Shown: one piece after another, positions 1-64,000 of the stretch | Position numbering within the stretch: the first letter of the stretch is position 1 | Layout: each line of letters opens with the position of its first letter | Assembly: GCA_018715125.1 (NCBI GenBank) | Contig: DVMF01000083.1 | Span: 1-64,000 of the forward strand | DNA from: Candidatus Coprousia avicola | Lineage (GTDB): Bacteria; Actinomycetota; Coriobacteriia; Coriobacteriales; Coriobacteriaceae | Reading direction: 5' to 3' | Length of the DNA stretch: 64,000 nt | The notes under the pieces: generated by a model | Databases searched by the model: none | Told to the model about the DNA's origin: nothing | The model's input: only the letters and a program-made list of their open reading frames with translations | Program-made: the position numbers and the translations under genes

Positions 1-2568
<2,568 letters not shown>

Positions 2569-2656
2569 GCCCGCAGCCCCGCTCCCGCTCGTCCGCGGTT
2601 GCCCTGACGGTGCACCCGCTACCCGCGTCCCCGTCTGCGCTCCGACGCTCCCGGCG

Positions 2657-2682
2657 TCCTCGCGCAGGCGGGGATGCTTTTT
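2657..2682 (+). terminator. Rho-independent terminator after carB
   Basis: Stem TCCTCGC (2657-2663) pairs with GCGGGGA (2668-2674) around a GCAG loop, with one G-T wobble, and is followed by TGCTTTTT. It lies 89 bp after the carB stop. Two more GC palindromes follow at 2699-2710 (CCGCCCGGGCGG) and 2737-2752 (TCCCGCCCAGGCGGGA, then CCCCCTTTT). They look like degenerate copies of one short unit and could give back-up termination. Confidence 0.65.
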
Positions 2683-2772
2683 GACTCGCGGTCATATTCC
2701 GCCCGGGCGGGGACTCCTTACTGGCCGCTGCCTCGTTCCCGCCCAGGCGGGACCCCCTTTTAATAGCCGCTG

Positions 2773-2910
2773 CATTCCCGTGTGCGAGAACGCCACTTTT
2801 CCCTCTCTGGGAAGGGGCCAAAGCGGCATATCCGCACACGGGAACCAGGCCAAGCAGATGGCGGCGCCCTATAGGGCACGCCGAAGCAGATGATGGTGCC
2901 CCCATGCCTG
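2773..2910 (+). repeat. Dispersed hairpin element, copy 1
   Basis: A block of about 138 bp recurs at 22780-22917 in the same orientation. Both copies begin with a perfect 12-bp inverted repeat, TTCCCGTGTGCG (2775-2786) and CGCACACGGGAA (2833-2844). It encloses a CTCTCTGGGAAGGGGCC core and is followed by CAGATGGCGGCG and a GC-rich palindrome (here GCCCTATAGGGC, 2866-2877). No coding capacity is shared. It is a REP- or MITE-like intergenic element of unknown function. Confidence 0.8.
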
Positions 2911-3280
2911 AGTTTGGATGCGCGAACGCTCGCCGCGGGCGCCGCATGGCGCCCCAGATGTAATCCCCCCAACAAAAATGTGATAGAAATAACGCACTTT
3001 ACACGTTCTTGATGTATGCGGGTGAACACTACCGTTTATCGCCAATATACAGCCGTTTATAGGGGAACTCCCAACTGGGGAACCTTAATTCTATACATGG
3101 GGGAGCACGTTTTCCATTAAATAAGCTAAACTGGGTCCAGTACGACGTTTTTGTCTCAAATACGTGCGTCGCGCCCGCGGTTTATAGACGCTGCAATGCG
3201 GTCGCGCCGCACGAGCTAGGGCAAAGACGAGGGCGAGGACGGGTGTGGTGTAGCCCGCCGAAGTGTTTGGGGTGGTACAT
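2911..3280. other. AT-richer leader region before the adhesin gene
   Basis: No gene is supported here. The base composition drops well below that of the neighbours. CCGTTTAT occurs twice (near 3030 and 3050). GGGGAACTCCCAACTGGGGAACC (about 3061-3083) contains a small hairpin, GTTCCCC/GGGGAAC. The GGGGTGG at 3269-3275 is the ribosome site for the ATG at 3281. The region presumably carries the adhesin promoter, but I see no unambiguous -35/-10 pair and no recognisable riboswitch. Confidence 0.4.
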
Positions 3281-6200
3281 ATGCATGTCTCAAGCAAGAC
3301 GCGCAAGGAAATCAAGCGCAAGGGAGCAAAGGCGTTAGCCGTCTTCCTTGCGTTTGCGCTTACTTTCCAGAGCGTCAATCTGCCTGCGGTGGTGGCGGTA
3401 GCCAACACGGCGGCGACAGATGCGCCGGCGCAGGTGACCGATACGCCGGCAACGGGTACGGAGACGACGGGCGAGCAGTCCGCGACGCCGACCGATCAAA
3501 CCGCGCCGACGGCAGACGCGCCGGCGCCCGCCGAGGAGCCCGCGACTCCCGTGGCGGACGAGACGCCCGTCGACCAGACGGCCGACCAAACGGCGAGCAC
3601 GGGTACCGACGCCGCAACGGGAACCGACCAGGCGGCGCCCGCCAACCCCGCAGACAATGCGGCGGTAGGAGCACCCACCGACGGTTCGGCCCCGGCAACG
3701 CCGGCGGCAGATACCACCGCAACCGTCTCGCTCTCGCTTACCCAAAGCGCCATTACTGTGGGGGAGAACACCTATACCCCCGACAACAAAACCTTTGATA
3801 CTCCGGCTAACCAGGAGTTGAAGTTTACCGTCGCGCCTGCCGACGGTTTTGCCGTTTCTGCGGTCAAGCAGCAGACCGCCAGCGGCGTCGAGACTAACCT
3901 TACGGCTAACGCGGCCGGCGAGTACACCGTCGCCGCCACGGATGTTGCCGATGGTCTGAAGCTCACCGTCGAGACCGCAGAGGTTCCGGCCGAGCCTGCC
4001 GAGGATCCCGCCGACGACCCGGCAGCACCTGCCGAGGACCAGCCGGCAGACAACGCCACGACGGATGAGACCACCGACGATGCAACTACCGACGAGACCA
4101 CCGACGAGGAAGAGGGGGAGTCCGAAGAAAATGCCACCAACGATACGGTGACAAATTCTTTGGAGATTCTTGCAAGTGATATTGCGCAGTTCCTGGCCGG
4201 TAACGAAATCGATCAGGTAACGGTAACGGTCAAGAAATCGGATGTTCCCGAATATTCCGGAACGGCGATTATCTCTACAGGGGACATAGAAAGCCAGATA
4301 TCCAACGTCATTTCGCAAATGAATGACGAGTTGGAAGATTATGAATATCGCGACGCCCGTGTCGATAATACCGTTGTTGTGGGCGTCCATAAGAACGGCG
4401 ACATGTATTACGTGACGACCGGTGCTGATCAGATTGCTGGAATTGTGATTACTAGCACTGAAGAAGTCGTTTTGATGTTTAATCCCCGGGGAACAACGAT
4501 ACCAGTCAGCTATTCGTACACCCTTGATAGCGCTCCCATACCAGAAGACCAGGTGCCGGGAACAATAATTGGTCCGGAGACGGTTGAGCGAGGGTCAAGC
4601 CTTAGCGTGAGCTTTACGGCTAGCGATAACTGGCATTTTGTTAAGAGCGTTACTTTGGACGGAGTATCAGCCACAGAGAGCGACGGCATATTCACATTCG
4701 ACAATGTTCAGTCTGGGAATGTGGTTGTCAATCTGATTTCGGACACGGACTCGCAGTTTAGCCTGACGTTTGAGGAAAGTTCGAATGTTGAGTTGGGGTA
4801 CGGCGGCAGGACGCTGCAGTCGGGAAGCAAGAACAACCAAGGACCTCAGACTCTTCAATACACCACGGCGCGTACGCTTCAGTTCACCCTCGAGGGCTAT
4901 AATGACTGGAGCAGCAACGAAAAAGTGCTGAACAGACTCGACATTACGCTCGGCGGTACAAAATATGCTATGAGGGTGCCCCAGCGTCAGGGAACTTCTG
5001 CAACCACGACTCTTGATGACGGCACGACTATTGTGGTTGAAAGTACTGATGGGCGGCCGCAGGGAAATGAGGCTTGGAGTGTAAGGTACCCGGCTTACAG
5101 TGTGACCATCACTGCCCCCGATGGCCAGATGCTTCGCGATGAGATTGTTGTAAGCGCCAACTGCAGGGATCGTGGGTCTAAAGAGATTTGGGTTTCCGAG
5201 CTCAACGGTGTGGAGCCGATTCTTGCGATTGGCAACGATCCACGATATAACGTTGTTACCAACGACAAAGGTGGCGTTGACGGTGAAGGCGACAGAATGC
5301 TCGCTGCCGGCATGGATGAGTACGCGCAGTTTGTACGGGATGAGCGTCAAATCGCAACGACCATCACTTTCTACGTTAAGGTTAGCGCTGGTTATAAAGA
5401 AGATGTTACTCCAAAGCTAACAGTTCTGGTGGATGGTACCGAGGCAATCTATAGCCTAACTCCCACTAATCGCGATGGCTATGACTATCAATTCTCGATT
5501 AACCGAAACGACTCCGGTGAAGATTTCCGCATCTTTATCACGGCCGAAAGGGATGTGGCAACATACGGAGCAAAGCTTACGGGGTATAACGATGGTGACC
5601 GCGTAATTGGTGGAGACTGGAGTGAAGGTGACACCTTCGGCGTTGTCGCGGACGACGCTGAGGTTCCAACGAGCGAAAACTCGGTATTCCAAGGCTGGAA
5701 GCTGCAGGGGTCTGACGATATTGTCATCAAGAACGGATACCCGTTTGCGATAAACGAGGACACAGCTCAATATGCTCAGTTAGACGAAGAGACGGGCGTG
5801 TCCTACTTTGTGTTTGAGCCGGTGTGGGTGGATGTAAGTGAAGCCACTCAGGCACCATATAATATCAACGTTTATTTTGCGGATGATAATGGTGGGTACG
5901 GCAATCCGGTTACCATAACTGAATACGGTGTGCCAAACAGGCCGGCAATAATCGATGAAGATACGCTGACAGCTCAACTTGAGGCACTAACGGGGATTGA
6001 GGGTATCCCTGCCGATTTAGCTGAAAACTACATTATGGATAGGGCGGCGAGCGAGTTTACTCTCACCGTAACGACCGAAAAGACGGCATCGGTAAATATC
6101 TATTACCAGAAAGCCGTAACAGTTCAATTCTTGCCGGGCGATCATGCAGCTGCTGATGAAGAAGGAACGTCGGTAAAGGTTGTAAAGAATAGCACCGTGC

Positions 6201-9200
6201 CCGCCGGCCGAATCCCCGATTTTGAAGCTGCTGAAAACTATGAATTTGTGGGTTGGTCTTCAGATGACGGTGAGACGGTACTAACTGATGAGCAGGTTGC
6301 GCAGCAGAAGATCACCGACAACATAACTTTCATCGCTCAGTGGAGGCAGAAGATCTATGACGGCGACCCAATAACCATTCAGGTAGTGAAGGATGGTCAG
6401 CAGATTTCTGCGGATGGTGTCATAACGGTTGATAATTGGAAAGACGGGACTCAGGGCTTTAACGCGAAGCTTGAAGGCAACGTCTATAAAGTTACCTACG
6501 TTTATGACAATTTGAACTGCGCTGATATTGAGCTCGGTGTGGTAGTGCCGACGGGTTACGACGTATCGGTTGAGTCGGATGACATGGATGTTAATCCAGG
6601 CGTCGTTGATGGAACGGAGAAAAGCTGTGTCATCAGCGGTAGCGGAGCGAGCTGGACGCTGGACAACGTGCCCGGCGGTGCAACGGTTACTGTAAGGCTT
6701 ACGCCCAAGACCGACGCGAGCTACACGGTCCACTACGTGCTCGACGGCACCGAGACCAAGCTCGCCGACGACAAGGTGGTCGAGGGCGTCGAGTTCGCCA
6801 AGCAGTTCACCGAGACCGCCGCGACCATCGACGGCTACCGCCTGGCCGGCGACGAGACCAGCCCCAAGACGGTCACCGCCGGCTACGAGAACAACGAGAC
6901 CACCTTCACCGCCAAGTTCAAGGCCGACGAGTCCCAGACCTACAAGGTCAACTACAACGCCGAGCAGGGCGGCGCCATCGCCGAGGACGCCGCGACCGTG
7001 AACGAGGGCATCCAGGTGCTCGGCACCGAGGGCGTCACCGGCTCCGAGGCCGCGCCCAACCCCGGCTACGCCTTCGACGGCTGGTACGTGGGCGAGGACC
7101 GCGTGTCCACCGAGCTCGTGCTCGACGCCGACACCGCCAAGGCCAACGTGAACAAGTCCGGCGAGATCTACGCCGAGACCACCTTCACCGCCAAGTTCTC
7201 CGCGATAACTGATAACCTCGTCGTTAATGGATACAGCGACGTCTATGATGGCAACCCTCATGGAGTGACCGTTAAGAACACGCTCGATACTGACGAGGTG
7301 CGTTACTTTGTTGGTGAGGACGAGGTTGAGAACGCCTTTACTGACGTGACTAACGGTACCGAGGTGACTGTTGAGGTCTACCGTGATGGCGTGAAAATCT
7401 GGAGTGACACTGCTACGGTGACCATCACGGCTCGCCCGGTGACGGCATATGGCTCCACCAGCAAGGTGTATGACGGTTCCGCTGCTCTGCTTGAAGATGT
7501 CACGCTCACGCTCGCTGGTGTGGCAGGCGACAGCAAGAGCGGCGTGGTTCTCGGCGACGATCTCTCCGTTGCTTCTATCGCCGCTAGCGATGCTGCATAC
7601 GCTATGGCCGACAAGCACGAGGATCTCTCGCTCGTCACAGAGAACGCCGGCGGGCTTCTCGCGCTGACTGGTCTTTCTGGTGGTGATGCAGCTAACTACA
7701 CGCTCGTATCTGTTACCGCCCTCGGCTCCATCACTCCTCAGTCCATTACCCCTGGCCCTGATCCGGATGACAATCCTGACCCATCCTACAAGGGTGTTGA
7801 GATTTCTGATCCCGCCGATCAGGTGTACGACGGCGAGCTCCAGGAGCCAGAAATTACTGTTAAGGACTCTGATGGCAACTTGCTCACGCGTAGCACTGAT
7901 GGCGGTAAGACCGGCGACTATGTCGTTACCTACGGCAACAACCTTAACGCTACCGATGATGGCGATCTCGCCACGGTAACCATCACGGGCATCAACAACT
8001 ATAAGGGCGAGGTAACCAAGGAGTTCAAGATTGCTCCTGCTACTCTGATCGTTACCACCAACGGCGCGAGCAAGGTCTACGATGGAAAGCCGCTTACCGA
8101 TGATGGCTATAGCATCCAGACCGTTGGTGAAGATGGCAATCCCTTCGACGGCATGTACGAAGACGACGGTATTACCATCAAGGTGACGGGCACGCAGACC
8201 AATGCCGGTCAAAGCGACAACGACTTTGAGATTACCGATTGGACGAACACTGAGTCTGGTAACTACACGGTCGAGGAGAACCTCGGTAAGCTGACGGTAT
8301 TCCCGCAGTCCATCGATCCGGAAGATCCCGATCCGGACAACCCCGACCCGGACGATCCCAACCCGGACGATCCCGATCCCGAGAACCCGGATCAGCCGTT
8401 CTTCACGGGCGCCACGGTCAACGATCCTCAAAACACTGTGTACAACGGCACCGATCAGGCATGGCTGCCCACGGTCGTGAGTGACGAGGGTGTGACCCTC
8501 ACTCAGAGCACGGACGGTGGCGAGACGGGCGACTACATCGTCTCCTACGGCAACAGCACCATCAACGCCGGCCACATCGTGGTGACCATCAAGGGTTGCG
8601 GCAACTACGCGGGCACGGTTACGCGCGAGTACACCATCTTCCCGGCCACCATCAGGGTCCATGCCAACAACCACAGCAAGGTCCAGGGCCAGGCCGATCC
8701 GTCGCTCACTTCTTGGTACGAGGGCGCCGTGGCCAACGAGATCCCCGGCTGGACTGGCTTCATCTCCCGCGCTGCGGGCGAGGCCCCCGGCCAGTACGCC
8801 ATCGGCCAGAACACGCTCCGGCTCGCTGACGGCCAGAACGGGTTCCTTGAGAGCAACTACACGCTCGAGTTTGTGGGTGCCACCTTTACCATTACCCCGG
8901 CGCCCGTAACGCCGGACGGCGGTGACGACACGCCCGTCACGCCGGTGACGCCGGTCAACCCGGTGCCTGGTCCGGACGACGGTGCGGATGACGCCACCGA
9001 CGACGCCGAGACCGAGACCATCACCGATGACGATACCCCGCTTACCGAGTCCATCGAGGACGACGACACCCCGCTTGCCAGCGGGCGCGAGGATCGCGAT
9101 TGCTGGGTCCACTGGTTCATGTTTGTGGGCCTCGCGGTGAGCGCCATCTACTACATCGGCGCGCTCGTCCACCGTCGCAAGTTCACCGGCGACCTCAAGA

Positions 9201-9247
9201 GCTACGAGGACTCCGTCCTCAACCCCGACGACCAGAACCGCGCGTAA
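3281..9247 (+). CDS. Giant secreted adhesin with InlB-like and MBG-like repeats
   Basis: A surface protein of about 1,988 residues. The ATG at 3281 is preferred over an in-frame GTG at 3263 because GGGGTGG sits 6 bp upstream. Residues 1-45 form a signal peptide (basic KTRKEIKRKGAK, a hydrophobic core, cleavage near VVAVA-N). An acidic T/P/A/D-rich stalk follows (about 45-150 and 225-285). Residues 285-1140 have no family I can name. Residues about 1145-1310 resemble InlB/Listeria-Bacteroides repeats (FDGWYVGEDR). Residues about 1320-1870 hold at least five MBG-like units marked by VYDG/VYNG (for example SKVYDGKPL), interrupted by a D/P-rich linker at about 1680-1705. The C-terminus has a membrane helix (about 1942-1962) and a basic then acidic cytoplasmic tail. 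There is no LPXTG sorting signal. Base composition changes sharply along the gene. Its likely role is attachment or matrix binding; the ligand is unknown. Confidence 0.85.
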   Translation: MHVSSKTRKEIKRKGAKALAVFLAFALTFQSVNLPAVVAVANTAATDAPAQVTDTPATGTETTGEQSATPTDQTAPTADAPAPAEEPATPVADETPVDQTADQTASTGTDAATGTDQAAPANPADNAAVGAPTDGSAPATPAADTTATVSLSLTQSAITVGENTYTPDNKTFDTPANQELKFTVAPADGFAVSAVKQQTASGVETNLTANAAGEYTVAATDVADGLKLTVETAEVPAEPAEDPADDPAAPAEDQPADNATTDETTDDATTDETTDEEEGESEENATNDTVTNSLEILASDIAQFLAGNEIDQVTVTVKKSDVPEYSGTAIISTGDIESQISNVISQMNDELEDYEYRDARVDNTVVVGVHKNGDMYYVTTGADQIAGIVITSTEEVVLMFNPRGTTIPVSYSYTLDSAPIPEDQVPGTIIGPETVERGSSLSVSFTASDNWHFVKSVTLDGVSATESDGIFTFDNVQSGNVVVNLISDTDSQFSLTFEESSNVELGYGGRTLQSGSKNNQGPQTLQYTTARTLQFTLEGYNDWSSNEKVLNRLDITLGGTKYAMRVPQRQGTSATTTLDDGTTIVVESTDGRPQGNEAWSVRYPAYSVTITAPDGQMLRDEIVVSANCRDRGSKEIWVSELNGVEPILAIGNDPRYNVVTNDKGGVDGEGDRMLAAGMDEYAQFVRDERQIATTITFYVKVSAGYKEDVTPKLTVLVDGTEAIYSLTPTNRDGYDYQFSINRNDSGEDFRIFITAERDVATYGAKLTGYNDGDRVIGGDWSEGDTFGVVADDAEVPTSENSVFQGWKLQGSDDIVIKNGYPFAINEDTAQYAQLDEETGVSYFVFEPVWVDVSEATQAPYNINVYFADDNGGYGNPVTITEYGVPNRPAIIDEDTLTAQLEALTGIEGIPADLAENYIMDRAASEFTLTVTTEKTASVNIYYQKAVTVQFLPGDHAAADEEGTSVKVVKNSTVPAGRIPDFEAAENYEFVGWSSDDGETVLTDEQVAQQKITDNITFIAQWRQKIYDGDPITIQVVKDGQQISADGVITVDNWKDGTQGFNAKLEGNVYKVTYVYDNLNCADIELGVVVPTGYDVSVESDDMDVNPGVVDGTEKSCVISGSGASWTLDNVPGGATVTVRLTPKTDASYTVHYVLDGTETKLADDKVVEGVEFAKQFTETAATIDGYRLAGDETSPKTVTAGYENNETTFTAKFKADESQTYKVNYNAEQGGAIAEDAATVNEGIQVLGTEGVTGSEAAPNPGYAFDGWYVGEDRVSTELVLDADTAKANVNKSGEIYAETTFTAKFSAITDNLVVNGYSDVYDGNPHGVTVKNTLDTDEVRYFVGEDEVENAFTDVTNGTEVTVEVYRDGVKIWSDTATVTITARPVTAYGSTSKVYDGSAALLEDVTLTLAGVAGDSKSGVVLGDDLSVASIAASDAAYAMADKHEDLSLVTENAGGLLALTGLSGGDAANYTLVSVTALGSITPQSITPGPDPDDNPDPSYKGVEISDPADQVYDGELQEPEITVKDSDGNLLTRSTDGGKTGDYVVTYGNNLNATDDGDLATVTITGINNYKGEVTKEFKIAPATLIVTTNGASKVYDGKPLTDDGYSIQTVGEDGNPFDGMYEDDGITIKVTGTQTNAGQSDNDFEITDWTNTESGNYTVEENLGKLTVFPQSIDPEDPDPDNPDPDDPNPDDPDPENPDQPFFTGATVNDPQNTVYNGTDQAWLPTVVSDEGVTLTQSTDGGETGDYIVSYGNSTINAGHIVVTIKGCGNYAGTVTREYTIFPATIRVHANNHSKVQGQADPSLTSWYEGAVANEIPGWTGFISRAAGEAPGQYAIGQNTLRLADGQNGFLESNYTLEFVGATFTITPAPVTPDGGDDTPVTPVTPVNPVPGPDDGADDATDDAETETITDDDTPLTESIEDDDTPLASGREDRDCWVHWFMFVGLAVSAIYYIGALVHRRKFTGDLKSYEDSVLNPDDQNRA

Positions 9248-9259
9248 GGAGGGATAGAG

Positions 9260-9784
9260 ATGAAGAAGTCCAACGTGATTATCACCGTTGTCCTCGCCGT
9301 GGTCTCGGCCTTCCTGCTGTGGCTGTGGTACTGGCTCGGCTTTAACGAGGTCGACTCGCCGCTCGATCTGGTGGTGAGTGTGGTCTGGTGGGCTGTTATC
9401 GCCGCCGGCGTGGTGCTGGTGTACCGCTCTGAGCAGAAGCGCCGCCGCCAGGTGCGTACCGTCTACCTGGCGGACGGTCGCTACTACAACAGCGAGGCGG
9501 GCCTGCGCACCGTGCAGGCACCGCTTGCGGCCGTCGACGCCATCGCCGTGGTCCTCGGCGCGCTGGAGTACGACTTCAGCAAGATGAACGCGCCCGATCA
9601 GTCCAAGCCCGAGGAGCGGGTGGACTGGCGCTACGTGATCCATACGGACAAGTTCAAGCCCGCCCGTACCGATGACAACGGCAACCGCGAGAACGAGACG
9701 TGGGAGGGCGACGTGGTGACCGTCGCCACGGGCGACACGCGCACGTTTGCCTCGCGCGAGGAGCTGGAGAAGCTCATCGCATAG
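9260..9784 (+). CDS. Small two-helix membrane protein downstream of adhesin
   Basis: 174 residues starting 12 bp after the adhesin stop, with AAGGAGGG immediately upstream, so the two are almost certainly co-transcribed. Two hydrophobic segments (about residues 7-28 and 38-57) are followed by a basic stretch (EQKRRRQ) and a soluble cytoplasmic domain of about 110 residues (TVYLADGRYYNSEAGLRTV, then ATGDTRTFASREELEKL). I do not recognise the family. The position suggests a partner in export, anchoring or control of the adhesin, which lacks a sortase motif, but this is inference. A strong terminator follows. Confidence 0.75.
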   Translation: MKKSNVIITVVLAVVSAFLLWLWYWLGFNEVDSPLDLVVSVVWWAVIAAGVVLVYRSEQKRRRQVRTVYLADGRYYNSEAGLRTVQAPLAAVDAIAVVLGALEYDFSKMNAPDQSKPEERVDWRYVIHTDKFKPARTDDNGNRENETWEGDVVTVATGDTRTFASREELEKLIA

Positions 9785-9815
9785 GCGCGCGTCAGAGACG
9801 TCCCATAGGGCTTGC

Positions 9816-9853
9816 AGGGCGACCCTCGGAAGTTCCGGGGGTCGCCCTTCTTG
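9816..9853 (+). terminator. Terminator of the adhesin operon
   Basis: AGGGCGACCC (9816-9825) pairs perfectly with GGGTCGCCCT (9839-9848). The intervening GGAAGTTCC can extend the fold, and TTCTTG follows. It sits 31 bp after the stop of the small membrane gene. Confidence 0.7.
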
Positions 9854-9877
9854 TGTCGCCGCTGGGCGCCCGGCGAC

Positions 9878-9931
9878 GACACGCGACAGGTGTCGCGACA
9901 CAAGGCGACACCTGCCGCGACAGAGGGCGAC
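9878..9931. repeat. Cluster of GCGACA direct and inverted copies
   Basis: GCGACA occurs several times within about 55 bp. Two copies form GCGACAGGTGTCGC, and CAGGTGTCG pairs with CGACACCTG across a 10-bp loop. It lies in the 360-bp gap between the adhesin operon and the hybrid kinase. It may be an operator or part of a processing structure; nothing else is recognised except a TATGAT-like -10 at 10041-10046 ahead of the kinase gene. Confidence 0.4.
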
Positions 9932-10144
9932 AGATTGTCGTCCAAGATTGGTTGCAGAGGGAAAGCTCAGCCCAGACCCAAGGCGCGGTTCAAGCGCATA
10001 CCGGCCACGGTAGCGCGCCGTGGCAGACGTGCCCAGCTGGTATGATGAGAGCAAGCTGTGGGGCGGGCCTCAATTCTGCCTCGCGGCGTATAGGTACGGT
10101 TGGGCGGCCGCGCGGGCGCGGTGGCTCTCTGCACGGAGGGCACC

Positions 10145-12985
10145 ATGGGCAAGGGGACTCGCAACATAGCTAAACAGCTCGGGCGTATGCGCTTGGGGCT
10201 GATCCTGCTCGTCTTCTTTGTGGCGCTCGCCCTCGTGGGCGGGCAGATTCTGCGCTCGACCCTCCTGCAGAACGCGCACGAGTCCAACACCGCCCTCTCG
10301 CGCTACTATGCCGCAGAAACCAACAGCTCGCTCACCATGTACCGCGCCCTGTTGGAGTTTGGCACCGAGTCACTCGACTCCCGCAACGAGCAGGGCAACA
10401 CGTGGGAGGAGCTCGAGCGGTGGGTGCGCCTGTTCTGCACGCGCCTGCGCTCGGTGCTGGGTGACGAGGCTATCAACGTGTACGGCGTGGTTGACGGAAC
10501 GCCGCTTACGGTAGGCGATTGGGATGAGATGGCGGGCACCGGGGGAGGCGCGACGGGCATCTCGGCAGACACCTCGACCGGCGCCTCGGCAGACACTGCC
10601 ACCGATGCGTTGCCCGCCATCGATGTCACCACGCGCGAATGGTATCGGGCGGCCATGGCAACGCCTGGCGAGACCGTGTTTACCGACGTGTATGAGGACG
10701 CCCTCACCGGGCAGAACGTGGTGACCGTGGCATGCGCCGGCAGTACGGGCAACGTGGTCTTGGCGTTTGACCTGTACCCCGAGAACTTCGTCTTCCAATA
10801 CGAGCAGCAGGACTTGCCGGAGGGTGCCTCGTTCTTCTTGTGCGACGGTGTGGGGAACATCCTCTACAGCGAGACGTCGCTCACCCATGAGGACGGGCTC
10901 GACGCCTACGTACTCGAGCTCGTCCACCGCATCGAGGCGGGCGAGCTCGAAGACGCCACCTCGTACGTGGTCGATCTCGACGGGCGCGAGCGCGCCGTCG
11001 ACTACAGCCGGCTCGCCAACGGCTGGTACTCCATCGTTACGGCGCCGCGCGCGGTCATTTTGGGGCGACTCCAGTCGGTCGGGGTGCTGTTTGGCATCAT
11101 GGTCGCGCTGTTTGCGGTGCTTCTGGGCGCGCTCGCCGTGCGCGACATGCGCCGCGCCCGCACCATGGAGCGCACCAACGAGACCGTGCGCGTGCTGGGC
11201 AACAGCTACTACGCCATCTACCTCGTCAATTACGAAGAGGGCACGTACGAGATGATCAAGGGCTCCGACTACGTGCGCCGGCGCATCCCCAAGCGCGGGC
11301 CGTACGAGAGCCTGCTGCGCACCGCCGCCGAGGTGATCGAGCGCGACACGTTTGAGGAGTTTGAAGAGAGCTTCTCGGCCGATAACATCCGTATGCTGGT
11401 GGCGGGCCGTGTGCGCGACTACGGCGGCGACTTCCAGCGGCGCTTTGGTGACAGCTACCGCTGGGTCAACGTGCGGGTGCTCTACGACGAATCGCTCGAT
11501 CCGGAGGAAGTGGTGCTGTGCTTCCGCGAGGTCGACCAGGAAAAGCAGCGTCAGCTGCAGGAGCGCCACTATTTGGAGGAGGCGCTCGAGAGCTCGCGCG
11601 CGAGCATCAAGACGCGCCAGGCGTTCTTTAACAACATGAGCCACGACATGCGCACGCCGCTCAACGGCATCATCGGTCTGACGGAGCTGGCGCGGGCGCA
11701 TACGGACGACCCCGCCGCGGTGGCCGGGTACCTCGACCGCATCGACCGCTCGAGCAAGCAGCTGCTCGCGCTCATCAACGACATTCTGGACGTAGCCCGC
11801 ATGGAGCAGGGGAGCGTCTCGCTTGCTACCGAGCAGATGGATCTGACGCAGGTGATTGACGACTGCGCCGAGCCGTTCCGTCTGCAGGCGGCGCGCGAGG
11901 GCAAGTCGTTTGAGCTTTCGTGCGACGTCGCCGACGCCCACGTGCTGGGCGACCCTCTGCGCATCAGCCAGGTGCTCAACAACCTGCTCTCCAACGCGCT
12001 CAAGTACACCGATCCGGGCGACGCGGTTCACGTGCACGCCGAGCAGCTGAGCGACGCCGAGGCCGAGGGCGGTGTGGCGACGTACCGCATCACCGTGAAG
12101 GACACGGGCATTGGCATGAGCCCGGAGTTTTTGGAGCACCTGTTTGACCTGTACGCGCGCGAGCAGCGGTTTGGCACGCGCGAGACCGTGGGCACGGGCC
12201 TGGGGATGCCCATCACCAAGAACTTGGTGGAGCAGATGGGCGGCACGCTCGAGGTGCAAAGCGGGGTCGACCAGGGGAGCACATTTACCGCAACGGTGCC
12301 GTTCGCCGTGGTGGCGGAGGGTGCGCATGCGGGCGATGCGGTGCCCGGCCCGGCGGGTGGGAGTGCGGTGGCCGCTGCCGATGCGGTGCCGGCCGCCGCG
12401 GAGGCCGCGTCTCCCGGGGGCGCCGCTGGGGCTGCCCCGCGCCCCCGCACCGACACCGCCCCGCGCCCCGCAGCCTCGGCTACGTCGCATGTCGCGGCGC
12501 CGGCACCTACGGCAGAGGAGCTTCTGGCATCGCTTGCCGGCAAGCGCGTGCTGGTGGCAGAGGACAACGCCATCAATATGGAGATCGCAACCGAGATGCT
12601 CGGCATGGCGGGGCTCGAGACCGCGCGTGCCTGGAACGGGCGTGAGGCGGTCGACGCCTTCGCCACGAGCGCACCCGGTTACTTTGACGCGGTGCTGCTC
12701 GATATGAAGATGCCCGAGATGGATGGCTGCGCGGCGGCCCGCGCCATTCGCGCACTCGATCGGCCGGATGCGATTGCCGTGCCGCTTGTTGCCGTGACGG
12801 CTAACGCGTTTGCCGAGGACATCGTCGCCACCACGGCCGCGGGTATGGACGCGCACGTCTCGAAGCCCATCGATTTCAGTTTGCTCTGCCAGACACTGGC
12901 AGAGCTCATGGCGGCGCGGGGCGACGCCGAGGCGCAGGCGGCTGGCGGGTCTTCGCAGCCCGCACGCGGCGGTGATGCCGGATGA
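10145..12985 (+). CDS. Hybrid sensor histidine kinase (HisKA-HATPase-REC)
   Basis: 946 residues. The ATG at 10145 follows GGAGGG by 5 bp. Residues about 15-40 form a first membrane helix. An extracytoplasmic sensor of about 270 residues follows (Cache-like by length and position; ligand unknown), then a second helix near 310-335 and a cytoplasmic PAS-like region. The H-box is SHDMRTPLNG with the phospho-accepting His at about 500. The N-box is NNLLSNALKYTD, and the G-boxes are DTGIGMS and GTGLGM. An Ala/Pro-rich linker leads to a C-terminal receiver domain with VLLDMKMPEMDG, Asp at about 853. A hybrid kinase needs an Hpt partner, and a lone Hpt gene is the fourth gene of this operon. The stop overlaps the next ATG by 4 bp (ATGA). 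Confidence 0.93.
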   Translation: MGKGTRNIAKQLGRMRLGLILLVFFVALALVGGQILRSTLLQNAHESNTALSRYYAAETNSSLTMYRALLEFGTESLDSRNEQGNTWEELERWVRLFCTRLRSVLGDEAINVYGVVDGTPLTVGDWDEMAGTGGGATGISADTSTGASADTATDALPAIDVTTREWYRAAMATPGETVFTDVYEDALTGQNVVTVACAGSTGNVVLAFDLYPENFVFQYEQQDLPEGASFFLCDGVGNILYSETSLTHEDGLDAYVLELVHRIEAGELEDATSYVVDLDGRERAVDYSRLANGWYSIVTAPRAVILGRLQSVGVLFGIMVALFAVLLGALAVRDMRRARTMERTNETVRVLGNSYYAIYLVNYEEGTYEMIKGSDYVRRRIPKRGPYESLLRTAAEVIERDTFEEFEESFSADNIRMLVAGRVRDYGGDFQRRFGDSYRWVNVRVLYDESLDPEEVVLCFREVDQEKQRQLQERHYLEEALESSRASIKTRQAFFNNMSHDMRTPLNGIIGLTELARAHTDDPAAVAGYLDRIDRSSKQLLALINDILDVARMEQGSVSLATEQMDLTQVIDDCAEPFRLQAAREGKSFELSCDVADAHVLGDPLRISQVLNNLLSNALKYTDPGDAVHVHAEQLSDAEAEGGVATYRITVKDTGIGMSPEFLEHLFDLYAREQRFGTRETVGTGLGMPITKNLVEQMGGTLEVQSGVDQGSTFTATVPFAVVAEGAHAGDAVPGPAGGSAVAAADAVPAAAEAASPGGAAGAAPRPRTDTAPRPAASATSHVAAPAPTAEELLASLAGKRVLVAEDNAINMEIATEMLGMAGLETARAWNGREAVDAFATSAPGYFDAVLLDMKMPEMDGCAAARAIRALDRPDAIAVPLVAVTANAFAEDIVATTAAGMDAHVSKPIDFSLLCQTLAELMAARGDAEAQAAGGSSQPARGGDAG

Positions 12986-14193
12986 GGCGCAGCGACACCC
13001 TCGGCTCCCGCTATAGGCGTTTCTGCGCGCGCCGGCGCCGCTTCTTTACCGAGGACTACCCGCGCGTGATAGAGCGGAACTTTCGCAACGTGCGCGCCGC
13101 GTGCCTGATGGCCTGCGCCATCGCGGCGCTCTTTACCCCCGTGGCGGCGCTCTGCGTCCCCGCGTGGCACCCGAGCGTCGCCCACTATGCGCTCGCGCCT
13201 ATCGCGCTTGTGCTCTACGGGCTGATGAGCGTGGCGTCGCCCCGCTTGGCAACACGCCCCTGGGCTGCGGCGGCGGCGTGTCTGGTGGTGGAGGCGCTGC
13301 TGCTTGTAGCCATCGGTCTTCTCGATACGGTTTTTGCCGCAGGGCGCGTGGGCGTGCTCACACAGCCCGTCGGCATTGGCCTCGGGGTGCTCATCGCCAC
13401 ACCGTGGGGGCTGCCGCTCGGCGTGCTCGGACTGACCGATGCTCTCTTTGTGGCGCTCTCGTTTGCGACCAAGCCGCTCGCCGCCGCCGAGACCGACCTC
13501 TTCTCGGTGTGCGTGGGGTTTGTGGTCGCCATCGCCGTTGCCCAGCTCGCCCTCGGGCTGCGTCTGCAGGACTTTGACGCCCGCGAGCGCTATCGCGAGC
13601 TCTCCGAACGCGACGCCCTCACGGGGCTCCTCAACCGCGGCGCGCTGGCGGCGGCTGCGGCGCGACTGATCGGCTCCGATGCGGAGCAGGCTTCTGGCGG
13701 GCGGTCCGGTGCGCACGCCAGCGCGCCCGTCAGCCTCATCATGGTGGATATCGACGCCTTTAAGCAGGTTAACGACAACTACGGACACGATGCCGGCGAT
13801 GACCTGCTCCGTACCATGGGCGACATTCTGCAGGCGTCGTTTCGCGCGACCGACGCCGTCGGGCGCTTTGGGGGCGACGAGTTCATGGTCATCGCGCCCG
13901 GGCTCACGGACCCCGCCGTCGCGCGCGCCAAGCTCGCCCGCGTGCAGGCCGCCTTTGGCGAGCGCGGCTCGCACCAGGTAGGCGCGCCCGTCTCGTGCAG
14001 CTGCGGCGTGGCGGTGGCGCCGGCGGGCGCCGCGTCGTTCGAGCGGTTGTTCCGTGCGGCGGACGAGGCGCTGTATGAGGTGAAGCGCGCCGGCAAGGGA
14101 AACGTTGCCGTGCGAGAATATACAGAGCGGGAGCCGGGGGAGGACCGCCGGCGCCGCGGAGAGGGAGGCGAGGCCGTTGCCAGAGAGCGATAA
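12982..14193 (+). CDS. Membrane diguanylate cyclase (GGDEF)
   Basis: 403 residues, translationally coupled to the kinase. Several hydrophobic helices fill residues about 35-190 and show no recognised sensor family. The GGDEF domain occupies the C-terminal half. The active site is intact (FGGDEF, residues 297-301) and so is an RxxD inhibitory site (RATD, 288-291) five residues before it, as expected of an active, feedback-inhibited enzyme that makes c-di-GMP from two GTP. The next gene in the operon encodes the opposing phosphodiesterase. The start is the only sensible one given the 4-bp overlap. Confidence 0.92.
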   Translation: MRRSDTLGSRYRRFCARRRRFFTEDYPRVIERNFRNVRAACLMACAIAALFTPVAALCVPAWHPSVAHYALAPIALVLYGLMSVASPRLATRPWAAAAACLVVEALLLVAIGLLDTVFAAGRVGVLTQPVGIGLGVLIATPWGLPLGVLGLTDALFVALSFATKPLAAAETDLFSVCVGFVVAIAVAQLALGLRLQDFDARERYRELSERDALTGLLNRGALAAAAARLIGSDAEQASGGRSGAHASAPVSLIMVDIDAFKQVNDNYGHDAGDDLLRTMGDILQASFRATDAVGRFGGDEFMVIAPGLTDPAVARAKLARVQAAFGERGSHQVGAPVSCSCGVAVAPAGAASFERLFRAADEALYEVKRAGKGNVAVREYTEREPGEDRRRRGEGGEAVARER

Positions 14194-15331
14194 CCTCGAC
14201 AAGGGCGCGGGCACGCTGCTCATCGTCGACGACGATGCCATCAGTCGTACCATATTGGCCGCGCTGTTTGAGGGCGACTACCGCATTGTGGAGGCGCAGG
14301 ACGGCGCCGCCTGCCTCGACGCGATCGAGCGCGAGGGAGACGCGGTGGTGGCGCTCCTGCTCGACGTGATGATGCCCGGCATCGACGGGCTTGAGGTGCT
14401 TAAGCGCCTTGCCCCCACAGGGTTTCTTGCGCGCACGCCGGTCTTCCTCATTACGGCCGAGCGCACCGCCAAGGTGATGGAGGAGGCCTATCGGCTCGGC
14501 GTGATGGACGTGATCGTCAAGCCCATCATCCCCTTTGTGGTGACGCGCCGCGTGCGGTCGGTCATCGAGCTGTTTGAGAGCCGCAAGCGCTTAAGCTCAA
14601 CCGTGGAGGACCAGCGCCAGCAGCTGCTCGAGCGCGCCGAGCGCATCATCGAGCTCAACGTCGGCATGATCGAGGCGCTCTCGACCGCCATCGAGTTTCG
14701 CGATGGCGAGAGCGGCGACCATGTGCGGCGCATCCACGATATCACGCATCTGGTGCTCTCCGAGACGCCGTTTGGGCAGGGCTACGCTGCCGAGGACATC
14801 GATGACATCGCGCTCGCCGCCATCATGCACGACGTCGGCAAGATCGCCATCCCCGACGCCATTCTGTGCAAGCCGGGGCGCCTCACGCGCGAGGAGTTCG
14901 AGGTCATGAAGTCGCACACCGTACAGGGGGCAGAGCTTCTGGAGCGTATCCCGCAGATGCGCAGCATGGGCGCGTACCGGTACGCTGTCGATATCGCCCG
15001 GCACCATCACGAGCGATGGGACGGGCGCGGCTACCCCGACGGCCTTGCGGGCGACGAGATCAGCGTGGCGGCGCAGGTGGTTTCGCTCGCGGACGTCTAC
15101 GATGCGCTGACCAACAAGCGGGTGTACAAAGCGGCGTTTACGCGCGAGGAGTCGCTCCGTATGATCGCGGACGGGGAGTGCGGCACCTTTAACCCCGAGC
15201 TCCTCTCATGTTTCTTTGCGGTGGAGCCGCAGGTCGCCGCCCTGTATCAGGTTCCCGCGGCCGATAGTGCACATAAGCCGGAGGGCGATGCCGTATCTGA
15301 TCCCCATACGACGATACCCCCTGTCAACTAA
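14177..15331 (+). CDS. Response regulator with HD-GYP phosphodiesterase output
   Basis: 384 residues if translation begins at TTG 14177, which follows GGGAGGCGAGG at 14163-14173. This start overlaps the cyclase gene by 17 bp and places the receiver domain about 12 residues in. Earlier in-frame codons would add a tail that fits neither the family nor a ribosome site. The receiver domain has LLLDVMMPGIDG with Asp at about 63. The output domain has HDVGKIAIPD (His/Asp at about 218-219) and HHERWDGRGYPDG (GYP at about 285-287), the signatures of a c-di-GMP-cleaving HD-GYP enzyme. Phosphorylation by the operon's kinase and Hpt would tune c-di-GMP breakdown; this is inferred from gene order. Confidence 0.93.
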   Translation: MPESDNLDKGAGTLLIVDDDAISRTILAALFEGDYRIVEAQDGAACLDAIEREGDAVVALLLDVMMPGIDGLEVLKRLAPTGFLARTPVFLITAERTAKVMEEAYRLGVMDVIVKPIIPFVVTRRVRSVIELFESRKRLSSTVEDQRQQLLERAERIIELNVGMIEALSTAIEFRDGESGDHVRRIHDITHLVLSETPFGQGYAAEDIDDIALAAIMHDVGKIAIPDAILCKPGRLTREEFEVMKSHTVQGAELLERIPQMRSMGAYRYAVDIARHHHERWDGRGYPDGLAGDEISVAAQVVSLADVYDALTNKRVYKAAFTREESLRMIADGECGTFNPELLSCFFAVEPQVAALYQVPAADSAHKPEGDAVSDPHTTIPPVN

Positions 15332-15342
15332 GGAGAACGGTC

Positions 15343-15693
15343 ATGGATCTTGCGGTACTGGAGCGGGCGGGCATCGATACGGAGGACGCCCTCAGCCGTG
15401 TTATGGGCAGCGAGGCGCTGCTCATGCGCCTGCTCAACACCTTTCTAGAGGACGATAACATGGCCAAGCTTGAGGCCGCTGCGGCCGCAGACGACGCGGA
15501 GGCGGGGCTCGAGGCGGCGCACGCGCTCAAGGGCGTGACGGGAACGCTCTCCATGACCGAGCTCTATGCCCTGACGTCGTGCCAGTGCGAGCTTATCCGT
15601 GCGGATGACTGGCCGGCGGCGCGGGCGCTCACGCCGGAGGTCGCAGAGGCGTACCGCAAGGTGGTTGCGGGCATTGGGGCGTGCGGGGAGTAG
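15343..15693 (+). CDS. Histidine phosphotransfer (Hpt) protein
   Basis: 116 residues, 11 bp after the HD-GYP stop, with AAGGAGAA upstream of the ATG. The motif AAHALKGVTGTLSM places the phospho-accepting His at about 60 inside a helical bundle, matching stand-alone Hpt domains in length and pattern. It completes a kinase-receiver-Hpt-receiver relay within one operon. Its expected partners are the receiver of the hybrid kinase (donor) and the receiver of the HD-GYP protein (acceptor). Confidence 0.9.
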   Translation: MDLAVLERAGIDTEDALSRVMGSEALLMRLLNTFLEDDNMAKLEAAAAADDAEAGLEAAHALKGVTGTLSMTELYALTSCQCELIRADDWPAARALTPEVAEAYRKVVAGIGACGE

Positions 15694-15752
15694 GCCCCGG
15701 GGGCTGCCCCCGCGCCTCGCATGGCTCCAAAGGGCGTGCGGGTGCCTATAAC

Positions 15753-15967
15753 TAACCCCCTCTGGACAAAACGTGCATCGAAATAATAAATGACCCCTCA
15801 TTGAGGGCCACCAGGGAGGCGTTGTCGCTCGATGTTCCGCCCCACTTGCCCCTTTTTCGCGGTTCGAGCGCCCGAAAAGAGGCCGTATCGCCTTTCGCAG
15901 GCGATTGCACGGCCGCTTTCTAGGGGGTTATTAATTATTTCGGTGCGTGATTTGTCCATAGGGGGTT
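15753..15967. repeat. Long imperfect inverted repeat (about 46-bp arms)
   Basis: The left arm (15753-15799) begins TAACCCCCTCTGGACAAAAC. The right arm (15922-15967) ends with its near complement, TTTGTCCATAGGGGGTTA. The arms match over most of 46-47 bp, including the AATAATAAATGA / TTATTAATTATT blocks. The 122-bp centre holds further short pairings (GCGATTGCA, GGCCGCTTTC) but no gene. The size and terminal repeats suggest a MITE-like element or a very long hairpin downstream of the Hpt gene. Confidence 0.75.
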
Positions 15968-16280
15968 AATTAATTACGGAATCGGGCGGCTCCAGCGGCC
16001 CGAGTTGATGCGACGCGAGGGGCGAAGCGCCTCGCGTCGTGTCACCAGCGGCGCCCCTCTTCCGGCTGCTTGTGAAGATTTGGGGCAGCGGATGATAGAC
16101 ATTAGACATATTATCCTATTATGAGCAAGATGCAGCTCGCCTCACCGACGAGAGTAGTCAAGAAACAACACCACCTAACAGGCTGGTTAGAAGTGGTATA
16201 AGAACAGTCAGAATCCCGTTAGGTGACTTACCGCTATCTGGCACCATGGTGGATAACTTCATGTAATCATCTTATGAATA
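15968..16280. other. AT-richer intergenic region with nested short inverted repeats
   Basis: No gene is supported. CACCTAAC (16172-16179) pairs with GTTAGGTG (16218-16225), and inside it CTAAC-AGGCTG-GTTAG forms a smaller hairpin. Composition is lower in G+C than the flanks. It lies immediately upstream of the first DUF559-like gene and may carry its regulation. Confidence 0.4.
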
Positions 16281-16286
16281 GTGCCC

Positions 16287-16298
16287 TATAGTACGGGC
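16287..16298 (+). promoter_or_regulatory. Possible -10 box giving a leaderless start
   Basis: TATAGT (16287-16292) ends 6 bp before the ATG at 16299, the spacing expected if transcription begins at the start codon. There is no ribosome site, and no convincing -35 is visible. The second DUF559-like gene has a -10-like hexamer at the same distance. Confidence 0.4.
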
Positions 16299-17336
16299 AT
16301 GAGCATCTGCGTGTACGGCATATCAGCTCTTGAGCTGTATCGGGCGAGCGGGAGGCTCCTCCCTGATTTGCTCGACGGGCCCCGGGTCAAGACCCTCGCG
16401 GGCCGCTCCCTGCCGCCGCGCGGCTTTCTTCAAGATGACATGGAGCGCGCCGGCGTGAGGACGCGGCCCTATCATGTGCTGGTCTCCGAACCTAATGCGT
16501 GGCGCGAGCGCGAAGACGTGGTGTGCCATAAGCTGTCCGGGAGCGTGCCGGGCGCGACGTACCTTCAGGCGGCCCGCGATCTGCTCGTGGTCTGCCCGGA
16601 GCTCATGTTTGTCGAGCTGGCTGCATCCGGCGCATACGATGTGCTCGATTTGGTGGAGATCGGCTACGAGCTTTGCGGGACCTATGTGCTGGACGGTTCG
16701 TGGGATGGCTTTACCATTACGAATCGGCAGATCGCCTATGCGGGCGGGCTGCGTGCGATGGGAGATGCGTGGAGTCCGCGCCGCGGGGCGCGGCTCGCGC
16801 GCGAGGCGGCGCGTCTGGTGCATAACGGGGCGCATTCCCCGATGGAGACGGTTGTCGCCATGTTGCTGTCGTATCCGCAGCGCTATGGCGGCCTCGGGCT
16901 CTCGTCGATCCAGCTCAACGTGCGCTGTGAAACCCCCGACGGGCCCCGCCATCCGGACATACTGATTCCGGAGGCGGGGGTGGTCGTCGAGTACAAGGGG
17001 CTGCGCTATCACAGCGCCGAGCAGGCCGCTCGCGATGACCGGCGGCAAAACGCCCTGGTGGGAGCGGGGTATGCGGTCATCAACGTATGGTACGAAGACG
17101 TGGTGGAGGGCCATCTGTACGAGCGGCTGGTTGCGAGCATCTTCCGCGCGCTGGGACGGCGCCATCGCCCGCGCGCCGCCGCCTTCGAGGCGAACCAGCT
17201 TCTCTTGCGGCATCGGCTGCTCCCGCGATTCCGCGCGCTGCAGGGTGGTTGCGATGCGCAGCGGGCGGGCGCGCAGGCACAAACGCGCGCCGGCGCCCCG
17301 CAGGGCGCCTTCGATGAATACCTCGACATCCCGTAA
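16299..17336 (+). CDS. DUF559-like protein with PD-(D/E)XK nuclease-fold C-terminus
   Basis: 345 residues from ATG 16299; GTG 16281 would add six residues but lacks support. The first 230 residues carry no family I can name. The C-terminal part (DGPRHPDILIPEAGVVVEYKGLRYH, written here as two runs: DGPRHPDILIPEAG and VVVEYKGLRYH, then RDDRRQNALVGAGY) resembles Vsr/DUF559 proteins, in which D...E-x-K residues form a nuclease core. A second family member lies at 25761. Neither is in a restriction operon. Possible roles include defence, DNA repair or a mobile-element accessory; substrate and activity are unknown. The gene converges with pilT, separated by a shared hairpin. Confidence 0.7.
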   Translation: MSICVYGISALELYRASGRLLPDLLDGPRVKTLAGRSLPPRGFLQDDMERAGVRTRPYHVLVSEPNAWREREDVVCHKLSGSVPGATYLQAARDLLVVCPELMFVELAASGAYDVLDLVEIGYELCGTYVLDGSWDGFTITNRQIAYAGGLRAMGDAWSPRRGARLAREAARLVHNGAHSPMETVVAMLLSYPQRYGGLGLSSIQLNVRCETPDGPRHPDILIPEAGVVVEYKGLRYHSAEQAARDDRRQNALVGAGYAVINVWYEDVVEGHLYERLVASIFRALGRRHRPRAAAFEANQLLLRHRLLPRFRALQGGCDAQRAGAQAQTRAGAPQGAFDEYLDIP

Positions 17337-17342
17337 GGGCGC

Positions 17343-17372
17343 CTCGCCGCGCCGGTGTCGTGTCGCGGCGAG
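17343..17372. terminator. Hairpin between convergent genes
   Basis: CTCGCCGCG (17343-17351) pairs perfectly with CGCGGCGAG (17364-17372) in the 43 bp between the DUF559-like gene and pilT. There is no strong T-tract on either side, so bidirectional termination is likely but not certain. Confidence 0.45.
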
Positions 17373-17379
17373 ATGCCGG

Positions 17380-18453
17380 CTACAGCCCCTCGGCGTCGAG
17401 GCGAAGCGCCAGCGCCTCCTGGTGGATGGCGTGCTGCAGCGCAACGCTGCGGTCGATGGTGCCATCTTGAACGAGAGCGAACAGGCTCTGGTCCATCGTG
17501 CGCATGCCGGCGTCGCGCCCGGCGGCGATGGCGGAGTCGATCTGGTGCGTTTTGCCCTCGCGGATCAGGTTGCGGATGGCGGTCGTGCTCGTCATGATCT
17601 CAAACACGGGCACCACGCCGCCCGCACGCGCCGGAACGAGCTGCTGGCTCACGATAGCCTGTAGCACAAGCGAGAGCTGCAGGCGAATCTGGCGCTGCTG
17701 CCCCACGGGGAACGCATCCACGATACGGTCGACCGTGCCCGCGGCGCCGGTGGTGTGCAGGGTCGAGAAGATGAGCTGCGCCATCTCGGCGGCGGTGACG
17801 GCGGTGGAGATGGTCTCGGGGTCGCGCATCTCGCCGAGGAGGATGACGTCGGGCGCTTCGCGCATGGCGGAGCGCAGCGCCTCGGCGTATGTGGCGACGT
17901 CGGTGGGGACCTCGCGCTGCGTCACGATGCAGGTGCCATGGCGGTGCACGTACTCGATGGGGTCCTCCATGGTGATGATGTGGCCCGCGCGCTCGTGATT
18001 GAGCTTATCGATCAGGCAGGCGAGCGTGGTGGACTTGCCGGCGCCGGCCGGGCCCGTAACGAGAACGAGGCCGCGGGTGAGCTCGGCCGTTTTGAGCACG
18101 GCCTCGGGGATATGGAACGCGGCGGGGTCGGGCAGGCCGAAGGGGATGACGCGGATGACCGCGGCGAGCGATCCGCGCTGGCGGAACACGTTGGCGCGGA
18201 AGCGGCCGATGCCCGGCAGCGCAAACGAGAAGTCCTCATCGTGGTTGCCGCTCGTAAGGAAGCGCTCGACGTCGCGGTGGGCGACAGCGAAGATGGCGCG
18301 CACCGCGTCCTCGGTGTCAGCCGGCATGAGGGACGCGTCTCCCTCGCGCACCTGGCGCCCGCCGGTGCGGTAGGTGAGGGGCAGACCGGCGACGATGAAG
18401 ACGTCCGAGGCGCCAACCTCGATCATGTGCTGCAGGTATTCGGTCAGATTCAT
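17380..18453 (-). CDS. pilT: Type IV pilus retraction ATPase PilT
   Basis: 357 residues. The start ATG at 18453 has GGGAGAC upstream and lies one base from the stop of the preceding gene. The N-terminus is MIEVGASDVFIVAGLPLTYR, the PilT N-domain pattern. Walker A is GPAGAGKST (Lys at about 140), followed by MEDPIEYVH (Asp box), the Walker B region VILLGEMRD (about 204-211), and a His box LHTTGA. The PilT signature AIRNLIREGK follows the His box. Together these point to a PilT-type retraction motor rather than the PilB/GspE extension motor, which is not in the window. It is the last gene of the minus-strand pilus cluster. PilT would drive twitching motility or DNA uptake. Confidence 0.93.
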   Translation of the reverse strand: MNLTEYLQHMIEVGASDVFIVAGLPLTYRTGGRQVREGDASLMPADTEDAVRAIFAVAHRDVERFLTSGNHDEDFSFALPGIGRFRANVFRQRGSLAAVIRVIPFGLPDPAAFHIPEAVLKTAELTRGLVLVTGPAGAGKSTTLACLIDKLNHERAGHIITMEDPIEYVHRHGTCIVTQREVPTDVATYAEALRSAMREAPDVILLGEMRDPETISTAVTAAEMAQLIFSTLHTTGAAGTVDRIVDAFPVGQQRQIRLQLSLVLQAIVSQQLVPARAGGVVPVFEIMTSTTAIRNLIREGKTHQIDSAIAAGRDAGMRTMDQSLFALVQDGTIDRSVALQHAIHQEALALRLDAEGL

Positions 18454-18454
18454 G

Positions 18455-19000
18455 TCAGTCTCCCATCCAAAGCGTGTCGGTGGTGTCTTCGGTCCAGGTG
18501 GTGGCGGGCTGCCAGGACGTGATGGTGAGGGTTGCGCCCGAGTCCACGGCAAAGGTGACGGTGAGCGTGCGTCCGCTCGGTGCCGCGACGGTGAGAACGA
18601 GGGCGGCGTCGGCGACGGTTGGGTCCGTGCCGGCGGTTGCGCCCGTGCCTGTTGTCGCCGTTACGGTGGTGCCGGCGGGCACGGACGCCTCGGTGCGGGC
18701 GGCGAGCTCGGGTGCCGCGGCCGCGAGCGCGCTCACCGCGTCCTCCGGTGCGGTAGAGGGCGTGAGCGTGGCGAGTACGTCGGCTGCTTCGGCGGCAAAC
18801 GCCTGCGCGACGCGCTCGTTGGCGTAGTCATCCTGCGTAAAGGATGCCTGCCGTGCGGCAAGCGCGGCATCGGCGCGCGCCGTGGTGACAGAGAGCACGG
18901 CGAGTACGGCGAGGCAGAGCACGATGACGAGCGTGAAGATGCTGATGGGACCCATGCGCACCGAGCCGGCGGCCGGCGCCTCGCGTCTGCGGGTTATCAT
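18455..19000 (-). CDS. Single-TM pilus-cluster protein (prepilin-like)
   Basis: 181 residues, starting with a 4-bp overlap with the preceding gene and preceded by GGAGG. A short basic N-terminus (MITRRREAP) precedes a helix (SIFTLVIVLCLAVLAVLSV) and then an Ala/Thr-rich extracytoplasmic domain (VLTVAAPSGRTLTVTFAVDSG). Its layout fits a minor pilin or pilus assembly subunit, but the canonical G|FTLIE processing motif is not present. The function is inferred from position between pilT and other pilin-like genes. Confidence 0.65.
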   Translation of the reverse strand: MITRRREAPAAGSVRMGPISIFTLVIVLCLAVLAVLSVTTARADAALAARQASFTQDDYANERVAQAFAAEAADVLATLTPSTAPEDAVSALAAAAPELAARTEASVPAGTTVTATTGTGATAGTDPTVADAALVLTVAAPSGRTLTVTFAVDSGATLTITSWQPATTWTEDTTDTLWMGD

Positions 19001-19542
19001 GCCGCCTCCTCTCGAGATGCGCTGGCAGCGACATAGCGCGCGGTGTCGAGCGTGTAGAGCGCCTCGCCGCCCGCGGCGCTCTCGGCGTTGGTAGCGCCGG
19101 AGGCACCCTCGGCGGCACCAGAGCTGACGGCACCTTTGCCCGTCTCCTCAGAGGTATCAGCCATGCTAACGCTGATAGTCGCGGTGTAGAGAGTCCCCGC
19201 GGCGCGCTTCTCGGCCGCAACGTCAACCGCTACGACGTAGAGGTCGCCGGTCTGCGTCCCCGCTTCCTGGCGGACGTGGGAGACGGGGTCGTCCGTGGCG
19301 GCAAAGGCCTCGGCGGCGTTCTGGGCAAGGGTTACGGCCTCGGAGAGGCGGGCCGCCCGCGCCTCCTCCGCGCGTGCGGAGGCAAACAGGCTCAATACCA
19401 CGGCGAGAGCCGCCATGAGAAACGCGACGAGCACGAGCGCTTCGATGAGAAAGGCCGTGCCGTGCCAGAGCGGCGGGCGGACGCGCGCGGCATCGTGGGC
19501 GCGGGGGGAGGCATCACGCGTGCGGAGGGGGGCGACGGGCAT
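18997..19542 (-). CDS. Pilin-like membrane protein
   Basis: 181 residues. A polar leader of about 28 residues ends WHGTAFLIEALVLVAF, which resembles a type IV prepilin junction (Gly, then a hydrophobic helix with an early Glu), although Glu is at +6 and not the usual +5. The rest is an Ala-rich coil (ARAARLSEAVTLAQNAAEAF), then a domain with YVVAVDVAAEKRAAGTLYT. Its start overlaps the preceding stop by one base. It is likely a minor pilin processed by a prepilin peptidase encoded elsewhere. Confidence 0.65.
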   Translation of the reverse strand: MPVAPLRTRDASPRAHDAARVRPPLWHGTAFLIEALVLVAFLMAALAVVLSLFASARAEEARAARLSEAVTLAQNAAEAFAATDDPVSHVRQEAGTQTGDLYVVAVDVAAEKRAAGTLYTATISVSMADTSEETGKGAVSSGAAEGASGATNAESAAGGEALYTLDTARYVAASASREEAA

Positions 19543-20156
19543 CAGGCGCCACCCCCTTCGGCCGCGGAGTCGGCATCTGAGCCGGCAGCGTGCGGCGCAG
19601 CGGCGGCGGGCGCATCGGTAGCAGCGACGGACCCATCGGCAGAATCGGCCCCCGCGGCGGTGGCCGGCGCTTCGAACGGATCGGCCGAGCGCAGCGCAAC
19701 GCGGGTTGATGCGTCATCGGTGGTAATGGTGAGCGCACTCGCGGCGACATCGAGCGCGACCTCGAAGCGCGCGGTCTGCGCGAGCTCGGTGGCGCGGGCG
19801 GAATCATAGGGTGTGCCCGCGGGGACGTACTCCTCAACGAGCGCGCCGTCTTGCAGGTAGAGGCGCGTCTCAAACGTGCCGCTCGCCAAGCGCTCCGTCA
19901 TGACCAGGCTCTGGCCGCCGCCGGGGGCCTCCTCCAGGCGGATGGCCCCGGTCGCGTCCTTTGAGCGGACGATGTTTGCCACCAGCGCCCCGGTAAGTCG
20001 GGCGTCGCGCGCTGCCGTACCCGCCGCATGCACGCGGCGGTACACGCCGACGCCCGCGACGAGCGCCAACAGAAGCGCACCTACAAACAGCAGGAAGAGC
20101 GCTGCGGTAAACACGTGCTGCGCCGCCCCGCGCGTCTTGGGAGTGCGGGCGCTCAT
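19542..20156 (-). CDS. DUF4860-like pilus-cluster protein
   Basis: 204 residues. The N-terminus (GAAQHVFTAALFLLFVGALL) is a membrane helix in the style of DUF4860 proteins, which recur in actinobacterial type IV pilus clusters. The outer domain has SLVMTERLASGTFETRLYLQ, and the C-terminus is a low-complexity A/D/G-rich tail. The start overlaps the preceding stop by 4 bp. It is probably a pseudopilin or assembly subunit; biochemistry is unknown. Confidence 0.6.
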   Translation of the reverse strand: MSARTPKTRGAAQHVFTAALFLLFVGALLLALVAGVGVYRRVHAAGTAARDARLTGALVANIVRSKDATGAIRLEEAPGGGQSLVMTERLASGTFETRLYLQDGALVEEYVPAGTPYDSARATELAQTARFEVALDVAASALTITTDDASTRVALRSADPFEAPATAAGADSADGSVAATDAPAAAAPHAAGSDADSAAEGGGA

Positions 20157-20476
20157 CGGGGCACCACCACAACGCTCGGCGCCACGTTGGAGGCGAACGC
20201 CTCGTAGGTGATGGCGAAGTCGTCCTTATTGACGGCGAGCCCGTAGTGCTCCTCGAGATACTCGATGGTGGAGGGGTACGAGCCCTCGACCGCGCAGCAC
20301 TGCGCCGCGGCCGCGAGCACCGCCTCGCGCACGCTCTCGCACGCCTGCGCGCGCGCCTCCTGCGCGGCAAGGCTGATGCCCGCCCCGCCTGCGGCGAGCG
20401 CTGCCGCGAGCGCGACGATCGCGAGCGCAACGCGCCGCCGCCTGCGCCCTGAGCCTTCGGTGACCTCGTGATACAT
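20153..20476 (-). CDS. Small single-TM pilus-cluster protein
   Basis: 107 residues, with GGGGGCGAGG just before the ATG at 20476. A basic GRRRRR stretch precedes an Ala/Gly-rich membrane helix, followed by a small outer domain (CCAVEGSYPSTIEYLEEHYG). The adjacent Cys pair and the YPSTIEYLEEHY segment are reminiscent of pilin-type C-domains found with DUF4860. It begins 13 bp after pilC and is the first of four overlapping small genes. Confidence 0.6.
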   Translation of the reverse strand: MYHEVTEGSGRRRRRVALAIVALAAALAAGGAGISLAAQEARAQACESVREAVLAAAAQCCAVEGSYPSTIEYLEEHYGLAVNKDDFAITYEAFASNVAPSVVVVPR

Positions 20477-20488
20477 GGCCTCGCCCCC

Positions 20489-21571
20489 TTACCCGACAGA
20501 TCCCATGATGCCCACGAGCGGCAGCATCACGGCGATGAGCGTCGCGCCCACCGACACGGTGAGGAATGCGGCGAGCGCGGGCTCGGTGCTGTTCACCACG
20601 CGATCGATGCGGGCGAGGGCGTCGTCAAAAAACGTCCCTGCGAGCGTGTCGAGCACCTCGTCGGTTTGGCCGGCGCGGGAGCCGACGGTGAGCATGCGGG
20701 CGTAGACGGGCTCGAATACCTGCGCCTCGGCGATGGCCTGGGCGAGGCTCGCGCCGCGGTCGAGGTCGGTCATGGCGGCGTGCGCCCGCTCGAGGCGCGC
20801 GCGGAGCTCGACGTGGTCGACGGTCGCTATGGCCTCGGCCATGGCCTTGTCGGTATCGAGGCCCGCCGCGGTATAGGCGGCGAGGGCGGTGGAGAAGCGC
20901 GAGAGCGCGAGCTGGTACATGGCGCCGCGCGTTAGGGGCGCGCGCTCGAAGAGGGCGACGAGGCGCGCCTGCCCGGTCGTGGTGCGGCTTGCGACGAGCG
21001 CGGCCAGCGCGGCGATCGTGATGGCGAGCGTCACGCCGAGCGCCGTCCACCCCGTCACGACCGCCGCCGTCACGAGGCCTGCCGAGCCCGTCGTGAGGGT
21101 GCCCGCCAGCCCCTCGTATACGTCGATAAACACGGGGAGCACCGCGCCGACGGTAAGCGCGAGGATGACGCACATGACGCAGAGGAGCGCGGCGGGATAG
21201 CCCACGGCCGCGCGCACCCGCGCAAAGACGCGGTCCTCTTCGTCGTAGTAGGCGGCAAGGCTCTTGAGGACGTTCTCGAGCCGGCCCGCCTTCTCGCCCA
21301 CGGCAACGAGGCGCACGGCGTGGGCGGGAAACGCGCCTGTTGCCGCAAGCGCGCCGGAGAGGCTCTCCCCGCCCGCGAGCGCAGGGTAGAGCGCGTCGCA
21401 CACGCGACGAAAGGCGGGGTCGGCGAGGTTTTCGCCCAGCATATGGACCGCCTCGTCGAGGGTGATGCCCGCGCCGAGCATGAGGGCAATGTCGTCGCAA
21501 AAGACGCTTATGGCGCCCGGGGGGAGCGCCGCCTGGCCCGGTGCCGGTGATGTGCGGTGCGTGTCTGCCAT
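20489..21571 (-). CDS. pilC: Type IV pilus inner-membrane platform PilC (GspF family)
   Basis: 360 residues; GGAGAAACGACG precedes the ATG at 21571. Two T2SSF domains are visible. The first runs from AISVFCDDIALMLGAGITLD to VGEKAGRLENVLKSLAAYY, and the second from LSRFSTALAAYTAAGLDTD to VGSRAGQTDEVLDTLAGTF. Each is followed by strong membrane helices. This is the polytopic platform that couples the pilus motors to pilin insertion. It is downstream of the transglutaminase-like lipoprotein gene (30 bp) and upstream of the pilin-like genes, suggesting one operon. Confidence 0.92.
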   Translation of the reverse strand: MADTHRTSPAPGQAALPPGAISVFCDDIALMLGAGITLDEAVHMLGENLADPAFRRVCDALYPALAGGESLSGALAATGAFPAHAVRLVAVGEKAGRLENVLKSLAAYYDEEDRVFARVRAAVGYPAALLCVMCVILALTVGAVLPVFIDVYEGLAGTLTTGSAGLVTAAVVTGWTALGVTLAITIAALAALVASRTTTGQARLVALFERAPLTRGAMYQLALSRFSTALAAYTAAGLDTDKAMAEAIATVDHVELRARLERAHAAMTDLDRGASLAQAIAEAQVFEPVYARMLTVGSRAGQTDEVLDTLAGTFFDDALARIDRVVNSTEPALAAFLTVSVGATLIAVMLPLVGIMGSVG

Positions 21572-21601
21572 CGTCGTTTCTCCTGCCTCGTCGGGGTGTC
21601 G

Positions 21602-22600
21602 CTAATAGGTGTAGCGGTCGGTATAGGAGCTGCCGTCGCCCACGGTGTCGCCCGCGCCCGCCGCGGCGAACGTGAGGTCGACGCGCGTCCAGGTGTCCGG
21701 GTCGATGTGGAAGCCCACCGTCGTCCAGCTGCCGTCGATGTACACCATGTTCCAGGCGTGATAGACGCCGTCGGGCGAAACGTAGCCCGTGATGATCTTG
21801 GTCGGGATGCCCAAGCTGCGCAGCATCGCCGCCGCGAGCGACGCGTAGTCGAAGCAGATGCCGCTTTTTGCCGCGAGCGTGGCGTCGGGGTCGGGGACGT
21901 AACCGGTGGTGCCGCTGACCTCGGCCGCTTTGTCGTGGTCGTAGGTGATGTTGTCGACGACCCATGTGTAGACCGCGCGCATGACGTCGCCCTCGTTGGC
22001 GGCGCCCGCGGCGAGCTCGCGCGCCTGCGCGACGGAGGCGCTCGCGTCCGTAAAGGTGCAGAAGCGGTTGGGGTGGAGGTAGGGCTCGAACTCGCTGGCG
22101 AGCGCGACGGTTGCCTCGGCGCGGGCGATCTCGACGTAGTTGTTGCCGCTCGTGTTCTGCATGATGCGGAAGGTGTAGGCGCCGTCACCCATGTTGAGCG
22201 GTGCGAAAAGCGGCGTACCGTCACCCGCGAGGTCGTAGTTGTAGCTCATATCACCCGCGCTGACCTGCAGCTTGAGACGGCTGGTGCTGACGGCCGCAGC
22301 GGCGACATAGCCCTCGGCCACATGCGAGGTGTCGATCTGCCCGCCCCCGCCGGTGGTTGCGGCCGCGGCGTCAAAGGTTACCGAGGAGACGGCGGCGGGC
22401 GCCTCGAAGGCGGGGCCGCTCGTCTCGCCCGCCTCGACGTTGCCTGTTCCCGACCCTGCGCCGCCGCAGGCGGTGAGCGCGGCCGCAAGCACCAGGGCGA
22501 GCGCGCCGGCAAAAGCGCGCCTGAGGGCCGCCGCCGTGAGCCCACCGAGCCGTTCCCGCGCGCCGGCGCCGTGTCGTGCTATGTGACGAACGTAGGCCAA
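21602..22600 (-). CDS. Transglutaminase-like lipoprotein
   Basis: 332 residues. TTG at 22600 is chosen because GCAGGAG lies 6 bp upstream and it gives a complete lipoprotein signal (LALVLAAALTAC|GG). A Ser/Thr-rich linker leads to a domain with repeated hydrophobic strands and then a transglutaminase-core fold. The catalytic Cys lies in KSGICFDYASLAAAMLR, His in YHAWNMVYIDGSW, and an Asp follows in HIDPDTW. Such domains cross-link proteins or act as cysteine proteases on cell-wall substrates. As the promoter-proximal gene of the pilus operon it may process or anchor pilus components, but this is inference from position. Confidence 0.82.
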   Translation of the reverse strand: MAYVRHIARHGAGARERLGGLTAAALRRAFAGALALVLAAALTACGGAGSGTGNVEAGETSGPAFEAPAAVSSVTFDAAAATTGGGGQIDTSHVAEGYVAAAAVSTSRLKLQVSAGDMSYNYDLAGDGTPLFAPLNMGDGAYTFRIMQNTSGNNYVEIARAEATVALASEFEPYLHPNRFCTFTDASASVAQARELAAGAANEGDVMRAVYTWVVDNITYDHDKAAEVSGTTGYVPDPDATLAAKSGICFDYASLAAAMLRSLGIPTKIITGYVSPDGVYHAWNMVYIDGSWTTVGFHIDPDTWTRVDLTFAAAGAGDTVGDGSSYTDRYTY

Positions 22601-22779
22601 GGCAGCTCCTGCGGGCGATGGGCATTGTTGCCCGCTATTATAGCGTCACCCCCGCACCACAATGGGCCGGCGGCACGGGTAGGACCGCCGCCGCGTTCTC
22701 GTCGGCGCGTCCCTCGTCGGCGCGCCCGCCGCTCCGGCGTTCATTCCCGCCCGGTCGCGGCGATCTTGCCGTGTCGCCA

Positions 22780-22917
22780 CATTCCCGTGTGCGGGAACGT
22801 CGCTTTCGCCTCTCTGGGAAGGGGCCGAAGTGGAAAATCCGCACACGGGAACCCGACCAGGCAGATGGCGGCGCGCCGTAGAGCGCGCAAAAGGAGGATG
22901 GCGCCCCGTATCCGTGG
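22780..22917 (+). repeat. Dispersed hairpin element, copy 2
   Basis: The second copy of the 2773-2910 element. TTCCCGTGTGCG (22782-22793) pairs with CGCACACGGGAA (22840-22851); the inner CTCTCTGGGAAGGGGCC and the following CAGATGGCGGCG are conserved. The downstream palindrome differs (GCGCGCC/GGCGCGC-like) while keeping its shape. It occupies much of the 457-bp gap between the divergent pilus operon and purE. A TATACT at 23020-23025 is a candidate purE -10. Confidence 0.8.
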
Positions 22918-23057
22918 TGGGCGCACATACCGGTTGTGGCGCGCCGTCCCCTTGCGCAGTCTTTACAGGGGCGTTTCGTGTTGGTCGCGGCAGGGTGCTA
23001 CGGTTGGGGGCGCTCGGTCTATACTGGTCGTGATGTAACCGACAGCAAGGAGGCCAC

Positions 23058-23531
23058 ATGTCCGAAACCGCAGAGAAGACGCCGCTTGTGGGCATCATCA
23101 TGGGATCGAAGTCCGATCTTCCCGTTATGGAGGGCGCGACAGCCGAGCTCGAGGCGCTCGGCGTGCCGTATGAGCTCGTCATCGCGAGCGCGCACCGCAC
23201 CCCCGACAAGGTTCACGAGTGGGCGGCGTCGGCGGCCGACCGCGGCATGAAGGTCATCATCGCCGCTGCCGGCAAGGCGGCGCACCTGGGCGGCGTGGTG
23301 GCCGCCTTCACGCCGCTGCCCGTCATCGGCGTGCCGATGAAGACGAGCGACCTTGGCGGTCTCGACTCGCTGCTCTCGATGGTGCAGATGCCTTCCGGCG
23401 TGCCCGTCGCCTGCGTGGCCATCAACGGTGCCAAGAACGCCGCCATCTACGCGACGCAGATTCTGGGCGCGACGATGCCGGAGTACCGCGCGGCGGTCGA
23501 GAAGCTGAAGGCGGAGATGGCCGAGGCGTAA
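23058..23531 (+). CDS. purE: N5-carboxyaminoimidazole ribonucleotide mutase
   Basis: 157 residues, with AAGGAGG before the ATG. PurE moves the carboxyl group of N5-CAIR to C4 in de novo purine synthesis. [40 protein letters not shown] and IGVPM are class I PurE motifs. The length is typical. No purK is adjacent. Three further purine genes (purF, purM, purN) lie 5-9 kb downstream, so the pathway is dispersed. Confidence 0.96.
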
Positions 23532-23588
23532 GCGCTGCCGACGGCAACGGGCCGGGCGCGCCCGCACCGCGGCGCGGAAGGATGAAGC

Positions 23589-24935
23589 ATGGCTGAATAT
23601 CAGGGCAAACGGTTCAAAAACGCCGCGGGCGGCACCGAGGCTCCGGGCGCCGGCGCGCATCGCGCACCGCAGGGTGCGGCGGGACGCGCCGCCGGTTCGC
23701 AGGCCGCTGGCGCGCACGCTGCCCCGGCGCCCGGGCGCCACGACGCGTCTGGGCAGACGTCCGCGCAGCATGCCGCGCCCGTACAGGGTGCGCGCTTCAA
23801 GCGCCCCGCCTCGGCCGACGCGCCCGCGTCTCGGGTTTCCTCCGCTCCCGCATCGCAGCAAGCGGGCACGCGGTTTAAGCGCAGCGCGCCTGCCGGGACC
23901 CCTGCAAGCGCGCCCGCCCATACGGCGGCGCCCTCGCCCACGCCTGCGGCCGCGCCCGCAAGAGCCGCGGCGCCCGCGTCTGCAGCCGCTCCCTCGCACA
24001 CGGCGGCGTCCCCGCAGACGCCTGCGGCGCCCCGCGTCCGCGGCGTCGTGCCGGTAGGGCACGCGTCGGTGGCGCCGCGCGCGGCAGCGGGGTCGGGCGG
24101 CGGCGCCGTCCCGCCCGTGAAGCCGTCGCGCTACGGCGCCGGCAGCGCAGACGGGGACCGCGGCGACGGACCGGGTCGCCGGCGCCGCCGCATCCTGCCC
24201 AAGTTGCTCGTCGGCATCGGTGTCCTGCTGCTCCTCGTGGCCGGCGGCATGCTCATCCACACGCTGTGGGGCTACCATCAGGCGGAGGAGACGTACGGCA
24301 GCCTGGCGGAGTACGCGCCGGTGAGCGATACGGAGAACTCGGGCATCCCGGTGGTCGATTTCGATGCGCTGCAAGAGATCAACCCCGACATCGTCGGCTG
24401 GATCTACGTGCCGGGCACCAACATCAACTACCCGGTGGCGCAGGGCGGCGACAACACCACCTACCTGAACCGCCTGTTTGACGGGACCACCAACAGCTCG
24501 GGCAGCATCTTCCTCGACGCCGACGCGACGGCGCCCGGCATGGTGGACCAGCAGACGCCGGTCTACGGCCACCATATGAACAACCAAAGCATGTTCTACG
24601 AGATCGATGACACCGTCGATCAGGCGGCGTTCGACGGCATCGAGGCGGTCTACTACATCACGCGCGATGCCACGTATCGCTGCACGCCGCTTATGACCTG
24701 CGTGATTGACGAGACGTTCCTCGAGGCGCGCCAAGCGACCTTCACCGATGCGGCGGCCTTCACCGCCTATCTCGAAGAGATGCACGGCTTTGCCCGCGCC
24801 GAGGCCGCAGACGCCGCGGACCGTATCGCCTCCGCGCAGCAGGTGCTCACGCTCATCACCTGCTCGGGCGAGCTTCCCGGCCCCGACCGCACCGTTATGG
24901 TGCTCACACTCGACGAGACCATCCCCAACCCGTAA
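23589..24935 (+). CDS. Class B sortase with long cytoplasmic tail
   Basis: 448 residues; GGAAGG precedes the ATG. The first 195 residues are an Ala/Pro-rich, lysine/arginine-studded cytoplasmic tail in which the phrase RFK(R/N) recurs (KRFKN, ARFKR, TRFKR). One membrane helix follows (about 205-225), then a sortase B domain. The catalytic residues are His in YGHHMN (about 328-329), Cys in TLITCSG (about 425) and Arg in GPDRTVM (about 434). Sortase B enzymes usually handle dedicated substrates or pilus assembly. No NPQTN- or LPXTG-type substrate is adjacent. The long repetitive tail is unusual for the family and may mediate interaction or localisation. Confidence 0.9.
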   Translation: MAEYQGKRFKNAAGGTEAPGAGAHRAPQGAAGRAAGSQAAGAHAAPAPGRHDASGQTSAQHAAPVQGARFKRPASADAPASRVSSAPASQQAGTRFKRSAPAGTPASAPAHTAAPSPTPAAAPARAAAPASAAAPSHTAASPQTPAAPRVRGVVPVGHASVAPRAAAGSGGGAVPPVKPSRYGAGSADGDRGDGPGRRRRRILPKLLVGIGVLLLLVAGGMLIHTLWGYHQAEETYGSLAEYAPVSDTENSGIPVVDFDALQEINPDIVGWIYVPGTNINYPVAQGGDNTTYLNRLFDGTTNSSGSIFLDADATAPGMVDQQTPVYGHHMNNQSMFYEIDDTVDQAAFDGIEAVYYITRDATYRCTPLMTCVIDETFLEARQATFTDAAAFTAYLEEMHGFARAEAADAADRIASAQQVLTLITCSGELPGPDRTVMVLTLDETIPNP

Positions 24936-24974
24936 GCTCGGGCGCCGAGCGCCCCCTTCCCAACGAGGAGACCC

Positions 24975-25379
24975 ATGGCAAAGGAATCCCCCTCCCTCGA
25001 CGCGTGGATGCGCGAGGCAAAGGCCGACCCCACCGCCGCCCAGTGCGGCATGTACCTCGCCCATAACGGCGTGGTGCGCGTAACGCCCAAAGCCGAGGTG
25101 CGCGGCGTCGAGACCGGCGGCGTCAAGCCCGGCGAGCGCGTGGCCACCCTTACCTTTGGCTATGACCAAGACAAGGTCGACGCCGCCATTGCGGCGGCCC
25201 GCGCCATGCCCGGCATCTTCTATGTGCGCGTCTGGCTTAACGAAGGCGAGCTCTCCGTGGGCGACGACATCATGTACGTGCTCGTGGGAGGCGACATTCG
25301 CCCGCATGTGATCGAGGCGCTGCAAACGCTCGTGGGAACCCTCAAGAACGAGTGCGTAACCGAGCTCGAGCACGCGTAG
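24975..25379 (+). CDS. MoaE-like molybdopterin synthase catalytic subunit
   Basis: 134 residues, with AACGAGGAG before the ATG. The central and C-terminal parts follow MoaE: VATLTFGYDQDKVDAAIAAA, then a beta strand, then GELSVGDDIMYVLVGGDIRP and a terminal helix ending LKNECVTELE. The N-terminal 30 residues are divergent. MoaE transfers sulfur from MoaD to precursor Z in molybdenum cofactor synthesis. No other moa or mog gene is nearby, and the usual lysine-rich active-site signature is not clear, so it may be a repurposed MoaE-fold protein. A GGCGGAC/GTCCGCC hairpin follows at 25386-25407. Confidence 0.75.
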   Translation: MAKESPSLDAWMREAKADPTAAQCGMYLAHNGVVRVTPKAEVRGVETGGVKPGERVATLTFGYDQDKVDAAIAAARAMPGIFYVRVWLNEGELSVGDDIMYVLVGGDIRPHVIEALQTLVGTLKNECVTELEHA

Positions 25380-25437
25380 GCCGCCGGCGGACCGTTGTTT
25401 GTCCGCCAAGCGCCCCATTCCACCGCCGTATGTTGCA

Positions 25438-25556
25438 AAGGTAAGGAATTCCCAATCATCTGGGAACAAAGGATGCATTAGGCAAGTCTTGTACCTGCGC
25501 TTTTTATTAGGATGCAAGGCTCGTTGCCCAATCAATCGAGTGGAATTCCTTACCTT
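25438..25556. repeat. Inverted-repeat element upstream of second DUF559-like gene
   Basis: A 119-bp element bounded by a perfect 15-bp inverted repeat, AAGGTAAGGAATTCC (25438-25452) and GGAATTCCTTACCTT (25542-25556). The interior is AT-richer than its surroundings and contains GGATGCATTAGGCA. A related element with the same ends lies after the DUF559-like gene. The remaining 200 bp up to that gene hold no other recognised feature besides its promoter. Confidence 0.75.
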
Positions 25557-25726
25557 GACGCGCCTGCCGCGTCAATCAACCACACGCACCGCCGTTTCGC
25601 GCTGTTGCGGCCATTGCTTAGCGCGTGGTTTGTGCCCGTCGCTGCATTCTTAGATGATTTTGACCAGTCGCGTCTGGTCGCAACCCGCTGATTGCGCGAA
25701 GATACCGGGAGCGTTTGCAGCGAACC

Positions 25727-25754
25727 TTGATTCTGCGCCAAATGCTGTTAGGCT
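25727..25754 (+). promoter_or_regulatory. Candidate promoter for a leaderless transcript
   Basis: TTGATT (25727-25732), a 16-bp spacer and TAGGCT (25749-25754) stand 6 bp before the ATG at 25761, where no ribosome site is visible. The spacing implies transcription starting at the ATG, as for the first DUF559-like gene. Confidence 0.4.
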
Positions 25755-25760
25755 CCGAAT

Positions 25761-26951
25761 ATGGAGACCGTGGCCGACATATCCGCTTGGGCGTATGCCT
25801 GCACTCCTCCGCTGGTGCGGGACATCGTGATCCCCGACGAGCGCGCTGTCGCTTCGCCGCCCTACGGCGCCGGTTATCCGGCCGACCTCCTCGTATCGCG
25901 CGGGCGCCCTGGTGAGTTGATGGCGCGGGTTCGCGGACGCATGCTGTCTGACCTGAAGGGTCTCGAACCTCCCCTCTACGCGATGCGTCCGGGGGCGGTG
26001 GACGGCACCCCCGGACGGCTGATTTCCTGGCATCGCGTTTCGTCGTGGCTCGCGTTCCGACATTGCGAGGATATCGGCAACGGTCTGTATGTCGTGCTTC
26101 CCGAGTATGCGCTCATGCAAATGGCGCGCAGCCTGTCGCCCGCGCGGCTTGCGCTGCTGATGTGCGAGGCGTGCGGCATCTATACGCTCGTGCCTGAGAC
26201 CGCTCGGGTTGAGCTGGTGGTGCGAGACCTGGTCGAACAGGGCGTCCTGAGGCCGGAGACGGTGCTAGGCGGAGATGGCAGTGTCCGCGAATTCGCCGAC
26301 GACCGCGGCGTCCGCGTCGCATTTGTGGACGCATGGGGAGAGGATTTGGGCTGGCAGCTCTGCTTTGATCGCATGGGGAACCCCACGAATCTCTGGAAAC
26401 GTCCGCCCCTTACGTCTCATGCGCGTCTCGAGCAGGTGGTCGCAGAGCTGAAGGGCGCTCGCGGCATACGAACGGCGTCAAGAGCCCTTGTGCTTTCACG
26501 CGATGGTCTCGGGTCGCCCGCTGAGTCGCGCGCCCTCATGATGCTGTGCGGGCCCGTGCACGAGGGCGGAGAGGGGTGGCCCTGGCCGTCGATCAACCGC
26601 CGCATCGACTTCGACGAGCAGGCTAGGCGCCTTGCGGGCACCACGTACGCCATCGCGGATGCGGTATGGATGAAACAGAGAATCATTCTCGAGGTTAACG
26701 GCTTTGGCTCCCATGCCGATCGACAGGGGTTCCATGAACAGGAGGGTCGCACGGCAGCGCTCGAGCATATGGGATTTACCGTAGTGAGCCTCACGTACCC
26801 GCAGATGGAAGACCTGGAATTGTTCGAGGCCCGCACGCAGACACTGGCGGAGCGGCTCGGATTTCCGATGAAAAGCCGGACGCGCGCCTTTCTTACTCGC
26901 CGCGAGGGGCTGCATCGGGAGCTGTTCGATGGCGATTCGGGGATGTTCTAA
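25761..26951 (+). CDS. DUF559-like protein with PD-(D/E)XK nuclease-fold C-terminus
   Basis: 396 residues. Like the protein at 16299, its C-terminal third follows the Vsr/DUF559 pattern: NRRIDFDEQARR, then VWMKQRIILEVNGFGSHADR (Glu in the strand position of the nuclease core), then RTAALEHMGFTVVSLTY. The N-terminal 270 residues contain WHRVSSWLAFR and LMCEACGIYTLVPE but no family I can name. The two proteins share architecture, a probable leaderless start, and proximity to inverted repeats, suggesting a multicopy family in this genome. Activity and role are unknown; no partner methylase or antitoxin is adjacent. Confidence 0.7.
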   Translation: METVADISAWAYACTPPLVRDIVIPDERAVASPPYGAGYPADLLVSRGRPGELMARVRGRMLSDLKGLEPPLYAMRPGAVDGTPGRLISWHRVSSWLAFRHCEDIGNGLYVVLPEYALMQMARSLSPARLALLMCEACGIYTLVPETARVELVVRDLVEQGVLRPETVLGGDGSVREFADDRGVRVAFVDAWGEDLGWQLCFDRMGNPTNLWKRPPLTSHARLEQVVAELKGARGIRTASRALVLSRDGLGSPAESRALMMLCGPVHEGGEGWPWPSINRRIDFDEQARRLAGTTYAIADAVWMKQRIILEVNGFGSHADRQGFHEQEGRTAALEHMGFTVVSLTYPQMEDLELFEARTQTLAERLGFPMKSRTRAFLTRREGLHRELFDGDSGMF

Positions 26952-26976
26952 GGCAATACGGCCTAAAAGAGCGTCG

Positions 26977-27093
26977 AGGTAAGGAAATGCGAGAGGGTGC
27001 ATCAGTAGGCAGAACTCACGCCGCAGCAAAATCGCAGGTTAGAGTCTTGCATGTTGCGTGCGTATACGGGACCAGAATCAGAATTCCTTACCT
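26977..27093. repeat. Inverted-repeat element downstream of second DUF559-like gene
   Basis: 117 bp bounded by AGGTAAGGAA (26977-26986) and TTCCTTACCT (27084-27093). The right end, GAATTCCTTACCTTGATGC, matches the right end of the upstream element at nearly every base, and both interiors contain a TGCAT(T/C)AG...GGCA block. With the element at 25438 it brackets the DUF559-like gene. Confidence 0.7.
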
Positions 27094-27135
27094 TGATGCA
27101 CTTTTTATCTGTGAGAGCGCCCGCAGGCGCAAAAG

Positions 27136-28428
27136 CTACTGCGCGGCGGTGTCCGAACCCACGCGGCTCGAGCTCTCCGGCGTGATGGTCATGCTCTCAA
27201 AGCGGTTCTCCATGTACTCGTTGTCAAAGTTGCGTGCGTAGAACTCCTCCACGGGCGTCGTTCCCGCCGTGCCCGAGAGTCGCTCGAACCAGCAGTCGAG
27301 CGCCTGCAGCGTCATGATCGCGTTGATGAGCATGAGTACGGCGCAGAGCGCGGTGAAGGAGTAGCGGATCTTCCAAGGGATGAGGTTGATGAGCTTGAGC
27401 AGACGCGGCAGACACAGCTTGATCCATACAAAGCCCAGACCGCCCCACATGAGCATGAACGGCGTTGAGGTGCGGCCTTGGAAGATGGTGGCGACGGGGT
27501 CGGCGACGCCGAAGATCATCGTCCCGGTGTAGTCCCAAGCCACGGCGCCAAAGGCTGTCTGCATGAACCAGCTCACGAATGCCTCGAACACGCCGCCGAT
27601 GACGGCGGAGACCACAAAGATGATGATCGGGTTCGACTTGTAGAAGCGGTTGAGCGCGATGGTCATGAGACAGGCGCCCACGCCGTAGATGGGCGAGAAG
27701 GGTCCAAAGAGCAGGCCGGCGCGGTCCTGGTAGACACCGGGATCGACCCAGACCATGTGGTAGATGACTTCGATGATGAGGCCGAGGATGCTGCAGACCA
27801 CGAAGACCCAGAACAGGTTGAAAAAATTGAGCTTAATAAAGCCCGTGCCTTCGAGATCGCGACCGAGCATGCCGCGCGCGGCGGCCTCGCGGTCCTCCAG
27901 GTCGCGCAGATGGCGCTGCAGTTTGCGCTCCTCGTGAAGCGAGGGGTCGACGGTGACGGAGAGGGCGATCAGGATGATGAGCTGCACGCCCGGGCGGATG
28001 AGCTCGGCGCCGATGCCCTGCAGCATCATGAGCACGAGAATCTCGACGATGGTCGTTACGATGAGGATGTGCGACACGAGCGCGGCGCGCCGCCGATGGT
28101 TACGCAACAGCGTGATGCCAAACACCACGAGTGCGATGGCGTTGGCCACCGCGATGACGATGCCGATGGTAAAGATGATGAGGGTGAGGGTGGGGTCGAG
28201 GTTTACGCTGAGTCCGGCGGGATCGGTGATGAGCGCCCAGCCCCACAGCACCATAAAGAGGGCGAGCACTGGCGCGGTGACGATGCCGTCGATGAGGCAC
28301 AGCACGCCGTAGATTCTGGCGGCGAGCGACAGCTTGCGCGTCTGTTCGGGCGTGGGCGTGTCGGGGTTGAGGTCGTTGCCGGGCAGATCGTAGTCGGGTA
28401 GCGGCGCGTCAGGTGTGGGCTCGGTCAT
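27136..28428 (-). CDS. CmpB-family polytopic membrane protein
   Basis: 430 residues; GAGGAG lies 5 bp before the ATG at 28428. The N-terminal half has four hydrophobic helices. A charged stretch follows (HEERKLQRHLRDLEDREAAA), then the ABC_trans_CmpB (putative ABC-transporter type IV) domain: FFNLFWVFVVCSILGLIIEV, GPFSPIYGVGACLM, GGVFEAFVSWFMQTAFGAVAWDY. A longer reading from 28491 has no ribosome site. The family is common in Firmicutes and Actinobacteria but has no settled function, and no ATPase gene is adjacent. Confidence 0.82.
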   Translation of the reverse strand: MTEPTPDAPLPDYDLPGNDLNPDTPTPEQTRKLSLAARIYGVLCLIDGIVTAPVLALFMVLWGWALITDPAGLSVNLDPTLTLIIFTIGIVIAVANAIALVVFGITLLRNHRRRAALVSHILIVTTIVEILVLMMLQGIGAELIRPGVQLIILIALSVTVDPSLHEERKLQRHLRDLEDREAAARGMLGRDLEGTGFIKLNFFNLFWVFVVCSILGLIIEVIYHMVWVDPGVYQDRAGLLFGPFSPIYGVGACLMTIALNRFYKSNPIIIFVVSAVIGGVFEAFVSWFMQTAFGAVAWDYTGTMIFGVADPVATIFQGRTSTPFMLMWGGLGFVWIKLCLPRLLKLINLIPWKIRYSFTALCAVLMLINAIMTLQALDCWFERLSGTAGTTPVEEFYARNFDNEYMENRFESMTITPESSSRVGSDTAAQ

Positions 28429-28596
28429 GGGGACTCCTCGGCGGGTTGCCCCGCCAGTCGTTCGATATGCGTGAACGCTATGGTACCCCATGTGGCAGCC
28501 GTGCTCGGCGTGCCATAATTAAGCCTTTCTGAGGACGGATGGCGCAGGCCCGCGGCGACGGCGCGGCCCCGCGCTTTGAGGCTGAGGACGGCGACC

Positions 28597-30387
28597 ATGA
28601 TGCAATACAGCGAGATGGGCGAAGGACGTTTTCGCGGGACTGCCCCGCGGCACGACGGCGCGCGATGCGGCGCGCAGCACGACCGCGCAGGATATGACGG
28701 CGCACCGCGCGCCGCCGCGCCGGAAGACGATGCGCTGCACGAGGAGTGCGGCGTCTTTGGCGTCTGGGCTCCGGGGCGCGACGTGGCGCGCCTGACCTAC
28801 TTCGGCCTCATGTCGCTTCAGCACCGCGGGCAGGAGTCCGCGGGCATAGCCGTCGGCGACGGCGGCACCGTTATGGTCCGCAAGGAGCTCGGCCTCGTAA
28901 GCCAGGTCTTTACCGATGCCGACCTTGCGGCCCTGCCCGGCCAGCTCGCCATCGGCCACGTGCGCTACGGCACGGCGGGCGCCAAGAGCTGGGAGGCCGC
29001 CCAGCCGCACCTTTCCACCATCAACGACGTGATCATCGCGCTTGCCCACAACGGCACGCTCGTCAACACCGACGAGTTGCGCCGCCAGCTTATCGACCTC
29101 GGCGTCAACTTCCTCTCCAACTCGGACTCCGAGGTGGCGGCGAAGCTCATCGGCTACTTCACCCAGCGTACGAGCCACCTGCGCGAGGGTATCCGCAAAA
29201 CCATGGAGCTCGTGCGCGGCGGCTACGCCATGGCGCTCATCAACGAGCAGGCGCTCTACGCGTTCCGCGACCCCTTTGGCATCCGCCCGCTCGTGTTGGG
29301 CTACCTGCCCGCCAATGATCAATCTGGGGACGGGGTTGTTTTGAAGCATGCTGAGGCCGAGGGCGCTGCCGCGGGTGCCGCCGGCACCGCGCCGGATGGC
29401 GTCGCCCACACCCTGCCCGACCGCGTCGGCGGCTGGATCGTTGCCTCCGAGACCTGCGCGCTCGACATCGTGGGCGCCACGTACGTACGCGACATCCGCC
29501 CGGGCGAGATCCTGCGCATCTCGGCGGAGGGCCTTGTCTCCGAGCAGGGCGTGCCCGCCGCGCCGGAGGTGGCCGAGTGCATCTTCGAGCAGGTGTACTT
29601 TGCGCGCCCCGACTCGCTCATGGGCGGCAAGTCCGTCTATGCCTGCCGCTACGACATGGGCCGTCAGCTCGCGCGCGAGGCGCCCGTCGAGGCGGACATG
29701 GTTATCGGCGTTCCCGACTCCGGCCTGCCCCCGGCGGAGGGGTTCGCGCGCGAGAGCGGCATCCCCTTTGGCGAGGGTCTCATCAAGAACCGCTATGTGG
29801 CGCGCACGTTCATCCAGCCCACGCAGGAGCTTCGCGCCCGGGGAGTTCGCATGAAGCTCAACCCCCTGCGCGACAACATCGCGGGCAAGCGCCTGGTGGT
29901 TATCGACGATTCCATCGTGCGCGGCACCACCATGGTGCAGCTCGTCCATATGCTGCGCGAGGCGGGGGCTGCCGAGGTCCACGTCCGCATCAATTCGCCC
30001 GAGGTGACGTGGCCGTGCTTCTACGGCATCGATACCGACGTGCAGTCCCAGCTCATCAGCGCCAACAAGACGCCGGAGGAGATCTGCGCCTACATCGGTG
30101 CCGACTCGCTCGCATTCCTCTCGGTCGAAGGGCTGCTTGCGTGCGTGCCCGCCATCGGGGAGCCCCTTGCGGATGCGGAGCCGTCCGGCGCTGCCTGCCC
30201 CGCGCGCGGCTACTGCACGGCGTGCTTCACGGGCGTTTACCCGGTGGCAATTCCCGAGAGCTTCGGGCGTGACAAGTTCATGCCCGGCTACGATCCCTGC
30301 AATCTGACGCAGGCGACAGCACTGCCGCGCGACGTGGTCACCACAAAGGATCGCGACCGCAGCTGGGAGTCTGCGCACCGCGCGTAG
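28597..30387 (+). CDS. purF: Amidophosphoribosyltransferase
   Basis: PurF makes phosphoribosylamine from PRPP and glutamine, the first step of purine synthesis. The start is ATG 28597 (or 28600), after GAGG. The Ntn-glutaminase Cys is in LHEECGVFGVW at residue 51, so the leader removed on maturation would be about 50 residues, longer than usual. QHRGQESAGIA, GHVRYGT and HNGTLVN are typical. The PRPP-binding motif is VVIDDSIVRGTTM. Unusually, about 35-40 residues rich in Gly/Ala (NDQSGDGVVLKHAEAEG...) are inserted between GIRPLVLGYLP and VGGWIVASETCALD. Part of that DNA resembles an intergenic repeat at 58268. The frame stays open and all active-site motifs are present. Confidence 0.95.
   Translation: MMQYSEMGEGRFRGTAPRHDGARCGAQHDRAGYDGAPRAAAPEDDALHEECGVFGVWAPGRDVARLTYFGLMSLQHRGQESAGIAVGDGGTVMVRKELGLVSQVFTDADLAALPGQLAIGHVRYGTAGAKSWEAAQPHLSTINDVIIALAHNGTLVNTDELRRQLIDLGVNFLSNSDSEVAAKLIGYFTQRTSHLREGIRKTMELVRGGYAMALINEQALYAFRDPFGIRPLVLGYLPANDQSGDGVVLKHAEAEGAAAGAAGTAPDGVAHTLPDRVGGWIVASETCALDIVGATYVRDIRPGEILRISAEGLVSEQGVPAAPEVAECIFEQVYFARPDSLMGGKSVYACRYDMGRQLAREAPVEADMVIGVPDSGLPPAEGFARESGIPFGEGLIKNRYVARTFIQPTQELRARGVRMKLNPLRDNIAGKRLVVIDDSIVRGTTMVQLVHMLREAGAAEVHVRINSPEVTWPCFYGIDTDVQSQLISANKTPEEICAYIGADSLAFLSVEGLLACVPAIGEPLADAEPSGAACPARGYCTACFTGVYPVAIPESFGRDKFMPGYDPCNLTQATALPRDVVTTKDRDRSWESAHRA
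29325..29347 (+). repeat. Repeat-like segment inside purF
   Basis: AATCTGGGGACGGGGT (29331-29346 region) matches the ATTTGGGGACGGGGT unit repeated after the phosphohexomutase gene (58268-58359), differing at one base. It sits at the left edge of the extra Gly/Ala-rich segment of PurF and keeps the reading frame. Confidence 0.5.
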
Positions 30388-30539
30388 CGTCGTCGTCGGG
30401 CGCTGCCAAGCAGCGAGCGCGTAGCGTCGTCGGGCGCGCGGAGAGGCCCGGCCCGAAATGCTCGGCGAGCAGGCGCGTGCGGTCGCGGTGCACCTGCTAT
30501 GATTTGTCTATCTGAGAGTTTCTCCCGAAAGGACCGCCG

Positions 30540-31655
30540 ATGAGCGAGACACCCAAGCATGTGACCTACGAGGACGCCGGCGTCGACACGGCCGAGGGCG
30601 GCCGCGCCGTCGACGCGATTAAAGAGATGGTGGCCGCCACGGCGCGCCCCGAGGTCATCGGCGGCATCGGCGGCTTCGGCGGGCTCTTCTCCGCTGCGGC
30701 CCTCAAAGACATGGAGGACCCCATCCTCATCAGCGGCACCGACGGCGTGGGCACCAAGCTCGTGCTCGCCCAGCTGCTCGATCGACACGAGACGGTGGGT
30801 CAGGACCTCGTCGCCATGTGCGTGAACGACATCCTCGCCTCGGGCGCCGAGCCGCTGTTCTTCCTCGACTACGTGGCCATCGGGCACATCGAGGCCGCGC
30901 ACATGGCCCAGATCGTGAAGGGCGTGGCCGACGGCTGCAAGCTCGCGGGCTGCGCGCTCGTGGGCGGCGAGATGGCCGAGCACCCCGGCGTCATGCGCCC
31001 GGACGATTACGACCTCGCCGGCTTCACCGTGGGCGTGGTCGACCGCCCGAAGATGCTCGACCCGGCCGACGTGCGCCCGGGTGACGTGATCTTGGGCCTC
31101 GCCTCCACGGGCATCCACTCCAACGGGTATTCGCTCGTGCGCAAGGTCATCGGCGTGGACGGTATCGTGCCGGGCACGCCCGAGGCCGCGGCAAAGCGCG
31201 CCGAGCTGGAGCAGCCGCTCGAGGCGCTGGGCGGAGCCAGCTTGGCCGACGCCCTGCTCGCGCCCACCCGCATCTACGTCAAGCCCGTGCTCGAGGCGCT
31301 GCGCGGCGGCGCGGCGGGCAAGGTCCACGCCATCGCCCACATCACGGGCGGCGGTATCACCGAGAACCTCAACCGCGCGCTTGCTGCGGACGTCGACGCC
31401 GTGGTCGATCGGCGCGCCGACGGCAGCTTTGCGTGGAACGTGCCGCCCGTCATCTCCTACATCGCGCGCGAGGCGGGGCTTACGGCGGACGAGGCCTGCA
31501 AGACGTTCAACATGGGCGTCGGCCTGATGCTCATCTGCGCGCCGGAGGACGAGGCCGCGGTTACCGCTGCGCTTGAGGCCGCGGGGGAGCATCCGTTCCG
31601 CGTGGGCACGTGCGTCGCGGGTACCGGTAAGGTGGTGTACGCCGATGAGCGCTAA
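30540..31655 (+). CDS. purM: Phosphoribosylformylglycinamidine cyclo-ligase (AIR synthetase)
   Basis: 371 residues with GAAAGGA before the ATG and a TATGAT-like -10 at 30497-30502. PurM closes FGAM to AIR using ATP. VTYEDAGVDTAEGGRAVDAI, ISGTDGVGTKLVLA, GQDLVAMCVNDILASGAEPL and GGEMAEHPG are hallmark motifs; GLASTGIHSNGYSLVRKV and ITGGGITENLNRAL mark the second half. The last 11 bp overlap purN, implying coupled translation. Confidence 0.97.
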   Translation: MSETPKHVTYEDAGVDTAEGGRAVDAIKEMVAATARPEVIGGIGGFGGLFSAAALKDMEDPILISGTDGVGTKLVLAQLLDRHETVGQDLVAMCVNDILASGAEPLFFLDYVAIGHIEAAHMAQIVKGVADGCKLAGCALVGGEMAEHPGVMRPDDYDLAGFTVGVVDRPKMLDPADVRPGDVILGLASTGIHSNGYSLVRKVIGVDGIVPGTPEAAAKRAELEQPLEALGGASLADALLAPTRIYVKPVLEALRGGAAGKVHAIAHITGGGITENLNRALAADVDAVVDRRADGSFAWNVPPVISYIAREAGLTADEACKTFNMGVGLMLICAPEDEAAVTAALEAAGEHPFRVGTCVAGTGKVVYADER

Positions 31656-32514
31656 CGAGTCTGAGCGCAACGGCGCCGCGCGCGACGACGAGTACCGTCG
31701 CCTGGTAGAGGAGGCGGGCCTGCCGCCCGAGGCGCTGCCGACGGACGCGTTCTTTACGGCCAACGTCGACGCCGAGCTCGCCCGTGCGGTCGCGCAGGCA
31801 GCTGGCGCGGATGCGGACGGAGATGCCGCGGAGGCCGCCGCGCCTCAAACGAGCAATCAGATTCAGGCCGCCCGCGCGACCGCACGCGCCGCGGGCGAGC
31901 CCTTAGCCCCGCTCACCATCGGCGTGCTCGTCTCGGGTTCGGGCACCAACCTGCAGGCGCTGATCGACCGCATCGCCGACGGGACCTTGAACGCGCGCAT
32001 CGCGCTCGTGGTTGCGAGCCGCCCCTCGGCTTATGGCCTCAAGCGCGCCGAGGCCGCCGGCATCCAGACGCTCACCCTCTCCAAAGAGGTGTACGCCGAT
32101 CCTATCGCCGCGGACGAGGTCATTGCCCACGAGCTGCTCGCCGCGGGCGTCGACTACGTCATTATGGCCGGCTACATGCGCAAGGTGCACGCGCCGCTGT
32201 TGGCGACGTTTCCCGGGCGCATCATCAACCTGCACCCGGCGCTGCTGCCGAGCTTCCCGGGTGCGCACGGCATCCAGGACGCCTACGACCGCGGGGTCAA
32301 GGTGACGGGTGTGACGGTGCACATCGCCAACGCCGCCTACGACCAGGGGCCCATCATCGCGCAGGAGCCCGTGCGCGTGGAGGAGGGCTGGTCGGTCGAC
32401 GAGCTCGAGGCCGCCATTCACGCGGTCGAGCACCGGCTGTACCCTGAGGTGGTCGAGCTGCTGGCCGAGGGCCGCGTTCAGGTACGGGAGAACCTGACGG
32501 TGGCGATTTCGTAA
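31645..32514 (+). CDS. purN: Phosphoribosylglycinamide formyltransferase with N-terminal extension
   Basis: 289 residues from ATG 31645, inside the end of purM. PurN adds a formyl group from 10-formyl-THF to GAR. The catalytic domain starts near residue 90 (TIGVLVSGSGTNLQALIDRI). The catalytic triad is Asn195 and His197 in NLHPALLPSFPGAHG and Asp233 in AYDQGPIIAQ. Bacterial PurN is usually about 200 residues; here an acidic/Ala-rich extension of about 88 residues precedes the domain. It has the look of a helical linker and no recognised fold. Confidence 0.94.
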   Translation: MSANESERNGAARDDEYRRLVEEAGLPPEALPTDAFFTANVDAELARAVAQAAGADADGDAAEAAAPQTSNQIQAARATARAAGEPLAPLTIGVLVSGSGTNLQALIDRIADGTLNARIALVVASRPSAYGLKRAEAAGIQTLTLSKEVYADPIAADEVIAHELLAAGVDYVIMAGYMRKVHAPLLATFPGRIINLHPALLPSFPGAHGIQDAYDRGVKVTGVTVHIANAAYDQGPIIAQEPVRVEEGWSVDELEAAIHAVEHRLYPEVVELLAEGRVQVRENLTVAIS

Positions 32515-32605
32515 CAAGAGGCCGCGCGGGCATGTGCGCGGCGCGGGCGTAGGGAAGACGCCAGGCGGTCCGCGCGGTGCGCCGGCTGCGGGGGAGGACT
32601 GCGCT

Positions 32606-34462
32606 ATGGCTGCGACGGATCGCGAACGTACACATCGGGGCGGGGGAGACGCTCGTCCCCCGCGCCGTCCTGCCGCTGCGTCCGGGCGCAAGGGCGCCGC
32701 GTCTGCGTCCACCGCGCGCCCCCATGCCTCCGGCGGCAGGCCAAAAGGACCGGGCCGCAAGCCCGCGCCCGCCGCGCGTCCGCACGCCTCCGCCGGCGCG
32801 CCGCCCCGCCGTCCCGCGGCATCGGCGCATCCCGACCGTCCCCGTCGCGAGGCTGCCGCCCCGCGCCCCGGCGCGCCCCACCGCCGGTCGGCCGCACCGC
32901 GCGCCGCGGCACCCAACGGTGCCCGTGCGCCGCGACCCTCGTCGCGCCGGCGCGACCCCGCGCGCGTCAACCGCACGCGCTTTGGGTATCCCACGGTAAG
33001 CGAGCGCCTCGCCAAGAGCGCCGGCCGTGTGGCGCCGCGCCGGCGCAGCGTGGTGGGCTCGACGGTCCAGCATAACGGTTCGCTCGGCTACATAGGCCGC
33101 GGGCCCTTCGGCCGCGGCTCCTCGCAGCGCCGGGCAGCTCGGGCGGGCCTGCTCAAAGTCGCGCCGTACGCCCTTGGGGTCGTGGTCGCGGTCGCGCTGC
33201 TCTGGGGCATCGGCTCGGCGGTGCAGGGCGGCTGGAGCCCGCTCGCCTTTCTGGTCCCCGCTCCCGCCCCGGTTGAGCTTACCGGGGCCGCCCGCGGTAT
33301 CGCCGGCGCCCTCGAGATGCCGCCCGAGCAGTCGACCCTGCAGGTGCGCAGCGGCGGTGCGCGCGTGCTCACACCGGGCCGGGTGACGGCCACGGGCACC
33401 GGCCGGGTGACGTTCTCGGCCGTCGGCGACAACCTCGCCAACGAGAACCTGCTCGCCATCGCCGACGCCGCCTCCGGCGCCACGGGCGACGGCCAGTACG
33501 ACTTCAACGCGTTCTACGACGGCATCCGCGATGAGATCCAGGGGTACGACATCGCTTTCGTCAACCAAGAGACGACGCTCGGCGGCCCCGATCGCTACGG
33601 TTACAACGGCTATCCCTCCTACAACACGCCGGATACCATGGCCGATGCCCTCATCGCCGCCGGGTGGGATGTTATCTCGCTCAACACCAACCATACCTAC
33701 GACACCGGCGAGCCCGCCATCCAGCATAGTCACGAGGTGTGGGGCGCTCACCCCGAGGTGCTCACCATCGGCAGCTACGCCACCGATGCCGCCCGCAACC
33801 GCGTGCAGCTCGTGGAGTGCAACGGCATGCGCATCGCGTTTCTCTCGTACAGCTACGGGCAAAACGGCTACGACCAAAGCGAGCTTCCCAACGATTATTA
33901 CGCCGTACCGTACGTGCGCGAGGACATGCAGGCAGACGTCGCGCGCGCCCGCACGGTGGCGGACGCCGTGGTGGTCTACATGCACTGGGGGACGGAGTAC
34001 GAGCACGAGCCGAGCGCCACGCAGCGCACATGGGCGCAGGAGCTGGCCGATGCCGGCGTCGACCTCGTCATCGGCAGCCATGCCCACGTAATCCAACCGA
34101 TGGAGTGGCTCGAGGGCGCGGGCGGCAAGACGCTGGTGGTCTACGGCATGGGGGACCTGTGGAGCGGATACGACTCATATCCCGAAACGATTCTCTCGGG
34201 CATGATGACCTGCGATATCGTCAAGCTCGATGCGGACGCCGCCGCCGAGGCGGGTCGGGGCGTCGCCATCGAGAATGTCGTCTGGCACCCGCTCATCGAG
34301 CATATGGAGGGCGGGTCGGATACGGTGTATCTCGTGCGCGACTACACGGCGGCGCAGGCCAATGCCAACGAGCTGCTGGCCGACGTTGTGGGCGACCGCT
34401 ACTCGTGGATGTGCGACCTGAGCCACCAGGTCATAGGCGAGGGCTTTACCATCGATCTCTAG
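32606..34462 (+). CDS. CapA-family (PGA_cap) metallophosphatase-like membrane protein
   Basis: 618 residues; GGGGGAGGA precedes ATG 32606. Residues 1-175 are a highly basic, Arg/Pro/Ala-rich cytoplasmic region. One membrane helix follows (GLLKVAPYALGVVVAVALLW). The outer domain starts near 265 with VTFSAVGDNLANENLL and continues with FVNQETTLGG, NTNHTYDTGEP, VYMHWGTEYEHEP and VIGSHAHVIQPMEW. These are the conserved metal-site blocks of CapA proteins, associated with poly-gamma-glutamate or other capsule synthesis. No capBC partners are here, so the substrate is uncertain. A long charged tail before the anchor also occurs in the sortase at 23589. Confidence 0.9.
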   Translation: MAATDRERTHRGGGDARPPRRPAAASGRKGAASASTARPHASGGRPKGPGRKPAPAARPHASAGAPPRRPAASAHPDRPRREAAAPRPGAPHRRSAAPRAAAPNGARAPRPSSRRRDPARVNRTRFGYPTVSERLAKSAGRVAPRRRSVVGSTVQHNGSLGYIGRGPFGRGSSQRRAARAGLLKVAPYALGVVVAVALLWGIGSAVQGGWSPLAFLVPAPAPVELTGAARGIAGALEMPPEQSTLQVRSGGARVLTPGRVTATGTGRVTFSAVGDNLANENLLAIADAASGATGDGQYDFNAFYDGIRDEIQGYDIAFVNQETTLGGPDRYGYNGYPSYNTPDTMADALIAAGWDVISLNTNHTYDTGEPAIQHSHEVWGAHPEVLTIGSYATDAARNRVQLVECNGMRIAFLSYSYGQNGYDQSELPNDYYAVPYVREDMQADVARARTVADAVVVYMHWGTEYEHEPSATQRTWAQELADAGVDLVIGSHAHVIQPMEWLEGAGGKTLVVYGMGDLWSGYDSYPETILSGMMTCDIVKLDADAAAEAGRGVAIENVVWHPLIEHMEGGSDTVYLVRDYTAAQANANELLADVVGDRYSWMCDLSHQVIGEGFTIDL

Positions 34463-34505
34463 GGCTCGCGCCCCTCCTGCCCGCGCCGGGCGTAATAGCC
34501 CGCAG

Positions 34506-34534
34506 CACGCCGCCCCGCGGGTCGGGGCGGCGTG
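34506..34534. terminator. Perfect GC hairpin after CapA gene
   Basis: CACGCCGCCCCG (34506-34517) pairs perfectly with CGGGGCGGCGTG (34523-34534) around a 5-base loop, 43 bp after the stop. No T-tract follows. Downstream, ACCCTATAGGGT (34619-34630) is a perfect 12-bp palindrome in the promoter region of the next gene and could be an operator. Confidence 0.5.
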
Positions 34535-34676
34535 TCGGTCTGTCCCGCGCCGCCTACCCCGTGCGTGCGACCGCTCACCAGATTGTGGGTATGCAGACGC
34601 TGCGGGGCGGGCTTACTAACCCTATAGGGTACTATCCGCCGGCGCCAGCGCGGCGCCCGTCTCAAGGAGGAACATC

Positions 34677-34979
34677 ATGGGTCGTAAAGTCGAGGAGCCG
34701 CTCGAGATCGATTTCGAAGGACTTCAGGCGTACCTGCGTTCCAAGACGCGCGTATTTATGGATGTCGACGGGGACGAGTACTACATTACCCACACGGACG
34801 GGTACTGGCGCGTGCAGGATTGCGGAAAGTTGAACGACAAGGGGCGCTTTACCGATTGCTCCGAGCTCGTCGCCACTATGCCTGAGGTCATTGAGCTGCC
34901 GTTCCGCGACGGCAAGAGCATTCACGACCTGTTTGACCAGGCCGTGTTCTACGAGTCCGATCAAGAGGGCTGGGAGTAG
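34677..34979 (+). CDS. Small conserved-type acidic protein, function unknown
   Basis: 100 residues with AAGGAGGAAC before the ATG. It is soluble and acidic, without membrane segments. The sequence DVDGDEYYITHTDGYWRVQD and the ending DLFDQAVFYESDQEGWE suggest a compact alpha/beta domain. I recognise no family. It stands alone between the CapA gene and an intergenic repeat region, with its own terminator, and codon use like the neighbours supports a real gene. Confidence 0.7.
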   Translation: MGRKVEEPLEIDFEGLQAYLRSKTRVFMDVDGDEYYITHTDGYWRVQDCGKLNDKGRFTDCSELVATMPEVIELPFRDGKSIHDLFDQAVFYESDQEGWE

Positions 34980-35089
34980 CCCCTCCCTTAGGCGCCCCCT
35001 CCCCGAGGGTGGGGCGCGGCGTCTTATGGCCCCGCATGGGCGTGCCGTCCCCTGCGTTGCGCGCCGAGCACCCTCACCATAGGCCCCCG

Positions 35090-35123
35090 GCCGCCGATGC
35101 GCTTGCGTGTCGGCGGCTTTTTT
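35090..35123 (+). terminator. Rho-independent terminator
   Basis: GCCGCCGA (35090-35097) pairs with TCGGCGGC (35110-35117) and is followed by six Ts. It ends transcription of the 34677 gene. Just after it, GTGCGCCGATGC is repeated directly (about 35126 and 35160). Confidence 0.8.
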
Positions 35124-35240
35124 CGTGCGCCGATGCAACCCTGTGCGCGGGGGCAACCCTGTGCGCCGATGCGGCCCTCCGTTTGCGCGTTCTCGTGCGG
35201 TGCTCCCCTCCGTTAGTGCGCTCTTTTCCTGCTCGACCGT

Positions 35241-35322
35241 CGGCCGCCTGAAGATGCAGGAAAACCACTCCGCGGTGCGTTCCGTGACTGTTTGCGAGTG
35301 GTTTTCTGCTATCCGGCGGCCC
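35241..35322. repeat. CCACTC-type hairpin element A
   Basis: GCAGGAAAACCACTC (35256-35270) faces GAGTGGTTTTCTGC (35296-35309), and the pairing extends outward through CGGCCGCC / GGCGGCC. The 14-base core GCAGAAAACCACTC recurs at 40449 and 46645 in similar hairpins. A further partial core (AACCACTCC) is at about 35346. Confidence 0.8.
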
Positions 35323-35435
35323 CCGAAGCTCTCAAAATGGTAGATAACCACTCCTCGGGTTTGTCGCCGGTCTTCCTGCTGTACAGGCATCTTGCCGGAT
35401 GCACCCACTGGCGCATTGCTCGATTCACCGCCGCC

Positions 35436-35678
35436 GTACATTGCTGCGTACATTGCAAGCCCTTTTGCCGGGGCCTCGGTACCTTTCTGGGCGCAATGAA
35501 CCCGGAAATGCGCTGCGGGCGCTGAAACGGGCCCGCCGGTACATTGCGAGGGAAAATGTACAGGCCGCTAGCTGCGGTTTTGCGCACCGTACATTCGCGG
35601 GTTCATTGCCGGGTTCATTGCCGCGGGAAACGTCCCGGAGCTTGGGCAAAACACGCGGCAATGTGCGCGCGAATGTAC
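35436..35678. repeat. Cluster of GTACATTGC motifs in both orientations
   Basis: GTACATTGC is at 35436, 35448 and 35539; variants GTACATTCGC at 35589 and GTTCATTGC at 35601 and 35613. Inverted copies are GCAATGAAC at 35493, AATGTAC at 35555, GCAATGTGC at 35658 and GCGAATGTAC at 35669. The first and last pairs form an outer imperfect inverted repeat of about 26 bp. This fills most of the 940-bp gap before the MarR gene. No coding potential is supported in it. Confidence 0.7.
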
Positions 35679-35917
35679 ACCGGCTCTTAGGCCAGCGCTC
35701 GTCCCGAGCTCGATTGGTCCCGACTCTGCCGCTCGCCCCGGGTTCGGTTGGCGTCTATATGGTTGGCGTCTGTATGGTTGGCGGTTGTATTGGTCCCCGG
35801 TCGGTTATGAAGAAGGCACGCGTGCGTTGACTATTATCCGAAACCGGACTAAACTCCCGTCACGTGTTTCCACCGGAGGTGGGCGCTCACGAGGTTGGTG
35901 CAGAGAGGGGAGGTCGT

Positions 35918-36607
35918 ATGACAGCGGACGCATGCTCACGCGATGGGAGCTCGGCTCGAGAGCTCGATTACCTCTATAACGAAATCGATAAGCTCTACCA
36001 CGTCTATGCCCACGGCTGCGGCGTCTCCGACTGCGCATACTGGATGCTCTACGATCTGGAGGTCGCGGGCGGCGAGCTGCCGTTGGCCGAGTTGACCGGG
36101 TCGTGGTCGTACAGCAAGCAGACCATCAACTCGGCGCTCAAGACCTTGGCCGAGCGCGGGCTCGTGGAGCTTTCCTTTGTGCCGGGCAGCCGCAAGAGCA
36201 AGCGCGCCCGCCTGACGGAGGCGGGTCAGGTGTTTTCGCGTCGGCACATTCTCCCGGCGATTCGAGCGGAGGAGCGGGCGTTCTCGTTTTTGTCTCCCGC
36301 CGAGCAGGACGAGCTCATTCGCTTGGTGCGGCGCTACACCGAGGCGCTCGATGCCCAGCTGACCGCGGTCGAGGCGGCAGACGCGGGCCCGAGCCCTGAT
36401 GCAGAGGCGGCAGGCGCGGGCCCGGGCTCTGATGAGGAGCCGCCCGTCGGCTCTGGTCGCGCCGGCGGCGCTGGCCCCGATTGCCCTGTAGACCCCGGGC
36501 GCGCCGTTCCCGTCCCCGAGCGCGCCGACGGCGCCGTTCCCACGCCCGACCGTGACCGCCCCGCCCATTCGCCCTATCCCGTCGACCAAAAGGAGGACTG
36601 CGCGTGA
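35918..36607 (+). CDS. MarR-family transcriptional regulator
   Basis: 229 residues; GGGGAGGTCGT precedes ATG 35918. The first 150 residues form a winged-helix domain: AYWMLYDLEVAGGELPLAEL, the recognition helix region YSKQTINSALKTLAERGLVE, the wing SFVPGSRKSKRARLTEAG, and a C-terminal dimerisation helix. The last 80 residues are a low-complexity G/A/P/D tail containing a two-copy tandem unit (AADAGPSPDAE / AAGAGPGSDEE) that is not part of the family. The stop overlaps the GTG of the first exporter gene, so it is probably the local regulator of the exporter. Confidence 0.9.
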   Translation: MTADACSRDGSSARELDYLYNEIDKLYHVYAHGCGVSDCAYWMLYDLEVAGGELPLAELTGSWSYSKQTINSALKTLAERGLVELSFVPGSRKSKRARLTEAGQVFSRRHILPAIRAEERAFSFLSPAEQDELIRLVRRYTEALDAQLTAVEAADAGPSPDAEAAGAGPGSDEEPPVGSGRAGGAGPDCPVDPGRAVPVPERADGAVPTPDRDRPAHSPYPVDQKEDCA

Positions 36608-38394
36608 AGACCCTGCTGCGCTTCTTGCGGCCGTACAAGCTGCAAACGTTTGGCGTGCTCATCGCCCTTGCCGTTAATCTGGCGGGCGTGCTGCTGGTGC
36701 CGACGATCCTCGCCAACATGATCAACATCGGTGTTTCGTCGCGCGATTTCGGCTTTATCTTGAATCAGGGCGGCTATATGCTCGTGGCCGCCGTCGTGTC
36801 CGGCGCCGGCGCGTTTGCGTGCAGCTATTTCTGCGCCGACCTCGTCACCAAGGTGGGCCGCGACATCCGCAATGCCGTCTACGACGCGTCGCTCGCCTTC
36901 TCGGGCGGCGACTTTGAGCGCTTTGGTACCGGCTCGATGATCACGCGCACCCTAAACGACGTCAACGTCATCCAGATGGCCATCTCCATCACCATCCAGA
37001 TGATCCTGCCCGTGCCGTTTGCGATGGTTATCGGTATCGCCCTTGCGTGGTCGGTCGATTACCAGATGGGCATGATGCTGCTCAGCTTTGTGGCCGTCGT
37101 CGCCCTTATCGCGGTTGCGAGCGTCAAGTCGGCCGCGCGCATCTTCCAGCGGCTGCAGCACTTCATCGACCGTATGAACGTGCGCCTGCGCGAGAGCATC
37201 ACCGGCGTGCGCGTCATCCGTGCGTTTGGTAAGGAGAAGACCGAGCAGGAGAGCCTCGACGAGGCATTCTCCGAATACGCGACCAACGCCATCCGCGTCA
37301 ACTGGATCTTTGCGACCTTCGACTGCTCGGCGTTTTTCATCATGAACATCGCCGAGGTCGCGATTCTCTGGCTCGGCGGCAACCGCGTGGGCGCCTACGC
37401 GATGGAGATCGCCTCCATCTCCGCCTGCGTCGAGTACGCGATGATGATCCTCTTCTTTATTATGATGGCGCAGATCGGTGCGCTTATGCTGCCGCGCGCG
37501 CTCGTGTGCATCGAGCGCTGCCGCGAGGTGATCGAGCACGCGCCCTCCATTGCGGACGGTCCCGCCACGGCGCTCGCCACCGCGGCGGATGCCCCCGCCG
37601 CTCCCGCGCCCGCAGGCGATGTGGTGGCGCACTTTGGCAACGCGTCCTTCCGCTTTGCCGACGCCGACGAGGACACCCTCCATCACCTCAACTTCCTCTG
37701 CCGTCGCGGCACCACGACGGCCATCATCGGTCCCACGGGGTCGGGCAAGTCCACCATCGCCAAGATGCTCCTGCGCTTCCACGATGTGACGGACGGCACA
37801 GTCGAGCTCTGCGGCACGGATGTGCGCGAGCTCACCCAGCACGCCCTGCGCGAGCACATCTCATATGTGCCGCAGAAGGCATGGCTCTTTAGCGGCACCA
37901 TCGCCGACAACCTGCGCTATGGGGCGGAGGACGCCACCGATGAGGAGCTCTGGCACGCCATCGACGTCGCGCAGTCCGGCTTTGTGCGCGAGCTGCCCGA
38001 GGGCCTGGGCCACCGCGTGGCGCAGGGCGGTACCAACTTCTCGGGCGGGCAGCGCCAGCGCCTCTCCATTGCGCGCGCCCTCGTCAAGAAGGCCGACCTC
38101 TACATTTTTGACGACTCGTTCTCGGCGCTCGACTTCAAGACGGACGCGGCGCTGCGCCATGCGCTCGCCGAAGAGGTGCGCGACGCCGCGGTCCTCATCA
38201 TCGCGCAGCGCATCAACACCATTTTGAATGCCGACCAGATCGTGGTGCTCAAAGACGGGTGCATCCAGGGTCTTGGTACGCACGAGGAGCTCATGCGGAC
38301 CTGCGAGGCGTACCGCGAGATCGCGCGCTCGCAGCTGCGCGCGGAGGAGCTCGAAGCGCTCATGGATGATTCGAACGCGAAGGGAGGTGCATAG
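36604..38394 (+). CDS. ABC exporter half-transporter, degenerate-site subunit
   Basis: 596 residues, GTG start with AAGGAGG 8 bp upstream. Six-helix exporter domain (residues about 15-310), then the nucleotide-binding domain. Walker A is GPTGSGKST (Lys382). The signature is the canonical FSGGQRQRLSIARAL. In Walker B (LYIFDDSFSALD) the catalytic Glu is replaced by Asp504. In heterodimeric exporters of the TM287/288 and BmrCD type this subunit carries the degenerate catalytic site. It pairs with the next gene, 3 bp away. Confidence 0.93.
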   Translation: MKTLLRFLRPYKLQTFGVLIALAVNLAGVLLVPTILANMINIGVSSRDFGFILNQGGYMLVAAVVSGAGAFACSYFCADLVTKVGRDIRNAVYDASLAFSGGDFERFGTGSMITRTLNDVNVIQMAISITIQMILPVPFAMVIGIALAWSVDYQMGMMLLSFVAVVALIAVASVKSAARIFQRLQHFIDRMNVRLRESITGVRVIRAFGKEKTEQESLDEAFSEYATNAIRVNWIFATFDCSAFFIMNIAEVAILWLGGNRVGAYAMEIASISACVEYAMMILFFIMMAQIGALMLPRALVCIERCREVIEHAPSIADGPATALATAADAPAAPAPAGDVVAHFGNASFRFADADEDTLHHLNFLCRRGTTTAIIGPTGSGKSTIAKMLLRFHDVTDGTVELCGTDVRELTQHALREHISYVPQKAWLFSGTIADNLRYGAEDATDEELWHAIDVAQSGFVRELPEGLGHRVAQGGTNFSGGQRQRLSIARALVKKADLYIFDDSFSALDFKTDAALRHALAEEVRDAAVLIIAQRINTILNADQIVVLKDGCIQGLGTHEELMRTCEAYREIARSQLRAEELEALMDDSNAKGGA

Positions 38395-38397
38395 ACC

Positions 38398-40302
38398 ATG
38401 GCACAGGAGAAGGACCGGGACATGATGACCGAGACTCCGCAGAACGCGGCGGCGCCCGGGCGCTATGCCGACCCCGCCGAGCCGGCGCCCTCGGGCGCGC
38501 CCGAGCCCGAGGCCGAGCAGGAGCTCGAGGTTCCCCAGAACGCCCGCGCCGTCATCGCCCGCCTCTGGCGCGAGTCGCGCGGCGAGCATTGGCGCTTTGC
38601 GGTGGTGCTCGTGTGCGTGGCGTGCTACACCGTCGCCCAGATCTCTGCCCCCGCGTACAGCGCGCACCTCATCGACCTTCTGTGGGGCAACATCCAGGTA
38701 GCGCACGCGCGCGGCGAGCTCTTTACCATAGGTTGGGAGACGGGTGGCCGCGAGCTTCTGACGTTTGTGGGCATCTGGACGGTTGCCTGGGCGTTCTACA
38801 CGGTGCAGAGCTTCACCATGGCGAGCTTTGCCGAGCGCCTGAACCTGAAGCTCCGCCACCGCATCGGCGAGAAGCTCAACCGCCTGCCCCTCAAGTACTA
38901 CGACGCCCACAAGCCGGGCGACGTGATGAGCCGTGCCACCAACGACCTCGACAAGGTGTCCGAGGTGCTGCAGCGCGGCCTGCTCTCGATGCTCATGGCG
39001 GTGGGGTCTGTCACGGGCGCCGCCATCATGATGGTGCGCCTCAACCTGACGCTCTCGCTCGTGTTCCTCTGCTTCGCCGTCATCGCCGTCACGGGCACGC
39101 GCCTGGTGGCCAAGCGCACGCTCGTGCTCGCTGCCGAGCAGCAGCGCGCCGTCGGCATCTTGAACGGCCATGTGGAGGAGGCGTATTCCGGCCGCATCGT
39201 CATCAAGGCGTTCAACCAGGAGGAGGCGAGCTCGGCGCGCATCCACGAGGCGACGCAGCAGCTTGCCGACACCATGCGCCGCACCGACTTTGTGACCAAC
39301 GTCGTGGCGCCCATGGTGCGATGCCTCGTGCGCCTGTCGCAGGTGGTGCTCGCGCTCATGGGCACGAGCATCCTCATGGCGGGCGGCCTCACCATCGGTA
39401 CGCTGCAGGCATTCTTCCAGTACGTCAACACGGCTTCCGAGCCGCTCACGCAGTTCTCGCTCACCATAAACCAGCTGCAGAGCGCGCTCGCGGCGGTGGA
39501 GCGCGTCTTCGGCGTGCTCGACGAGCCGGAGGTCGAACCCGATCCGGAGGTGCCCGTCCATGTGACGGAGCCGGTCTCGGGCCGCGTCGCCTTTGAGCAC
39601 GTGCGCTTTGGCTACGATGCCGACCGCCCGCTCATGACGGACGTCAACTTTGTGGCGGAGCCGGGGCAGAAGGTCGCCATCGTCGGCGCTACCGGTGCGG
39701 GCAAGACGACCCTCATCAACCTGCTCATGCGGTTCTACGAGATCGACGGCGGGCGGATCACCCTCGACGGCGTCGACACGCACGCCATGACCCGCAGCGA
39801 GCTGAGGAGCCACTTTGGCATGGTGCTGCAGGATGCATGGCTGCGCGAGGGCACGATTGCCGAGAACATCGCCTACGGCTGCCCGGGCGCCACGCGCGAC
39901 GAGGTCATGCAGGCGGCAAAGACCGCGCAGGTCGACTTCTTTGTGCGGACGATGCCCAAGGGCTACGACACGCTGCTCGAAAACGATGCGGAGAACATCA
40001 GCCAGGGCCAGCGCCAGCTCCTGACCATCGCGCGCGTGTTGCTGGCGAATCCCGCCATCCTCATCCTCGACGAGGCGACCTCGAGCGTCGACACGCGCAC
40101 CGAGCGCTCGATCGTGCAGGCGATGGAGGCGCTCACGCAGGGCCGCACGAGCTTTGTGATCGCGCACCGCCTCTCTACAATCGTCGACGCCGATCTCATC
40201 TTGGTGATGGACCACGGCAACATCATCGAGCAGGGCACGCACGACGAGCTGCTCGCACGGGGCGGCGCCTATGCGGAGCTCTACAACTCCCAGTTCGCGT
40301 AG
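38398..40302 (+). CDS. ABC exporter half-transporter, catalytic-site subunit
   Basis: 634 residues; GGGAGG precedes the ATG. An N-terminal acidic extension of about 45 residues comes before the six-helix exporter domain. Walker A is GATGAGKTT, Walker B is ILILDEATSSVD with catalytic Glu559, and the signature is ISQGQRQLLTIARVL (Gln replaces the usual second Gly-side residue). It complements the partner: together they give one consensus and one degenerate ATP site, the usual pattern of heterodimeric multidrug exporters. The upstream MarR gene suggests induction by an exported compound. Confidence 0.94.
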   Translation: MAQEKDRDMMTETPQNAAAPGRYADPAEPAPSGAPEPEAEQELEVPQNARAVIARLWRESRGEHWRFAVVLVCVACYTVAQISAPAYSAHLIDLLWGNIQVAHARGELFTIGWETGGRELLTFVGIWTVAWAFYTVQSFTMASFAERLNLKLRHRIGEKLNRLPLKYYDAHKPGDVMSRATNDLDKVSEVLQRGLLSMLMAVGSVTGAAIMMVRLNLTLSLVFLCFAVIAVTGTRLVAKRTLVLAAEQQRAVGILNGHVEEAYSGRIVIKAFNQEEASSARIHEATQQLADTMRRTDFVTNVVAPMVRCLVRLSQVVLALMGTSILMAGGLTIGTLQAFFQYVNTASEPLTQFSLTINQLQSALAAVERVFGVLDEPEVEPDPEVPVHVTEPVSGRVAFEHVRFGYDADRPLMTDVNFVAEPGQKVAIVGATGAGKTTLINLLMRFYEIDGGRITLDGVDTHAMTRSELRSHFGMVLQDAWLREGTIAENIAYGCPGATRDEVMQAAKTAQVDFFVRTMPKGYDTLLENDAENISQGQRQLLTIARVLLANPAILILDEATSSVDTRTERSIVQAMEALTQGRTSFVIAHRLSTIVDADLILVMDHGNIIEQGTHDELLARGGAYAELYNSQFA

Positions 40303-40365
40303 CGCTATTTGCCCGGTCGGCCTTACGGGGTGCCCGGCATAGGTTCTAGCGGCTTCATCTCAAAC

Positions 40366-40462
40366 GGCAGAAAGCCACTCCTCTGTGCGCGCAGGCGTAC
40401 CGAGGAGTGGCTTTCTGCCAGAAGACGGCTCCTCCGATGCCCGAGATAGCAGAAAACCACTC
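40366..40462. repeat. CCACTC-type hairpin element B, likely bidirectional terminator
   Basis: GGCAGAAAGCCACTCCTC (40366-40383) pairs perfectly over 18 bp with GAGGAGTGGCTTTCTGCC (40402-40419). Another core copy, GCAGAAAACCACTC, follows at 40449-40462. It lies between the convergent exporter and esterase genes. Confidence 0.8.
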
Positions 40463-40478
40463 GTAAGGATTCACCGAG

Positions 40479-41351
40479 CTACTCGCCGAACTTCTTCTTG
40501 GGAGGGCGCGCCTCGGTGAGCGCCGTGTAATCCACATTGACCGAGCTCGGGTGCATGGGGCCCGGTGCGAACCAGTCGAGCGCGCAGTCGATCCACGCGT
40601 TCCAGAACGGCCACTCGTGCCCGCCGATGCCGGGCTCCCAATACGTCACGTCAAAGTCGGCGTCCTCGAGCAGATGGACCACCTCGCGGTTGTTGGCGCA
40701 GAGGTTGTCGGACTTGCCGCATGCCCCGTAGAAGCGGGGTCTGGGCAAACTCGGGTCGGCGCGGAAGCGGTCGACCAGCGCGACGTAATCCTTCTCGGAG
40801 CCGAGGACCGTGTCGAGGTCGCCAAAGAACCGCTCGTAGTACTTGCGCTTGCGCGGGCTGTGCGATTCCACGGCGTCGAGCACGCGGTCGCGCATGAAGG
40901 CGCCCGAGAGCGAGATGATCGACCCAAAGCGGTCGGGGCGCAGAAGCCCGTTGATGAGGGCGGTGTAGGCGCCGATGGAGATGCCCGCAAGCGCCGTGTC
41001 CTCGCGCTTGCGCGAGAGCGGGAAGAGCCGCCGCGTCACCTCCACGAGCTCCTCGGAGATGAACTTGCCGTGCCACTCGTTGATCTCGGGCTTATCGAGG
41101 TAGAGCCCGTCCTCGCCGGAGGGCATGATGACGGCGACGTCGCGCGCCTCTGCCGTTTGGATGACGTGGGTCTTGTCGATCCAGTCGTAGTCCTGCCCAA
41201 ACAGCCCGTGCAGCAGGTAAACCGTCCGGTACGGGCCCTGGCGGCGCTTGGCGAGCTTGGAGCCGTCCATCTTGTCGACGGGAATGACGGCCGTCAGCAC
41301 AACGTTGCGCTCGAGGTAACGCGAGTAGAAATCGACTCTGAGGAGGGCCAT
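40479..41351 (-). CDS. Putative esterase (alpha/beta hydrolase, esterase D-like)
   Basis: 290 residues; AGGGAGAG precedes the ATG. VVLTAVIPVDK opens the fold, YLLHGLFGQDYDW carries the oxyanion loop, VIMPSGEDGLYLD follows, and the nucleophile is Ser125 in GISIGAYTAL. A downstream Asp and the His in GIGGHEWPFW would complete the triad. The family includes tributyrin esterases and S-formylglutathione hydrolases. The substrate is unknown. The gene 100 bp upstream is a paralog with the same start pattern, so this looks like a tandem duplication. Confidence 0.88.
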   Translation of the reverse strand: MALLRVDFYSRYLERNVVLTAVIPVDKMDGSKLAKRRQGPYRTVYLLHGLFGQDYDWIDKTHVIQTAEARDVAVIMPSGEDGLYLDKPEINEWHGKFISEELVEVTRRLFPLSRKREDTALAGISIGAYTALINGLLRPDRFGSIISLSGAFMRDRVLDAVESHSPRKRKYYERFFGDLDTVLGSEKDYVALVDRFRADPSLPRPRFYGACGKSDNLCANNREVVHLLEDADFDVTYWEPGIGGHEWPFWNAWIDCALDWFAPGPMHPSSVNVDYTALTEARPPKKKFGE

Positions 41352-41450
41352 GACGTCTCTCCCTTCGGTTTGACGTGGGATGCCGTGCGAGCAGCGGCGA
41401 CATCGATGCCCGCGGAGCCGACCCGGGCAGCCGCGGGCGCATCATGTGGA

Positions 41451-42287
41451 TCAGCGGGGCAGCCAGTCCAGCGCCATGGGGAGCGCTTGGTTCCAGAGGT
41501 TCCAGTCGTGTCCGCCCTGTAGCTCATGATACGTGACGTCGAGCCCCGTGCCGCGCATGCGGTCGGCGAGTACGCGGTTAGCGGGGGTCAACGGGTCCTG
41601 GTTGCCGCTCGCCATAAAGACGCGCGGGCGGGGCCGGTCGCAGTACACGAGGTCGGCGGCGAGGCGGGCGGGGTCCTTGTCGGAGTTCACCACCTGCGAG
41701 AGGTCGCCAAAGATCGACTCGAGGTAGGTGCGCTCCAAAAAGAAGAGCCCGTCGGAGATGATCTGCTCAAAGCCGTCGACGACCATGGCGCTCGACAACG
41801 CGATGATCGACCCAAAGTTTTCGCAGTACTTGAGGCCGTTGCGCAGCGCGCCGTACGCGCCCATGGATACGCCGCCGATGAAGGTGTCCTCCCGGCGGTC
41901 GGAGAGCGGGAACATCCGACGGGTCACGTCGAGGAGCTCCTCGCCCACAAAGCGGCCGTAGTAGTTGTGGGTCTCGGGGTGGTCGAGGTAGAACGCATTG
42001 TAGCCCGAGGGCATGACCACGGCGAGATTGCGCTCCTCGGCGAGCGCCCGGATGCGCGTCTCGGAGATGAGGTCGGTGTGGTTGCCGGTGATGCCGTGGA
42101 GCAGGTAGAGCGTCTTGAACGGCGGCTTTTTGGAGGGGTAGTCGCGGCGGTCCCAGGCGCTCGGGTCGTGGCGACGGGTGTGGTCGACGCCCATGGCCTC
42201 GCCGGCGTTATCGACGGGGAGGATGACGTCGAGCGTGGTGGTGCGCATCAGCGCAGCGGAGAAATAGTCGACGGAAAGACGTGCCAT
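41451..42287 (-). CDS. Putative esterase (alpha/beta hydrolase), paralog of 40479
   Basis: 278 residues. LDVILPVDN, LYLLHGITGNHTDLI, VVMPSGYNAFYLDHPE and GVSMGAYGAL (nucleophile Ser141) parallel the neighbouring esterase block by block; HDWNLWNQALP at the end supplies the His. It differs by an insertion of about 20 residues after the first strand (MGVDHTRRHDPSAWDRRDYP). The two are probably transcribed together toward the exporter operon. Confidence 0.88.
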   Translation of the reverse strand: MARLSVDYFSAALMRTTTLDVILPVDNAGEAMGVDHTRRHDPSAWDRRDYPSKKPPFKTLYLLHGITGNHTDLISETRIRALAEERNLAVVMPSGYNAFYLDHPETHNYYGRFVGEELLDVTRRMFPLSDRREDTFIGGVSMGAYGALRNGLKYCENFGSIIALSSAMVVDGFEQIISDGLFFLERTYLESIFGDLSQVVNSDKDPARLAADLVYCDRPRPRVFMASGNQDPLTPANRVLADRMRGTGLDVTYHELQGGHDWNLWNQALPMALDWLPR

Positions 42288-42442
42288 GCGTCTCCTTTGA
42301 CTCGAAGGGTCATTTCGTCAACATTATAGAACGTGAAGGCAGGGCGGGTGGCGACGCGGGGCCGTTGGCGCGCGGTGCCGGCAGGGGCGGTATGGCCCCC
42401 CGCCCTCTTGCGAGGATTCGCCCCCCCCGTCAGGGCCCCTCG

Positions 42443-43201
42443 TTATGAGCGCCCGTCCTCGTGCGGGGGAAGGTCCTCCTCGCGCGCCGACGCTGTTTTG
42501 AGCACGACGCCCCGCGCCTCCAAGAGCGCGGTGAGCTCGGCTACCTGCGCCTCGAGCTGGCCGATGCGGCAGGCGTTCTCGCGAATCTTCTCGCGGCTGA
42601 GCGCATATGCCTCGCGGACGGGATCGGGCATGTGCTCGTGGCGCTCGCGCGCGTCGGAGCGCTCCTCAAGCACGCGGCAGCCGTTGCGACGGACCACGCG
42701 GCCGGGTATGCCCACCACGGTCGCGTTGTCGGGCACGTCTTTCACCACCACGGAGTTGCCGCCGATGCGCACGTTGTTGCCAATCTGGATGTTGCCGAGC
42801 ACCTTGGCGCCGGATCCCACCACGACGTTGTTGCCGAGGGTGGGATGGCGCTTGCCGTCCTCGTTACCTGTGCCGCCGAGTGTGACGCCCTGGTAGAGGG
42901 TGCAATCGTCGCCCACCACGGTGGTCTCGCCGATGACGACGCCCATGGCGTGATCGATAAAGAGCCGCCTGCCCAGCTGCGCGGCCGGGTGAATCTCGAC
43001 GCCGGTAAAGAAGCGCGTGATCTGGGAGAGGACGCGCGCGGGCCCGTGCAGGCCGTGCGTCCAGAGCCAGTGCTCGGGTGTGTGCATCCATTTGGCGTGG
43101 AGACCGGGGTAGGAGATGAAGATGGTGAAGGCGCTCTGCGCTGCCGGATCGCTGCGCTTGACGTTGGCGATGTCCTCGCGGACGGTGGTGATGATGCCCA
43201 T
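42443..43201 (-). CDS. cysE: Serine O-acetyltransferase
   Basis: 252 residues from the ATG at 43201, which has CAGGAG 6 bp upstream. CysE makes O-acetylserine from serine and acetyl-CoA for cysteine synthesis. The N-terminal helical part ([32 protein letters not shown]) leads into left-handed beta-helix hexapeptides: [60 protein letters not shown]. The length fits the short SAT type. A C-terminal coiled tail of about 60 residues ([16 protein letters not shown]) is an addition. No cysK is adjacent. Confidence 0.93.
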
Positions 43202-43284
43202 GGCGGCTCCTGTCTGGGATGCCAAGTGTTGGAGGCGCCGTGCCTCCAAGGTGCGTTCCTGTATGGTAGGCGGCGGCGCGCTAA

Positions 43285-43557
43285 ATGTCTAGCAAAATAC
43301 TAGGATTAACATCCGGGTGCCCCGGGCGGCGAGCAGCCGCCGCCCGGGGCGTTGGCGCGCAGCCCGAGCGCATCCGGCGCCCCATCGCCCACATGAGCAT
43401 CGTCCTCTCGTTGAGCTTTGCGGCCTGTATCGTGCTGGACTTCTTCAACCCGTTGATGGCGTTCACGTCAAACGAGATATCGACGCCGTTGCTGGCGATT
43501 CTCTGCCTGTCCTCGCTCGTCACCGCCGTCGCGAGCTTGCGCCGGCAGGGCGTTTAG
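43285..43557 (+). CDS. Possible small two-helix membrane protein
   Basis: 90 residues from ATG 43285, or 54 from ATG 43393. The C-terminal part has two hydrophobic helices ([19 protein letters not shown] and [20 protein letters not shown]) and a basic end (RRQG). Neither start has a ribosome site, and the first overlaps the cysE upstream region. Hydrophobic pattern supports a real small membrane protein, but the N-terminal 36 residues look non-coding. Function unknown. Confidence 0.4.
43288..43304 (-). promoter_or_regulatory. Promoter/operator-like site upstream of cysE
   Basis: On the minus strand CTAG-TATTTTG-CTAG forms a spaced repeat, and TGCTAGACAT resembles an extended -10. It lies about 90 bp upstream of the cysE ATG. 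An overlapping operator is plausible; the regulator is unknown. Confidence 0.3.
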
Positions 43558-43600
43558 CGCCGTCGAGTGCGGGCGGGCTCCAGACTCCGACAAAAGTTTG

Positions 43601-43660
43601 GGCTCTAAGTTTCTCTAAGCTCTTCTAAGTAGTTCTAAGTAGTTCTAAGTTTCTCTAAGC
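43601..43660 (+). repeat. Six tandem 10-bp units ending (T/C)TCTAAG
   Basis: Six consecutive decamers (43601, 43611, 43621, 43631, 43641, 43651) each contain CTCTAAG or TTCTAAG at the same offset, for example AGTTCTAAGT twice. The 10-bp period places each copy on the same helix face, as in operator arrays for OmpR/PhoB-type regulators, and an OmpR-type regulator gene starts 347 bp downstream. Confidence 0.75.
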
Positions 43661-44006
43661 GGTACCGCGATTCTCTGCGCAGGGCCTCGCTCTTGGCAAC
43701 GCGTTACCGGGTGACCGGGCAGGGCGTTGCCTCGCTTTAGACACTGTTTATCTTTCGGCGCGCCCCGTTCAAACGTGCCCGATAGCATGGGCGCGTACGG
43801 CATCAATCGATTGGGCATTCTCGTCATCTCGACGGGCATGGCGCTGCCGGGTGTGGCGCGAGCGCGCGTGAGCGCGGGCGCAACGGTTGAGATTCTGCGG
43901 CGTTTCGGGCCTCTCGGCGCTTCCGCCCGCGCGCTCGCGTAGGATTGCCACCTAAAGCGATGGATGCGCCCGCCCGTGGCGTCCACTGCCTTGATCGGGA
44001 GGTTCT
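43661..44006. other. Region upstream of the two-component genes
   Basis: No convincing gene. A reading frame at 43727-43942 lacks a ribosome site and family resemblance. CGGGAGGTTCT at 43996-44006 is the ribosome site of the response regulator. Confidence 0.4.
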
Positions 44007-44789
44007 ATGGCCGAGACCGTGCTCATCGCCGAGGATGATCGGGATATCGTCGAGCTGCTCACCCTGTATCTTACCGGGAGCGGCTACGAGGTCGTCTCCG
44101 CGCCGGATGGCGTGCGGGCGCTCGAGCTCGTGCGCGAGCGGCATATCGATGTGGCGCTCGTGGACATCATGATGCCGCGCATGAACGGCTACGACTTCAT
44201 CAAAGCGCTCCGCGCGCAGAGCGACATCCCTGTGATCATCGTTTCGGCACGCACCATGGCAGCCGATCGCATCGTGGGTCTCGACGCGGGTGCGGACGGC
44301 TACATCACCAAGCCGTTCGACCCGCTTGAGGTCACGGCGTACATCAGAGCGGTGCTCCGCCGCCACACGGCGGGCGGCGTCGCGTCGGGGGAGGGCGTCT
44401 CGGGCGCTGCCGCGGCAGACGGGCACGCCGCGTCTGCCGGGACAGGCGGCGCAGATGGTGCGGCAGACGCGCCGCGCTCTTCCCGCGTGGCTTTCCTTAC
44501 CTGCGGCGATCTTGCGTTCGATGTGGAACGGCTCGTCCTCACCAAACGCGGTGAGCCCGTGGCGCTCACCGCTGCCGAGCTCAAGATCATGGCGGCCTTC
44601 ATGGCGGCGCCGGGCCGTGTTTTCAGCAAGGACCAGCTCTACGCCTGCGTCAACGGCGAGCCCGCGGCGGGCGGGGGCAGCAGCGTGATGGTGCACATCT
44701 CAAACATCCGCGCCAAGCTCGAAGATGACCCGCTCTGGCCGCGCTACATCGTTACCGTCCGCGGTCTTGGGTATCGGCTCGATGGCTAG
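44007..44789 (+). CDS. OmpR/PhoB-family response regulator
   Basis: 260 residues. Receiver domain with AEDDRDIVELL (acidic pocket), phospho-accepting Asp53 in VALVDIMMPRMNGYDF, then VSART and KPFDPLEV (conserved Lys). A Gly/Ala-rich linker of about 45 residues, longer than usual, joins a winged-helix domain: ALTAAELKIMAAFMAAPGRV, HISNIRAKLEDDP, YIVTVRGLGYRLDG. Its last 8 bp overlap the sensor kinase gene. The gene pair sits directly upstream of the dlt-like operon in the same orientation, so control of that operon is likely; the decamer array at 43601 is a candidate binding site. Confidence 0.94.
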   Translation: MAETVLIAEDDRDIVELLTLYLTGSGYEVVSAPDGVRALELVRERHIDVALVDIMMPRMNGYDFIKALRAQSDIPVIIVSARTMAADRIVGLDAGADGYITKPFDPLEVTAYIRAVLRRHTAGGVASGEGVSGAAAADGHAASAGTGGADGAADAPRSSRVAFLTCGDLAFDVERLVLTKRGEPVALTAAELKIMAAFMAAPGRVFSKDQLYACVNGEPAAGGGSSVMVHISNIRAKLEDDPLWPRYIVTVRGLGYRLDG

Positions 44790-46476
44790 CCCCGAGCGCC
44801 GTGTGCGCGCCCAAACGCCTGCGGGCGCCCGCGCCCGCGCATGGGCCGGGAGCCTGCGCGCGGCGGCGGGCGCGGTCTCGTCGAGCCTCACCGCCCGCCT
44901 GCTCGGCGTCATCGTGGTCTACGCGGCGGCCGTCGCGCTCGTGCTCGCGCTGGCGGGGGAGGCGAGCGATGCGCTGTTCACCAACGCGTTTCCCACTATG
45001 GACGCGGTCCTCGCGCACGCCGACGATCTTGCAGACGACCGCTTTTCCGCCTTGCAGGGGCCTGACCTCGCCCATGGGGGCATCGTGGTCTTCGACGAGC
45101 GCGGCGCGCGCCTCTACGCCTCGAGCGAGAAGGCCGCCGACAACATCCGCCCGAGCCTGCTCCCCTTCATCAACGATTACGCGGAGCGCTCGTTTTACGA
45201 GGTCTTTCAGGAGGATGCCGACGGTGCGTGCCGATACCGCATCCTGTTGTGCTCCTACGTCGCCTCCGATGACTACGCCAAGCAAATCGACGCCGAGGCC
45301 GAGCTCGACGAGAACCTCAACATCATCGGGGGAGACCTGTTCCCCGGTCGAGCGGCGCTCACGCAGCGCGAGTTCAACTTCATCAAGGGCGTCTACGATG
45401 CGCAGAAGTCGGTCGAGCGCTATGACTACGCGACCGCGACGGGCGAGGCGCGCACCCTGGTGCTCGTGGCGCCCCGCGTGAGCGCGGAGGCCTACAACCT
45501 GGTGCTCGACAAAAGCGGGCAGATTGCGTTCTATGTCGTGCCCGTGCTCGTCGTGCTCACGGTGGCGGCCGCATGGGTGCTCGTTCGCCTGGTGCGCGGC
45601 GCGGTTCGTCCGCTCGACCGTGCCATCGACGCCTATCGGTCGGCGGGCGCGGCGCCGGGCGGAGGGGCCGCGCCGGTCGAGCGCGCCGCGTCGGCCACGG
45701 TCCGTCGCGTCCCCTCCGCCGAAAGCGTGCCGCGCGAGCTCATGCCAACGTACCGCAACTTCACCAGCCTTATGGACCGCCTGCGCGCCGCCCAGAACGA
45801 GCGCCAGCGCCTCATCGCCGACGTTTCGCACGACCTCAAGACGCCGCTCACGGTGATCAGCGGATACGCGCAGGCCTTCAACGAGGGAGTCGTCCCGCCG
45901 GAGAAGGAGCGCGACTACCATCGCGCCATGCATGACAAGGCGCTCGCCGCGAGCCGGCTCATCGACACCCTCGGCGAGTACGCGCGCATGGAGCACCCCG
46001 AGGCGGTGCACGAGCTCGAGGAGGTCGACCTTGCCGCCTTCGTGCGCGAGGTGGCGGCCGAAGCGCTGCAGCAGGTCGAGCAGGCGGGCAACACCTTTGC
46101 GTGCGAGGCTGAGGGGCATGCCGTAGTGCGTATCGACCGGCAGCTCTTCCGCCGCGCGCTCCTCAACCTCATCGAGAACGCCTGCGTGCACAACGATGCC
46201 GGCATAGCGGTGCGCGTTGCGGTGGAGGCTCCCGACGGGTGCGCCGTGCGCGTATCGGTGGCAGATACCGGTGCAGGGGTTCCCGCGGACCTTGCGCCGT
46301 ACGTCTTCGAGCCTTTTGTGACCGAGAACACCGCCCGCACGCCTCGGGGCGGTACGGGCCTCGGCCTTGCCATCGTGCGGCGCGCGGTGGAGGTCATGGG
46401 CGGTACGGTGCGTCTGGTTGAGCACCCCGAGGCGCCATGGGCGACGGCCTTTATCATCGAGCTGCCCCGCGCGTAA
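44782..46476 (+). CDS. Sensor histidine kinase paired with 44007
   Basis: 564 residues from the ATG overlapping the regulator stop. TM1 (LLGVIVVYAAAVALVLALAG) and TM2 (FYVVPVLVVLTVAAAWVLVR) frame an extracytoplasmic domain of about 190 residues. A HAMP-like linker follows. The H-box is ADVSHDLKTPLTVISGY (His350). The N-box is NLIENACVHND, and the G-boxes are DTGAGVP and GGTGLGLAIV. It is a classical membrane kinase of the envelope-sensing kind. The signal is unknown; cationic peptides or cell-wall stress would fit a dlt-linked system. Confidence 0.93.
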   Translation: MASPERRVRAQTPAGARARAWAGSLRAAAGAVSSSLTARLLGVIVVYAAAVALVLALAGEASDALFTNAFPTMDAVLAHADDLADDRFSALQGPDLAHGGIVVFDERGARLYASSEKAADNIRPSLLPFINDYAERSFYEVFQEDADGACRYRILLCSYVASDDYAKQIDAEAELDENLNIIGGDLFPGRAALTQREFNFIKGVYDAQKSVERYDYATATGEARTLVLVAPRVSAEAYNLVLDKSGQIAFYVVPVLVVLTVAAAWVLVRLVRGAVRPLDRAIDAYRSAGAAPGGGAAPVERAASATVRRVPSAESVPRELMPTYRNFTSLMDRLRAAQNERQRLIADVSHDLKTPLTVISGYAQAFNEGVVPPEKERDYHRAMHDKALAASRLIDTLGEYARMEHPEAVHELEEVDLAAFVREVAAEALQQVEQAGNTFACEAEGHAVVRIDRQLFRRALLNLIENACVHNDAGIAVRVAVEAPDGCAVRVSVADTGAGVPADLAPYVFEPFVTENTARTPRGGTGLGLAIVRRAVEVMGGTVRLVEHPEAPWATAFIIELPRA

Positions 46477-46508
46477 GCGCGCCCGCGGCCGCCCTCGGTT
46501 CCGGCCTG

Positions 46509-46572
46509 CAAAGGAACTCGCGTTTAGGTCCCCTCAGGGGACAGAAAGCGGGCCTGAGCGCGATTTCCTTGA
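46509..46572. repeat. Imperfect inverted repeat after the kinase gene
   Basis: The arm at 46509-46532 (AAAGGAACTCGCGTTTAGG) faces GCCTGAGCGCGATTTCCTTG (46552-46572). Inside is a CCCCTCAGGGG palindrome. It starts 33 bp after the kinase stop and may end or attenuate the two-component transcript. Confidence 0.55.
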
Positions 46573-46600
46573 GGGGCGGGAGTCCGCGGGGCGTGGCGGC

Positions 46601-46658
46601 GAGTGGTTTTCTGCCATCCGCGCTCTCATAGAAGTGGCGGGATGGCAGAAAACCACTC
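46601..46658. repeat. CCACTC-type hairpin element C
   Basis: GAGTGGTTTTCTGCCATCC (46601-46619) and GGATGGCAGAAAACCACTC (46640-46658) are perfect 19-bp inverted arms around a 20-bp loop. The core GCAGAAAACCACTC is shared with the elements at 35241 and 40366. It lies between the kinase gene and the dlt-like operon. The remaining gap up to 46881 contains CCTAAAG/CTTTAG motifs and TTCTAAG at 46821-46827, the heptamer of the 43601 array. Confidence 0.85.
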
Positions 46659-46881
46659 CTAGGGAGAAGGATGAGGAGACGGATGGGAGGGTGCCTGCGG
46701 CAGACGCCCCCGTCGCCGGCAGCGCCCCGACCCTGCCCCGTCCCGACCTTCCCCGTGTCGCATCTGTTCTGCAACCTAAAGAAACCTTTAGCGCTCCTTC
46801 AGCGGCCCTAAAGACTCCGTTTCTAAGCTAGATGTCGTGCAACGAGCGACAGGAAAGCGAAGAGAACGGGAGGTGCGTTGC

Positions 46882-48552
46882 ATGCAGGCGAACACCGACG
46901 CCCCTCAGGCGACGGAGCGACATCATGCGCAAGGCATCTGGCGCCATCTGGCGCTGCGGTATCTGGAGCGGAGCGCCGCGCGGTGTCCGGACAAGGTGGC
47001 GGTGGTTGACGAGGAGGGCTCTCTCACCTACGGGCGGCTCTATGGGCGCGTCTGCCGGGCCGGTACGACGCTTGCGGCGCGCGGGCTCGGCGGACGTCCG
47101 GCCATCGTCTTTGCCGACAAGGGTATCGACACCCTCGTCGCCTTTTTGGGCGTGCTGGCGGCGGGCGGTTGCTACGTGCCCGTCGATCCGGGTGTTCCGG
47201 ATGAGCGGGCGGTCGGCATCGCCCGCGCGCTCGGCGAGTCCTTCGTGCTCGCGCGGACATCGGACGTAGCGCGTGCCCGCGTACTCTTCGCGGGGCAAGA
47301 GATAGTCACGTATGCCGAGCTCGACGCGGTAAAGCCCGATGACGGCCTGCTTTCGTCGTGTGCCGCGCTCACCGTTGACGCCGACCCCGCCTACGTGCTC
47401 TTCACCTCTGGATCGACGGGCGAGCCCAAGGGCGTGGCCGTCAGCCACCGCGCGATCGTGGATTTCATCGACGCCTTTGTCGGGGCGTTCGGCATCGATG
47501 CAGATGACGTCATCGGCAATCAGGCGCCTTTTGATTTCGATGTGTCCGTCAAGGACATCTACGGTTCGCTGGCGGTGGGCGCCGAGCTCGTCATCCTGCC
47601 GCGCCGGCTCTTCTCGCGCCCGGCCGAGCTTATGGAGGCGCTTGCCGCGCACCGCGTGACCACGCTTATCTGGGCATCCGCAGCGCTCTGTTTGCTCTCG
47701 CGCCTCCATGGGCTGGAGTATCGGGACCTGCCGCATGTGCGGTTCGTGATGTTTAGCGGCGAGGTCATGCCCCTTCCGCACCTCGAGCGCTGGATGGAGC
47801 GGTTGCCACGCGCGACCTTTGTGAATCTCTACGGCCCCACCGAGTGCACCTGCAACTGCCTCTACCACGTAGTGGACCGCGCGCGTGCATATGCGGAGGG
47901 GCTGCCGCTCGGGAACCCCTTCGCCAACCGGCGCGTCCTGGTGCTCGACGAGGCGGGCCACCCCGTGGCGCGCCCCGGCGCCGTCGGCGAGCTCTATATC
48001 GGCGGTTCGGGCATTGCCCTCGGCTACGTGGGAAATCCGGCCCGTACGGCGCGGGCCTTTGTGCAGAACCCGCTGCGTGCCAACCTGCCCGAGATCCTCT
48101 ATCGCACGGGAGATCTCGTGCGCGTGGGTGCGGACGGCGAGCTCTTTTTCTGCGGGCGCACCGACAACCAGGTGAAGCTCATGGGCCATCGCGTCGAGCT
48201 CGAAGAGATCGACGCCGCCTTTGAGCGCCAGCCGGGGGTCGAGCGCTGCCGGTGCGTCTTCGATGCCCGGCGCGAGCGCATCCGCGCCTGCTTCGAGGGC
48301 TCGGCCGAGGTTGCCGAGCTCCGCGCAGGCGTGGGGAGATGGCTGCCCGCACCGCTTATTCCGACCGAAATCGTCAGGGTCGAGGGTATGCCGCTCACCA
48401 AAAACGGCAAGGTCGACCGCGCACGCCTGCTCGCGCTCGCGCCTGCGGGGCGAACACGGGCGCACGGGGCGACTTCCAACCCGCCCGCGTCCGCCGGCCC
48501 TGCCCGCAGGAGTCCCCAAGAAGGAGGTTCCGATGGAACGAATTCTCGTTGA
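46882..48552 (+). CDS. dltA: DltA-like amino-acid adenylating enzyme
   Basis: 556 residues; GGGAGG is 8 bp before ATG 46882. It activates an amino acid as an adenylate and loads it on the carrier encoded downstream. Motifs in order: LFTSGSTGEPKGVAVSHRAI (A3), NLYGPTECTC (A5), GELYIGGSGIALGY (A6), YRTGDLV (A7), GRTDNQVKLMGHRVELEEID (A8), and PLTKNGKVDR with the catalytic Lys (A10). QAPFDFDVSVKDIYGSL matches the DltA subfamily. D-Ala-specific DltA proteins have Cys in the FCGE motif that faces the substrate side chain; here it is MFSGEVMP, Ser292. With the adjacent decarboxylase, this makes a substrate other than D-Ala possible. The stop lies 23 bp inside the next gene. Confidence 0.85.
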   Translation: MQANTDAPQATERHHAQGIWRHLALRYLERSAARCPDKVAVVDEEGSLTYGRLYGRVCRAGTTLAARGLGGRPAIVFADKGIDTLVAFLGVLAAGGCYVPVDPGVPDERAVGIARALGESFVLARTSDVARARVLFAGQEIVTYAELDAVKPDDGLLSSCAALTVDADPAYVLFTSGSTGEPKGVAVSHRAIVDFIDAFVGAFGIDADDVIGNQAPFDFDVSVKDIYGSLAVGAELVILPRRLFSRPAELMEALAAHRVTTLIWASAALCLLSRLHGLEYRDLPHVRFVMFSGEVMPLPHLERWMERLPRATFVNLYGPTECTCNCLYHVVDRARAYAEGLPLGNPFANRRVLVLDEAGHPVARPGAVGELYIGGSGIALGYVGNPARTARAFVQNPLRANLPEILYRTGDLVRVGADGELFFCGRTDNQVKLMGHRVELEEIDAAFERQPGVERCRCVFDARRERIRACFEGSAEVAELRAGVGRWLPAPLIPTEIVRVEGMPLTKNGKVDRARLLALAPAGRTRAHGATSNPPASAGPARRSPQEGGSDGTNSR

Positions 48553-49777
48553 GCACCCGCTGGGCGACGACGCGCTCCGCCTGTTCGCGAGCGCATACGG
48601 CACCCCGCTCTATCTGTACGACGCGCGCTCGGTAGTCGACCGGGTGCGCCGCCTTCGCGAGGTGCTGCCGAGCGGCATCGAGCTGTGCTACGCCATGAAG
48701 GCGAACACCTTTCTGCTGCCTGAGGTGGCCTCGCTGGTAAACCGCGTCGAGGTCTGCTCGCCGGGCGAGCTGCGCATCTGCCGCGCGCTCGATATTCCCA
48801 CCGGCCAGATCGTGGTCTCTGGCGTCTATAAGGACGATCAGACCGTTGACGAGGCCCTCGCGCACCGCGCGCTGCCCGCTGCCGTGACGGTGGAGTCGGC
48901 GGCCCAGCTCGACCTCGTCGCGCGCGCGGCCGCGGCCCGCGGGGTGCGGGTGCCCGTGCTCCTGCGCGTGACGAGCGGCAACCAGTTTGGACTCGACCCC
49001 GATGAGCTGCCCGGGATCATCCGGCGCCTCGGCGAGGCACCCCATCTGGAGCTTCGCGGCCTGCAGTTCTTCTCGGGCACGCAGAAGACGTCGCTCAAGC
49101 GCATCGCCCGCGAGGTCGCCCGCCTCGACGAGCTCATCGCACGTCTCGAGGAGGCCACGGGCCAGGCGATTGCCGAGCTCGAGTACGGCCCCGGCCTGCC
49201 TGTCTCGTACTTTGCCGGCGACGACTTCGATGAGGACGCCTACCTGGCCGCGTTCTCCGGCATGCTCGCCGGTATGGCCTTTGGGGGCCGGATCACCCTC
49301 GAGCTCGGGCGCAGCCTCGTGGCGAGCTCGGGCACCTACCTGACAAGCGTGGTGGACACCAAGGTCAACCGCGGTCAGCGCTATGCCATCGTGGACGGCG
49401 GCATGCACCAGCTCGTCTATTACGGGCAGTCGATGGCCATGCGGCAGCCGCATGTGCGCGTGCTGGGGCGCGAGGGTGTCCCCGGTGCTGGCTCGCAGGA
49501 GGGCGAGGGCGCCGATGCTTGCCGGTGGACGGTGTGCGGGGCGCTCTGCACCGTGAACGACCTCATCGTCAAGCAGGCGCAGCTGGGCGCGTTGGAGCCG
49601 GGAGACATACTCGCCTTCGCCAACGTGGGCGCCTATAGCGCCACCGAGGGCATCGCGCTGTTTTTGAGCCGCGACCTGCCGCGCGTCGTGCGCATCGGGT
49701 TCGACGGCACCGCCGAGCTCGTCCGCGACGGCCTCGGCACCGATGTCCTCAACACGCCGCTGCCCTCCCTGCCGTAG
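48530..49777 (+). CDS. Fold-III PLP decarboxylase (LysA/BtrK-like) in the dlt-like operon
   Basis: 415 residues; AAGGAGG is 6 bp before ATG 48530, which overlaps the end of dltA. Residues TPLYLYDARSVVDRVRRL and LCYAMKANT (PLP Lys57) open an alanine-racemase-type barrel; VEVCSPGELRICRALDI follows. LELGRSLVASSGTYL and VVDTKVNRGQRYAIVDGGMH match the C-terminal decarboxylase domain, and the active-site Cys/Asp and Tyr are CGALCTVND (Cys340) and VGAYSATEG (Tyr369). The DAP-decarboxylase HIGSQ block is FFSGTQ here, arguing against a true LysA. Relatives act in specialised pathways, including BtrK, which decarboxylates glutamate bound to a carrier protein. The position between dltA and dltC suggests action on the loaded or free amino acid. 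The exact substrate is unknown. Confidence 0.82.
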   Translation, partial: PMERILVEHPLGDDALRLFASAYGTPLYLYDARSVVDRVRRLREVLPSGIELCYAMKANTFLLPEVASLVNRVEVCSPGELRICRALDIPTGQIVVSGVYKDDQTVDEALAHRALPAAVTVESAAQLDLVARAAAARGVRVPVLLRVTSGNQFGLDPDELPGIIRRLGEAPHLELRGLQFFSGTQKTSLKRIAREVARLDELIARLEEATGQAIAELEYGPGLPVSYFAGDDFDEDAYLAAFSGMLAGMAFGGRITLELGRSLVASSGTYLTSVVDTKVNRGQRYAIVDGGMHQLVYYGQSMAMRQPHVRVLGREGVPGAGSQEGEGADACRWTVCGALCTVNDLIVKQAQLGALEPGDILAFANVGAYSATEGIALFLSRDLPRVVRIGFDGTAELVRDGLGTDVLNTPLPSLP

Positions 49778-49862
49778 CGGGAGGCACGCCTGGCACTTCT
49801 TGTAGCCGATACAGCGCGGCCGCTGCGCGAGAAGCGGCACCATCACTTGAGGAGGAAACATT

Positions 49863-50096
49863 ATGGACGCGATTCTCGACATTCTGGAAGACCTCAGGCC
49901 CGGTGAGGATTACCGCGGCAGAACCGACCTCGTGGATGCGCGCATCCTCGACTCGCTCACGATCCTCGCCCTCGTCTCGGAGCTCGAGGACACCTTTGAC
50001 ATCGCTATTCCGGCGGTGGAGATCGTGCCGGAGAACTTCAACTCGCTTGCCGGGATGCAGGCGATGGTGGAGCGGCTCCGCGCCGAGGAGCGCTAG
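49863..50096 (+). CDS. dltC: DltC-like acyl carrier protein
   Basis: 77 residues with TGAGGAGGAAACATT before the ATG. This small acidic carrier has the phosphopantetheine Ser31 in RILDSLTILALVSELEDTFD, matching carrier proteins of the Dlt type in length and helix pattern. It would receive the aminoacyl group from the DltA-like enzyme and present it to the MBOAT protein at the membrane. It follows the decarboxylase gene by 85 bp. Confidence 0.92.
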   Translation: MDAILDILEDLRPGEDYRGRTDLVDARILDSLTILALVSELEDTFDIAIPAVEIVPENFNSLAGMQAMVERLRAEER

Positions 50097-50117
50097 GCGC
50101 CGGTACGGGGGTAATCG

Positions 50118-51713
50118 GTGAACTCGTACTTCTCGATAGCGGTGATCGGGGCGTTCCTGCCGGCTGTTGTGCTCGTCTACGCTCTGGCGCCCCGTCGCGT
50201 GCGCCCGGTGGTGCTGCTCGCGGCGAGCTACCTCTTCTTCTGGAGCATCAGCGGCGCGCTTCTTGTCTTCTTGTTGGTCTCGACCGTAAGCGTCTGGGCG
50301 CTCGGCTTGCTGCTGGGGCGCTTGCAGACGCGCCGCCGCGGCGCTCTCGCCGTGCCGGGCTGCGACCGCAAGGCGTGCCGCCGCTTTTATCGCCGCGCTA
50401 TGCGCGGGGTGGTCGCGGCGGGCGTGATCCTGAACATCGGTATCCTGATTGCCCTCAAATACCTCGGCTTTTTTGCCCGTATCGCGCAGCCGCTCCTCGC
50501 GCTCATCGGCATTGCCGCCGATGGGCCGGGCACGCTCGGCACTATCGGCGTGCCCATCGGCATCTCGTTCTACACGCTGTCGGCGGTAAGCTATCTCGTG
50601 GATGTGTATCGCGAGGGGACCGCGCCCGATCGCAACCTGGGTCGCCTCGCCCTGTTCCTCGCGTTCTTCCCGCAGATTATGGAAGGCCCCATCTGCCGCT
50701 ATCGGCAGAGCGCTTCCGCACTGTGGGAGGGACGGCCCGTCGTAGCGCACAACCTCTATAGGGGCGGGATGCGCATACTCTGGGGCCTAGCTAAAAAGCT
50801 CATCGTGGCCGACCGCGTCAACCTGTTTGTCAAAACTGTCTTCGATGCCGGCGCGACCTACGACGGCGGGGTGATCGCGCTCGCCGCGGTGCTCTATACC
50901 GTCCAGCTCTATTGCGATTTTTCCGGCACCATGGACTTTGCGGTGGGGGCCGGGCAGATGTTTGGCGTGGAGCTCCCCGAGAACTTCCGCCAGCCGTTCT
51001 TCTCGCGCACCGCCGCGGAGTTCTGGCAGCGCTGGCACATCACGCTCGGCAGCTGGTTTCGCGATTACGTGTTCTATCCCGTGTCGCTGTCCGCACCGGT
51101 CAAGCGTCTGACGGGGGCGGCGCGGCGCGTCCTCGGCAACCGGATGGGCCCGCTCGCAGCGAGTGGTGTGGCGCTCGCCGCTGTCTGGCTCTGCAACGGC
51201 CTGTGGCATGGGGCGGGTGGCCAGTACGTGCTCTTCGGCCTGTACTACTTTGTGCTCATCTGGGGCGGCGGCCTTATGGGGCCCGTGGCGGAGCGCTTCT
51301 GCGCCGCGGTGGGTATCGACCACAACGGCCGCGCATGGCATGCCTGGCAGCGGGCGCGCACGCTCGCGGTGGTCTTTGTGGGCGAGCTCATCTTCCGTGC
51401 CCCGGGCGGCACAGCGGCGCTCGCTATGGTGGCGCGCCTTGTGGGAGGGTTCACCCTCGCGTCCTTCCGCGACGGGACGGTGCTCTCGCTCGGTATGGAC
51501 GCGGCCGACTTTGCCGCGGTGGGGGCGTTTTGCGTCGCGCTGTTTGTCGTGGGGTTGCTTCGCGAGCGCGGCACGCGCCTTTTTGGGCGCATGTGGGCGG
51601 CGCATCCGGTGGCTCGCGTCACGGTGATGGTATGCCTGGCGCTCACCGTGGTCGTATTTGGTGCGTATGGGGCGGGATACCAACCCGTCGACCCTATGTA
51701 TGCGCAGTTCTAG
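50118..51713 (+). CDS. dltB: MBOAT acyltransferase, DltB-like
   Basis: 531 residues; GTG start, 21 bp after the carrier gene. About ten or more membrane helices. MBOAT blocks: GTIGVPIGISFYTLSAVSYL, AFFPQIMEGPICRY, DFSGTMDFAVGAGQMFGVEL, FWQRWHITLGSWFRDYVFYP, and LCNGLWHGAGGQYVLFGLYY with the invariant His364. DltB moves the D-alanyl group across the membrane toward teichoic acids. This protein is longer than typical DltB (about 400) and closer in length to AlgI-type MBOAT proteins, because of extra C-terminal helices. The acceptor polymer is unknown. Confidence 0.9.
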   Translation: MNSYFSIAVIGAFLPAVVLVYALAPRRVRPVVLLAASYLFFWSISGALLVFLLVSTVSVWALGLLLGRLQTRRRGALAVPGCDRKACRRFYRRAMRGVVAAGVILNIGILIALKYLGFFARIAQPLLALIGIAADGPGTLGTIGVPIGISFYTLSAVSYLVDVYREGTAPDRNLGRLALFLAFFPQIMEGPICRYRQSASALWEGRPVVAHNLYRGGMRILWGLAKKLIVADRVNLFVKTVFDAGATYDGGVIALAAVLYTVQLYCDFSGTMDFAVGAGQMFGVELPENFRQPFFSRTAAEFWQRWHITLGSWFRDYVFYPVSLSAPVKRLTGAARRVLGNRMGPLAASGVALAAVWLCNGLWHGAGGQYVLFGLYYFVLIWGGGLMGPVAERFCAAVGIDHNGRAWHAWQRARTLAVVFVGELIFRAPGGTAALAMVARLVGGFTLASFRDGTVLSLGMDAADFAAVGAFCVALFVVGLLRERGTRLFGRMWAAHPVARVTVMVCLALTVVVFGAYGAGYQPVDPMYAQF

Positions 51714-51753
51714 CAGGTGCGGTCGTCTGACCGTCGATGCGTAAGGAGTAACA

Positions 51754-52728
51754 ATGCAGCGATTGGGGCGCCCGGTGCGCTTGCTCGCCTGGGGCGCTGT
51801 TGCCGCAGCGCTCATGTGCGCGGTGCTTGCGCTGGCATCGCATGTGGTGATGCCCAAGAACAACCAGGCCGCGTTCGGGCAGATCGATGCCGCCGCAAAC
51901 GGGGTGCTGGGGGAGCGCGCAGACTCTCTCGACGTACTCTTCGTCGGCGATTCCGAGACGTACCATTCGTTCTCGCCCCTCCAGATGTGGGGCGAGCGTG
52001 GGATTGCCTCTTATGTGTGCGCTACGAGCGCCCAGCGGCTGCCCTATACGCGCACGTTGCTGTGCCGTGCCCTTACGCGGCAGCGCCCGCGGATCGTGGT
52101 GCTCGAGACCCATTGCATTTTTGCGGGCTTCGATGAGGAGGATGAGGCGCTGCGCGCGCTCAAGGACCTCTTTCCGGTCTTCGAGTACCATAACCGCTGG
52201 AAGAGCCTCACCCTCGGCGATATCACCGGGTCGGTGCGTTTCACGTGGACCGACCCGCTCAAGGGGTTCACCTTAAAGAGCGCTACCGAGGTGCGCGCCG
52301 CCGACGCATCGGGTTACATGGCCCCCTCAAGCGAGCTTGAGGACCTGCCGGCGCGCAACCGCCGCGTCCTCGAGGACATCAAAGCCATCTGCGACGCGCA
52401 CGGCGCCAAGCTGGTGCTCGTGAGCACCCCGAGCACCGTCAACTGGTCGATGCCCAAGCACAATCGGATGGTCGCGGTGGCGCGCGAGCTCGGGGTCGAC
52501 TATTGGGACCTCAACACGGGGGATACCAAGGTCGACATCGATTGGCAGACCGAGACCTGCGACGGGGGAGACCATCTCAACCTCTCCGGGGCCCAGAAGG
52601 TGTCCAGCCGGATGGCGGCCCTGCTGAGCGACACGTACCGGATGCCCGACCATCGTGAGGACGATGCCTACAGCGATTGGGACGAGGCGTATACGAGCTA
52701 CGGCCGTCAGTTGGCGGCGCTCGCCTGA
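51754..52728 (+). CDS. DltD-like SGNH-fold membrane-anchored protein
   Basis: 324 residues; AAGGAGT precedes the ATG. An N-terminal membrane helix (LLAWGAVAAALMCAVLAL) anchors an extracytoplasmic domain with VLFVGDSETYHSFSP (nucleophile Ser67) and DGGDHLNLSGAQKVS (Asp273, His274), the SGNH triad positions. It occupies the DltD slot but is shorter than DltD and closer to AlgX/SGNH proteins that accompany MBOAT acyltransferases. It probably completes transfer of the acyl group to the outer polymer. It is the last gene of the operon. Confidence 0.82.
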   Translation: MQRLGRPVRLLAWGAVAAALMCAVLALASHVVMPKNNQAAFGQIDAAANGVLGERADSLDVLFVGDSETYHSFSPLQMWGERGIASYVCATSAQRLPYTRTLLCRALTRQRPRIVVLETHCIFAGFDEEDEALRALKDLFPVFEYHNRWKSLTLGDITGSVRFTWTDPLKGFTLKSATEVRAADASGYMAPSSELEDLPARNRRVLEDIKAICDAHGAKLVLVSTPSTVNWSMPKHNRMVAVARELGVDYWDLNTGDTKVDIDWQTETCDGGDHLNLSGAQKVSSRMAALLSDTYRMPDHREDDAYSDWDEAYTSYGRQLAALA

Positions 52729-52799
52729 CGGGCCGCGCCGCGTGTGCGAGGGGGGACGCTTTGTTTCACGAGGGGTTGCACGTGGGGCGCGGCAGAACG

Positions 52800-53546
52800 C
52801 TAGCCAAACGTCCAGTCGCGCGAGACCGCGTTGGCACCAAGCTCAAAGTGAAGCCGCGCGATGCCGAGGTCGATGCGGCCGCACGATACGGCGGGAAGCG
52901 CTCGGGCCCGCACGGTGCGCGCGTCGGCGGCGAGCTCGAAGGAGAAGCGCTGCTGGTTGAGGGCGGTAGGGGCGAGCGCGGCTGCCTCGAGCCCGGCTGT
53001 GAACCACGCCGGCGCGCCGTCTATACCCTTGCCGCCGGCCATACGGCCGAGCTTCTCGATCGGTTTCACCTTATGGGCATGCCCGGGCTGCGCGCCATAG
53101 CCGAGAGCGATGCAGCAGACGAGCCTCTCGCCCGCCGCCACGTGCGCGGCGCTCGCCATTTTGCGATAGGTTAGGGCGACCCAGCAGGTGGCAAGGCCGA
53201 GATGCTGGGCGAGCAGCACGAGCCGCTCTCCCGCGTAGCCGCACGCCTCGTCCAGGTCGCGCCGCGCGGGACCCACGAGTGCGATGTGGTTGCGCACGTT
53301 ATTAAACGACCCGTAGTGCGCGAGGCGGCTGTCGAATGCCTCGGGGTTGTTGCAGCAGAGCTGGATCGAGAGCCCGAATCGCTCGTTCAGCGCGGTTATC
53401 TCACTCTGAAGGAGCTCGACGGCATGCGCCTCGAGAGGGCGGTCGGTAAAACTGCGCACGGCGTGGCGCGCCGCGAGAAGGCTCATGAGGTCGTTGCGGC
53501 CAAGGCCGGCGATGCGCTGGTCAAAGGGACTGGTCGGTGCAGTCAT
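52800..53546 (-). CDS. Nitroreductase-family protein
   Basis: 248 residues, starting with a 4-bp overlap with the ArsR-type gene. DLMSLLAARHAVRSFTDRPL is the FMN-binding N-terminal block of nitroreductases. CGYAGERLVLLAQHLGLATC and ERLVCCIALGYGAQPGHAHK follow, and APAWFTAGLEAAALAPTALN and QRFSFEL resemble the TM1586-type nitroreductase subfamily, in which two halves form one flavin site. It probably acts as an NAD(P)H-dependent flavoprotein reductase; substrate unknown. Confidence 0.85.
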   Translation of the reverse strand: MTAPTSPFDQRIAGLGRNDLMSLLAARHAVRSFTDRPLEAHAVELLQSEITALNERFGLSIQLCCNNPEAFDSRLAHYGSFNNVRNHIALVGPARRDLDEACGYAGERLVLLAQHLGLATCWVALTYRKMASAAHVAAGERLVCCIALGYGAQPGHAHKVKPIEKLGRMAGGKGIDGAPAWFTAGLEAAALAPTALNQQRFSFELAADARTVRARALPAVSCGRIDLGIARLHFELGANAVSRDWTFG

Positions 53547-53851
53547 ACGGTTTCCTTTCCCCGGTCGGATGCGCGGAGCGCAGAGGACGGGTCGCTGCCG
53601 AGGCCGTCGCCTTCACGTCGCTCGGCCTCTGCCCGCGCATCGAGTTGGTGGACGAGGCGCACGAATTGCTCGGCGTGCGCGGTCACGCGGGCGAGTTGCG
53701 CCCAGCGGTCAAGCCGCGCGCTCGCATGGTAGAAGTTCTTCATGCCCTGCTGGTAGTGGTCGACAAGGCCCGCATCCTGCAAGATCCTGAGATGGTGCGA
53801 GGTTGCGGGGCGCGAGAGCCGCGCGAGCGCGGCGAGCTCGCCCACGCGCAC
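53543..53851 (-). CDS. ArsR-type regulator, N-terminus probably disrupted
   Basis: 102 residues as read from GTG 53851. VGELAALARLSRPATSHHLR is an ArsR helix-turn-helix, followed by ILQDAGLVDHYQQGMKNFYH (wing). The usual first helix (about 25-30 residues) is missing from this frame, which is closed by a stop 18 codons upstream of that GTG. An ATG in another frame (about 53937) with a short peptide NHHRHPDEAP could supply it if one base were added or lost near the GGGAGGGGCCC run at about 53885-53895. The gene is coupled to the nitroreductase gene and probably regulates it. Confidence 0.65.
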   Translation of the reverse strand: MRVGELAALARLSRPATSHHLRILQDAGLVDHYQQGMKNFYHASARLDRWAQLARVTAHAEQFVRLVHQLDARAEAERREGDGLGSDPSSALRASDRGKETV

Positions 53852-53954
53852 GCCGCCGCCTGCGAGCTGCAGATGCCGCTCATGGGCCCCTCCCTGCTCG
53901 GCGCTTCATCCGGATGGCGGTGATGGTTCATAAAAGCGAACCGTTCAACGCATT

Positions 53955-54626
53955 GTGGGGCATCGGGCGCATCTTGTCAGCATCGGGAAAGAAAAGCGAG
54001 ACCAAAGGGCGCGCGCTGCCGCTCACATCTGCTCGCGTACGACGGCGTTGACCCATTGGGTCTGCTGCACGCCTGCGCCCGAGGCGGATGTCTTCGCCGC
54101 CTACCTGCGTTCCCGCCACGGCCTTGCGCCCGATGCGCTCGAGCGGCTGTCGACCAACTGCGGCAACAACGTTACGTACCTGCTGCGCCTCATGGGGGAG
54201 CGGGGCTGGCCGGCGGATCGGCTCATCTTGGCGCAGGACGCCACGATGCAGCGGCGCATGCATGCGATCATGCGCAAGGAGGCGCCCTGTGCCGAGGTGG
54301 CGATTTTTGCGACCTATGCCGTGCGCGTCGTACCGCGCCCGGACGGCGGGCGCCCGGCGGCCCCCTCCGGGCTCGATGATGCGCTCGCCTTTGCGGAGGA
54401 GCCGCTGGGCATGTGGGACGTGGAGCGCTACGTCGCCCTTCTCTTGGGCGAGATCCCACGTCTTCGCGATGACGAGGGCGGCTACGGCCCCCGCGGCAGG
54501 GGGTTCCTCGCGCATGTGGATGTTCCAGACGAGGTTCTGGCCGCCTGGGGGCGCCTGCGCGCTGCCTTTCCCGACCTGGTGCGCCCGGCGAATCCTGCCT
54601 TCGCCGCGCCGCGAGGCGCCCGTTAG
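53955..54626 (+). pseudogene. C-terminal half of a YdcF/DUF218-like gene
   Basis: The stretch PEADVFAAYLRSRHGLAPDA, then RLSTNCGNNVTYLLRLMGER, then RLILAQDATMQRRMHAI matches the second half of DUF218/YdcF proteins (EAEVFA, STNTxEN, and a late RR motif). The first half, including the usual hydrophobic strand and SGG motif, is absent; the open frame upstream (53955 to about 54070) has no family resemblance and no ribosome site. This looks like a 5'-truncated gene next to the possibly frameshifted ArsR gene. Expression of a shortened protein cannot be excluded. Confidence 0.65.
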
Positions 54627-54679
54627 GGCGGACACGCACTTGCCCTCCCGGTACAATGCCCCAGTCCCTTTGCGCGACC

Positions 54680-55161
54680 TTACGGGCGCAGCCGTCGCGT
54701 CACGTCGGCGTAGGCATCTGTGATGCGGGCGGCGAGCGCCTCCACATATCCCGGGTGGCCGATGGTCGTCTCAAAGGAGGTGCTGGGGATGGAGCGCTGC
54801 ATCTGCCTCGCGAATTCCCCGGACGCCACGAGCTCCGTCGCCCGCGCGCTTCCGGAATTCAAGAGCTCTGGCAGGTCCTCGGCACATCCGTAGTCACTGT
54901 GCTTGAGCGCCACCATGCGGGCGACCGCGTCGATGTCCCAACCGCGGTTTCCGATAATCCAGGGAATGTCCCACAGGTCGCGGTAGCGGGGCGTCCGCGG
55001 CGAGTTGGCAAACGATATGAGCTTGTCTGCGAGAATCTCGTCGGTGCTCTGGCAAGAATCTCGTAGTGCAGGAGCTCCTTCTCAACGACGGGGAGAAGGG
55101 TCTCCAACCGGTGCCTCCGCGCAACTTCGCGCGCGAATGTGGAAAACGTGCTATCGGTCAT
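54680..55161 (-). pseudogene. Decayed AbiEii-type nucleotidyltransferase toxin gene
   Basis: Begins MTDSTFSTFAREVARRHRLE and reads VVEKELLHYEILA, the start of AbiEii/AbiGii proteins. It then switches frame. The other frame continues EILADKLISFANSP, RYRDLWDIPWII, GWDIDAVARMVALKH, the C-terminal portion, to a stop at 54680. The middle (about 130 codons, including the nucleotidyltransferase GGT...D.D core) is missing. At the junction GAGATTCT(T/C)GC occurs twice, 23 bp apart, suggesting a recombinational deletion plus frameshift. Intact homologues are about 300 residues; here 482 bp remain, so no active toxin is expected. Confidence 0.75.
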
Positions 55162-55273
55162 CTTCAAGCTCCTCCCAATCGATGAGGTCGAGCGAGCGGC
55201 GTGCGCGCTTGAGACCGACGGCGGCATACTGCTTCGTGGCGCGGCTCGGTTCCGGGATTTGCAATTCAATCAT
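55151..55273 (-). pseudogene. C-terminal remnant of an AbiEi-like partner gene
   Basis: A 40-codon frame (MIELQIPEPSRATKQYAAVG, then LKRARRSLDLIDWEELEDDR) ends 11 bp inside the AbiEii-like remnant. The 3' overlap and position match the upstream antitoxin of AbiE-type pairs; the N-terminal DNA-binding part is gone. It could alternatively be an unrelated small leader. The short length and its decayed neighbour favour a remnant. Confidence 0.5.
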
Positions 55274-55318
55274 CTCGGAATGCATCTGCTGCTGACGTGG
55301 CGGTTATCTGCTATTGGG

Positions 55319-55353
55319 CATAATTACGGTATAATTCCCCCATAATTAGGAGG
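55319..55353 (+). promoter_or_regulatory. Promoter and repeat operator of the Phd/RelE pair
   Basis: TATAAT (55330-55335) is flanked by two direct CATAATTA copies (55319-55326 and 55341-55348), the second merging into the ribosome site TAGGAGG (55347-55353), 6 bp before the antitoxin ATG. Such AT-rich repeats overlapping the -10 are typical for autoregulated antitoxins. Confidence 0.6.
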
Positions 55354-55358
55354 TAGTT

Positions 55359-55628
55359 ATGGCAACTTGCGTACCGATTAGTGAGCTTAAGGACAGTACG
55401 ACGTTTTCTGAGAAGGTGGCACGAGCGGGCGAGCCGGTCATCGTGACGAAAAACGGCTACGAGAAATTCGTCGTCATTGATGCTGATTTGTTTCGCGAGT
55501 ATCGCCGAGAAACACCTGAAGAGCATCTGGAGCGCTTACTACAAGAGGCAGATCGCGACATACGGGCTGGCCGCGTTTCCGATATGCGCGAGGGCTTGAG
55601 CGAGATTCGGGCCAAATATGGCTTGTAA
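55359..55628 (+). CDS. Phd/YefM-family antitoxin
   Basis: 89 residues. VPISELKDSTTFSEKVARAG, then EPVIVTKNGYEKFVVIDADLF, is the Phd/YefM DNA-binding fold; the C-terminal helix (DIRAGRVSDMREGLSEIRAK) is the toxin-binding arm. It overlaps the toxin gene by 11 bp, the usual translational coupling. Autorepression through the CATAATTA repeats is likely. Confidence 0.92.
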   Translation: MATCVPISELKDSTTFSEKVARAGEPVIVTKNGYEKFVVIDADLFREYRRETPEEHLERLLQEADRDIRAGRVSDMREGLSEIRAKYGL

Positions 55629-55959
55629 TGTTCCATGGACCGAGCGAGCTCAACAGGATGTTGATGACATTATCGGCTACATCGCGGTCAAGCTGGCGAG
55701 CCCCCACGCTGCGCGCGAGCACCTGATCGCGTTTGAGGATGCTGTAGATCGCATCTCGAACAACCCTAAGCTTTACGCCATTTCTCGACAGCCGTCGTGC
55801 GCTGCGCGCAGTCTACGCGCATGTTTTGTGAGACGGTATGTCCTGCTATATTCCTACAATGATAAAGATACCGTTCTCGTATATCGCGTGTTTTCCACCC
55901 TGCAAGACTACGGGTCGATTATCGAGCGCTGCGACAGCGGGTATGGTTCCGCGCTTTGA
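55618..55959 (+). CDS. RelE/ParE-family toxin
   Basis: 113 residues from the ATG inside the antitoxin end. WTERAQQDVDDIIGYIAVKL is the N-terminal helical hairpin, SPHAAREHLIAFEDAVDRIS follows, and the beta sheet VRRYVLLYSYNDKDTVLVYR, then VFSTLQDYGSII, is typical of the RelE/ParE fold. RelE members cut mRNA on ribosomes, ParE members poison gyrase; the residues do not settle which. Both genes look intact, unlike the AbiE-like remnants upstream. Confidence 0.9.
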   Translation: MACNVPWTERAQQDVDDIIGYIAVKLASPHAAREHLIAFEDAVDRISNNPKLYAISRQPSCAARSLRACFVRRYVLLYSYNDKDTVLVYRVFSTLQDYGSIIERCDSGYGSAL

Positions 55960-56092
55960 CGGAGGCAATTTTCGTCCGTCGTTCTCAAGTTCTTAGTCAG
56001 TTGTCCACCATTATTGATGTGCTCTGTGCACGGGTCGATGACGAGCTGCATAAGCGTTTCGTGCGGATCGTGGTCGTTTCCGAGACGATGGC

Positions 56093-56121
56093 TTGTCCCG
56101 TCAAAATCGTCACGGTATACT
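56093..56121 (+). promoter_or_regulatory. Promoter of tRNA-Gly
   Basis: TTGTCC (56093-56098), a 17-bp spacer and TATACT (56116-56121) end 33 bp before the tRNA. This is the best-formed promoter in the window. Confidence 0.65.
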
Positions 56122-56154
56122 AAACCCCGCGCCGCTTCGCTGGCGCAGCCATAC

Positions 56155-56229
56155 GCGGGCATCGCCAAGTGGTAAGGCATCAGCTTCCCAAGCTGACACT
56201 CGCGGGTTCGAGTCCCGTTGCCCGCTCCA
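56155..56229 (+). tRNA. tRNA-Gly (anticodon CCC)
   Basis: Acceptor arms GCGGGCA and TGCCCGC pair fully, followed by T and an encoded CCA. The D-arm contains AAGTGGTAAGG, the anticodon loop is TTCCCAA (CCC, reading GGG codons), and the T-arm is CGGGTTCGAGTCCCG. It stands alone, with its own promoter and terminator. Confidence 0.95.
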
Positions 56230-56239
56230 TAGCATGCAG

Positions 56240-56270
56240 ACGCCGGTCCTCACAAGGGCCGGCGTTTCTT
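56240..56270 (+). terminator. Terminator of tRNA-Gly
   Basis: ACGCCGGTCCT (56240-56250) pairs with AGGGCCGGCGT (56255-56265), one wobble, followed by TTTCTT. Confidence 0.8.
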
Positions 56271-56513
56271 GTATGGCGCGCACCCGCGCCCCCTTTTCCG
56301 GCCGCCTTACATGCCCGCCTTGCGGCGGCTGCCCCTCGGCCCCCGCCGCGTATTCGCGCGGCCACCCACCATATCCCTACGCTTACCGAGCGCTGAGGTT
56401 TACACTCGCTTACTTGCCGTATGATGCTAGTACCGAGGCGCTTGCGCCCCCGATTGCTGCTGCTGCGCGGCGGCGTTTATGGCATGTTGTGGTCAAAGGA
56501 AAGGCAGACAACT

Positions 56514-58208
56514 ATGGCAGATGTACATGAGCTCCTTGATGAGTGGATCGCCAACGTCAAGGATGAGACGCTTCTGGCCGAGCTCACGGCCATGAAGGAC
56601 GCCGGAGATGACGATGCGATCACCGACGCCTTCTTCCAGGATCTGGAGTTTGGCACGGCGGGCCTGCGCGGCACGCTCGGCGCCGGCACCAACCGCATGA
56701 ACATCTACACCGTCGGTCGTGCGACCCAGGGCTTTGCCGAGTATCTCGTGCAGAATTTCGAGAACCCCACGGTCGCCATCGCGCGCGACAGCCGCAACAA
56801 CGGCGAGCTCTTCGTCAAGACCGCCGCGGCCATCTTTGCCGCCAACGGCGTCACGGCCAAGCTCTATCCCAAGATCTCCCCGGTGCCGACGCTTTCGTGG
56901 GCCGTCCGTTACCTCGGCTGCTCCGGTGGCGTGTGCGTAACTGCCTCGCACAACCCCGCGCAGTACAACGGCTACAAGGCCTACGGCCCCGACGGCTGCC
57001 AGATTGCCTCTGAGGTGGCCGACGCCATCTCCGCTGCCATCGCCGGTGTCGACATGTGGGGCGGCATCAAGACCATGGACTTCGACGAGGCTGTGGCCGC
57101 CGGAAAGATCGAGTGGATCGCCGACGACTGCCTCGAGGCGTACTACGATGCCGTCGTGGATAAGTCGGTCTGCAACCTGACCGAGGAGGAGTCCGCGGCC
57201 GCGCCGCTCAAGCTCGTCTACACGCCGCTCAACGGTACGGGCCTCATCCCCGTCACCACCGTGCTCAACAAGGTGGGCATCACCGATATCACCATCGTGC
57301 CCGAGCAGAAGGACCCGGATGGCGACTTCCCCACGTGCCCCTACCCCAACCCTGAGATTCGCCAGGCCATGCAGAAGGGCATCGACCTGTGCCAGGAGGT
57401 TCAGCCCGACCTGCTGCTCGCAACCGACCCGGACGCCGACCGCGTAGGCGTGGCGTGCCAGGATGGCGACGACTACACGCTGCTCACCGGTAACGAGATG
57501 GGCGTGCTCCTGCTCGACTACATCTGCAAGATGCGCGCCGCGCGCGGCGAGGACCTCTCCCGCAAGGTCGCCGTCACCACGATCGTGTCTTCCGCCATGG
57601 TCGACGCGCTTGCCGCCGAGTACGGCTTCGAGCTTCGTCGCTGCCTCACCGGCTTCAAGTACATCGGCGACATTATCACGAGCCTCTCCGACGCCGGCGA
57701 GGTCGACCGCTTCATCTTTGGCTTCGAGGAGAGCTACGGCTACCTCTCGGGCGATCACGTGCGCGACAAGGACGCCGTCAACGCCTCGATGCTCATCTGC
57801 CAGATGGCGCAGTACTACAAGCTGCAGGGCATCAACCTGGTCCAGGCCATGCGCGCCCTGTACGAGAAGCACGGCTATTACCACAACAAGACCATCTCGC
57901 TCTCGTACCCCGGCGCCGACGGTGCCGCCAAGATGGCAGGCATCATGAAGACCCTGCGCGCGAGCGCGCCGGCCGCGATCGCCGGTTCTGCGGTCGAGGC
58001 TGTGGTGGATTACGGCGAGGGCGTCAACGGTCTGCCCAAGGCCAACGTCATCGAGTTCGATCTCGAGGGTGGCAACAAGGCCATCGTGCGCCCCTCCGGC
58101 ACCGAGCCCAAGATCAAGCTCTACATCTTCGCGAAGGGCGCCGATGCTGCCGAGGCCGATGCCCTGCTCGACGCGATCGAGGAGGACGGCCGCAAGCTTC
58201 TCTCGTAG
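56514..58208 (+). CDS. Phosphoglucomutase/phosphomannomutase (alpha-D-phosphohexomutase)
   Basis: 564 residues from ATG 56514, after AAAGGAAAGG; a frame open from 56421 lacks support. A TTTACA/TATGAT pair at 56399-56425 is a possible promoter. Domain 1 has CVTASHNPAQYNGYK (phospho-Ser145), domain 2 the metal loop ATDPDADRVGVA, domain 3 FGFEESYGYLSGDH (sugar loop), domain 4 RPSGTEPKIKLYI (phosphate loop). The length matches the PgcA/PMM2 type that interconverts hexose 1- and 6-phosphates, feeding glycolysis and surface polysaccharide precursors. Confidence 0.95.
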   Translation: MADVHELLDEWIANVKDETLLAELTAMKDAGDDDAITDAFFQDLEFGTAGLRGTLGAGTNRMNIYTVGRATQGFAEYLVQNFENPTVAIARDSRNNGELFVKTAAAIFAANGVTAKLYPKISPVPTLSWAVRYLGCSGGVCVTASHNPAQYNGYKAYGPDGCQIASEVADAISAAIAGVDMWGGIKTMDFDEAVAAGKIEWIADDCLEAYYDAVVDKSVCNLTEEESAAAPLKLVYTPLNGTGLIPVTTVLNKVGITDITIVPEQKDPDGDFPTCPYPNPEIRQAMQKGIDLCQEVQPDLLLATDPDADRVGVACQDGDDYTLLTGNEMGVLLLDYICKMRAARGEDLSRKVAVTTIVSSAMVDALAAEYGFELRRCLTGFKYIGDIITSLSDAGEVDRFIFGFEESYGYLSGDHVRDKDAVNASMLICQMAQYYKLQGINLVQAMRALYEKHGYYHNKTISLSYPGADGAAKMAGIMKTLRASAPAAIAGSAVEAVVDYGEGVNGLPKANVIEFDLEGGNKAIVRPSGTEPKIKLYIFAKGADAAEADALLDAIEEDGRKLLS

Positions 58209-58228
58209 GCCTGTTTAGCGGCGACTCG

Positions 58229-58262
58229 GACGGGCGTCCCGCATTGCGCGGGGCGCCCGTTT
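58229..58262 (+). terminator. Terminator of the phosphohexomutase gene
   Basis: ACGGGCGTCCCGC (58229-58241) pairs with GCGGGGCGCCCGT (58247-58259), one wobble, followed by TTTT. Confidence 0.8.
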
Positions 58263-58267
58263 TGCGT

Positions 58268-58359
58268 TATTTGGGGCGTTATTTGGGGACGGGGTCGCGC
58301 CGTGCACGGTGCGCGCTATTTGGGGACGGATTCGAGCTGCACCATCGAATTTGGGGACG
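58268..58359 (+). repeat. ATTTGGGGACGG repeat cluster
   Basis: ATTTGGGGACGG is present at 58280, 58317 and 58348, with a partial ATTTGGGGC at 58268; spacing is about 31-37 bp. A one-base variant of the longer form occurs inside purF at 29331. Confidence 0.75.
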
Positions 58360-58367
58360 GGTCCGCG

Positions 58368-59597
58368 CTACACCATAGCGCTTAGGTTGCGGGCGCGGCG
58401 GATGGCTGCGGGTACGCGCTCGGCCAAGAGTGCGATGTCGTCTGCGGTGACATCGTCGGCAAGCGAGAGCCTGAGGCTCCCCTGGGTCCAGCGCGGGTCG
58501 GCGATGCCCAGCGCGGCGATAACGTGCGAGGGCCCGGTCTCGCCGGTTGAGCAGGCAGAGCCGGTGGCGGCGGCGACGCCGTCGCGGTCGAGCAGGACGA
58601 CGAGAAGCTCGCCGTCGACGTTATGGCACACAAATGAGGCGATGCCCGGCAGGCGGCGCGCAGGGTCGGGGTCGCCCGTCGGCCGCACGTCGGGTACGGC
58701 ATCCACGATGCGGCGCACGAGCTCATCGCGCAACGCGGCGAGGCGTTCGGCACGCTCGACGAGGTGCTCCGTCGCCTCTTCGAGCGCGGTGGCGAGGCCC
58801 ACGGCGCCGGCTACGTTCTCGGTGCCCGCGCGCATGCCGCGCTCTTGGGCGCCGCCACGGATAAGGGGAGGGATGGAGAAGCCCTCGCGCAGATAGAGCG
58901 CCCCGATGCCGCGCGGTCCATGAAACTTGTGGCCCGAGAGCGAAAGCGCATCGACGCCGAGGCGGGTAACGTCGACAGGGATATGGCCCACCGCCTGCAC
59001 GGCATCGGTGTGAAAGGGCGTGCGGTGCGCATGGGCGACGGCAGCGAGCGCCGGCACGTCCTCAATCGTGCCGACCTCGTTGTTGGCGAGCATGATCGAG
59101 ACGAGAGCGGCGGGCGGCGCGTCGACGCCGCGAGCGCGATTTTCGGCATCGGCGGCAGCGAGCGCCTGCTCGAGGTCATCGGCGCGCACATGGCCTTCCC
59201 CGTCGACGGGCAGGTAGGTTACGGCGACGCCCTCGCGCTCCAGGGCCTCGGCCGTATGCAGGATGGCGTGATGCTCGACGGAGCTGGTTATGAGACGTGC
59301 GGGGGCATCTGCGCCAAAGCGGTCCCTAAACCGTGCGACGGCGCCGCGCAGGATCCAGACATCCGACTCGGACCCGCCGCTCGTGAAGTAGAGCTCGTGC
59401 GCAGCCGCTCCCAGGCAGCGTGCCGCGCGGGCGCGCGCGTCGTCGAGGGCGAGCGCGGCATCGCGGGCCACGCGATGGATGCCGCTCGGGTTACCAAACG
59501 TGCTGGTCAGATATGGCAACATCGCCTCGAGCGCACGCGGCGAGAGCGGCGTGGTGGCCGCATTGTCGGCATACAGGTAGGGCGTTGCGTCTTCCAT
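58368..59597 (-). CDS. Cysteine desulfurase (NifS/IscS family)
   Basis: 409 residues. YADNAATTPLSPRALEAMLP opens the class V aminotransferase fold. The PLP Lys is Lys224 in LSLSGHKFHGPRG, with VEHHAIL and the TDAVQAVG block earlier. The catalytic Cys349 is in ATGSACSTGETGPSHV, a flexible-loop arrangement of the group I (NifS/IscS) enzymes. It takes sulfur from cysteine for Fe-S clusters or thio-tRNA. No iscU or mnmA gene lies next to it. The gene runs toward the ATTTGGGGACGG cluster. Confidence 0.95.
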   Translation of the reverse strand: MEDATPYLYADNAATTPLSPRALEAMLPYLTSTFGNPSGIHRVARDAALALDDARARAARCLGAAAHELYFTSGGSESDVWILRGAVARFRDRFGADAPARLITSSVEHHAILHTAEALEREGVAVTYLPVDGEGHVRADDLEQALAAADAENRARGVDAPPAALVSIMLANNEVGTIEDVPALAAVAHAHRTPFHTDAVQAVGHIPVDVTRLGVDALSLSGHKFHGPRGIGALYLREGFSIPPLIRGGAQERGMRAGTENVAGAVGLATALEEATEHLVERAERLAALRDELVRRIVDAVPDVRPTGDPDPARRLPGIASFVCHNVDGELLVVLLDRDGVAAATGSACSTGETGPSHVIAALGIADPRWTQGSLRLSLADDVTADDIALLAERVPAAIRRARNLSAMV

Positions 59598-59680
59598 AAG
59601 GGCCCCTTTGCGGTGCGGTTCTCTCGATGCGGCACGGCGCTACGGTGGCGCGCGCTCAGTTAACCTTACCGCAAGATGCC

Positions 59681-60019
59681 TTAGCGCAGGATAAAGAACC
59701 AGACGAGGGCGAGGACGAGGGCGACGACGGCAAGGAGGAGAATGACGAGACGGGCGCGGCGGCGGGAGCGCTCGCGGTGAGTCGAAAAAATAGCGCGCCG
59801 AGGCTTGGGCGTCTCGAGGTAGCGGTCGTAGTGAAGCGGCGCGCGGTGCTCGCTCACGGGGTGCGCCGGGGCGTGCGGGGCGGGACGGCTCGCGTTTGCG
59901 CCGGTGGCGGGCAGATACTGCGGATCCGAGGTCGCGACGCCCATATGGCGGCGGCGCGGGGCTGCTCCGGTGCCGCGCCGCGCCGGTGCGTTATCGTCTA
60001 TGCGGCCCCGAGTGTCCAT
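59681..60019 (-). CDS. Small tail-anchored basic protein
   Basis: 112 residues from ATG 60019 (GAGGGG upstream). Mostly disordered and Arg/Pro/Ala-rich, ending THRERSRRRARLVILLLAVV and a hydrophobic tail to the stop, so probably a C-terminally anchored membrane protein. No family recognised. It lies 83 bp upstream of the desulfurase gene and may be co-transcribed with it. The 385 bp from here to hsp20 hold the divergent promoters. Confidence 0.55.
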   Translation of the reverse strand: MDTRGRIDDNAPARRGTGAAPRRRHMGVATSDPQYLPATGANASRPAPHAPAHPVSEHRAPLHYDRYLETPKPRRAIFSTHRERSRRRARLVILLLAVVALVLALVWFFILR

Positions 60020-60240
60020 CGCATGCCCCTCTGCGGTTGAGCCTGGCTTTGGCGCTATTGTACGGTCGCCGGGGAGCGTTGACGGGCGCAATCGCAGAAA
60101 CTCTCCCATATCCACCGTTGATTCATGTACCCGGGCGCAGTTGTCTTGCAAGCAGGGGAGGTGCGGCCGTGTTTTGCGGTGCCGACGGGCTGGTAGGAGT
60201 TGTGTGCGAAGGCACGTATGCCTCTCGCGCACCCATGCTC

Positions 60241-60266
60241 TATAATCTAAGTGACAAAGACTTAGA
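60241..60266 (+). promoter_or_regulatory. TATAAT box overlapped by a HAIR-like inverted repeat
   Basis: TATAAT (60241-60246) runs into TCTAAGT-GACAAAG-ACTTAGA (60246-60266): two perfect 7-bp arms with a 7-bp spacer. This is the geometry of the actinobacterial HAIR operator (CTTGAGT-N7-ACTCAAG) bound by HspR, though the arm sequence differs. It stands 138 bp upstream of hsp20. Confidence 0.6.
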
Positions 60267-60404
60267 TATGATGATACGGTGACGCTTAAAAAATCTGAAA
60301 CGCTTTGTATAGAGGACGGCGGAGCGGGCATAACGTAAGCGGTCAAAGAAATCCCGGCGGTCGCAAGGGTGCGGTCGCGGGTCGTCACTAAGGAGTGATC
60401 GAGT

Positions 60405-60833
60405 ATGGCAAGCATGGTTCCGTATCGTTCGGTTTTTGGTATTCGTCCGTTCAACACGTCGCTGCTCGATGCGTTCGATGACATGATGGACTTGGCGAGT
60501 GCGCCGCTCGCCAAGGCGTTTCCCATCGACGTTGAGGACACCGGCGATGGTTACGAGGTGAAGGCGTACCTCACCGGCGTGAGCAAGGACGACATCGATG
60601 TCGAGCTTAACGAGGGCCGCCTCTCCATCTCCGTCAATGTGGAGGAGAAGGAGGAGGACAAGGGCAAGAACTACCTGCAGAAGGAGTTCACGTCCTACAG
60701 CGCGACCCGCGGCGTCTATCTTAAGGACGCGGCGAGCGAGGGGCTTGCGGCCCGCTACGCCGACGGCGTGCTGACCGTGACCGTCCCGAAGATCGTCGAG
60801 AAGAAGAACGTCACCAAGATTGCTATCGACTAG
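60405..60833 (+). CDS. Hsp20-family small heat-shock chaperone
   Basis: 142 residues; TAAGGAGTGATCGAGT precedes the ATG. FNTSLLDAFDDMMD is a short N-terminal region. The alpha-crystallin domain follows: PIDVEDTGDGYEVKAYLTGV, DIDVELNEGRLSISVN, then AARYADGVLTVTVPK with the GVLxVxxP motif. It holds unfolding proteins in an ATP-independent way. The inverted repeat over its -10 suggests HspR-like repression. A strong terminator follows. Confidence 0.95.
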   Translation: MASMVPYRSVFGIRPFNTSLLDAFDDMMDLASAPLAKAFPIDVEDTGDGYEVKAYLTGVSKDDIDVELNEGRLSISVNVEEKEEDKGKNYLQKEFTSYSATRGVYLKDAASEGLAARYADGVLTVTVPKIVEKKNVTKIAID

Positions 60834-60884
60834 GTTGTACGTCAGAGCGGATGGCGGGGTCGATAAGATGGCAGCCGCCTAGGT

Positions 60885-60921
60885 AAAGGGGGAGCTCCAA
60901 GTGGGGCTCCCCCTTTGTCTT
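60885..60921. terminator. Terminator of hsp20
   Basis: AAAGGGGGAGCTCC (60885-60898) pairs with GGGGCTCCCCCTTT (60903-60916) with one mismatch and a 4-base loop, then GTCTTG. The AAA/TTT ends make it usable on both strands. Confidence 0.75.
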
Positions 60922-60990
60922 GAGATGCGTTGATGCCTAGGGAGCGAGGCAGCCATGAGAAACGACGGGATCCCGTCGCTGCCAGTATCG

Positions 60991-61059
60991 TTTGGCGAGT
61001 TCGACCGTTTCCGTTTGGTGAGTTGGACTGAAACGACTTGGCGAGTTGGACTGTTCTTA
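60991..61059 (+). repeat. Three 23-bp tandem repeats
   Basis: Units starting at 60991, 61014 and 61037 share (T/C)TTGG(C/T)GAGTT(C/G)GAC at the same offset with an exact 23-bp period; the trailing 8 bp diverge. They lie in the 407-bp gap between hsp20 and the convergent metallo-hydrolase gene, where no gene is supported. They could be an operator array or the remains of a mobile-element end. Confidence 0.7.
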
Positions 61060-61105
61060 GGGGTTGATGTGCCGAGATGGCGTATCCCTGGGGTCCTGGC
61101 AGCTC

Positions 61106-61140
61106 CATGCCGCCTGAGGAGCAATGCCTCAAGCGGCATG
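61106..61140. other. Hairpin in hsp20-hydrolase gap
   Basis: CATGCCGCCTGAGG (61106-61119) pairs with CCTCAAGCGGCATG (61127-61140), one mismatch, then ATTTTCC on the plus strand. It is terminator-like, but no plus-strand gene ends just before it; it may be a relic or a second stop for hsp20. Confidence 0.45.
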
Positions 61141-61240
61141 ATTTTCCTTCCACTTCGAGAAGTCGGCGGTGCGACGCCAATAGGTTCCAGTCGCGACGGC
61201 GAGGCCTGCGCTTGGCGCGGGCGGAGCGGACGACGGGCGC

Positions 61241-62170
61241 TTACCCGACGCTTATGGGGCGGTTTTGCCCGGCGGCGCGAATGCGGAGGGAGGAACCTTC
61301 GGCGCGCTCGAGCGTGGCGGAGCTGCCGAGTTCGTTATCGAGGGTGGCGCCGAGCGCGTGGGCAAGGGCGCGCACGGCAAGGCTCGGCCGGTTGTTCTCC
61401 TGCGAGATGTGCATGGCGACGAGCTCCTCGGTGCGCTCGGTCACAAGCTCGCGCACCGCGTCGGCCGCCTGCGCGTTGGAGAGGTGCCCCTCGGCGCTTA
61501 CGATGCGGTCTTGCAGGTAGCGCGGGTAGGAGCCGGTGCGGAGCATGGGCACGTCGTGATTGCTCTCGATCGCGAGGATGCGCGTATCGGCGAGCGCACG
61601 CATAGCGCCGGGCGTGAGGGTGCCCGTGTCGGTGGCATAACCGATGGCGTCGCCGTTGTATGAGAAGCGAAAGCCGACGGGGTTCACCACGTCGTGCATG
61701 GTGGGAAACGTATCCACGCGCACACCGGCGATCTCAAGGGTGTCGCCGGGCATGAACTCCTCAAACGGCAGGCAGGCGAGGTACTTGCGCGCCTTTGCGG
61801 TGCCACGGCTTGCATACAGGGGGCCGTCAAAGCGACGGCACCACACGGCCACGCCGCTCACGTGGTCGGAGTGCTCGTGGGTAAGGATGAGCGCGCGGAC
61901 CTCGGCTTCGTCGAGGTCGAGCTCGTGCATGCGGTTGACGACCTCGCGGCGCGAGAACCCGTTGTCGATCATGATGAGGCCCTGGGGGCCCTCGACGAGC
62001 GCGCAGTTGCCCTTGGAGCCGCTGCCCAGTATGTGGAGGCGGAGCGCTCGGGCGCCGGCGTGCGCGTGCGCGGTGCCCGGCAGAGGCTTCGCCTGCGGGT
62101 CGGCCGGCGGGGCCTGTCGCTGCCCGCGGGCGCTGGGGCGGGGTGTAGATGCGGATGTTTGGGGTATCAT
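61241..62170 (-). CDS. YycJ/WalJ-like metallo-beta-lactamase-fold hydrolase
   Basis: 309 residues from ATG 62170 (AAAGAGA upstream). A Pro/Ala-rich leader of about 45 residues precedes LRLHILGSGSKGNCALVEG. The metal site is LILTHEHSDHVSG, with further His/Asp in FPTMHDVVNPVG, YATDTGTLTPG and SNHDVPML. This is the YycJ/WalJ type, a single-stranded DNA 5'-exonuclease linked to mismatch repair in Bacillus relatives; no walRK genes are nearby. It is divergent from tilS, with 52 bp between starts. Confidence 0.88.
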   Translation of the reverse strand: MIPQTSASTPRPSARGQRQAPPADPQAKPLPGTAHAHAGARALRLHILGSGSKGNCALVEGPQGLIMIDNGFSRREVVNRMHELDLDEAEVRALILTHEHSDHVSGVAVWCRRFDGPLYASRGTAKARKYLACLPFEEFMPGDTLEIAGVRVDTFPTMHDVVNPVGFRFSYNGDAIGYATDTGTLTPGAMRALADTRILAIESNHDVPMLRTGSYPRYLQDRIVSAEGHLSNAQAADAVRELVTERTEELVAMHISQENNRPSLAVRALAHALGATLDNELGSSATLERAEGSSLRIRAAGQNRPISVG

Positions 62171-62222
62171 CGGGTCTCTTTCGCAATCAGTACAATAGAG
62201 GCAGGGTTTGAGGAGGTTTCCG

Positions 62223-63758
62223 GTGCCAACGGTAGCACAGCACTTCGGTACGCGCACAGGTGCGGCGACGCACGCGCGCGATGCGGAGGGCGCTCTCAGG
62301 GCGCCCGTGGTCCTTATGGTATCAGGCGGCGCGGACTCAACGGCGCTTCTCGTTATGGCGTGCACGGGCGCGCTCGATATCGCCGACGGTCGCGGCCGGG
62401 CGCGCATCGCGCGCGAGCGCCTGCACGTCCTGCACGTCAACCATCATCTGCGCGGGGCGGCGTCCGACGGGGACGAGGCTTTTGTGCGCGAGCTCTGCGG
62501 GCGCTTCGGGTTGCCGCTCTGCGTCGAGCACGCCTCGTTTGACGAGCTCGACGGGCAAAACCTCGAGGCGGCGGCGCGCGAGGTCCGCTACGCCGCCGCC
62601 CGTCGCTATGTGCGCGAACTCTGCGCCGCGGCAGACTGCCCGCGGAGCGCCGCCCGCATTCTCACGGCGCATACGGCAAGCGACCGGGCGGAGACGTTCT
62701 TTATGAACGCCATCCGCGGTGCGGGGCCCGCCGGGCTCTCGAGCATCCCCCGCCGCCGCAACATCATCGTGCGCCCGCTGATTGACCGCACGCATGAGGA
62801 GCTCTGCCGCTATCTTGAGGTGGCGGATATCGCGTGGCGCGAGGACGAGAGCAACCGGGACACATCGTATCTGCGCAACTTTGTGCGCCACGAGGTCATG
62901 CCGCTCGCTGCGGAGCGCAACGGCAACCTAGCGCGCACGGTGGGCACCACGTGCGAGATTCTAGGTGACGAGGACGCGTTCCTCTCGCATCTCGCGGCGG
63001 TGGCGATGCGCTCATGCACGCGGCGCCAAGAGGAGGGGCTCATCGTTCTCGACGGCGCAAGGCTCGCGGCGGCCGAGCTCGTCATCGCGCGCCGCATCGT
63101 GCGGCTCGCGGTGCGCGCGCTCGACGACGATGTGCGGCTCGAAATGCGTCACGTGGAGGCGGTGCTCGCATGCGTGGCGGCCGGCACCGGTTCGCTCACC
63201 TTGCCGGGCGGCATCGATGCCCGCATGGAGTTTGGGTCGCTCGCCCTGCGCACCGCCGCGGCGCGCGAGGCGCTGGTGGCGGCCTGGCTCGCAGTGCCCG
63301 GCGAGATGGCGCTTGCAAACGAGGCGGTGCTTGCCGCCGAGGTGCTGCGCGTGCCGGCGGGCGAGGACCCCGTCGCCTATGCGCGCGCGCAGGTGGGGGA
63401 GGGCCGTCGCGTCGCCTGCGTCGACGCCGCGGCCCTGGGCTATGCGGAGGGCGACCTCGTGCGCCTGAAGGAGGCGGGCGAGGGGCTGCCCGCCGAGGTG
63501 CGGGGCGCGCGCCTCTGGATCGACGCCCCGGCGCCGGGCGACCTCATGTGCCCGCTCGGCATGCAGGGGCGCAGTAAGAAACTCTCCGACCTTTTGGGCG
63601 AGGAACATGTTCCGGTGGCGGAGCGCCCGCGCGTGCCGGTGGTGCGCACGGCGCCCGGCGGCGCGGTGGTGTGGGTAGCGGGGCTGCGCCTCGACGACCG
63701 TTTCAAGTGCACCCCCACCACCCGCATCCTCATCAAGCTCACCTTGCGCGCGCTCTAG
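62223..63758 (+). CDS. tilS: tRNA(Ile)-lysidine synthetase
   Basis: 511 residues; GAGGAGG is 6 bp before GTG 62223. TilS ligates lysine to C34 of tRNA-Ile(CAU) using ATP so that it reads AUA. The P-loop is MVSGGADSTALL, then LHVLHVNHHLRG and ILTAHTASDRAETFFMNAIR, and SSIPRRRNIIVRPLIDRT. The C-terminal domain is present (DLMCPLGMQGRSKKLSDLLG). The tilS-hpt order is conserved in many bacteria and is found here. Confidence 0.93.
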   Translation: MPTVAQHFGTRTGAATHARDAEGALRAPVVLMVSGGADSTALLVMACTGALDIADGRGRARIARERLHVLHVNHHLRGAASDGDEAFVRELCGRFGLPLCVEHASFDELDGQNLEAAAREVRYAAARRYVRELCAAADCPRSAARILTAHTASDRAETFFMNAIRGAGPAGLSSIPRRRNIIVRPLIDRTHEELCRYLEVADIAWREDESNRDTSYLRNFVRHEVMPLAAERNGNLARTVGTTCEILGDEDAFLSHLAAVAMRSCTRRQEEGLIVLDGARLAAAELVIARRIVRLAVRALDDDVRLEMRHVEAVLACVAAGTGSLTLPGGIDARMEFGSLALRTAAAREALVAAWLAVPGEMALANEAVLAAEVLRVPAGEDPVAYARAQVGEGRRVACVDAAALGYAEGDLVRLKEAGEGLPAEVRGARLWIDAPAPGDLMCPLGMQGRSKKLSDLLGEEHVPVAERPRVPVVRTAPGGAVVWVAGLRLDDRFKCTPTTRILIKLTLRAL

Positions 63759-63905
63759 CGGAGCGTCCCCGGCGGCGCGGTGAGGGGAGCGCCCGCCTGC
63801 TTGCGCGTTATGTAACGGCCTCGCCTAGCGCGAGCTTTGCGCGTGCGCGCACCGCGGGGGCTGCTAAGATAAGCAAATGGCCAATTGCAGCAGAAAGGGA
63901 GCCTC

Positions 63906-64000
63906 ATGAGCGAGCTTCATCCCGATGTCGAATCCGTCCTCTTCTCCGAGGAGGACATCGCCCAGATCGTGCAGCGCATGGGCGCCGAGATCACGCGCGA
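63906..64000 (+). CDS. hpt: Hypoxanthine phosphoribosyltransferase, 5' end
   Basis: The first 31 codons (MSELHPDVESVLFSEEDIAQ, then IVQRMGAEITRD) run off the window. AAAGGGAG is 5 bp before the ATG. The EDI..IVQRMGAEIT pattern is the N-terminus of bacterial Hpt, and it follows tilS as usual. A TAAGAT-like -10 at about 63865 could give it its own promoter. Hpt salvages hypoxanthine and guanine with PRPP. Confidence 0.85.
   Translation, partial: MSELHPDVESVLFSEEDIAQIVQRMGAEITR

Follow-up and report, generated by a model that had tools for sequence, protein, structure and literature searches.

A dlt-like operon with a BtrK-type decarboxylase as a candidate route for omega-aminoacyl decoration of surface polymers in gut bacteria

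Explanations of surface charge and cationic-peptide resistance in Gram-positive bacteria draw almost entirely on D-alanylation (Dlt) and lysinylation (MprF). A locus of Candidatus Coprousia avicola raises the question of whether a chemically different decoration exists beside them. In the window, i.e., the whole stretch of 64,000 nucleotides analysed here (contig DVMF01000083.1), five co-directional genes at 46882-52728 on the forward strand resemble a dlt operon with a decarboxylase built in. Based on gene content, conserved residues and motif comparisons, we consider it fairly probable that this operon specifies a regulated pathway attaching a decarboxylated omega-amino acyl group to an extracytoplasmic polymer, by the steps proposed below. 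The genes and the two-component system adjoining them are as follows.

44007-44789, forward strand: response regulator (PF00072 and PF00486)
44725-46476, forward strand: sensor histidine kinase of the same two-component system (PF00512 and PF02518), ending about 406 nt before A
46882-48552, forward strand: A, stand-alone amino-acid adenylating enzyme, 556 aa (PF00501 AMP-binding, 1.4e-70; TIGR01733 above cut-off)
48533-49777, forward strand: DEC, fold-III PLP decarboxylase, 414 aa (Orn_Arg_deC_N and Orn_DAP_Arg_deC, PF02784/PF00278)
49863-50096, forward strand: CP, carrier protein, 77 aa (PF00550 PP-binding)
50118-51713, forward strand: MBOAT acyltransferase, 531 aa, GTG start (PF03062)
51693-51710, forward strand: C-terminal acyl-shuttle hexapeptide PMYAQF of the MBOAT, containing Tyr528 (motif match)
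51754-52728, forward strand: predicted SGNH-type extracytoplasmic transferase, 324 aa (membrane helix and conserved residues)

The initial annotation, which had named these five functions and noted that the first two genes overlap, is borne out by gene calls, Pfam matches and conserved residues; the A/DEC overlap is 20 nt, and the remaining intergenic gaps are about 86, 22 and 41 nt. Predicted structure models agree with the assigned folds. All five genes have a third-position GC of 0.80-0.89 in their own frame (first listed phase), which fits real genes in a genome of 66% GC. Among the best 80 loci found in public genome contigs, which span Coriobacteriia, Clostridia and Erysipelotrichia (Actinomycetota and Bacillota) and come mostly from gut bacteria, the exact order A-DEC-CP-MBOAT-SGNH was kept in 66, suggesting that the operon is a selected unit rather than a chance arrangement; the exceptions are mostly truncated contigs or duplications. 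DEC follows A in nearly all loci carrying the operon, and was present in 14 of 67 Coriobacteriaceae genomes and in 38 of 200 sampled genomes of Lachnospiraceae, the family of Catenibacillus. Type strains carrying the operon include Collinsella ihumii, Catenibacillus scindens and Faecalicoccus pleomorphus. A-DEC-CP also occurs with another kind of MBOAT, whose C-terminus reads GGFMYANF or GGFIYAQF (L033, L139, L140, L142 and L145). A related pair of response regulator and histidine kinase adjoins the operon in 33 of the 68 loci with enough flank, and the adjoining two-component system is likely its regulator. Apart from two-component systems and a handful of LtaS-like genes, which recur, downstream neighbours are mostly unrelated across loci, and they were dropped as a pointer to the acceptor.

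The specificity of A bears directly on what the pathway would transfer. The enzyme had been described as DltA-like; it is an adenylating enzyme, but it scores far below the cut-off of the DltA model TIGR01734 (275 against 560 bits) and of PRK04813, the solved structures nearest to it are NRPS A-domains, LgrA among them, and its pocket is not that of DltA. The pocket residues (D220, V221, K224 with its codon at 47551-47553, S292, L316, C324 and N325) are invariant or nearly so across 77 homologues. K224 and S292 occur in 77/77, whereas 6/6 dlt-operon DltAs of relatives carry F/Y and C there, at pocket positions 239 (aromatic in DltA, Lys in A) and 301 (Cys in DltA, Ser in A); two Lachnospiraceae DltAs have Met at the K224 position. 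Divergent Lachnospiraceae members also retain the Lys, among them one whose pocket is altered (L136). Asp220 and Ser292 may correspond to Asp230 and Ser299 of VinN, a side-chain-activating A enzyme, and Asn325 would fall near the position of its Arg331. K224 is a candidate ligand of the substrate alpha-carboxylate, with the retained Asp220 binding the alpha-amine, although an invariant Lys could instead serve another polar substrate.

The motifs of DEC comprise the PLP lysine K56 (codon 48698-48700), F-SGTQ, ELGR and LCT-ND with C339; K56, E257, R260 and C339 are invariant among homologues. As in BtrK, LCT/LCS stands where DAPDC has CE, [FY]-GTQ replaces HIGSQ, and the DAPDC arginine after DGG/DAA is lacking. 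The top solved relatives by sequence and fold are BtrK structures (2j66/7ru7), at an overall identity of about 22% and only slightly ahead of LysA structures in overall score and fold; further close folds are SbnH (citryl-diaminopropionate) and D-Orn/D-Lys decarboxylase. A tree of 20 rows, some with long branches, groups DEC with BtrK and exosortase decarboxylases and splits them from LysA with support of 98/97. The best NCBIfam match is TIGR03099, under its cut-off. Judged by its active-site motifs, DEC is of the BtrK type and not of the LysA type. Its identification as LysA was rejected on the absence of DAPDC motifs, a score below cut-off for the diaminopimelate decarboxylase model TIGR01048 (169 against 298 bits) and the tree placement; a racemase is not favoured, given the C-terminal decarboxylase domain and Cys339. 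A separate fold-III protein with CENND is encoded at G000:C75. The characterised Burkholderia AfcP was not among the matches listed from the plasmid collection; those were exosortase-type and Streptomyces enzymes instead.

The remaining genes retain the residues expected of an acyl-transfer chain. The phosphopantetheine serine of CP, S31 in DSL (codon 49953-49955), and L32 are conserved in at least 97% of 64 homologues. In the MBOAT, which is the sole PF03062 match in this genome, H307 and H364 are conserved in at least 97% of 76 homologues. Its length exceeds that of the DltBs of relatives by about 130 residues, and its C-terminus reads ..Y..[FY] in 77/77 near-complete MBOATs from the 80 best loci and [PF]xYAx[FY] in 76 of them, with a first residue that is mostly Pro as against the Phe of FXYXXF. 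This hexapeptide matches the acyl-shuttle motif (defined in PMC12148441) of DltX and PatA, here fused by sequence to a carrier-donor MBOAT. No separate DltX is present in the operon; in related Coriobacteriia, dlt operons pair a short DltB with a distinct small ORF that terminates in this kind of motif. The SGNH-type protein, which has no Pfam or NCBIfam match, carries an N-terminal membrane helix, S67 in GDSE, and D270 and H274 in DGGDH, the three residues being conserved in at least 97% of 76 homologues. It is not DltD, because PF04914 (DltD) has no match in this genome.

Taking the gene content and order, the intact catalytic residues, the non-DltA pocket, the BtrK-like motifs of DEC and the fused shuttle motif as read, we infer the substrate, the order of loading and decarboxylation, the acceptor and the effect on charge as follows. 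A would adenylate the side-chain carboxyl of an acidic amino acid and load this amino acid onto the phosphopantetheine of CP, where DEC would remove the alpha-CO2, leaving a beta-alanyl (from Asp) or GABA (from Glu) thioester. The MBOAT would then carry the acyl group across the membrane to its own hexapeptide, onto Tyr528, from which the group would pass to Ser67 of the SGNH protein and finally form an ester on a surface polymer, with its free amine facing outward. Known GABA and beta-amino pathways shield the amine with a second ligase and an amidohydrolase. Neither is found in the operon, and an unprotected GABA thioester would, on chemical reasoning, tend to cyclise; we therefore favour L-Asp to beta-alanine over L-Glu to GABA. 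The idea of decarboxylation on the carrier followed by MBOAT-dependent surface acylation, already put forward for this locus, agrees with every sequence test run, namely the invariant Lys pocket, the BtrK motifs and the analogous trios, which turn thioesters of Asp, 3-methyl-Asp or Glu into their omega-amino counterparts (PMC12186527, PMC11284099, PMC7756342). Some details change. The MBOAT would not act last, since the acyl group should go on from its C-terminal Tyr hexapeptide to the SGNH protein, and the MBOAT would not attach "the amine": the acyl group would rather be joined by its carboxyl.

Other explanations share parts of this evidence. If DEC acted first and made free beta-alanine or GABA for A to load onto CP, the end product would be the same, the MBOAT/SGNH half would be unchanged, and coupling through the A/DEC overlap would suit this order equally; but the invariant pocket Lys is hard to place for a substrate with one carboxylate. 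In the AfcQ/AfcP/AfcK system, L-Asp is loaded, free beta-Ala is clearly rejected by AfcQ and decarboxylation takes place on the carrier (PMC12186527), and supplying beta-Ala failed to restore a bolN mutant (PMC7756342). We thus regard prior decarboxylation as unlikely. It is more doubtful still that another polar amino acid or diacid (diaminopimelate, aminoadipate, an N-acylated or citryl-type compound) is loaded and that DEC cuts its far end, so that the esters formed carry lysyl or another amine-bearing group: many compounds of this kind are substrates of fold-III decarboxylases, and SbnH and D-Orn/D-Lys decarboxylase are close in fold, yet the Glu (of CE) and Arg by which DAPDC recognises its substrate are replaced here as in BtrK.

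Ordinary D-alanylation, with A as a divergent DltA and DEC as an unrelated passenger (LysA or a racemase), would account for the weak similarity of CP, MBOAT and A to the DltC, DltB and DltA models. All three nevertheless fall under the curated cut-offs (CP 19 against 52 bits for TIGR01688 and 32 against 68 for PRK05087; MBOAT 153 against 375 for TIGR04091), the Cys and aromatic residues of DltA are exchanged for Ser and Lys, DEC is without DAPDC signatures and follows A too regularly for a passenger, and true dlt operons stand alongside this operon in two genomes (G193 and G254), making this explanation very unlikely. Least probable of all, in our view, is that A-DEC-CP makes a soluble or lipid metabolite that the MBOAT and SGNH protein only export or attach to a small acceptor. 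Similar trios do occur in pathways for antibiotics and lipopeptides (PMC11284099, PMC12186527) and in exopolysaccharide clusters (L135), but the operon is without condensation, PKS or tailoring genes, and an MBOAT with fused shuttle plus an SGNH protein is the known layout for envelope-polymer acylation (PMC12148441).

For the preferred pathway, i.e., omega-aminoacylation of a polymer after decarboxylation on the carrier, the acceptor would most likely be an LTA- or WTA-like polymer. Sulfatase-family (LtaS-like) genes adjoin the operon at L113, where a nucleotidyltransferase and a choline-binding protein are also nearby, and at L080, and adjoin A-DEC-CP at L138; present at only these 3 loci, they weakly suggest a teichoic-acid-like acceptor. 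Two polytopic LtaS-like proteins are encoded in the organism's own genome. Mutual exclusion with true dlt was considered and dropped: in the 67 Coriobacteriaceae genomes, DEC (14) and DltD (13) were shared by 0, which is suggestive but short of significance (p = 0.055, uncorrected for kinship), and in Lachnospiraceae 2 of 8 genomes with strong DltD also had DEC.

If a decarboxylated amino acid is indeed added, many gut species possess a further cationic decoration of different chemistry, probably concealed at present by annotations like DltA, LysA and MBOAT. We see about an even chance of a widespread pathway in bacteria, many of them from the gut, in which beta-alanine or GABA arises by decarboxylation on the carrier and is placed on teichoic-acid-like polymers via an MBOAT with a built-in shuttle peptide; this would be a third chemistry besides D-alanylation and O-acetylation. 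On chemical grounds, we would expect a beta-alanyl ester to be more stable than its D-alanyl counterpart. The pocket, the decarboxylase and the shuttle Tyr each yield a directly testable prediction.

In the open-licence papers searched, we found no account of this gene combination, nor of GABA or beta-alanine on teichoic acids, and the operon is best placed by comparison with systems that share its parts. With Dlt it has in common a stand-alone A enzyme, a carrier, an MBOAT, a Tyr hexapeptide, an SGNH-type transferase and often a neighbouring two-component system; it differs by its added decarboxylase, its pocket not being that for D-Ala, its shuttle fused to a longer MBOAT and its SGNH protein not being DltD. 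PatA/PatB likewise combine an MBOAT bearing its own C-terminal Tyr hexapeptide with an SGNH partner, but PatA uses acetyl-CoA and such systems are stated to be without a carrier protein (PMC12148441), whereas the operon has A and CP. The exosortase-A-associated TIGR03098 ligase, TIGR03099 decarboxylase and ACP of exopolysaccharide clusters share the gene order ligase-decarboxylase-ACP; DEC, however, is below the TIGR03099 cut-off, the pocket of A differs, and MBOAT and SGNH are absent in one exosortase-type example. Closest in chemistry are BtrJ/BtrI/BtrK (butirosin), VinN/VinL/VinO (vicenistatin; PMC11284099), AfcQ/AfcK/AfcP (AFC-BC11) and BolO/BolC/BolN (PMC7756342, also for BtrK), in each of which an A enzyme, a stand-alone carrier and a LysA-fold decarboxylase handle an acidic amino acid attached to that carrier. 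DEC matches BtrK in its motifs, but those trios feed small-molecule antibiotics, whereas the operon ties its trio to MBOAT/SGNH envelope machinery. The operon is probably a variant of MBOAT-SGNH polymer acylation, related to yet distinct from the Dlt route, and, if so, it would unite carrier-bound decarboxylation from antibiotic pathways with transmembrane polymer acylation, so far known separately.

The five genes proposed in the initial annotation are real and lie where it had placed them, as indicated by gene calls and a search with Pfam and NCBIfam profiles. The operon and other features of the window are as follows.

Window 46882-52728, + strand: adenylating enzyme (A), fold-III PLP decarboxylase (DEC), carrier protein (CP), MBOAT and SGNH genes
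Window 10100-15331: consecutive genes for a hybrid histidine kinase, a GGDEF protein and a response regulator with an HD domain, a possible cyclic-di-GMP signalling cluster
Window 3263-9247: open frame of 1994 aa with an MBG_2 domain close to its end, probably encoding a large surface protein

The host genome belongs to Coriobacteriaceae, with Collinsella and Enorma among its relatives in that family. A genome search of the host assembly (2.42 Mb, completeness 96.6%) showed that the window MBOAT is its sole MBOAT and returned no DltD; one further fold-III PLP enzyme besides DEC, 28% identical, carries a CENND motif of the diaminopimelate decarboxylase (LysA) kind. The operon is genuine and conserved, has apparently not been described before, and would represent a new form of MBOAT-SGNH envelope acylation. 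The alternative that it is a Dlt (D-alanylation) system was rejected by the sequence-level tests made.

Relatives of DEC were sought in 84,980 species genomes, where at least 536 were confirmed, and we examined the best 80 of these loci. The exact order A-DEC-CP-MBOAT-SGNH occurred in 66 of the 80, the others being mainly truncated, with the SGNH gene relocated, or with MBOAT or SGNH genes duplicated. These best loci belong to Coriobacteriia (Collinsella, Enorma, Thermophilibacter, Olsenella, Eggerthellaceae), Clostridia (Oscillospiraceae, Lachnospiraceae, Ruminococcus bromii, Acetobacterium) and Erysipelotrichia. DEC was present in 14 of 67 Coriobacteriaceae genomes and in 38 of 200 genomes sampled from the family of Catenibacillus. 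One record named 'Streptococcus suis strain SSHP-D' (JAKTNI010000001.1) also carries the operon, the other matches being Clostridia, Coriobacteriia and Erysipelotrichia; its label or assembly may be wrong. We noticed that one locus combines a single A-DEC-CP set with two MBOAT-SGNH pairs and another has four SGNH copies in tandem within one operon, which suggests one acyl donor serving several acceptors. Mutual exclusion of the operon and true dlt showed no significant effect, and three genomes outside Coriobacteriaceae hold both; therefore, the presence or absence of true dlt is uninformative.

Profile models place A in the general A-domain family, with a score far under the DltA cut-offs. 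We aligned 77 homologues with six DltAs, drawn from the dlt operons of Coriobacteriia relatives, and compared the classical specificity positions, mapped by motif to PheA numbering (in brackets). The pocket of A reads D220 (235), V221 (236), K224 (239), S292 (301), L316 (322), C324 (330) and N325 (331), each fixed or almost fixed among the homologues; the corresponding DltA residues are D, L, F/Y, C, T, V and A; structure-match alignments reveal the same pocket Cys (FCGE) in solved DltAs. A lysine deep in the pocket would be expected where the substrate has a second carboxylate, and, as a lead, Glu- and aminoadipate-activating A-domains have K or R at the position of K224. Asp220, the usual amine contact, is retained; known beta-Ala-specific codes differ, as Asp is not kept there.

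The closest solved relative of DEC, both by sequence and by fold (structure model of mean pLDDT 89), is BtrK, with LysA structures close behind. Motifs separate the two types better than overall score or fold: the DEC family has BtrK-like [FY]-GTQ, QFG, DGG[MI][HN] and LC[TS]-ND, and the LysA counterparts are HIGSQ, KFG, an arginine following D-G-G or D-A-A, and CE. In the tree, DEC groups with BtrK, a Streptomyces type III PLP enzyme and an exosortase decarboxylase, split from LysA (98/97; some branches long). Carrier-bound side-chain thioesters are the substrates of VinO (PMC11284099), AfcP (PMC12186527), BtrK and, by proposal, BolN (PMC7756342). Two other arrangements were also seen.

L136 (G178:C118), 4713-8057, - strand: single 1114-aa frame fusing a DEC-family decarboxylase to a linker, a membrane helix, bacterial Ig-like domains and a transglutaminase-core domain; the A pocket is altered with Lys still present, and the MBOAT ends FIYNQF
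L135 (Sinorhizobium plasmid), 5337-8466: consecutive exosortase-type ligase, PLP decarboxylase and ACP inside a glycosyltransferase cluster, a parallel A-decarboxylase-carrier set

In the simplest reading, the side chain of Asp or Glu would be loaded on the carrier, alpha-decarboxylation would then occur there, and the acyl group would be transferred as an ester exposing a free amine. The substrate, this order and the polymer acceptor are inferences. We lean towards Asp to beta-Ala over Glu to GABA because the second, amine-protecting ligase of known macrolactam pathways is missing here; AfcQ/AfcP/AfcK convert Asp to beta-Ala without one (PMC12186527). Since that system also elongates, short beta-Ala oligomers are a conceivable product.

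In 33 of the 68 loci with enough flank, the operon lies next to a two-component system akin to that at window 44007-46476, a putative regulator. As a tentative hint at the acceptor, LtaS-like sulfatase-family genes adjoin the operon in two loci (L113 and L080) and A-DEC-CP in a third (L138), where the LtaS-like protein has a GBS_Bsp repeat; two polytopic LtaS-like proteins are encoded in the host genome.

L113 (Dorea phocaeensis), 12028-16467: operon next to the gene of a GBS_Bsp-repeat LtaS-like protein, with nucleotidyltransferase and choline-binding CAP protein genes also present; possibly a choline-teichoic-acid cluster

In Dlt, DltB takes D-Ala from DltC and passes it to the Tyr of the FXYXXF motif of DltX, from where it reaches DltD; in PatA the MBOAT itself carries an FXYXXF-type motif, and such fused-motif systems are, per the authors, without a carrier protein because acyl-CoA is used (PMC12148441). 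The window MBOAT ends in PMYAQF, and a ..Y..[FY] ending is found in all 77 near-complete homologues from the best 80 loci; H307, H364 and Y528 are conserved in the family. In sister-genome dlt operons, DltB is ~400 residues long, and the terminal VYAEF or a like motif sits on a small ORF of its own. In the true dlt operons of Coriobacteriia (L128-L133), the small ORF beside dltC ends VYAEF, AYAAY or similar and looks like DltX. A second MBOAT subfamily, ending GGFMYANF or GGFIYAQF, lies beside A-DEC-CP in L033, L139, L140, L142 and L145, so the trio is repeatedly paired with shuttle-bearing MBOATs. With its MBOAT ending of the PMYAQF type and CP beside it, the operon pairs donation from a carrier protein with a shuttle built into the MBOAT: it differs from Dlt, where the shuttle is on a separate DltX, and shares the built-in shuttle with PatA, whose type takes acyl-CoA instead as donor.
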